The notes: generated by a model not told the origin, from the letters alone. A DNA stretch of 29,259 nt from a virus (IMGVR_UViG_3300035698_009226:1-29259); one strand, 5' to 3'. Positions 1 to 29,259 are shown, counted from the stretch's first letter. Made by a program: numbers and translations.

Positions 1-680
1 ATAGCCATTTCAAACATACTGCTTGATATATGGCCATCTAATGCTTTAACAGTACGACTTGTGACAAGTGTTGCTGATGTGTTGTATAGTTCTTTATAAT
101 CTCTATCTAATGAACATGATATAGCTTTACGCCAACCGCCAAACACTTTAGCGATACAATGTCTATCTAATGTAATTCTATTGTTATCGTCTCTCCATTT
201 GTCATACGAATCTGTGTCTACCTGATAAGTTTTCTGGTAAAAATCTTTCAGGTTGTTAGTAGCTTCCTTTATTAAAGCCGTCCTATCTCTACGATCCGCT
301 CTATGTCCTTTGTTTATTCTATCTACACCACAATACTCCCTAAAATTATTCCATGTTCCGAAACATTCGATAATAGCAGTTTTCGTAATGAAATAACCGT
401 CGGTTCTTTTGAAATCTCTTAGTATAGGATCTGCGCCTTTTTCGTCTTTCTTTTTAAAGTAATCACTTTTCATACGTTCTTTCATGTTATCGGTAAACAT
501 TGCTCTAGTTGGTGGTTTGTAATCCATAAGCAATAACAAATCGTTCCATGTATTAAAATGCTTGCGTATTTTATGATCACTACAGTTTGTCGATCTCATG
601 TATCTGTCCTTGGTTGGGCATTTTCCTGTTTCCCGAACCATGTTTTTAAATGCTTTAATCATGTTTTCTTTTTCGTTCAT
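1..680 (-). CDS. HNE-repeat homing endonuclease, I-Bth0305I (EDxHD) type, C-terminus cut by window edge
   Basis: The reading frame starts at ATG 680 and runs off the left edge after 226 codons without a stop. I translated it by hand. It contains two to three copies of a loosely conserved motif (for example GKCPTKDRYMRS...IRKHFNTWNDLL and TDSYDKWRDDNNRIT...IAKVFGGWRKA) typical of the homing-endonuclease-associated repeat, a DNA-binding unit of selfish phage endonucleases. The last visible residues, around GHISSSMFEMA, look like the entry to the Vsr-like EDxHD nuclease domain of I-Bth0305I; the catalytic part lies outside the window. The gene follows the truncated tail-tube exon directly and has its own sigma70-like promoter. 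It may lie inside a second group I intron in the tube gene. A free-standing endonuclease is the alternative. Family assignment is fairly sure; intron membership is inference. Confidence 0.75.
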   Translation of the reverse strand, partial: MNEKENMIKAFKNMVRETGKCPTKDRYMRSTNCSDHKIRKHFNTWNDLLLLMDYKPPTRAMFTDNMKERMKSDYFKKKDEKGADPILRDFKRTDGYFITKTAIIECFGTWNNFREYCGVDRINKGHRADRRDRTALIKEATNNLKDFYQKTYQVDTDSYDKWRDDNNRITLDRHCIAKVFGGWRKAISCSLDRDYKELYNTSATLVTSRTVKALDGHISSSMFEMA

Positions 681-717
681 AGTATCGGTCTTCTTGTTTC
701 ATTATATCACTGTTTAT

Positions 718-746
718 AATATAATAAAACTCTGACCAATAGTCAA
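718..746 (-). promoter_or_regulatory. Sigma70-like promoter for the homing endonuclease gene
   Basis: On the minus strand TTGACT (741-746) is followed by exactly 17 bases and then TATATT (718-723), a close match to the housekeeping consensus. The predicted start of transcription is near 711, about 30 bases before the endonuclease ATG at 680. The element lies just after the stop of the tail-tube reading frame, so the endonuclease could be made independently of late structural transcription. The -35 box abuts the possible P1 pairing segment of a second intron (734-740). Confidence 0.6.
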
Positions 747-755
747 CATTTTCCC

Positions 756-1124
756 TTATATAAAAAATGGAAAACATTGGTCCGCGTATATCGGCGCTCT
801 TAACACCGTTACCGCCTGTCCGTCCACAATCTGACCGGCTGCTAGAGTAGCGCCTAGTCCGTCTCTTTGAGTTGTAACCTGACCAGTCCCATCGATTTCG
901 ATATCCGATTGTGTTCCTGGTATGCCTGCTACAGCTGCGGCATCGGCCGTTGCATCTTCGGCTGCTACGTAACCACCGCCAGATACAGAGTGAGTGGCAT
1001 CGAATGGTAGACCATCCGTAGTAGGGCTTACAAAGTTGCCCATAGCAGCCATATCTAGCGTATCTACGGTGCCAGTGTATCTAGGTGTTGCTGCCGCGTT
1101 AGTCGGCGCTCTGAGCCAGTTGAC
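756..1124 (-). CDS. Tail tube protein, middle/3' exon (exon 2)
   Basis: This is the continuation of the tail tube gene after the group I intron. The frame is open from the predicted 3' splice site (G1125|G1124) and begins V-N-W-L-R-A-P-T-N, well before the first in-frame ATG at 1052, so the ATG is not a real start. It is rich in Ala, Gly, Thr and Asp, like the variable middle of such tube proteins. The frame stops at 756 after ...PIYADQCFPFFI. From my knowledge of the family (Bacillus-type myophage tube proteins), an ADQ-x-PPFDI-like segment is normally followed by about 25-40 more conserved residues with an NEYG...IYGVEI core. Those are missing here. The exon therefore probably ends near 776 or near 765, and the tail of the gene lies beyond the left edge after a second intron. 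If not, the protein has a truncated C-terminus. Confidence 0.7.
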   Translation of the reverse strand, partial: VNWLRAPTNAAATPRYTGTVDTLDMAAMGNFVSPTTDGLPFDATHSVSGGGYVAAEDATADAAAVAGIPGTQSDIEIDGTGQVTTQRDGLGATLAAGQIVDGQAVTVLRAPIYADQCFPFFI

Positions 1125-2273
1125 CTTAAATGTTATGCTTGCCGTTTAAACAAGCTCTCGAACTTTCGTTCGAGTATCGGACTATATCATCACCCTCTTC
1201 GTTAGAAGTAGGGGTCGGGCGCTCGTGCGAGAGATTATTGTTGGGGACTCACTCTCGTAGTCTCTACACCTTCCGTAGAACCATTGCCCTCTACGGCTTG
1301 GCACGGGGTTAGCATCATCCTCGAATTCCAAATAGATTTACCTTCGCTGCTGTTTCTAATTCTAATACCAAGTTTTTTCATGTATTTAGAAAGGTTTCTA
1401 AAACTACCAAGTCCGTATAACTTGGCTATATCTCTAATAGATAATTTGTTATCTAAATACAACCACTCTAGTTTTTCCTTAGTAAAAAGCTCACGAATAG
1501 TCCATTTGTTCTTGGATGTTATAGCCTTCACCGTTAGCCTCTCGTCGTTTGACAAGAGACACCTTTCATTAAGTTCACCCGATTTATTTCTAGGGATTAC
1601 TCCACTAGGTGACGAGGTGTCAATTCTGGCTTTTTCTATTCTCTTCTTTATATGTAACCATATTTCATGTTTCCTGGCAATTTTAGATGATTCTTTTTCA
1701 TACAACCAACAGCCTAGCATATATGCTTTTAGTCCAGTGTATCTTATGTTAAAATAAGCGTTATTGCGTCTTGTTTTATAAACATAAACCTTAGGTTCTA
1801 AACTAGTAACACCTTTTATACACTCGACTATATCAGTGCCAAAGTCCGGAGACGCGTATATGTGTATAACATACGTGCCGTTCTTATGATAAAGACCACC
1901 ATCTCCGTCTATAAGACCTCGAAAATAATCGGTCTTATACTCATCTGGCATAGATGGTAATGTCTCATTCATTGTCTTATTAAACTTAAGACCATTGGTT
2001 TTAAGAAAGCTCATATAATCACTATCTAAATTACCATGAGAAGCATAGTATTTCTTATTACCATGTTCTGTTTCTTTTACTTTCAGGTTGAATGCTTTGG
2101 CAAAGTCTTCGACAACATCTTTATCCTTCTGTTCAATACGCACACCTTTGCCTTTATTAACAAGGCATCCATCTGCTATGATGAAACCTAACCAGTAATA
2201 TTGTTCTTCCATGTTCATACTTTCTTCTCTCCGTTTTGCCTGGTATTAGGCTGCTATAGATTCGTCACGATGA
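1125..2273 (-). other. Group I intron interrupting the tail tube gene (ends approximate)
   Basis: The 3' half has a recognisable group I ribozyme core, read on the minus strand. CCCGTGC-AA then a GTAGA/TCTAC hairpin (1273-1296) and GACTA (1258-1262) align by eye with the T4 td core. A hairpin of ACCC...CTTC/GAAG...GGGT (1192-1215, P8-like) is followed by GATATAGTCCG, whose TAGTC (1180-1184) pairs with GACTA to form P7. A perfect 7-bp stem with a GAAA tetraloop (1157-1174, P9) and a GCTTG/CAAGC hairpin (1137-1155) come next. The terminal G is most likely 1125, which keeps the exon 2 frame. The 5' splice site is uncertain. Exon 1 must end between about 2248 and 2281; candidates end in T at 2273, 2258 or 2278-2281. 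A 9-bp complement (2277-2285 with 2240-2248) may be P1. The intron carries a LAGLIDADG gene in the loop before P3. Confidence 0.85.
1235..2218 (-). CDS. Intron-encoded LAGLIDADG homing endonuclease
   Basis: A 327-aa single-chain endonuclease with two LAGLIDADG motifs: YYWLGFIIADGC (residues 7-18) and DYFRGLIDGDGGLY (97-110), with D16 and D106 as the expected metal-binding catalytic acids. Such enzymes cut the intronless allele of the gene and spread the intron by repair. A C-terminal region (about 225-300, KWTIRELFTKEKLEWLYLD...SIRDIAKLYGLGS) looks like a helix-turn-helix DNA-binding unit. GGAG (2229-2232) sits 10 bases before ATG 2218, so translation is independent of the exon frame. The last ~30 codons overlap the ribozyme core (the 1273-1296 hairpin and the 5' strand of P7), so these bases are under double constraint. 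Both motifs are intact and there is no frameshift, so the enzyme is probably active. Confidence 0.9.
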   Translation of the reverse strand: MNMEEQYYWLGFIIADGCLVNKGKGVRIEQKDKDVVEDFAKAFNLKVKETEHGNKKYYASHGNLDSDYMSFLKTNGLKFNKTMNETLPSMPDEYKTDYFRGLIDGDGGLYHKNGTYVIHIYASPDFGTDIVECIKGVTSLEPKVYVYKTRRNNAYFNIRYTGLKAYMLGCWLYEKESSKIARKHEIWLHIKKRIEKARIDTSSPSGVIPRNKSGELNERCLLSNDERLTVKAITSKNKWTIRELFTKEKLEWLYLDNKLSIRDIAKLYGLGSFRNLSKYMKKLGIRIRNSSEGKSIWNSRMMLTPCQAVEGNGSTEGVETTRVSPQQ

Positions 2274-2578
2274 GCATAATACCAGTGCGCCGGATCGTTC
2301 ATAATGTCCATAAACGCCGTACGATCGAACAACGTAAAGACAAATGACCCAGCAATACCCCTTTTACCTCTTGAAACACTGCGTGGTGCGGCACTTCCGA
2401 ATGTGTATACTGGGGTCTTTTCGCGAGTGATACTCACAGAAATTCCAGATAACGATATCATGGTCTTATCATCTGCTAATGCAGTGATATCAACCCCACT
2501 GAATGTCGTGTAGGTTTTTACAAAACGCGAGCCAATGCCCGCACCTCCAACAACATTCTGACTTGTACCATTTCCCAT
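2246..2578 (-). CDS. Tail tube protein, 5' exon (exon 1; its last codons belong to the intron)
   Basis: This is the N-terminal part of the inner tail tube of a contractile tail, the conduit around which the sheath is built. It lies directly downstream of the sheath gene, as usual in myophages. The core VSITREKTPVYTFGS...RGKRGIAGSFVFTLFDR is characteristic of Bacillus-type myophage tube proteins. The start is ATG 2578, because a perfect AGGAGGT (2585-2591) lies 6 bases before it; the GTG at 2584 abuts the Shine-Dalgarno and is rejected. The open frame ends at TAA 2246, but the real exon ends earlier (2248-2281), where the group I intron begins. The unspliced transcript would give a useless fragment of about 110 residues, so splicing is needed for tail assembly. 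With exon 2 the product is at least about 220 aa. Confidence 0.8.
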   Translation of the reverse strand: MGNGTSQNVVGGAGIGSRFVKTYTTFSGVDITALADDKTMISLSGISVSITREKTPVYTFGSAAPRSVSRGKRGIAGSFVFTLFDRTAFMDIMNDPAHWYYAHRDESIAA

Positions 2579-2591
2579 AGGCACACCTCCT

Positions 2592-2862
2592 ATAAATAGT
2601 ATTTGAGTAAATCTCTATAATGCTATAATATAAAGCCACCCATATTGATTGTATACAGATTGGAAAGCAAAGGGTTTGATGCTGTGCGTAGATGGGTTAA
2701 AAAGAAAATGCCCACTATCGCTTCAGTGTGTTTTGGGTATGTATGAGGTATTTTGCATAGAAAAGGAATAAACTAGCAAATAATAAACATGCACACATCT
2801 GCGACAACAGGCATCATAAATTATCATCAAGGAAAATCAAATGATATTTATATTATACCGTA
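2592..2862 (-). other. Intergenic leader between sheath and tube genes
   Basis: This is the longest gene-free gap in the structural operon. No ORF with a credible ribosome site is visible. On the minus strand an AT-rich TATATTATAGCATTATAG stretch (about 2612-2630) could hold a -10 box, but no good -35 is placed with it. ACCCAT (2692-2697, minus strand) can pair with ATGGGT (2638-2643) around about 48 bases, so the tube mRNA may have a structured leader or its own promoter. No convincing rho-independent terminator follows the sheath gene. Confidence 0.3.
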
Positions 2863-5484
2863 TTACATTCCAAGCTTTATTTGCGTTGTAATGTCGACAT
2901 CTAACAATTCTTTTGATAGGGTTAACGTTAGCGCTATTTTAGAACGACCTGTAATATATCCATCGGGTAGACTAACTACCTCTAGATGAAAGTTTCTCAA
3001 TAGATCAGGAACCATATACTTAACTTTTTTACCCATATTGGCTCTCATCGCTGTTAATATCTGAGTCGTGTATGCAAGACCGATATATCTATCACCGACT
3101 TCTCTTACAAGGTTAATAGCAACCAATACGATGTCTAACACATACTGCCTGTTTAAGTTGGAATCAAAGTTAGCAAGTGTCGGCGCATCTGATATAATAA
3201 AACTATTCTTCTGTTGGTTGAATGTCATAGCTGTGTATCTCAAACGAGACAAAGAGCCTATATCGTCAAAGTTTGCTATTCTTACAGCATGTTCCTGCAT
3301 AGACGCAGGTAGTGCTATATTAACCATGGATCTTTCTATTGGTACGTCGTTTTTAAGACCTAGATATATATTGGCAGCATTGGCCACAAAAGCTCCCGTC
3401 TTTGTCATTTCGGATACTCTAATGATAGGCGTGCCAACAACAACATTCAATCTAAAGTCGTTGATACCTGCTATAATATTAGCTGGCCTGTGTTTGTCAA
3501 TTGTGGATGTTCTAGTTAGTCTATCTATATATTCCTTTTCTGCTGCCGGTGTCAGTACCGATACAGCAGGTGGTCTAACTGACATGTAACCTACGCACTC
3601 TTTAACGAGTCTACTCTTTCGCCTAAGCATGGCAGACAAATCTTTATGAAACGCTACAGGTATTTTAGCAGGTAGTCCCGTCTCTTCATCGTAACCGTCA
3701 AACACATCATCCAAATAAGCGCCCTGTATGTTTACAGAAACGAATGGATAGTTATCTATTGCATCATAAGCCTTGATTAAGGCTTCTTTATATTCCCTCT
3801 TGTTATTAGGCACACCGTTAGTGCCTCCACCTAAACCAGCTGGTTGTATTGTCTCTTCCTCGCCATCGTTATCGATATCAAGGTAGCTACCACTAGGTGC
3901 AGGAAACTCGGATTCGTACTGATATTCTATTCTGAACACCCTATCTTTGTCTTTTCTACCTACATCTTTAAAGCTGATGTAACCATTGAACATGCCATTA
4001 CGCCATGTTGTAGTTGTTGGATTATTAATTTCAACGCCCATAATAATATTAGATACGTCGTACGGTATCTCAGCATCGTAATTGGCAATCATATCAACAG
4101 CCTGACCTGCGCCAAACATAACATTTTTACCTATAACAAAGAAGCTAGTAGGCTCGCCTGATACAAGCTTTGAGCGAACAAATGCTTCGTCATAATCAAC
4201 CTTGTATATGTATGTAGCATAACAAGTATCGCCTATTCTCAACCCTGCGCCGTCGTTCTCGAAGAATGCGCCCGACCCGTTAGCTGTTATAAACGTTACA
4301 GCACCAGTAGTTGTGTTCAAAGTGTAATCGGTACCGTCTATCAACTTGGTTATAGCAACACTGGCTCGCTTACCATATAAACCTATTTCGGTTCTTGTGG
4401 TGTCGTCGATGTTTAAAGAGTCTCCGTCGCCTGCTATCCAAGTAGCACCAACGCGACCACATCCTAATGTTCCAAGCGTAGCACCCTCGTTATCAGGACC
4501 AATATTAATAACAACTTCCATCTTTGGAAATCTATACCAGTTCTTGATAGTAGGCAATAGTTGGTCTGGGTCTTTCTTAGGTATTTCTGATAATTCCAAT
4601 ACAGTGCCGCCGGAGTTAATCTCGTCGTCCAACTCCTTTTCTTCCACAATAGCTGTAATATTTCTTACTCTATTTGAAGCCGTATCTGCTGTAGGTGTTA
4701 GTTTGTAGGTCTTTGTACCTACTTCCTTGCCAGATATGGCGTCTATATGCGTATCAATAGTTATATTATCTGTAGTATTAAGTAGTCCTGCTTTAGCTGT
4801 TACTATATCGCCTGCTACAGCATTTACAGTTGTAGCCAAATCCCAAACACTAGCTATAGGCGGTGCTGAACTTACTACTTCGCCCGCTTCTGTCTGATAT
4901 GTTTCAGGGTTGGCAAACCTTTCGAAAGATTGTTCGCTAAAAGGATCTAGCTGGAATATAACCTCTCTGCCTGCTAACACATGAGGTGCATATTTTTCAG
5001 GTATTCGTAGTTTATAAGCAGCGGCAGTTACTTTACCATCGATAATGCCTTCCATAAAATCACCAACGATCTCGTTTCCGATAACGCCTTCTTCCTTCGC
5101 TTCAATAGTAAAAGCTACACTAGGCGGTTCAGCCGCTGCGTATATACCTGTATTAATAACAGGGTTTTCATAATACACGGCTTTTGCCCTTTGAGCGTTG
5201 CCTATTCGCATAGCGCGGAGATCTATATCACCTACTGTTGCAGTAGATACTTCATAATACCCTCTATACAAAGATGTCTCGAAGTCTTTACTGTTGGGAT
5301 GGGGATCTTCCCCAAATATATTAGCAATGTTGTCTTCTTTTGTAATCCTCATTGGGGTATTTAAAACACCCTTAGACGAAGTGCCCATAACTAGTTTAGC
5401 ATTTTGCGTGTCCTGCATCTCTCTACGAGGTGTTAATTCTTCTATCAAATAAGACCTGGTTGCATGCATATCTTGTTCAGCCAT
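2863..5484 (-). CDS. Contractile tail sheath protein
   Basis: This 873-aa protein forms the outer contractile sheath around the tail tube. The C-terminal ~250 residues have the standard sheath layout: a stretch on initiation and stacking (NVVVGTPIIRVSEM...NAANIYLGL), the helix-rich LNRQYVLDIVLVAINLVREVGDRYIGL, and the last beta-strand segment ending ...ITTQIKLGM, which in sheaths swaps strands with neighbouring subunits. It is longer than the ~500-660 aa of many sheaths. The extra length is in the middle (about residues 150-600): a beta-rich insertion with DGTDYTLNTTTGAVTF and an acidic YLDIDNDGEEET loop that resembles a calcium-binding turn. Those insertions probably form outer domains. It follows the tail terminator gene and precedes the tube gene. 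Stop TAA; the ribosome site AAAGGTAGG is modest. Confidence 0.9.
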   Translation of the reverse strand: MAEQDMHATRSYLIEELTPRREMQDTQNAKLVMGTSSKGVLNTPMRITKEDNIANIFGEDPHPNSKDFETSLYRGYYEVSTATVGDIDLRAMRIGNAQRAKAVYYENPVINTGIYAAAEPPSVAFTIEAKEEGVIGNEIVGDFMEGIIDGKVTAAAYKLRIPEKYAPHVLAGREVIFQLDPFSEQSFERFANPETYQTEAGEVVSSAPPIASVWDLATTVNAVAGDIVTAKAGLLNTTDNITIDTHIDAISGKEVGTKTYKLTPTADTASNRVRNITAIVEEKELDDEINSGGTVLELSEIPKKDPDQLLPTIKNWYRFPKMEVVINIGPDNEGATLGTLGCGRVGATWIAGDGDSLNIDDTTRTEIGLYGKRASVAITKLIDGTDYTLNTTTGAVTFITANGSGAFFENDGAGLRIGDTCYATYIYKVDYDEAFVRSKLVSGEPTSFFVIGKNVMFGAGQAVDMIANYDAEIPYDVSNIIMGVEINNPTTTTWRNGMFNGYISFKDVGRKDKDRVFRIEYQYESEFPAPSGSYLDIDNDGEEETIQPAGLGGGTNGVPNNKREYKEALIKAYDAIDNYPFVSVNIQGAYLDDVFDGYDEETGLPAKIPVAFHKDLSAMLRRKSRLVKECVGYMSVRPPAVSVLTPAAEKEYIDRLTRTSTIDKHRPANIIAGINDFRLNVVVGTPIIRVSEMTKTGAFVANAANIYLGLKNDVPIERSMVNIALPASMQEHAVRIANFDDIGSLSRLRYTAMTFNQQKNSFIISDAPTLANFDSNLNRQYVLDIVLVAINLVREVGDRYIGLAYTTQILTAMRANMGKKVKYMVPDLLRNFHLEVVSLPDGYITGRSKIALTLTLSKELLDVDITTQIKLGM

Positions 5485-5518
5485 ATTAAATACCTACCTT
5501 TATTATAATATATAATAG

Positions 5519-6304
5519 CTATCGCCCTAATCTCACGGTGACTTCGTCGACTATTTCTTCTATAGTTTGAACAGGTATAACATAGAACTTTTCGACCCTG
5601 GTATAAACCTGAAAGCTTCGCACGTTCATTTGTTGACCTCTTGCTATAGTTTCAGATCCCGTATCTATAATTCTGCCCCAGTGTAGCCATTTTTGTGCTC
5701 CAAGTTCCATGAACAACTTTGGAAAGTACTCTAGAGTGTCTTCCATGTGTTCTACTAGAAGTTCTACTTCTTTGTTAGACTTGGCAAAACAATCAAATTG
5801 TATAAGGGCGTCCATCCATTTGGACGCTTCTATAAATTGATCGCCTTCTATAATACCTGGCCTATATCCACGTATTCTTTTTTGCTTCGGCATTCTACCT
5901 GTAAATGGTTGTTCGTCGACGCTACCAGCCGTGTACTTAACTAACTTATAGCATACCAGATTTGCAACCTTCTCTTGGGGGGATGCAGATGTTTGTAGAC
6001 CACCAGTGCTTTTAATAAGCTGGTCGGGGTAGGCAGGACCGTACCATAGGTTCCAATTAGGTGGTATCCATTGTGACTTCACACCGTCAAGAGTTGTTAT
6101 GTTTTTCGTCTTTAGACATTCTAATAACTCACCAACAGCTAGACATAGCTCATGTATTTGTATGTTGCCACCTAGTTTTCTATATGGTATTACGTTAGGT
6201 GTATCACGAGTAAAGTCGAGCTTGGATACTGTGGTAATATCGCCAAACTCTGCAACATCGTCAAGGTCAATAATACTACCATCTGTGCCTAATTCATCGG
6301 ACAT
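5519..6304 (-). CDS. Tail terminator protein (neck/tail completion)
   Basis: A 261-aa protein whose central part, WMDALIQFDCFAKSNKEVEL then LLVEHMEDTL and MELGAQKWLHWGR, matches the pattern of tail terminator proteins (an IQFD-x-x-A/G strand followed by a long helix, then a strand with tryptophans). Terminators cap the last tube/sheath ring and join the tail to the neck. Position fits exactly: just upstream of sheath and tube. The start ATG 6304 abuts the stop of the cupin gene (GAA-TAA-ATG), with GGAGTGA as ribosome site inside the upstream gene, so translation is coupled. The N-terminal acidic region (residues 1-25) is probably disordered. Terminator function is inferred from pattern and position. 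Confidence 0.65.
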   Translation of the reverse strand: MSDELGTDGSIIDLDDVAEFGDITTVSKLDFTRDTPNVIPYRKLGGNIQIHELCLAVGELLECLKTKNITTLDGVKSQWIPPNWNLWYGPAYPDQLIKSTGGLQTSASPQEKVANLVCYKLVKYTAGSVDEQPFTGRMPKQKRIRGYRPGIIEGDQFIEASKWMDALIQFDCFAKSNKEVELLVEHMEDTLEYFPKLFMELGAQKWLHWGRIIDTGSETIARGQQMNVRSFQVYTRVEKFYVIPVQTIEEIVDEVTVRLGR

Positions 6305-6661
6305 TTATTCACTCCAATTCATACTTGGTATATATCTAATAATATCGTCTTCTTTGCACTCGCCTGTTTGTACTTCTATAAAGTAAACGGTCTCGTCCGT
6401 ATAATTAGAGAATCTGTGCTTTTCGCCTGCTAGTATAATAACGTTGTCGCCAACTTCCATAGTAACATTGCGGTCTTCTGTCTCAACATATAATTCGCCT
6501 TCGACCATAGACCACATTTCATCTCTATTTGTATGTTCTTGTAAACTTGTACACGTATGAGGTTTTACACTCATTAGTTTAGTTACTGACTGATCCGTAG
6601 TAACCAATACTTGATATCCACCCCATAATTTTATCTCAAACTTTCCATTAATGCTTTGCAT
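6305..6661 (-). CDS. Cupin protein like the C-terminal domain of ManC / mannose-6-phosphate isomerase type II
   Basis: A 118-aa single-domain cupin. The KLWGGYQVL start, QEHTNRDEMW-x5-GEL motif 1 (Q41, H43, E48), AGEKHRFSN motif 2 (H82) and the ending YFIEVQTGECKEDDIIRY follow the sugar-phosphate isomerase domain of mannose-1-phosphate guanylyltransferase almost segment by segment. The four expected metal ligands are present; the second His of the usual EHW is Met here. The gene overlaps its upstream neighbour by 14 bases and abuts the tail terminator start, so it is a fixed member of the neck operon. What a metal cupin does there is unknown: it might be a structural neck or decoration domain, or an enzyme acting on sugar phosphates or surface glycans. 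Fold assignment is strong; enzymatic activity is open. Confidence 0.75.
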   Translation of the reverse strand: MQSINGKFEIKLWGGYQVLVTTDQSVTKLMSVKPHTCTSLQEHTNRDEMWSMVEGELYVETEDRNVTMEVGDNVIILAGEKHRFSNYTDETVYFIEVQTGECKEDDIIRYIPSMNWSE

Positions 6662-7142
6662 TTGCTTCCCTCGCTATAACTATATTGTATTCAACTCTAC
6701 CCTCGTTGCCAAATACCGGTTCGACCCATGTTAATTCCATCTTCTGTCGAGTAGTAAAAGGTGGCGCGGGCGGAGTTGGTCCTATATTATTACCTATCTC
6801 ATATAAGAAATCCTCTACCTGAACAGGTATAAAATGTTCTATATAGTAGAGATATGAGTTATCGTCAAGTAAACCAGGGTCGACAAGCTCTTCCATCTCG
6901 GCGCCCTTTATCTTTCTGATTCTTCTTGTTTTTATCAACATAGGAAAGGTCTCAAACTCAGGCCCTCCTATTGCTTCCTTGTATTCTTTATCCCAGTAAG
7001 GACTTCTAACATTTCTTTTAACATGGTGATATATTATCCAGTGACCATAACCACCGAAGACACCTTCGCCTAGCGGAGGCCATGTGTCGCCATGTAACAA
7101 TACAGCAAGGTCGTGTCGCATGTTTGGTCCATATACAGCCAT
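6648..7142 (-). CDS. Probable neck / head-closure virion protein
   Basis: A 164-aa protein between the connector-like gene and the tail terminator. It has a conserved-looking core, RSPYWDKEYKEAIGGPEFE (about residues 46-64), then TRRIRK and an FIPVQVEDFLYEI segment, which recall small beta-barrel neck proteins of Bacillus-type myophages. No signal peptide or membrane segment is seen. Its ATG shares a base with the upstream stop (TAATG, 7140-7144), and its own end overlaps the cupin gene. By position it should be the head-closure or neck component between portal/connector and tail terminator. The role is inferred mainly from gene order. Confidence 0.45.
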   Translation of the reverse strand: MAVYGPNMRHDLAVLLHGDTWPPLGEGVFGGYGHWIIYHHVKRNVRSPYWDKEYKEAIGGPEFETFPMLIKTRRIRKIKGAEMEELVDPGLLDDNSYLYYIEHFIPVQVEDFLYEIGNNIGPTPPAPPFTTRQKMELTWVEPVFGNEGRVEYNIVIAREANAKH

Positions 7143-7324
7143 TATTGTACCGCCTTATATTCTACATAGAACTTATCAGATCCTACAGTGCTATCGACAG
7201 TTACAACTTGAAACCCATTCATAAACCCATTATTGTTCACTCTTATGTGAATGTTTTCACGTATGCAACCTAGTGGTTCATATTCACTAAACAACCACGA
7301 TAATACTATATTAATACTTTTCAT
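7142..7324 (-). CDS. Small hypothetical neck-operon protein
   Basis: A 60-aa protein with a beta-rich pattern (ENIHIRVNN..., GFQVVTVDSTV, DKFYVEYKAV) and one Cys. The start abuts the stop of the Cys-rich gene upstream (GAT-TAA-ATG), and the stop shares a base with the next start, so it is translated as part of the coupled string. The tight packing supports it as a real gene. I do not recognise the family. Confidence 0.6.
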   Translation of the reverse strand: MKSINIVLSWLFSEYEPLGCIRENIHIRVNNNGFMNGFQVVTVDSTVGSDKFYVEYKAVQ

Positions 7325-7537
7325 TTAATCTATCTCTCCATCATCTTCTTGTAAGTGCGTTATTTTCGTAGCACCATTGAAGACATAATAAAGACAGTGA
7401 CCCGTGTTACGCACATCTTCTACTTTCATGAACTCTTTACACATAATAGCAACAGACATGGTACTATATCCACTCCTGTCTAAAATGGCATTTTTACATG
7501 TTATACAATTAACAGGGTTATATTCTTCTGTCTTCAT
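7325..7537 (-). CDS. Small four-cysteine protein, possible zinc-binding
   Basis: A 70-aa protein starting MKTEEYNPVNC. The pattern C-x2-C (NCITCK), then a C in AIMCKEF and a C in TGHCLYY gives four Cys spaced like a small zinc-binding fold of a type common in phage structural operons. The start is ATG 7537, because GGAGG lies 5 bases upstream; the in-frame TTG at 7549 overlaps that Shine-Dalgarno and is rejected. The start lies inside the 3' end of the Ig-like gene (20-base overlap in another frame). Role unknown. Confidence 0.6.
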   Translation of the reverse strand: MKTEEYNPVNCITCKNAILDRSGYSTMSVAIMCKEFMKVEDVRNTGHCLYYVFNGATKITHLQEDDGEID

Positions 7538-9155
7538 TCTTTCCTCCAAATGGTAAAGTAGGTTCGTATGCAGTATGTCCCTTCATACCTCGTCTTCTAC
7601 CTGGATATTTATTACAATCCCCACTCTTTATACCGCTGGCAATAGCCAATGGTGTTATTATTCTAAGAAGCATAGTTAGCCACCTCTCACAATCTTCGGG
7701 ATCTTCACAACATCGTCTAGCTTTAGACTCGAATGGTTTAGGACTTGACGACTCGGCTATATCTGGATCAGTTGCTATACTTTTTAAAACATCTGCATTG
7801 TATTTAATAGTCAATCCGAACATTGCTCTAGACTCTATACCTATATTGCTCATTCTAGCAAGAATGGCATCTCTGCCTGTCTGGATAAACTCTTCTCTTT
7901 GTGCTTCCCATGCTGCAATCAATTCTTCTTCGTATAATCGCTGTAGTTCATTAGCAACAACACAAACCACATATCTATTAGCAATAGCTCTTTGTCTTGG
8001 TGTTAATTCACTTGGTTGTCCGAGATAGTCATATAGAAATCTAGAGTATTCGGCTATCATTCTATCTATTTGACAGTCATCGTATGCAGCACTAACAGAA
8101 GGCGGTAGTCTCAATCTAACTTGACTAACGTTAGCGTATCTAACGGTAAAAAAGGTAGTAAATCTTATCTCTTCTCTCTCGTTGTATCTTCCTGTTGCAA
8201 CACTTCTTATACGTCCTGGTAGTATGGTTATGACATATTCACTATTCACTATTAAACCATCTGTCATTGTAGCAAACGAATACATAAGTGTTCTGTTGTC
8301 TAACATGCCTTCGTATACATAATCGTCTGACAGATCAAGATTCTCCACAATCGTCTCGGCCTCATTCTCATCTACCCATATAGGTATGCGTTGAATTATC
8401 AATGCTGCTTCAGGATATGAACCGGTTACGTCTATATCCTCATTGAAAGTAATCCGTATGTTTTCAAGGGCTAATACATTTGTGGTACATCTTCGCGGGT
8501 TTGTACTTTCTATTTGGAACGGTTCTACATCGCTATCAGTTGAGTCCCATATACCTGAGCCGTAGTTATTATCACCGTCTCCGTATAGACCTGTTATAAG
8601 TTCAAATATTCCAGTGCCCATATGCGAGCCTTCGTATATATGTGGAAAGTTGCCTGGGTATATAGGTAGGGGTATTCTTTCTTCGAGTATCTGATCGCCT
8701 TCTTCTAGGGGAATCGTATCAGGTATGCCATCATTGTTGGTATCTAGCATATCAGGAACATTGTATATAACCGTAGGTTCTACTGGTTCCTCATATGGTC
8801 TTTTTTTATCTCCTGACCTAAAATAGAAGACATAATTACCTGTCATTGTATCACTATCAACGGCGGCTATACCTTCTATACCATAGTCAGAATTGTTGCC
8901 TCTGATGGTAAACATATAGCGCACGTTTGTCTCGTACTCATATGTCTTTGAAAAAATAACAATGTTGGGATCGGTTGCGTCTTTTCCTATTGTACCATAT
9001 ATGCGACCAGTTGCATCGGCCTTTCTCAATATGAAGTTATCATCATTCAGATATAAATCATCGATCTCTTTATTGAAGGTTATAAGAATAGGGTCGTCTA
9101 AGTAGACGTTCTCTTGGTTGTTCTCAGGTGTGGTTCTAACAATCTCTATTGCCAT
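7518..9155 (-). CDS. Virion protein with two Ig-like (SbsA/Big_5) domains and a connector-like C-terminal helical domain
   Basis: A 545-aa protein. Residues 1-115 read as a bacterial Ig-like SbsA-type domain (TTPENNQENVYLDDPILITF, NKEID...), and residues ~215-345 read as a second one (STNPRRCTTNVLALENIRITF, NEDID...). The linker holds a calcium-loop-like DTNNDGIPDTIP. The C-terminal part (about 355-440, AAYDDCQIDRMIAEYSRFL...ELTPRQRAIANRYVVCVVANEL) has the length and helix pattern of a gp6/gp15-type head-tail connector, which binds below the portal. The gene sits where a connector is expected (after the capsid gene, before closure and terminator). I infer a connector with Ig-like domains projecting from the neck. 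A CCEDPEDC cluster lies near the end. Ig-like domains are sure; the connector call is tentative. Confidence 0.6.
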   Translation of the reverse strand: MAIEIVRTTPENNQENVYLDDPILITFNKEIDDLYLNDDNFILRKADATGRIYGTIGKDATDPNIVIFSKTYEYETNVRYMFTIRGNNSDYGIEGIAAVDSDTMTGNYVFYFRSGDKKRPYEEPVEPTVIYNVPDMLDTNNDGIPDTIPLEEGDQILEERIPLPIYPGNFPHIYEGSHMGTGIFELITGLYGDGDNNYGSGIWDSTDSDVEPFQIESTNPRRCTTNVLALENIRITFNEDIDVTGSYPEAALIIQRIPIWVDENEAETIVENLDLSDDYVYEGMLDNRTLMYSFATMTDGLIVNSEYVITILPGRIRSVATGRYNEREEIRFTTFFTVRYANVSQVRLRLPPSVSAAYDDCQIDRMIAEYSRFLYDYLGQPSELTPRQRAIANRYVVCVVANELQRLYEEELIAAWEAQREEFIQTGRDAILARMSNIGIESRAMFGLTIKYNADVLKSIATDPDIAESSSPKPFESKARRCCEDPEDCERWLTMLLRIITPLAIASGIKSGDCNKYPGRRRGMKGHTAYEPTLPFGGKNEDRRI

Positions 9156-9189
9156 CTATATGTCCTCTATACTAAAATTGTAGCATTGT

Positions 9190-9981
9190 CTATATAGCTA
9201 CCTCTTTAGTATATCGACTAACTTGTACCGTCTCTATCTTTTCTTCTGCAACAATAAACTGTCCAAGTTCAGTAAGTGCCCTACTAGCTATATCAATAAC
9301 CTTATTACGTATGGTTTTGCCTTCCTCTGGTCGTTTTTTTTCGATAGATATAACAGCGTTCAGTATTTCTTTTGTATCACTAGCCTTAAAATCTACGGGC
9401 GGTTTTTCGCCATGTGGCACTATTTTAGACAATTGTGATATTAGGTCGTTGTAGGGCAAACCCTGCATATTGACGGCTTTTGACATGGCGGTATGCGATA
9501 TTCTAGCTATAGTTGGCTCTATGTTTGTTATTACCTGTTGTCTAGGTGCTTCGTTTGAATTCTCAATAACCACTAGAGCACCACCTCTTACAGCAGCCGC
9601 TAGTTCGCAATATCTATAATCAGATCGTGGCATTTCTATGTATGTAGTCTTGCCTGTTGTAAACCTGCTAAGGAATATAGACCTGTCCTTGCTGACCCAC
9701 ATAGACGCAGATGGTGCCAGCGTAAACATCATGCACTTCTCCTTGTCGACTTTGATATTAGCTTGCCCTTCTTTTCTCCTCTTAATCCATCCAGTTACGT
9801 CCCAACCTTCTATTATTATTAGATCATTGGCATACGCCCTTGATAAAGCCAATAATGGCAAACCTTCGAGGCTGTCAAATACCACTTCTTCGATATGGCC
9901 ACGTACTAATGCAATTGTGCCTGTATCGTCTGTCCATGCTGTCGTATCATCATCTAATCTTATCTTAATCTTTTCTGACAT
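9190..9981 (-). CDS. Virion-operon protein of unknown function (263 aa)
   Basis: Not recognised. It starts MSEKIKIRLDDDTTAW with AAGGAG just upstream. The first ~130 residues look beta-rich. A middle segment PRSDYRYCELAAAVRGGALVVIE is followed by a helical C-terminal half (NAVISIEKKRPEEGKTIRNK, DIASRALTELGQFIVAEEK). No membrane segment. It directly follows the major capsid gene after a 183-base gap containing a strong hairpin, and precedes the connector-like gene, so a capsid accessory or neck role is likely. This is position-based only. Confidence 0.5.
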   Translation of the reverse strand: MSEKIKIRLDDDTTAWTDDTGTIALVRGHIEEVVFDSLEGLPLLALSRAYANDLIIIEGWDVTGWIKRRKEGQANIKVDKEKCMMFTLAPSASMWVSKDRSIFLSRFTTGKTTYIEMPRSDYRYCELAAAVRGGALVVIENSNEAPRQQVITNIEPTIARISHTAMSKAVNMQGLPYNDLISQLSKIVPHGEKPPVDFKASDTKEILNAVISIEKKRPEEGKTIRNKVIDIASRALTELGQFIVAEEKIETVQVSRYTKEVAI

Positions 9982-10057
9982 AGTTGTCTCCTTACTAAAT
10001 ATTTAGTGTTGTTAGATTACTTGTATAGGTATTGATTGTTAATAGTGCCGATATGTT

Positions 10058-10099
10058 CAACAACAGGTACGGAAAAATTACAAAACCCGTACCTTGTTG
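10058..10099. other. Strong RNA hairpin downstream of the major capsid gene
   Basis: GGTACGG (10066-10072) and CCGTACC (10087-10093) form a perfect 7-bp stem, extended by CAACAA/TTGTTG with a 2-base bulge, around a 14-base AT-rich loop. No T-run follows on either strand, so it is not a classical terminator. It may be an mRNA end-stabiliser or partial terminator that favours capsid message. The direct repeat TTGTTGTGA-A-TTGTTGTGA lies beside it (about 10095-10112). Confidence 0.5.
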
Positions 10100-10164
10100 T
10101 GAATTGTTGTGAGCTAGGTTAATACGATAATAATCATATCATTAGCCTATTAGGCTCATTTATA

Positions 10165-11652
10165 TTATGGTCGTGCTGCAATAGGAGGTACTGCGGGATA
10201 TCTATCGATTGCTGATAGTGATACCATATTAACATTGTCAAATACAAAGTTTCTATCACATACTATGTTTCTAGCAATGGATATTCCACGCCCTTGTTCG
10301 TATATAGCAAAACCATATCGTTCTCTAATCTTAGTGTAAAAGCTTTCCCGTTCAATTTCTTCCCAAGACTGAGTTGTTGGATTCTCTTTTACAATGTGCA
10401 CCCCTACTGATTTAGAATCTATCATGATTAAATCTGTTAGATACTTAGCAATAGGTGCTGTGCCAGCTGCCCAATAATCAGCAGGCATTCCACCAGGAGC
10501 CGTAGCAGGATCTACACGCTTGGCATAAATCAACGGTGTTATAATAACGTTCAGGCCTTTTGGTAAACCGCTTGGCTTAATGTTATACGTAGCACCGAAA
10601 GGATTTAAACCCTGTGCGTAAGGATGTGCACCTAATCTACCTAGAGTATTAAGTTCCTCAGATTGAGGACCAACACCTCTACCACCTGCAAAGGTATACC
10701 CTAGTTTTCCAAAAGGATCGTCAAACTTGTTGCCGCCGTGTCCCTGTGGCATTAGGCTATAGTTACCCTGCTTTTGATATGTAACCGTGCCTGAGTTAAT
10801 AACTTCTCGCATTTCGGGGTCTGTCGCAAACATCATCCATGCAAAAGGATGCATGACTAATGTATCGGGTTCGTATCCCTGAAACCACATATGCCCGTAC
10901 ATTGCAAACAAGTCATTAAGAGTTATAGTACCATTAAACCCGCCGTCGATACCTCTACCTGTGGTAATACCACCTATAGAAACATTAGGTGTATGGTTAT
11001 CAAAAAAAGTATAACCCATTTCTTGTACCAATCGCATGGCTGTTTTCTCTTTAAGTCTTGCAAGAGCAGAACCGGCTTTTCTAAGCCATAGAGATTGTAA
11101 GCCCCATTGGTCATTTTCAAGCCCTTCCATACTAAAACCGATCTTTCCACCATATTTACGGATTTGAACAGAGATCACATCTCCACCGTCGATGTCTGGA
11201 TGCATCGTCTTATATTCACCAGTCTCGGCTACTTCATATGCTTCTAGTGCACCTATAGCACCGATCTTCACCTGGTCTCCAGGACTCGGGGCGTTCATCT
11301 TATCAAATAACTGTTCAAGTATCCATGTCTGGTACTCTATCTCGCTACGTAGAATCATCTCTACAGCTTGCGGATAAAACTTCATCAGCGCTGTCGAAGT
11401 AATAAGACCGCTATCTTTACCTTCTTTTCTTCTCTTATCGCCTCCGTATATATCGGTTACGAGATTATCTTTTCCTCTTACAACACGATCCCAGCCGTAT
11501 CTCTTTCCATTGATACCACTATATCCATCATTGACAATAAGATCAGCCAAGAAATTAATCTTGAACATGTCTTTAGCCATTTCTTCACCACTATCGCTTC
11601 CTCTTTTATAAGTCGTTGATTGTGTGGCGTCGTATGCGTTCATTAGTTTCAT
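10165..11652 (-). CDS. Major capsid protein (HK97 fold)
   Basis: A 495-aa shell-forming protein. Pattern recognised: long N-terminal arm, E-loop region (GAIGALEAYEVAETGEYKT...), P-domain spine helix (LWLRKAGSALARLKEKTAMR), an A-domain section (TLVMHPFAWMMFATDPEMREV), and a C-terminal stretch ...REEYGFAIYEQGRGISIARN-like (here RERYGFAIYEQGRGISIARN), common in myophage capsid proteins. It follows the protease-scaffold and 414-aa genes. AAGGAGGT stands 8 bases before ATG 11652, one of the best ribosome sites in the window, as expected for the most abundant protein. The N-terminal ~75 residues are charged and might be cleaved by the protease. Confidence is high from sequence pattern and position. 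Confidence 0.88.
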   Translation of the reverse strand: MKLMNAYDATQSTTYKRGSDSGEEMAKDMFKINFLADLIVNDGYSGINGKRYGWDRVVRGKDNLVTDIYGGDKRRKEGKDSGLITSTALMKFYPQAVEMILRSEIEYQTWILEQLFDKMNAPSPGDQVKIGAIGALEAYEVAETGEYKTMHPDIDGGDVISVQIRKYGGKIGFSMEGLENDQWGLQSLWLRKAGSALARLKEKTAMRLVQEMGYTFFDNHTPNVSIGGITTGRGIDGGFNGTITLNDLFAMYGHMWFQGYEPDTLVMHPFAWMMFATDPEMREVINSGTVTYQKQGNYSLMPQGHGGNKFDDPFGKLGYTFAGGRGVGPQSEELNTLGRLGAHPYAQGLNPFGATYNIKPSGLPKGLNVIITPLIYAKRVDPATAPGGMPADYWAAGTAPIAKYLTDLIMIDSKSVGVHIVKENPTTQSWEEIERESFYTKIRERYGFAIYEQGRGISIARNIVCDRNFVFDNVNMVSLSAIDRYPAVPPIAARP

Positions 11653-11666
11653 ATTTCTTAACCTCC

Positions 11667-12911
11667 TTATACGTCAAGTTGTATATAAGCATAACCAGCA
11701 AAGCCTTGCCTAATAAAATTACGGATTTCTGTTCTTGATAGACTATGGCCGTTGGCTTTATTAACTGCATCCACAAAGAAAAATAGTTCTTGCTGAATAC
11801 CAGCAGTATCTGTACCAGTAGTTTTACTACCAGGATAAGTATCTACATATTCAAGCAGAGCTTTAGGAAATCTACTGTCTATAGACTGTATTCTTCCTAT
11901 TTTTTGATAGGTGTTTTCATAACCGCTATCGGGTATCCAATAATCAGCAGGTGTGCCTACAGGGCCTGCAACATTATAATCGATCAAAGGATCATATTGA
12001 TGCAATATTGCGTCGCCTGCGTCCCATCTATAATCCCAGAGTTGAAACTTGCCAAGAATATCTGACTTAACAAATAGACCCTCTACAAGATCAGGATTCG
12101 CAACAGTAGCATATGGCAAAGTGATGTATTGAAACATATTTCTCGTGCTAGCGTAGCCAGCTGAACCCCAACCACCAGGGATCGCGTTCTCAACAAACGG
12201 TTTCATGTTGGTATCTTCAACACCAGGGGTACCGCTGACATTGTCAGTTATAAACGGTATTTTTAACCTACAAGTACGACGTATAGTAACGCCCTGTTGC
12301 GTAGGCTGTTCATAATTCAAGTTTCTTCCACGTATATCATCCCATACATCTTGCACAACTATACCTGTAGGTCTGTTGGCAAGTCTAACAGGCGTTGCCA
12401 TACCAGCAGTAACTATTTGACCTGGGGTGCCCCCAGAGTTATATGGTTGTGGTTTTTCAGTCATAACACATACATCGGTATATTCATCGGGAGCATCAAC
12501 ACCACCATTGGCTATTGTTACCATGGCTTCTTGTTCTTCTTGCCATCCGTAGTACGAGTTTGCATCAACTTCGCTGCTGTTGCCCGCAAAGTTCTGACCG
12601 AGTATTAACTTACCATCGGTATCTAATCCAAACTCTGACCATTCTGCGATACCGCCCTTATGGGCGTTATCCATCGGAAATGATTTAGATGCCACTATTG
12701 AATTAATAAGTATCACTATAGCTCTTTCGCTTGTAACGTCTTTCATTCTACAAGGCAAGAATCGATTAGGCCAAAAAGACGCCATTGTAACGCCCTCGCC
12801 CTCTATATGTCCAAACCTTGGGTATGAATAGTTATATTTAGTAGGCGCCTTTTTGACGGCTAACCCGTCTATAAAGCCCTTTCTAAAATCAAAGAAATTG
12901 TTTCCAGGCAT
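11667..12911 (-). CDS. Probable capsid decoration or minor capsid protein
   Basis: A 414-aa protein lying between the protease-scaffold and the capsid genes, the place held by the decoration protein gpD in lambda. It is beta-rich with many Gly/Pro turns (PYNSGGTPGQIVTAGM, NAIPGGWGSAGYASTRN) and no membrane segment. It carries GTPADYWIPD, while the major capsid protein has GMPADYWAAG; the shared PADYW may be chance or a common surface feature. GGAGGAGGT stands 5 bases before ATG 12911, so high expression is likely. The family is not recognised with certainty; the role is inferred from position, expression signal and composition. Confidence 0.5.
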   Translation of the reverse strand: MPGNNFFDFRKGFIDGLAVKKAPTKYNYSYPRFGHIEGEGVTMASFWPNRFLPCRMKDVTSERAIVILINSIVASKSFPMDNAHKGGIAEWSEFGLDTDGKLILGQNFAGNSSEVDANSYYGWQEEQEAMVTIANGGVDAPDEYTDVCVMTEKPQPYNSGGTPGQIVTAGMATPVRLANRPTGIVVQDVWDDIRGRNLNYEQPTQQGVTIRRTCRLKIPFITDNVSGTPGVEDTNMKPFVENAIPGGWGSAGYASTRNMFQYITLPYATVANPDLVEGLFVKSDILGKFQLWDYRWDAGDAILHQYDPLIDYNVAGPVGTPADYWIPDSGYENTYQKIGRIQSIDSRFPKALLEYVDTYPGSKTTGTDTAGIQQELFFFVDAVNKANGHSLSRTEIRNFIRQGFAGYAYIQLDV

Positions 12912-12945
12912 TGTCTACCTCCTCCTGTTTAATAATTTATTGGGC

Positions 12946-13557
12946 TTATAGACCCTTTATCATATCAGCATAGGATGCTTTATCTTCTGTCGATATATCT
13001 TCCTTGTCCTCGTCGGCGACTTGATTGTCTCTCTTGCCACCCTTATCATCTATTACTTCTGCGGATACCTGTTTGATGTTAAGTAAACCACAAATGCTAT
13101 CTGATATTTTATTACCTTTAGCAAGCTCTGACAGTTTATCCTGCAAGAACTCTATGCTCTTCTTTCTAAGCTCGTCTATATACTTGGTATCGACGATACC
13201 ATCACTAGACAAATGACTCAACAATATAATGTTATCCACTACACTGTCTTTTAACTGCACTCTAGTGTCGGTTAAACTCTTGGACATCTTATCCACCGTT
13301 GTTATAAGTAACGTATTAGACTTATTTACATCACTAACATGAACGTTAAGAGACCTGATAATAGCATCTGTGTTTTTATTTTCAGACTTCTTATCATTGG
13401 TCGCTGGTTTATCGCTAGACTTAGAAACAGCGTCTTTTATAGCAGTTGCTACACTGTCTTTAACACTAGACTTAACAGCATCACCGATCACTCCATTCAT
13501 TCCTTCTTTAAAGCCCTTATCGTTAAGCAACTCTTTTACAAGTTCACTTAGTTCCAT
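12946..13557 (-). CDS. Nested scaffold protein from an internal start
   Basis: Codon 300 of the protease gene is an ATG (13557) preceded by a full AGGAGGT (13565-13571) with 7 bases between, the ideal arrangement for initiation. The product would be 203 aa in the same frame, starting MELSELVKELLNDKGFKEG, exactly at the junction of the Lys/Asn linker and the helical scaffold region. This mirrors lambda C/Nu3, where a scaffold is translated from within the protease gene. The Shine-Dalgarno is stronger than that of the full-length gene, so free scaffold should exceed the fusion. Confidence 0.7.
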   Translation of the reverse strand: MELSELVKELLNDKGFKEGMNGVIGDAVKSSVKDSVATAIKDAVSKSSDKPATNDKKSENKNTDAIIRSLNVHVSDVNKSNTLLITTVDKMSKSLTDTRVQLKDSVVDNIILLSHLSSDGIVDTKYIDELRKKSIEFLQDKLSELAKGNKISDSICGLLNIKQVSAEVIDDKGGKRDNQVADEDKEDISTEDKASYADMIKGL

Positions 13558-14454
13558 GTCATCGACCTCCTGTTTCTTGTCTTTGTTGACTTTATTGATT
13601 TTATTGATTTTAATGTCGTAGTATTTTTTATCTTTATAATTCAAATCATAGAATATGTTTGTAGTTGACTTGTTTGACTCTGCTGAGAAATCGTCGAACG
13701 ATGTAAACAGAGTCACATCGTCTACATCTGAAGCGGAATCATTCATCATTCCATTTTTGTATAGCCAATCCTTGGTGTCGTTCTTATCCATACGTTGCAC
13801 TGCTACATGTGAAGCATGTTCATGCGCTGGCGAGTTGACATATGCCTTGTGAATATAATCAACGCTCTTGAATCTTGCCTTACAGATTTCCTTGACGCCG
13901 CTATTTTCATTCTTGTATTCTTCACCTATCTCATGGTCACATTCGCCAAATTCAGCACCACATATTGTGCACGTTACGTCGGAACTACTCATAGATGCAG
14001 ATTGGGTGTAATATATCTCGTCCATTATTTTGCTAACGGCATCTGGATCCGATATAAAGTCACCAGTCTTAACAACACCTGTGCATTTTGTACCATCGGG
14101 ATAAACGCCACCTGGCACGGGCACCCATTTAGCAAAATACGTTCTACCCATAGGCGCCAACGAGTCATTATGATCCCACACAATAGGTTTAGGAAAAGGC
14201 GTAAACCACGTCTTATAATCCCGCGTTTTAATCGTTTTGGTATCATACACTCTAAGGTTCTTATTACCATTGTAGTCCGTATGCGTGGTATCGCTTATTT
14301 GTACTATCTTCTTTGCTATATCTTTCCCACTGGCTTTGAGCAAAGCTATAACTTCGTTCAATAGTTTATCATCTTTTTTAGACGTGATATTGGGATACAT
14401 TATCTTATTATTAGACGTATCCCGCATAACATAGAGTTTATTCTTCTTGCTCAT
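12946..14454 (-). CDS. Head maturation protease fused to scaffold
   Basis: A 502-aa fusion. The N-terminal ~230 residues look like an S78/U35-type prohead protease: IVWDHND (H95 candidate catalytic His), GVVKTGDFISDPDAV, and a Ser-rich QSASMSSSD (152-159) that would hold the catalytic Ser. Next comes CTICGAEFGECDHEIGEEY (C162, C165, C172, H174), a zinc-like insert seen in proteases of large phages. Residues ~270-300 are a Lys/Asn-rich linker. Residues 300-502 are charged, helical and low in aromatics, typical of scaffold. The protease would clear the scaffold and trim capsid proteins during maturation. The gene overlaps the 3' end of the upstream gene by 17 bases. An internal start for the scaffold part is listed separately. 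Confidence 0.75.
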   Translation of the reverse strand: MSKKNKLYVMRDTSNNKIMYPNITSKKDDKLLNEVIALLKASGKDIAKKIVQISDTTHTDYNGNKNLRVYDTKTIKTRDYKTWFTPFPKPIVWDHNDSLAPMGRTYFAKWVPVPGGVYPDGTKCTGVVKTGDFISDPDAVSKIMDEIYYTQSASMSSSDVTCTICGAEFGECDHEIGEEYKNENSGVKEICKARFKSVDYIHKAYVNSPAHEHASHVAVQRMDKNDTKDWLYKNGMMNDSASDVDDVTLFTSFDDFSAESNKSTTNIFYDLNYKDKKYYDIKINKINKVNKDKKQEVDDMELSELVKELLNDKGFKEGMNGVIGDAVKSSVKDSVATAIKDAVSKSSDKPATNDKKSENKNTDAIIRSLNVHVSDVNKSNTLLITTVDKMSKSLTDTRVQLKDSVVDNIILLSHLSSDGIVDTKYIDELRKKSIEFLQDKLSELAKGNKISDSICGLLNIKQVSAEVIDDKGGKRDNQVADEDKEDISTEDKASYADMIKGL

Positions 14455-15151
14455 CTTGTTCCTCGTCTGTTGGCGTATATTTACTATCCACTATAGCAGA
14501 GTAAACAATATAAGGCAGCGAAGCATTGACACTCGCGATAGGGTCTTCACTACTATCAATAAGAAGTGTTATACCGCGCTCTATCGATATATTAACATCG
14601 TCTATTACTGTATTGCCTAACATTTCATAATCAGACAAAATTAGATGCATCTCGGATGATACAGCATCTATAAAAGAGGCCACGTCAATAGTAATCTCAC
14701 TCGATGTATCATCTATACCTAATGCCAATGAACCGATATGTTTGTCAACAACTTGTGTTATTCTCTGAATAAAATCGCTACCGCTGTCTATTTTATCACT
14801 GCTGTCGCATCCTAATTTCTTAGCCTGTTTATCAATACGTGCCAACACGGTAGATTTCTTACCTGGTCCTTTATAATGACTCAATATCTTACGTGCAGCA
14901 GCAACACAAGCCGAGTCAGGACAAGAAAAAGATCTATTGTGTCCGCAAAATACGGACGACTCCAGTTTGTTTCTCTTTGTCGCTGTCAGTTTCGCGTCGT
15001 CTTCCGACATGTCGCTATGTATAGCGTAACTGCTAACCAGATTTTCGTCTGCAATTATGTTGCCCATCTCAATATCAATAAATATTGCATCAAGTGCAGA
15101 TGAGCTACCATCAAGCACTCGTCTAATAGCTTCGTTTATTTTAACATTCAT
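14438..15151 (-). CDS. Portal-adjacent virion protein with FCG..RSF motif
   Basis: A 237-aa protein. Residues ~65-115 (SSVFCGHNRSFSCPDSACVA then RKILSHYKGPGKKS and KKLGC) match a motif known from many phage proteins encoded between portal and protease, where FCGPGRSFP...AAxxLxxRYKGPGxK is usual. The C-terminal half is helical and acidic, ending in TPTDEEQDEQEE. Its ATG overlaps the portal stop (ATGA, 15148-15151) with GGAGG 8 bases before, and its 3' end overlaps the protease start, so the three are co-translated. The motif is conserved but its function is not known to me. Capsid assembly is likely from context. Confidence 0.65.
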   Translation of the reverse strand: MNVKINEAIRRVLDGSSSALDAIFIDIEMGNIIADENLVSSYAIHSDMSEDDAKLTATKRNKLESSVFCGHNRSFSCPDSACVAAARKILSHYKGPGKKSTVLARIDKQAKKLGCDSSDKIDSGSDFIQRITQVVDKHIGSLALGIDDTSSEITIDVASFIDAVSSEMHLILSDYEMLGNTVIDDVNISIERGITLLIDSSEDPIASVNASLPYIVYSAIVDSKYTPTDEEQDEQEE

Positions 15152-16920
15152 TGTCCATTCCTCCGAAAAGACTTACTTAAGTCATAGTTTACACCCTCTC
15201 TATCTAATAGATAGGAGACATAAGGCGTGTATGATTTATCGAACTCGTAGTAGTCGTTCCCTACTATGATTGTGTCTACATTAAACTCTTTCTCCAAAGC
15301 TTCGTTGTATTCTAATATATACGAAGATAGATCATTCTTCTTAGGAGAAATCCTAGCGGGAGTGTTTTTAGTACCATGTTGATTCGTTGGTTTCTGCAGA
15401 CTAGCCGAATACCCCGCTAGTTTCTTCTTGCTTTCAAAATCGAAACTAGCTTCTGCCTGCGCTACAGGTATTTCTACAAAATTATGGTACAGTTCTTTTT
15501 CGTCGCTCTTACTTAAAGGCCTCAAACCGATAGCAGTCCTCGCTTCTGATATAGTTTTTACTTTATTAATCCATAGTTGTATGTTATGATTTTCAAGAGC
15601 TATCTTCTGATCAATATCAACAGGTGGAAACTCTAGCGTTACTCTGTTTTCCTCTGTTATCTGATTGTATTTATACCCCGCTTCCATTAACAACTGATCG
15701 AACAACCTATTAAAATAGCCACTTACCTTTCGCTGTATAGATATTATTCTTGCTTGGGACTCCTTACTAATAGTAACAGCGGTACCTCTATTGGCTGTAT
15801 CGCCTTCTCCTGTCTGTATATCCGAAGCATACAAACCAGCAAGCACCCTTTTCTTGAAATAAGCTAGATATGATTCCATTCTTAAGGCTCTACTTTCCGC
15901 ACCTATCATCGTGAGTTTAACTCTAGTAGACGTAGTTATCATTCCATTGCTTTCAAGAGTGTTTAATGCGGCTTGTACGCTATTGACCTCTGTATCGTCA
16001 CCGGCTGAATCCTCATCGCCAACTATCGCATGCAACAAAGGATGTGAAAACTGTAGAGCCAATAGTTCTATACATTCCTCTATCATTCTCAGTGTTTTTA
16101 TATCGTCTATAACAGGCCACATGGCAGGCATGGCTATTATCTCACCTGCTAATCTATTATAATAAATATGATCCATTTCTTCTAGCGAGAATCTTATAGA
16201 ACTATCGCTGGATGGCAACGAGTAAGAATAGTCTTCGTGTTCAAACTTGCCAGCGCCAACTGTGTTTATATAATCGGTATAATTGCCTTTCTTGTCAGTA
16301 ACAATAAACGTGTCCGTAGCGTTTTCAACAAAAATACTAGCAATAGGTTTCATCTTTTTATTATCCCATCTAATCCATGGTCTACCTGTGGAAGCTTTTA
16401 CGTCCAGTTTCTTATGTATAAAGCAATTGTGGTAAAGGACGAGTTGGGTAACAATATCATTGATAACAACATCGAGGCTTTGAGAACTGGCAAGCATCAT
16501 GTCTCTCATTCTTGCCTTAATATATTTAAGCGTGTCTTTGTCTTCGCCTACTATTTGATACTTCTCTTTAAGTACTGTATCAACTTGATTATTAACAATT
16601 CGCGATACAAACGAATCAGAGGAGTAAAAAAGAGAAACCCTATACAGGTTATAATTATGTCCATGTAGATATCTTTCTGTTTTTCTCTGGCTATAAGGCG
16701 AGGCTTTTTCAAATGTGTAGAGATTGCCTTTGCCGCCTTTTACAGCTGTCGCCATTTTAGTGGGTCTTTTAGATGTCTTGTTCTTCTGTTGGTTTATGTC
16801 TGATATTTTATCGTTTATAGCCTTCTCGAACTTATCCATGTTGTTGTTCATATCCAACAAAACGTTATTTATAACATTAGCACGTTTGGATTTATTTCTT
16901 CTGAATATATCAAATACCAT
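15148..16920 (-). CDS. Portal protein
   Basis: A 590-aa protein forming the dodecameric DNA gate at the capsid vertex. Recognised features: a stem/clip-type N-terminal region with RVSLFYSSDSFVSRIVNNQVDTV, a central domain containing MDHIYYNRLAGEIIAMPAMW and VIDDIKTLRMIEECIELLAL (the hallmark portal segment before the stem helices), then YLAYFKKRVLAGLYASDIQTG and the C-terminal SEARTAIGLRPLS typical of portals. The first ~60 residues are basic. It ends in TGA overlapping the next start. It is separated from the terminase by the 1271-aa gene, whereas portal and terminase are usually adjacent. Confidence 0.85.
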   Translation of the reverse strand: MVFDIFRRNKSKRANVINNVLLDMNNNMDKFEKAINDKISDINQQKNKTSKRPTKMATAVKGGKGNLYTFEKASPYSQRKTERYLHGHNYNLYRVSLFYSSDSFVSRIVNNQVDTVLKEKYQIVGEDKDTLKYIKARMRDMMLASSQSLDVVINDIVTQLVLYHNCFIHKKLDVKASTGRPWIRWDNKKMKPIASIFVENATDTFIVTDKKGNYTDYINTVGAGKFEHEDYSYSLPSSDSSIRFSLEEMDHIYYNRLAGEIIAMPAMWPVIDDIKTLRMIEECIELLALQFSHPLLHAIVGDEDSAGDDTEVNSVQAALNTLESNGMITTSTRVKLTMIGAESRALRMESYLAYFKKRVLAGLYASDIQTGEGDTANRGTAVTISKESQARIISIQRKVSGYFNRLFDQLLMEAGYKYNQITEENRVTLEFPPVDIDQKIALENHNIQLWINKVKTISEARTAIGLRPLSKSDEKELYHNFVEIPVAQAEASFDFESKKKLAGYSASLQKPTNQHGTKNTPARISPKKNDLSSYILEYNEALEKEFNVDTIIVGNDYYEFDKSYTPYVSYLLDREGVNYDLSKSFRRNGQ

Positions 16921-16929
16921 TGTATTACC

Positions 16930-19900
16930 TTATTTTTTACCTGTTGCGTTGCTACTCGTTTTCATACCTAACGCAACAGATGTCATTGTGTTAAAAAACT
17001 GTTGCAACACTACAGCAGACTCCGACTCGTTTAATTGGTCGTCTATTGGCTTCCATCTTTCAAAGTCGTGTATCAAACCAGATGGGTCTTCTGTTATAAG
17101 TGTACCAGCTTCCGTCGTTGTAGATGTTGGGTTGTCAACAACCGCTGCAGCGACTATCTCTTGCTTGCGCTGTATAATCCTCTCCAACATCTGTTTTACA
17201 ATTTCATGCATGTTGCGATCTGTTCTACCATATGCCATAAAAGATACTAAACTATCACCCTGTCCCGCTCTTTCAAGTGCTGCATGTAATGCTGTTTCAT
17301 AACCCGGATAGAGTGTTAAATTATCCATAGCCGTTTTTATATCAATGCCAGCTTGTGCTGCATAAGTTAAGTAGTCGTCAAAACTCATCATGCCTGTTGA
17401 TAATTCTTGTGCTAATACATTTTCTAACAAGTCTTCCTTGTCAAAACAATTGCCTACGGTATTAAGAAAATTGAGTATAAGTTCAAGCATGTTTATAAGC
17501 ACATCAAGAAACCCTAGTTTCATTCTTCCTATGCTTAAATCACCCCATAATGAAACGTTTTCAACGTTGAAAGTTAGCATCTTATCTATCTCTGAAACAA
17601 ACGATGCCTTTAATTCTGCTACTAAACACAATAACTGTGCTGCTACATCAAAACCCCATGGACAATTCTTACGAACAACTTCCCATGCTGGGCTTGTGAA
17701 AGATACGCTAATACTCTGCTCAAATGGCAAGAAGATGGCGTTTGTAAATGTTCCTAATATACGTTTAAGGGCGTCTGCGAATATTTTCATCATATCGCCT
17801 ATAGGTAGTACAAAGCCCAATAACTCAAGAAGATTACCCTCTGTCAAACCTCTCCATAGTTTTAATAGATCTATCATAACTTGAAGCGACATCTTTACAT
17901 CTTCTACAACCTCTCCAATATCACAAGCAGCTTCGCCGCCCTTGTCTTGCATCCAATCTTTTGCGCCATCCATAGCTTGTGACACTTTGCTACCATCTTG
18001 TTCATCTGATGCTATAAACGCTTCTTCGTATCCAGGACCCGTTGATGGGTCGTCTATACATTTACCAGCGAATGCTATGTTAAAAAAGTTCATTATGTCT
18101 CTAGATATATCCTCAACGCCGCCCATAAAATCTTCCATGTCTTTAAAGAACCCCGGCGGATCTTCTTCGCCCATCAGCATTTTCTGCATCTTTGTATAAT
18201 TGCCACTTCTAGTATATCTTAAAAGGGCCATGGCTTTCTGTAATTCTCGTCTGCCTTCTGCCCATTTCTCGGAGTTCATGCCAGCGGCTCTGCCTATATT
18301 AGCACCAATACCACCTATAGCGAAAGCACCCGCGCCACCTATAACAGCTCCCATGCCGCCACCGAATAACGCACCTGCCATAGAACCGCCTAGTATGTTT
18401 GCAACGCCTGTAAAAGGAAGGTCGTTTTCTGATTGACCGCCAAAACCAAACATGTCGCCGCTCATATCATATACATCCATAGCGGTACCAACAGCTCTAT
18501 AAGCAAAGTCCCGACCAGCATCTTCAAAGCTCATTGCCATTTGCAATCCAGTATTAAAAGACCATTTGGCAAAATCTCCTATGGCTATTAATGTGTAAAG
18601 TATGCAACATACGTAATCTCTAAACTCTTTTACCTGTTTAAAAGCATCTTCTATCCAATCAGCAGCAACTTCGAGTTCGTCTTCCATCATCTTAAGAAAG
18701 TTCTCTATGGCATCTTCATCACCTACCATATCGTTTTTTAATGCTGATGTACTACAACCGTTCTCGAAGTATCTATGATGATATATAGGATCGCATACGG
18801 GCAGACGATATATTGTTTTATCTTCGTCCGACTCCTCATCCATTTCTTTTATACCTCTAGTGCTAATATCCGTTTCGCATACCCAGTCTATCATACGATT
18901 AACCATTCTCTCTAACGCTGAATTCAATTTGTTGATATTAGATGAGCCTTTGCTAAACCATGATTCGCCTGTTATCCATTCCGATATAACATTGGCCTGT
19001 TCTCTACCATAGACTTCTGATGCTCTATATGCTCTCTCGCTATTGGATGCAAAATCTGTCCAGCCTTGTGCATCATATTCTAAACTATTACTGCCTTCGG
19101 AACTCATACTTTCTATCATGGCTGTCATTGTACCATTAACTCTTTTATAAAAGAGGCTTTTCAATCTTGGTATATATTTACGAGGAAGACAGTGCTGAAA
19201 CAACCATAGATCGGATTCTTCCATCTGTACGCACAGACGGGACATTATATACGGATGTTTTGTTAGTAGATATGTATCATCACCACTGCTATCTAACTCG
19301 TATAGCTTGGAACAAGGATGGTCGAATATATCAAAGGACATTATCTCTTCGTCTAACACTATATCATAAAACAAGCCTGAAGACATAACAATAGACTCGA
19401 ACTTATCTGCTATCTTATTAATATAGCCAGACTCTTCAAATATCTCTGTTCTGACAACTTCCTCATTGCATTTCATATTACTGAACATGTGGTCATACAT
19501 TTCCATATGGTATTGACCGCTGTTGTCTCTACCTGCTGACAATGAGGCATCATATCGTTCTAGTTGTTCAATGGTAGACTGTGTTGATTTTGCACCATTG
19601 AGTAGCTGTGTATTCATACCTAACAAATCAGCGTTGCGGCTAGACTTGTCTATTGTAGACATCACTTCGCGTGCTCTTTGAACATCCAATATATCTGTGT
19701 AAGGAGGATGGCTGCATTGTTTGTACTTCTCTGGGCTTTTACATATAGGTTCACCTCTCGATGTATTGAGAGCGTTTGTGGCGTTCCTTATAAAATCCTG
19801 AACGCATTCTAGTTCAAGAAAGTCAACTATGCTGCCTGCAGAACAGCAAGGTATATTCATTACATTCTCATCGTCAGGAGACGCTTCGCATGGCATGTCG

Positions 19901-20745
19901 CCTGGTTCCGCACACTTGAAACGGGGATATGAAAGGTCAATTGTAGCTAAACCACCGACACTAGCTACCTCTTTGCCGCCTATCAGTTCTTCGTCTTCAT
20001 CTGTAATATCCGGCGAGTTGACTAATAGAGGTAGGTTTAATAATTTCTCGATAATGACTTTTTCAGCTTTGCCGAAGAGTTTGCCTAGAGATTTTGGAAT
20101 ACCAAAAGGCAGGTGTAAATACTTAGGTATATACTGACATAAAAATCCAAATGTAGAATTAACAGCAACGGTAACTACTATTCTAGCTATTAGTATTATA
20201 AAGGTTAGTGGGTGAAACTTCTTAACCTTTATCTTCTTTGATAGCTCTTCTATCTGATCACTCTCTAATGCAATATCAGGCATTTCGTCTTCAGACTCTG
20301 GGCCTTGAGCGACAGCCATAATACATTCATACTGGCAAGCAGTTATGCTTGTACTACCTGTTAAATCAAGTACCTGTTGTTCTATAGGCGAACCCTCGAA
20401 ATCTAGAGGAGCCTTAAACACTTTGCTACCTGCGTCTATCTGACGATAAGGCATCATCTTTTGCGCCATTCTCGCCTTCTTATTAAGGTGTATAGCAAAG
20501 TTGTACATGCCTATAACCTTCTTCAAAGGCTTGTATGTTCTTGCGAGATATGATAGATTGGGTAGATCGTCCGCGCCTTTCAAAACATATCTATCAGCTT
20601 TACCTGCAACAGACTCGACAGATTCTATTCTGTTAGCCATATAGCTATCGGTGTTTGTGATTACCTGACGATTTGCAGCTACGCTAAGAGACGCAGCCAC
20701 ACTACCTTCTGTTTTTTCAATTGTTGGACTATAAAAAACTGCCAT
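16930..20745 (-). CDS. Giant Cys-rich membrane-type virion protein of unknown function
   Basis: A 1271-aa protein lying between terminase and portal. It is unrecognised as a family. Visible: a hydrophobic segment at about 176-204 (FHPLTFIILIARIVVTVAVN...), another near 708-724 (YVCCILYTLIAIGDFA), a long glycine-zipper at about 784-818 (GGSMAGALFGGGMGAVIGGA...), and amphipathic helical stretches towards the C-terminus (LGFLDVLINMLELILNFLNT). It has more than 25 Cys, many in pairs (NIPCCSAGS, YVCCILY, C...C spacing 280-345), very unusual among its neighbours. ATG follows the terminase TAA with no gap and no strong ribosome site, so it is probably translated by coupling. A role inside the capsid or in membrane passage of DNA (ejection protein) is my inference. 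Confidence 0.6.
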   Translation of the reverse strand: MAVFYSPTIEKTEGSVAASLSVAANRQVITNTDSYMANRIESVESVAGKADRYVLKGADDLPNLSYLARTYKPLKKVIGMYNFAIHLNKKARMAQKMMPYRQIDAGSKVFKAPLDFEGSPIEQQVLDLTGSTSITACQYECIMAVAQGPESEDEMPDIALESDQIEELSKKIKVKKFHPLTFIILIARIVVTVAVNSTFGFLCQYIPKYLHLPFGIPKSLGKLFGKAEKVIIEKLLNLPLLVNSPDITDEDEELIGGKEVASVGGLATIDLSYPRFKCAEPGDMPCEASPDDENVMNIPCCSAGSIVDFLELECVQDFIRNATNALNTSRGEPICKSPEKYKQCSHPPYTDILDVQRAREVMSTIDKSSRNADLLGMNTQLLNGAKSTQSTIEQLERYDASLSAGRDNSGQYHMEMYDHMFSNMKCNEEVVRTEIFEESGYINKIADKFESIVMSSGLFYDIVLDEEIMSFDIFDHPCSKLYELDSSGDDTYLLTKHPYIMSRLCVQMEESDLWLFQHCLPRKYIPRLKSLFYKRVNGTMTAMIESMSSEGSNSLEYDAQGWTDFASNSERAYRASEVYGREQANVISEWITGESWFSKGSSNINKLNSALERMVNRMIDWVCETDISTRGIKEMDEESDEDKTIYRLPVCDPIYHHRYFENGCSTSALKNDMVGDEDAIENFLKMMEDELEVAADWIEDAFKQVKEFRDYVCCILYTLIAIGDFAKWSFNTGLQMAMSFEDAGRDFAYRAVGTAMDVYDMSGDMFGFGGQSENDLPFTGVANILGGSMAGALFGGGMGAVIGGAGAFAIGGIGANIGRAAGMNSEKWAEGRRELQKAMALLRYTRSGNYTKMQKMLMGEEDPPGFFKDMEDFMGGVEDISRDIMNFFNIAFAGKCIDDPSTGPGYEEAFIASDEQDGSKVSQAMDGAKDWMQDKGGEAACDIGEVVEDVKMSLQVMIDLLKLWRGLTEGNLLELLGFVLPIGDMMKIFADALKRILGTFTNAIFLPFEQSISVSFTSPAWEVVRKNCPWGFDVAAQLLCLVAELKASFVSEIDKMLTFNVENVSLWGDLSIGRMKLGFLDVLINMLELILNFLNTVGNCFDKEDLLENVLAQELSTGMMSFDDYLTYAAQAGIDIKTAMDNLTLYPGYETALHAALERAGQGDSLVSFMAYGRTDRNMHEIVKQMLERIIQRKQEIVAAAVVDNPTSTTTEAGTLITEDPSGLIHDFERWKPIDDQLNESESAVVLQQFFNTMTSVALGMKTSSNATGKK

Positions 20746-22626
20746 TTAAAAGTTTAGTCTCCTTGATAAAGATGATTTGTATTTTCTGGTGCTTCTATTT
20801 TTCCCGCCAAATGCCATAGGTATAGCTGATTTGGCTCTCTTTACACTACGAGCAGTGGTCTCGTCTTCATACTTAGTTATCTTAACACCACTATTATGTG
20901 CTGCTTGTGTAAAACTATTGCTATGTTGCATATCTCTTACGCCACCCGGTAAAGAATAGCCTTTTTTGTTGTCTATAATAAGACGACCAACAATAGGATC
21001 TATCTTGCCATCTTTATTATCCTTTATCTGAGATGGATATAATGGTGTTGTCTCCGATGTGCTTATAGCAGGTAAATAACCAACACCGCCAAGATTCAAT
21101 ATATTAGTATACTCGATAGCGTATTGATATAGACACATCAAGAGACATGCTAGTATATGATCATTACCTTTGGAATATACCGGCTTACCATCTGGCGCGT
21201 AGTCCTTTATCTGTAGAGATCTCATTTGCCACACCAAACCTTGTGAGCGTTCAGAGTCTTCCTCAGCAGGTAAAACAACATCGATATCATCGGATTCTAT
21301 TAATCTTACAGCATTATCAACCATGAAATATTTCAACATCTTCTTCTTTGTGGTTTTTGTCAAAGGATCTATAATCTTAATCTCGCTTCTCCAGTTCAAA
21401 GGTTTCAACGCTTTGCTAAAACCCATAAGCGGATTCTTTTTGCCGTATAACTTTAAAAACTCTATCTGTGTATGGCCGTAACCCTCATCCATAGCTATAG
21501 TTGTTGGTTTATACTTCTTATAAAGAGCTATTATAGTTTCTATGGCTTTTGTTTGTGTTGCCTGGGAATCATGAATACTTTTTCTTTCTACGATTGTAAC
21601 TCTAGGTTTGCGCCCTACTTTATACATAATCTCTATTACAAGTATTTGAACACCGGCGTGTCTACCGTTCCAATCTATCCCAAATATATAATCACAATCA
21701 TCCTTTGGTAAATCGGTAATGTCCTTATAGCTATAGGTATTGTGTATCTTATCTTTGTATTTCCATTTGTGGGTTGGTTCTGGCACTATATCACAACCTT
21801 TGATAATACACTTGTCAAGTGCCACGTTTTTAAACACGCCTTGTTCTAACTCTCCGAACTCGGCTAATATTTCGTGGACCCAGTCAAGTTCTGTAGCAAG
21901 TGTGGCTCGAACTTGCGATTCCATAGCATCACTCCAATTCGGATTGACTTGTGATGGGTAGTGGTAGTGGGCATAGTCTTTATCAAAACAAATTCTATAA
22001 AACCAACTTCTAGCGCCAGTTGGTGTCGACGACGCCCATATCTTAACACCTGGATGTGATATAATAAAACCTATAATAGTCTTTAATGCGTTATTGACTA
22101 TATAATCAGCTTCGTCTAAAAACACAGCATGTGGAGATTTGCCTCTAACCTTGTCAGGCGTTTTATTAACGGCGTAACCGGACAATATGGATCCGTTGTC
22201 GAACTCTAATTCAAACAACTCGCGTCTGACGGTTTTCTTTTCTATAGAACCTTCTACTATAGTTCCCTTAATCATCGGTTCAATTTTATCCCAGATGGTT
22301 TTAAGGTTTTCCTGCCACGGAACTATTATCAGTGTATTAAAATTAGGTTCTGTATATGTCTCCCAAATAGCCTTAGCTGCTAGTGTTATTGTCTTACCTG
22401 TTTGTCGACCCAATCTGGCCGATATAAGCAGGCTACGTGTACTAATTATTTCTTTCTGGTGTTCCCAGAAGATAAGCGATTTTGTATCATCTTCTGGATG
22501 TTTTAAATATGTCTCTGACCATAATACAGGATCTCCTGCTATTACAAGTTCTTCTATCTGTCTCTTGTGTATTATCTTATTCTTATATAACTCGCCAATT
22601 TCTTCTTGGCTTATATATTTACCCAT
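20746..22626 (-). CDS. terL: Terminase large subunit (packaging ATPase-nuclease)
   Basis: A 626-aa motor that pumps DNA into the prohead through the portal and cuts it. ATPase: Walker A variant ARLGRQTGKT (70-79), Walker B AVFLDEADY with D171/E172, motif III ASSTPTG (198-204). Nuclease (RNase H-like): FGIDWNG (D318), IAMDEGYG (D380), KGNDHILAC (D489), the three metal-binding acids. Start: ATG 22626 is chosen because GGAGG lies 8 bases before it; the in-frame ATG at 22641 overlaps that Shine-Dalgarno and would add five residues (MEETV). The start overlaps the end of a 48-aa ORF. No small terminase subunit gene is recognisable in the window. Confidence 0.95.
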   Translation of the reverse strand: MGKYISQEEIGELYKNKIIHKRQIEELVIAGDPVLWSETYLKHPEDDTKSLIFWEHQKEIISTRSLLISARLGRQTGKTITLAAKAIWETYTEPNFNTLIIVPWQENLKTIWDKIEPMIKGTIVEGSIEKKTVRRELFELEFDNGSILSGYAVNKTPDKVRGKSPHAVFLDEADYIVNNALKTIIGFIISHPGVKIWASSTPTGARSWFYRICFDKDYAHYHYPSQVNPNWSDAMESQVRATLATELDWVHEILAEFGELEQGVFKNVALDKCIIKGCDIVPEPTHKWKYKDKIHNTYSYKDITDLPKDDCDYIFGIDWNGRHAGVQILVIEIMYKVGRKPRVTIVERKSIHDSQATQTKAIETIIALYKKYKPTTIAMDEGYGHTQIEFLKLYGKKNPLMGFSKALKPLNWRSEIKIIDPLTKTTKKKMLKYFMVDNAVRLIESDDIDVVLPAEEDSERSQGLVWQMRSLQIKDYAPDGKPVYSKGNDHILACLLMCLYQYAIEYTNILNLGGVGYLPAISTSETTPLYPSQIKDNKDGKIDPIVGRLIIDNKKGYSLPGGVRDMQHSNSFTQAAHNSGVKITKYEDETTARSVKRAKSAIPMAFGGKNRSTRKYKSSLSRRLNF

Positions 22627-22765
22627 TACTGTTTCCTCCATTTTTAGGCTGGCTAACAGTCAGCATCCATCCTTGTTCGCTATGCTCCTCAGGTTGATAA
22701 CCATCTGTCAGTGGACGAAATCTTGGTGGTTTATCTTTCTTGTCTTTCTTCTTCCAAAATCCCAC
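22619..22765 (-). CDS. Small ORF upstream of the terminase (48 aa, GTG start)
   Basis: GTG 22765 is preceded by AAAGGAG with 6 bases between, and the frame runs to TAA 22619-22621, overlapping the terminase start by 8 bases. The product begins MGFWKKKDKKDKPPRFRP and is very basic at the N-terminus, then Gly/Asn-rich. It is the first gene after the divergent promoter region. It is too short for a classical small terminase. A real gene is likely from its ribosome site and coupled overlap; the function is unknown. It may also serve as a leader that couples translation into terL. Confidence 0.55.
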   Translation of the reverse strand: MGFWKKKDKKDKPPRFRPLTDGYQPEEHSEQGWMLTVSQPKNGGNSNG

Positions 22766-22788
22766 AATATGCTCCTTTGCTATAATTG

Positions 22789-22804
22789 TATACTCAAGAG
22801 TATA
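22789..22804. promoter_or_regulatory. Palindromic operator candidate between divergent operons
   Basis: TATACTC-AA-GAGTATA is a perfect 7+7 inverted repeat with a 2-base centre, in the 87-bp gap between the leftward terminase operon (first start 22765) and the rightward genes (first start 22853). It overlaps a possible minus-strand -10 (TACAAT just downstream on that strand). Such symmetry fits a dimeric regulator site. No regulator gene is in the window, so assignment rests on position and symmetry. Confidence 0.45.
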
Positions 22805-22829
22805 TCGAACGCATAGGTTTTTATACAGT

Positions 22830-22835
22830 TATAAT
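22830..22835 (+). promoter_or_regulatory. TATAAT -10 box for the rightward genes
   Basis: A perfect TATAAT stands 17 bases before the ATG at 22853, with AGGAGA as ribosome site in between (22840-22845). No good TTGACA is found 16-18 bases upstream, so the promoter may depend on an activator or a phage-encoded factor. The untranslated leader would be only about 10-12 bases. Confidence 0.4.
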
Positions 22836-22852
22836 AAATAGGAGATAAGACA

Positions 22853-23377
22853 ATGATACTATCAAGCTTGGCTAAAAAGGCACAAAACTTCACATCAAGC
22901 GGTATAGCAAAACGCTTGGGTCAGCGTTACATAGGTGAGCCGCACAGAGCTTTAAGGGTTTCCAAGGATTATTGGAATACCATAGTTAGACCCGACCATG
23001 GCATGAAAATACTAGAGACCAAAGGCATGAAAGGTGTCTTATGGAATGGTAAAGTGAGTATAGGTGGCGCGGTAAAGTCATATTTTACAGGGGCTGATAG
23101 ATATTCAAACGTAGCTAGAGGTATATCAGCATCAGGTAGGACGGCCGTAGCCGTCGGATTAGCAGGTAGTCTAGGTTTAAGGGGTATGCATTGGGGTATG
23201 AACAAGGGTGAAGAAATGGCATTTGGACCCCGTATACCTATGGCAGGTGGCAGTTACGGCGTGTCAAATACTCAAATAGGTCCAGCCAATGCTACCATGA
23301 CTAACATATCAATGATGAATTATAGAAAAAACAAGATGCGAGTATCGCAAACTAGAAGAGGATCGAGGTTTATATAA
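22853..23377 (+). CDS. Plus-strand virion-type protein with hydrophobic Gly-rich segment (174 aa)
   Basis: Unrecognised. A basic N-terminus (MILSSLAKKAQNFTSSGIAK) is followed by a Gly/Ala-rich hydrophobic segment at about 98-120 (TAVAVGLAGSLGLRGMHWGM) and a basic C-terminus (YRKNKMRVSQTRRGSRF). It is the first gene of the only rightward transcript in the window. AGGAGA lies upstream of ATG 22853. The next gene starts one base after its stop (23379), so the two are made together. Composition resembles small ejected or membrane-inserting virion proteins, but this is inference. Confidence 0.6.
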   Translation: MILSSLAKKAQNFTSSGIAKRLGQRYIGEPHRALRVSKDYWNTIVRPDHGMKILETKGMKGVLWNGKVSIGGAVKSYFTGADRYSNVARGISASGRTAVAVGLAGSLGLRGMHWGMNKGEEMAFGPRIPMAGGSYGVSNTQIGPANATMTNISMMNYRKNKMRVSQTRRGSRFI

Positions 23378-23378
23378 C

Positions 23379-24923
23379 ATGCAAGACTCTAACGCTATGC
23401 CGGCGCCACAATCATTAATGGGCGGCGACTACCCTAATACAGGCACAACAACAAGAATACTGGACTTTGTAAATCCCTTGTCGATGATGACCACAACGCC
23501 TTTCATGTATTACATGGGTATGAAAGCAGGTATCATGGGTTCAAGGATGAGCGGCGCAATGGCTAATGAGGCGAGCTTTGCCAAGAAGTTAAAACTGCCA
23601 TATGGTACAAGAAGTCTGTTTTACGGCGGAGATTTCGAAAACGCTAGAAGAACAATAGATACAGCCAACAAGGCCATGAAAAGAACGGGCGGTATAGCAA
23701 ATATAGCAGAAAGAAAGATACTGAACGAGAAAGTAGCAAATCAGCTTTTAAAAGGCGACATCAGCCCTGGTTTCATGAAAAAACCAGACGCTTTTAAAGT
23801 ATCTAGACTGGCCAAAGGTCTTGGTTTCTTTGCAGGTTATACACTAGGGTCTGATGTATTAGATATGGGGTTGGCAGGTTCGTTGTTGACAGGCGCTGCC
23901 GGTTATTATGGTATGGCTAAGTCTGGCGGCATAGCCAAGATGGTATATGATTTTAGCGACAAAAAGCTGGGCAGAACTCTAGCAGAAGCGGCTATAAATC
24001 CATCCATAGCCACGGGAAGAGGTTTAGTAGAATCCTTAACAGGCTTAAGCGATGCCAAGTTAAAAGGTGGATCTGGCACAATATTAAAAGGCATAAACGA
24101 TGCTAAAGGCCTAAACACGGCAACTGGCAGGCTATTCAAAGGTGGTTTCGGAAAATACGGTATAACATTGGCTTCTTACATGATGGGCGAATCATCGTTA
24201 AAGTTCGGAGCAGGGACAACAGCTAGCGGTATATCTGGCATACTCCAAGAAGAAATAAACACTACTATAAGAAAGGGTATAACCAAAAAGAGACTATTTC
24301 CTTTCATCGGAAGACCTCTACACCAGCAGTGGGGTGGAAGGGCGGCCGAGAACAAAACGATAAACGCCGCCATTAAAAAGAGCATAAAAACAGCTGTTAA
24401 AGAAGCATATACGGGAAAGATAGATACAGCGGAAAATAAAATCAGACTAACCAAGATACTAGAGAAAACCTTCGGCGGTAAAGCCGAAGTAGAAGCAGGC
24501 GCCATATTAGAAAAAACACAACAAGCCGTAATTAGTAGAAAAACACCCGCTAGTCTAGATAAGACAGCGGATAGTATATACAAGAACTTTATACAAACAG
24601 AAGAAGCAGGTGAGATAAGAAGGCTTGGACGAAAGCAAATAACCAAAGGCTTGTCGATAGCGGCAACTGGTAAGTTTATAGGTTATGCTACAACAGCATC
24701 GCTTGTTGTGCATTCTATAACCGCTGGGTTAAAATATAGTATGCATGCGGCAGAGACAATAGGTGGTGTATTATCACAGATAAGAACACCCGATTTTGGA
24801 TCAGGTACATCATTAGATACCCCTCAAGCAACAACAGAAAGACAAAGAGCTATGAACTCTATTCAAAACGCACTAGGTATGGGAAGATCGTTCTTAGGAA
24901 ACGAAGCCGCTTTTATACACTAA
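23379..24923 (+). CDS. Plus-strand virion-type protein with Gly-rich hydrophobic regions and a DFGSG peptide (514 aa)
   Basis: Unrecognised as a family. It is basic, Ala/Gly-rich and largely helical. Hydrophobic Gly-rich stretches lie at about residues 148-185 (GLGFFAGYTLGSDVLDMGLAG...) and about 428-450 (IGYATTASLVVHSITAGL). Some 20 residues after the second comes IRTPDFGSG (DFGSG at 472-476), a peptide found twice in the convergent 1360-aa protein, also after hydrophobic segments. The 3' end overlaps that gene's end by 4 bases tail to tail. The ribosome site is weak (GAGG 10 bases upstream), suggesting coupling to the 174-aa gene. The shared peptide suggests that these proteins bind the same partner or are packaged the same way. 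Confidence 0.6.
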   Translation: MQDSNAMPAPQSLMGGDYPNTGTTTRILDFVNPLSMMTTTPFMYYMGMKAGIMGSRMSGAMANEASFAKKLKLPYGTRSLFYGGDFENARRTIDTANKAMKRTGGIANIAERKILNEKVANQLLKGDISPGFMKKPDAFKVSRLAKGLGFFAGYTLGSDVLDMGLAGSLLTGAAGYYGMAKSGGIAKMVYDFSDKKLGRTLAEAAINPSIATGRGLVESLTGLSDAKLKGGSGTILKGINDAKGLNTATGRLFKGGFGKYGITLASYMMGESSLKFGAGTTASGISGILQEEINTTIRKGITKKRLFPFIGRPLHQQWGGRAAENKTINAAIKKSIKTAVKEAYTGKIDTAENKIRLTKILEKTFGGKAEVEAGAILEKTQQAVISRKTPASLDKTADSIYKNFIQTEEAGEIRRLGRKQITKGLSIAATGKFIGYATTASLVVHSITAGLKYSMHAAETIGGVLSQIRTPDFGSGTSLDTPQATTERQRAMNSIQNALGMGRSFLGNEAAFIH

Positions 24924-27900
24924 TAACCAAATACAACACCTCCTGTTGTTAGAGGCGCTTTATAACTACCATGATTTGTAGACATAGCGTTTATTGTCAA
25001 CTTCTTTACATCTACAGAAGGCAAACTTATGCTTCTGTGGAAGTAAGGTCTTACGTTGGTGGCATCTGTCAACGCCTCCACCGGAAGTATTCCATTATGC
25101 GCTGCTGTTATTTTGCCTTCAACATTAACCCTCTTGCGAACAATACCACTAGGGTCGAACCCATCGAGTATCTTATTATTATCAATATGTTTATACATAT
25201 AAGGATCTGACGCCGTTCTATTCAAACCTGAACTAGGTACATCGGCTAATCTTGCTACCGATGGTTTTGCCACCATGTTTGAGCCTTGTGGTAGTTTTAT
25301 CGTGTTCTTGTTTATAAACGACGTGGGATGTCCTGATAATCTTGTTGTACTTGCTCTTTTTGCTGCATTGACTGTTTGGTATAAATCTCTTTTAGATGAC
25401 TCCAATATAACGGTTGGGGTGTTGTATTTAGTGGCATCGACAACAGTTTCTAATGCCGTTCCAGTTGTATCTAACTGTTCCATGATGTTGTCAACAACCT
25501 TTGATCTATTGTTCTTTCCCATGTACGAAGACGATATATTCTCTACAGGTTTGCTTGTTTTAGCTGTAATCATATTGGTTTCGATATCGAAATCACGAAC
25601 GTTTAGTCTCATGTTATGGACTTTATCTGTCATGGCTTCTATACCACGATTGGCCCTATCTTGAGCATGCTCTAAACCTTTCTTTGGGGATCTTCGTATA
25701 ACGTTCTCCATCATATCGTTAGCTATCATTTTACCAGTCTTCTCTGATATAGGATTACCTGTCATAACAACAACGTCGCCTTGGAGTTGGGTTTTAATTC
25801 TGCTTGTTAAACCATTATAACTAAAACCTCTATGTTTTGCGTACTTGATAAAAGTATCTACAGAGTTTCTAACATAATTACCAACTCTGCCGTCAAACAT
25901 CCGTCTCAAACCCGAACCGAAGTCGGTGTATCTATGTCTTGATTCCGACCCCATTGTATAATTGCTTCTAAACGATTCAAGCACGCCTTGCGAGTCTCTG
26001 TCTTCTTCTTTCATTCTTGGATCGAGATCTATAGGCTCTCTATATTTAGTAGCTATAGACGTAAAACCAATACCACCAATACCAATAGCAAAAGCCTTCT
26101 TGTGTTTGGTAGCTATAGATGTCATGTTTCTTACACCTTCGTCTACATGACTTATCCATCTATTAGTTATCTCGTTGTAGTCCAATTTGGCCTTGGTCGT
26201 GCTTAGGGCTTGTTTCTTTAGTCCGTCGAATATACCGCCGACCTGTTTGTATAGACCTTGTCCTATCTGGGATTCGTTTGACTTTGTAGCAGCATAAGTC
26301 GATACCTTGTTCAACTGCTTCATGTATGAATCCATCAAGCCCGTAGACTTCATGGCTCTATTCCACATGTTACTAATATTGCGAAAGGTTCGATTAAAGA
26401 ATGAGGCACCCGATCCAAAGTCAGTGTGGAAGAATCTGTTTATCATCTGTATCCCAGAATCATGCCGTAGTCCTTCTATTTTTCTGTCAGGATCGCTACC
26501 TAATGTTTCATCGCCTGCGCCAAACGCTGCATACATTCTGGTAATAGCCGATACACCCACACTCAGCATAGCAACAGAGCCTATTGTTTTAAACGCATTA
26601 CCTGGCTTGGCAACCGGATACATCCTTTTCATCACCTTGTCAGGTATCTTGCCCCTAAACTTTGTTTCTATAACACTTGTGACATTCTTTAGTATCTTGC
26701 CTTCGTTGATTCTATACTTCTTATTAAGAGCATCGGCATAGTCAGACACAATACCACCGTATATCTCATGGTATGATCCCATAGTTAAGCCGCGCTTATC
26801 TTTTATTAGCTTCTCGGCATATGATAAGGCACCCTTTTCATTTATGTATTCACGGTCTACATTTATAAGAGTGCTTTTATCTTTTATTTTTGTTGTTACC
26901 AATCTCTCTAACAGTTTTTGCGTACGTACAAGCGTGTTATCTGTGGATTGCATGTGCTTCAAGGATCTTACTTTTACCCATCTATTGACTAGTTCAGCAT
27001 AAGTTCTTTTAGCTATCAACCTTTTATTGGGATCTATTTCATTATGAGTCATCTGCCTTAACTTATCAATAGATAAGTAACCCTTGTCGTCTATAGGTAG
27101 CAACTGCTTATAGTCGTTTAAGGACTCTACATCACCGAATTTAATCTTACCATCAACAGCTAAACTAGCAGCAGCGCCTTCGAGTTTAGAGTCCAACATG
27201 CCAACATGTTTTTCAACAAAAGGCAGGTCATCCGCAAAGAACCTATAAGTAGACTCGGCATCCAATCCTTTCATCTGTAAATCTACTGGCTTATTAAAGC
27301 TTTCGAGAAAGTCCGTTCGCGATTTACCAACCAAGCCCATTATATCGGCAGCTTCCGCAGCAGGTTTTTTAAATATACCTTTCATTGTTTCACTGTTAAG
27401 TCCGCCTATCTCTGAAAACAATTCCTGCATTTTCATGCCGTGTATGGTTTTTATATCAGCAATACCGCCTTCGGGTAATTCCAAACCTAATAGTCTAAGA
27501 TACTCCTCATCAAATTGGGAATTAAAAGCGTATATACCATACTTGGCTTTGTTTATAAAGTTTTGCATCATACCTGCAAACTCTTTACGATTGGTAGGGT
27601 CTCCTGCCGATGGCATATCAAGGCTGCCAAACGTTAAATCCATCATATTAGCATGCGAGCCGTCGACACCTTTTAGCTCTTGCATAAGAGGGCTATATAT
27701 TTTCATAGTCCTTTGTAGCTTGTGGTATTTGTCTTTTATCTTGACTTTGTCTTGCTCTGTCATGTTCAAATTGGCATTAGAGTCTTCAACGCTCTTTTTA
27801 GCAGATAACAATTGGAAAACATTGTTTTCCACCTCTTTGTTAGCGAGGAGTGTATTAAGATAGTTAGCCATGTTGACATTATGTGCTTTAACGTTCTTAT

Positions 27901-29002
27901 TAACGATAACTTTCTTGGCATCCATGCCATCTACTTGCGTTTGAGCTATCTCGTAGCTTTCGAGAGGTATATATTCTCCCTGTGTTGCCATCTCTCTTCT
28001 GGTGCCTGACACCGGGTCGAATATAAAGTTCCTTGTTTTATAACCCATTGATAATATATGCGACGACTTCTTTTCTTCTATACCCATAGTCTCAAGATCG
28101 ATAATCATGGATCTGCCAACATCGCCAGCTGTAATGGTGGCTTTCTTATTCCGTCTAGGAATATCTGGCATTATTATAGCTTCCATGCCAAGCACACTTT
28201 TATGAAGCTTCTCTATTTTCTTTACAGTCTCTTTGTCTCTGGTGCTCCAATGTTTCTCATCATGCTCTGATGTAATATGGTCTCGTATGTTATCTCCCGG
28301 TTTTAACCCTTTGGCGCTTTTAAGAGCATCTGTGAGCCTTTGTGGTATTAAAGTTTGAAGATTTACAACACGATGGTAATTTTCAACATGGTAATAATTA
28401 TCACCTATACGAACTTTCTTTCCAGGGACTATCATTTGCTTTACAATATTATGCTTTAACAGTAGTTGTTGTCTGGGCTTTGCCACCTCTTTCATTATCT
28501 CTTGAGACTTTTTCAATATCGGATCGCCCTCTGTAAGTATTTTATCCGATGTCTCAAATATAGGTGTTGGTGTAACGTTTTTATTCACCATGGCAGGTTT
28601 CTTGGTGTCGGATTGTTTCGTATCTGGTGATTTATAACTTTTAAACGGCACAGACGGAGTGGCTAAAATAGAGGGGGTGTCTAAAAAAGTCACAGCAGAG
28701 CCTTTTATAGCAGCTTCGCATAGCCCTATCTTACTCTTTATTCTTTCAAGGTTGTTGGCCACATTAAGATTAATTACTCTTTCATTTTTAATGTGTGTCT
28801 CGTATCCTTTTTTATCGAAGGACAAATTCGGACCTTTCTTCTCTTTAAAATAATGCAATATGTATGATGTCTTTTCTTTGCGTGTGAGATTAGATAGATC
28901 GGATACCTCGTCAATAGTATTGTTGGTATACATCAATTGGGCTAAATCGCCAGACTTCTTGCCCAGCAATTTTATAAACATGTCATGTGTCCTAGACGCC
29001 AT
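24920..29002 (-). CDS. 1360-aa protein: DEDD exonuclease-like domain plus hydrophobic segments and two DFGSG peptides
   Basis: Residues ~296-600 show the pattern of a DnaQ-like (DEDD) 3'-5' exonuclease: RSMIIDLETMG (D302, E304; Exo I), YGIYAFNSQFDEEYLRLLGL (N494, D498; Exo II), ADIKTIHGMK (D516), and STYRFFADDLPFVEKHV (Y586-x4-D591; Exo III, with spacing like the HxxxxD of E. coli ExoI). The first ~290 residues are charged, with a Pro/Thr-rich linker (105-165). The C-terminal half has hydrophobic segments (FKTIGSVAMLSVGVSAITRM and KAFAIGIGGIGFTSIA), each followed by TDFGSG (near residues 860 and 1026). GAGGT lies 8 bases before ATG 29002. It looks like a nuclease joined to a virion or membrane-type module. 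Exonuclease fold is moderately sure; virion location is inference. Confidence 0.6.
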   Translation of the reverse strand: MASRTHDMFIKLLGKKSGDLAQLMYTNNTIDEVSDLSNLTRKEKTSYILHYFKEKKGPNLSFDKKGYETHIKNERVINLNVANNLERIKSKIGLCEAAIKGSAVTFLDTPSILATPSVPFKSYKSPDTKQSDTKKPAMVNKNVTPTPIFETSDKILTEGDPILKKSQEIMKEVAKPRQQLLLKHNIVKQMIVPGKKVRIGDNYYHVENYHRVVNLQTLIPQRLTDALKSAKGLKPGDNIRDHITSEHDEKHWSTRDKETVKKIEKLHKSVLGMEAIIMPDIPRRNKKATITAGDVGRSMIIDLETMGIEEKKSSHILSMGYKTRNFIFDPVSGTRREMATQGEYIPLESYEIAQTQVDGMDAKKVIVNKNVKAHNVNMANYLNTLLANKEVENNVFQLLSAKKSVEDSNANLNMTEQDKVKIKDKYHKLQRTMKIYSPLMQELKGVDGSHANMMDLTFGSLDMPSAGDPTNRKEFAGMMQNFINKAKYGIYAFNSQFDEEYLRLLGLELPEGGIADIKTIHGMKMQELFSEIGGLNSETMKGIFKKPAAEAADIMGLVGKSRTDFLESFNKPVDLQMKGLDAESTYRFFADDLPFVEKHVGMLDSKLEGAAASLAVDGKIKFGDVESLNDYKQLLPIDDKGYLSIDKLRQMTHNEIDPNKRLIAKRTYAELVNRWVKVRSLKHMQSTDNTLVRTQKLLERLVTTKIKDKSTLINVDREYINEKGALSYAEKLIKDKRGLTMGSYHEIYGGIVSDYADALNKKYRINEGKILKNVTSVIETKFRGKIPDKVMKRMYPVAKPGNAFKTIGSVAMLSVGVSAITRMYAAFGAGDETLGSDPDRKIEGLRHDSGIQMINRFFHTDFGSGASFFNRTFRNISNMWNRAMKSTGLMDSYMKQLNKVSTYAATKSNESQIGQGLYKQVGGIFDGLKKQALSTTKAKLDYNEITNRWISHVDEGVRNMTSIATKHKKAFAIGIGGIGFTSIATKYREPIDLDPRMKEEDRDSQGVLESFRSNYTMGSESRHRYTDFGSGLRRMFDGRVGNYVRNSVDTFIKYAKHRGFSYNGLTSRIKTQLQGDVVVMTGNPISEKTGKMIANDMMENVIRRSPKKGLEHAQDRANRGIEAMTDKVHNMRLNVRDFDIETNMITAKTSKPVENISSSYMGKNNRSKVVDNIMEQLDTTGTALETVVDATKYNTPTVILESSKRDLYQTVNAAKRASTTRLSGHPTSFINKNTIKLPQGSNMVAKPSVARLADVPSSGLNRTASDPYMYKHIDNNKILDGFDPSGIVRKRVNVEGKITAAHNGILPVEALTDATNVRPYFHRSISLPSVDVKKLTINAMSTNHGSYKAPLTTGGVVFGY

Positions 29003-29062
29003 TATAGTTACCTCATTATTGTATTTATTGTTATAGTATAGTCTGTTGATAGAGAGTGGGTT

Positions 29063-29259
29063 CTACTTATCTATGGTGTAAGTAGCATCGACAATGTCAC
29101 TGATGTCTTCTTCGTTAGCTTCTTGTTTCATGTTGGCTATGGCTTCTGATGCTGCTCTAACAGTGTCGCTGACGTTTTTAGCAGAGTCGGTGGACATATC
29201 TTTCTTCTTGTATCTCATACGCATTTCAGGCGTTGCTAGTAATTGCTTATAAACAATAT
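29063..29259 (-). CDS. C-terminal part of an unknown minus-strand gene
   Basis: The frame enters from the right edge and ends at TAG 29063-29065, giving the last 64 residues (…TPEMRMRYKKKDMS… to …SDIVDATYTIDK). It has a basic stretch, then an Ala/Glu-rich helix (SDTVRAASEAIANMKQEANE). It is upstream of, and probably co-transcribed with, the 1360-aa gene, separated by 60 AT-rich bases. Function is not recognisable. The use of TAG here, and TGA and TAA elsewhere, shows that all three stops are in use. Confidence 0.6.
   Translation of the reverse strand, partial: IVYKQLLATPEMRMRYKKKDMSTDSAKNVSDTVRAASEAIANMKQEANEEDISDIVDATYTIDK

Follow-up and report, generated by a model that had tools for sequence, protein, structure and literature searches.

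A giant modular protein with a predicted DEDDh exonuclease domain upstream of the terminase gene in a large uncultivated myophage

The stretch of DNA analysed here, called the window throughout, is a whole IMG/VR virus record of 29,259 bases, of the fragment-type class, from a large uncultivated bacterial virus. Its minus strand carries the head and tail module of a myophage, in which PHROG profiles identified the sheath (2863-5484), the major capsid protein (10165-11652), the portal (15148-16920), and the terminase large subunit (20746-22641; E = 4.9e-32), the last of which served as the anchor for finding relatives. Upstream of the terminase and on the same strand, an open frame with an ATG start encodes a protein of 1,360 amino acids, P0001 (24920-29002). 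The frame, its length, and its placement inside the head and tail module agree with a preliminary description of this sequence. A 514-aa ORF on the plus strand (23379-24923) has phmmer matches upstream of the terminase in relatives, where its homologues sit between the terminase and the exonuclease gene described below. On the other side of P0001, an ORF cut by the contig end (29063-29257, minus strand) resembles the gene that precedes the exonuclease gene in one relative, L107 (phmmer E = 6.4e-5 to positions 3312-4199); the gene that follows it in L107 resembles the 514-aa ORF, and the gene order of L107 thus matches the window on both sides of the exonuclease gene. When a DNA inversion mechanism was sought at 22853-24923, weak inverted repeats were all that appeared.

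P0001 had been called a membrane-type protein with hydrophobic segments. Two such segments are present, at residues about 803-828 (806-827; 26522-26587, minus strand), where the mean Kyte-Doolittle value is 1.42, and at residues 970-984 (26051-26095, minus strand). They are real but modest, and the membrane-type label is too strong. Direct family searches of Pfam, PHROGs, NCBIfam, and PDB sequences, using the whole protein and parts of it, gave no significant match; HycI, EzrA, COMPASS-Shg1, and TTLL6 came up as chance-level names only and were rejected as identities.

Searches for relatives with single proteins were similarly unproductive. Phmmer of P0001 against the fetched loci found no homologue, and tblastn of P0001, L150, and L122 against isolated phages found no match, while L110 matched through its J domain alone. 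IMG/VR scans with P0001 and with the terminase as single proteins recovered no relatives, nor did a scan with an alignment of the P0001 and L107 exonucleases give a match. Relatives were reached by gene position, with terminase and portal alignments gathering loci of the same phage group. In several of the fetched loci, the gene upstream of the terminase bears the same exonuclease motifs as P0001.

In an alignment of thirteen of these relatives (A12), the DxE of Exo I, the aspartate of Exo II, a further aspartate, and an HxxxxD are invariant. The A12 profile matched DEDD exonucleases among PDB sequences (9mrd, E = 8.6e-16; DnaQ 8h18, 7.1e-7; Cas2-DEDDh, 2.9e-5), and its members matched the Pfam families RNase_H_2 (ten of thirteen, best 1.1e-9), polymerase B exonuclease (nine of thirteen), and RNase_T (five of thirteen), with L126, at 24.4 bits, above the RNase_T gathering threshold of 24 bits. 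The PADLOC DEDDh model matched eight of forty family members (2.2e-11). A check of residues 280-620 for an RNase H-like fold had been proposed. The AlphaFold model of P0001 residues 285-640, built with ten sequences, reached a pLDDT of 36.7, and we draw no inference from it. The family representative L233 was modelled with a pLDDT of 89 and a pTM of 0.88; its top Foldseek structures were a TREX1 homologue, RNase T, a polymerase exonuclease, and ExoI, and against a viral structure library it matched DnaQ and DEDDh phage proteins. TM-scores for the PDB list were moderate (0.34-0.56 by query length), which is consistent with a helical insertion. These results support a real exonuclease in the family; for P0001, the fold of its own domain is a prediction from motifs and relatives.

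The predicted DEDDh domain of P0001 covers about residues 297-620 (27143-28114, minus strand), as placed by the exonuclease profile and by motif columns aligned with the relatives. Alignment and motif scan alike located Exo I (300-IIDLETMG-307, with D302 and E304; 28082-28105) and Exo II (492-AFNSQFDEE-500, with N494, F497, and D498; 27503-27529) where the preliminary description had put them, separated by an unusually long stretch of about 195 residues. The same description had read Exo III as Y586-x4-D591 (586-YRFFAD-591; 27230-27247), and this part was wrong. All aligned relatives carry H-x4-D, and their invariant H and D columns replace that candidate with H599-x4-D604 (598-KHVGMLD-604; 27191-27211), which begins thirteen residues further downstream. 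H599 and D604 fell in these columns in four alignment runs (8-15 relatives); two other MAFFT runs placed a different aspartate in the Exo III column and did not reproduce the pair. Because of this disagreement, the Exo III call also leans on a direct comparison with L099, in which the P0001 block G579-x3-E-x2-Y...H599-x4-D604 (KGLDAESTYRFFADDLPFVEKHVGMLD) matches its counterpart (KGWKLEDLYKLLPGEGIKGQAHEAATD) with the same G-to-H spacing of 20 residues. With Exo III at H599-x4-D604, the exonuclease is of the DEDDh type, and all five catalytic positions (D302, E304, D498, H599, D604) occur in order.

Shuffling P0001 20,000 times never reproduced the strict ordered motif triple, although a loose version arose 279 times. 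P0001 scored 16.5 bits with an exonuclease profile whose training set excluded the window, against 9.7 for the best of 2,000 shuffles and 4.6 or less for each of the other window proteins. We take this score as supportive and not decisive, because some members lacking Exo I entered the profile as it was iterated. Proteins of this kind admitted in its late rounds (e.g. L123, L218, L223) were not counted as exonucleases, and the evidence for the exonuclease relies on A12 and not on those rounds. Single-sequence hhalign of P0001 against A12 aligned Exo I alone, at 14.6 per cent probability. Taking motifs and relatives together, P0001 very probably contains an exonuclease domain. The earlier proposal of a DEDD exonuclease within a giant structural-module protein is supported; standard annotation missed the domain, and it recurs beside the terminase in relatives.

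Many of the proteins encoded upstream of the terminase also share a linker with the consensus FSGxDDxYNTIEGLxHxGxAxxxRKxxTDFGSG[YWF]. Fifty proteins of 318-2419 aa, carrying one to six copies each, were found with a linker profile that had not been trained on the window. Within the window this profile matched P0001 and no other protein (34.4 bits in total, E = 2.8e-9; best of 3,000 shuffles, 11.4 bits). The first P0001 copy lies at residues 841-865 (KIEGLRHDSGIQMINRFFHTDFGSG; 26408-26482, minus strand; 17.2 bits) and the second at residues 1017-1037 (...RHRYTDFGSGLRRMF; 25892-25954, minus strand; 18.1 bits). Hydrophobic segment 1 precedes copy 1 and segment 2 precedes copy 2, in line with a tendency in the family: a hydrophobic stretch above 1.2 precedes 55 per cent of first linker copies, against 6 per cent of random positions. 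The linker is evidence of family membership independent of the exonuclease profile, and we are confident, from the two sequence signals, in assigning P0001 to this family of giant linker and exonuclease proteins. A search for the linker in the contigs of 84,980 genomes found no relative, and a search for the linker string in published literature, covering open-licence papers, found nothing relevant, so an earlier description elsewhere is possible.

In the relatives, the linker stands between enzymes of different kinds: DEDDh exonuclease, staphylococcal nuclease (SNase), protein kinase, HExxH metallopeptidase, J domain, and ATP-grasp. Among forty scanned members, fourteen carried an SNase domain, thirteen a protein kinase, and eleven an ABC1-type kinase, while DnaJ and R2K_2 (R2K ATP-grasp) were each found once; the PADLOC kinase and DEDDh models agreed with this domain scan. 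HExxH occurred in sixteen of forty-six members, where shuffles predict 1.7 (maximum 5 in 200). A frequent order in the whole-family alignment is exonuclease, hydrophobic segment, linker, SNase, linker, kinase, and tail. In a large share of loci, a gene upstream of the terminase and in the same orientation encodes an exonuclease or linker protein. Of sixty distinct loci in which 6 kb or more lay upstream of the terminase, 27/60 had an upstream ORF matching the exonuclease profiles and 31/60 a linker protein, counts that are not population rates because the loci were partly chosen by the linker. Some terminase-linked members have no recognisable exonuclease.

By terminase and portal, the closest isolates, sharing 24-30 per cent identity, are Moorella phage MTATph1, Acinetobacter phage ME3, and Bacillus phage KLEB27-3. 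According to the ME3 record, these genes have homology to Bacillus phage 0305phi8-36, and we therefore call the window's group 0305phi8-36-like, with which it shares related terminase, portal, and tail proteins. In these myophages, the giant modular proteins whose genes lie immediately upstream of the terminase gene apparently form an undescribed family. What began as an isolated motif sighting thus becomes a family of at least fifty giant proteins from uncultivated large phages, mostly without useful annotation.

The closest known concept for this family is that of polyvalent proteins (Iyer et al. 2017, PMC5512222), which in phages are giant, multidomain, and encoded close to virion genes. 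They occur in phages and conjugative elements and are considered to be packaged and injected, so that unlike activities act immediately after infection (PMC5512222). P0001 and its relatives resemble them in being giant and multidomain, in lying near late virion genes (terminase, portal, capsid, and sheath in the window itself), and, in the relatives, in carrying kinases and zincin-like metallopeptidases. P0001 differs in showing one enzyme only. Searches of Pfam, PHROGs, NCBIfam, and PDB sequences found no second recognisable enzyme in it, whereas L099, L110, and L113 join at least two unrelated enzymatic domains in one polypeptide; P0001 also lacks HExxH, the motif sought for the zincin-like metallopeptidase domain, which is common but not obligatory in polyvalent proteins. 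As for DEDDh exonucleases in general (DnaQ epsilon, RNase T, TREX1, ExoI), P0001 has their three motifs and the family representative has their fold, but the P0001 domain is embedded in a large late-region protein and has the long Exo I to Exo II stretch.

On balance, we favour the view that P0001 is a giant protein of the polyvalent kind whose exonuclease is packed in the virion and delivered with the DNA. The N-terminal half would hold a divergent DEDDh 3'-5' exonuclease domain, presumably catalytic, followed by a hydrophobic segment and the linker (IEGLxHxG...R...TDFGSG), this pair occurring twice, and then by a functionally uncharacterised C-terminal part. The protein is most likely made late, together with the head genes. 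It would then be incorporated into virions, its linker and hydrophobic segments serving for sorting, anchoring, or processing, and would enter the host along with the phage DNA. There the exonuclease may degrade or trim nucleic acid, whether host DNA, ends generated by defences, or a nucleic-acid signal. Carriage in the virion we consider fairly probable, by analogy with polyvalent proteins, and any given one of these targets much less so. The exonuclease found together with SNase, kinase, and metallopeptidase domains through the linker in relatives makes the idea of a carried enzyme, raised in the preliminary description, more likely, and the family suggests that the virus particle brings a kit of enzymes into the host. 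If so, a whole phage lineage would be seen to load nucleases, kinases, and peptidases into its particle. A more tentative extension is that the TDFGSG linker, which frequently follows a hydrophobic segment, serves specifically as a packaging, anchoring, or cleavage signal for interchangeable chains of cargo enzymes passing from virion to host, with the DEDDh exonuclease as a frequent first module. This possible effector-loading system would be modular, with nucleases, kinases, and peptidases swapped behind one address tag. The repeated linker is a concrete sequence candidate for a packaging or cleavage signal.

The main rival to virion carriage is a role in packaging or maturation beside the neighbouring terminase. 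The exonuclease would be made with the terminase and would act in the producing cell, trimming the ends of concatemers or packaged genomes. This fits the many relatives in which the gene adjoins the terminase, as well as isolated ME3, whose gp011 (YP_009595843.1) is encoded directly upstream of the terminase, has exonuclease motifs along with a hydrophobic segment in its C-terminal part, and is annotated as hypothetical. At 529 aa, gp011 is smaller than P0001; it has FE in place of FD in Exo II and scores weakly against the profile (E = 8e-4). End trimming needs no kinases, metallopeptidases, J domain, or second nuclease in the same polypeptides, and the terminase-linked members that have no recognisable exonuclease also argue against it. 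We regard this role as unlikely.

A little less probable is that the P0001 domain has decayed into an inactive exonuclease, retained because it binds nucleic acid or serves as a structural component of the virion. The domain is very divergent and carries a long insertion separating Exo I from Exo II, its model was poor, and its profile score is just 16.5 bits. Decay would be expected to break the catalytic positions first, and all five are present in order. It is more improbable again that P0001 is an ordinary proofreading or repair exonuclease of the DnaQ type, belonging to the replication machinery and encoded in the late region by chance. Four related proteins (L144, L149, L150, L164) do match the PHROG 'DNA polymerase exonuclease subunit', but at E-values of 0.03-0.2, below usual significance. 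Known proofreading subunits are about 180-400 aa, whereas P0001 is a giant protein with a linker and hydrophobic segments, encoded among late genes, all of which speaks against such an enzyme. Finally, a motif coincidence in a protein with no exonuclease domain would account for the missing direct library match and confident model, and is very improbable given the shuffling result, the two profiles that each single out P0001 within the window, and the clear DEDDh domains of relatives at the same position.

Returning to virion carriage, our literature search found no virion proteomics for any family member and no papers on MTATph1 or KLEB27-3. KLEB27-3 genes at the corresponding position are annotated as hypothetical while other genes are called structural, which we counted against carriage. 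In MTATph1, CDS0027 (WPA89514.1) has a clear DEDDh domain at residues ~870-1085 of a 1318-aa tail-region protein annotated as hypothetical; it does not adjoin the terminase. The linker profile matched neither this protein nor ME3 gp011. These two exonuclease-bearing proteins of isolated phages put virion proteomics within reach.

Phages that are called homologous to 0305phi8-36 in the ME3 record are related to the window in its head and tail module, and in the same lineage a staphylococcal nuclease domain was reported in 2007 on the baseplate hub protein of BtI1 (PMC2147016). Because of that domain, nucleases in structural proteins of 0305phi8-36-like phages are not wholly unprecedented. The DNases reported in polyvalent proteins are ParB-like only (PMC5512222), and DEDDh and SNase nucleases would extend the DNA-attacking activities known there. 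In three relatives (L126, L086, L166), a PD-(D/E)XK-looking stretch follows the exonuclease, and tblastn gives L166 a weak match to Cas4-type exonucleases (E = 2e-4 to 2e-3).

Between the genes for the giant exonuclease protein and the terminase large subunit lie two genes, encoding proteins of 174 and 514 aa (22853-24923, + strand), whose orientation is opposite to that of all their neighbours. Wherever a locus shows the terminase gene together with a homologue of the 514-aa gene, the two share a strand, so the window phage seems, from this comparison of gene orientation, to carry a local inversion here. The inverted repeats near the pair are all weak. The 514-aa protein ends in the signature FGSG...TERQRA...IQ...RSFLGNEA (24744-24923, + strand), which is nearly repeated in a fetched relative (L087) and in gp009 of the Bacillus phage isolate KLEB27-3. 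This signature is possibly a head-assembly signal akin to the FGSG of the linker, the repeated element of the giant-protein family.

A 1271-aa protein is encoded between the terminase and portal genes (16930-20745, - strand). Its sole PHROG match, to a tape-measure protein, is weak (2.2e-4), and no homologue was found among the relatives fetched by that stage.

At the other end of the window, a LAGLIDADG ORF (1235-2218, - strand; Pfam 1e-7) is flanked by two short ORFs (region 756-2584, - strand), the upstream one similar to the tail tube genes of KLEB27-3 and the Moorella phage isolate MTATph1. Given this arrangement, an intron with a homing endonuclease may interrupt the window's tail tube gene. 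An Rfam search returned no intron match.

A DEDDh exonuclease domain is also clear in MTATph1, with the motifs VAVLDLETTTL ... GQNVVGFDIP ... GAHEALTD; it lies within CDS0027 (L002 30512-34441), a tail-region protein of 1318 aa annotated as hypothetical. In the relatives L131 (4208-7754), L133, and L139 (4214-7763), the exonuclease gene consists of two overlapping ORFs. The break falls within the exonuclease domain and is seen in several contigs; it could represent a frameshift, a programmed slip, or a split gene. The exonuclease proteins of one subgroup (L150, L144, L164) close with the C-terminal motif H-x-x-M-G-x-x-K-[YF], and so does KLEB27-3 gp006 (L004 3041-3814), a small protein encoded upstream of that phage's terminase.
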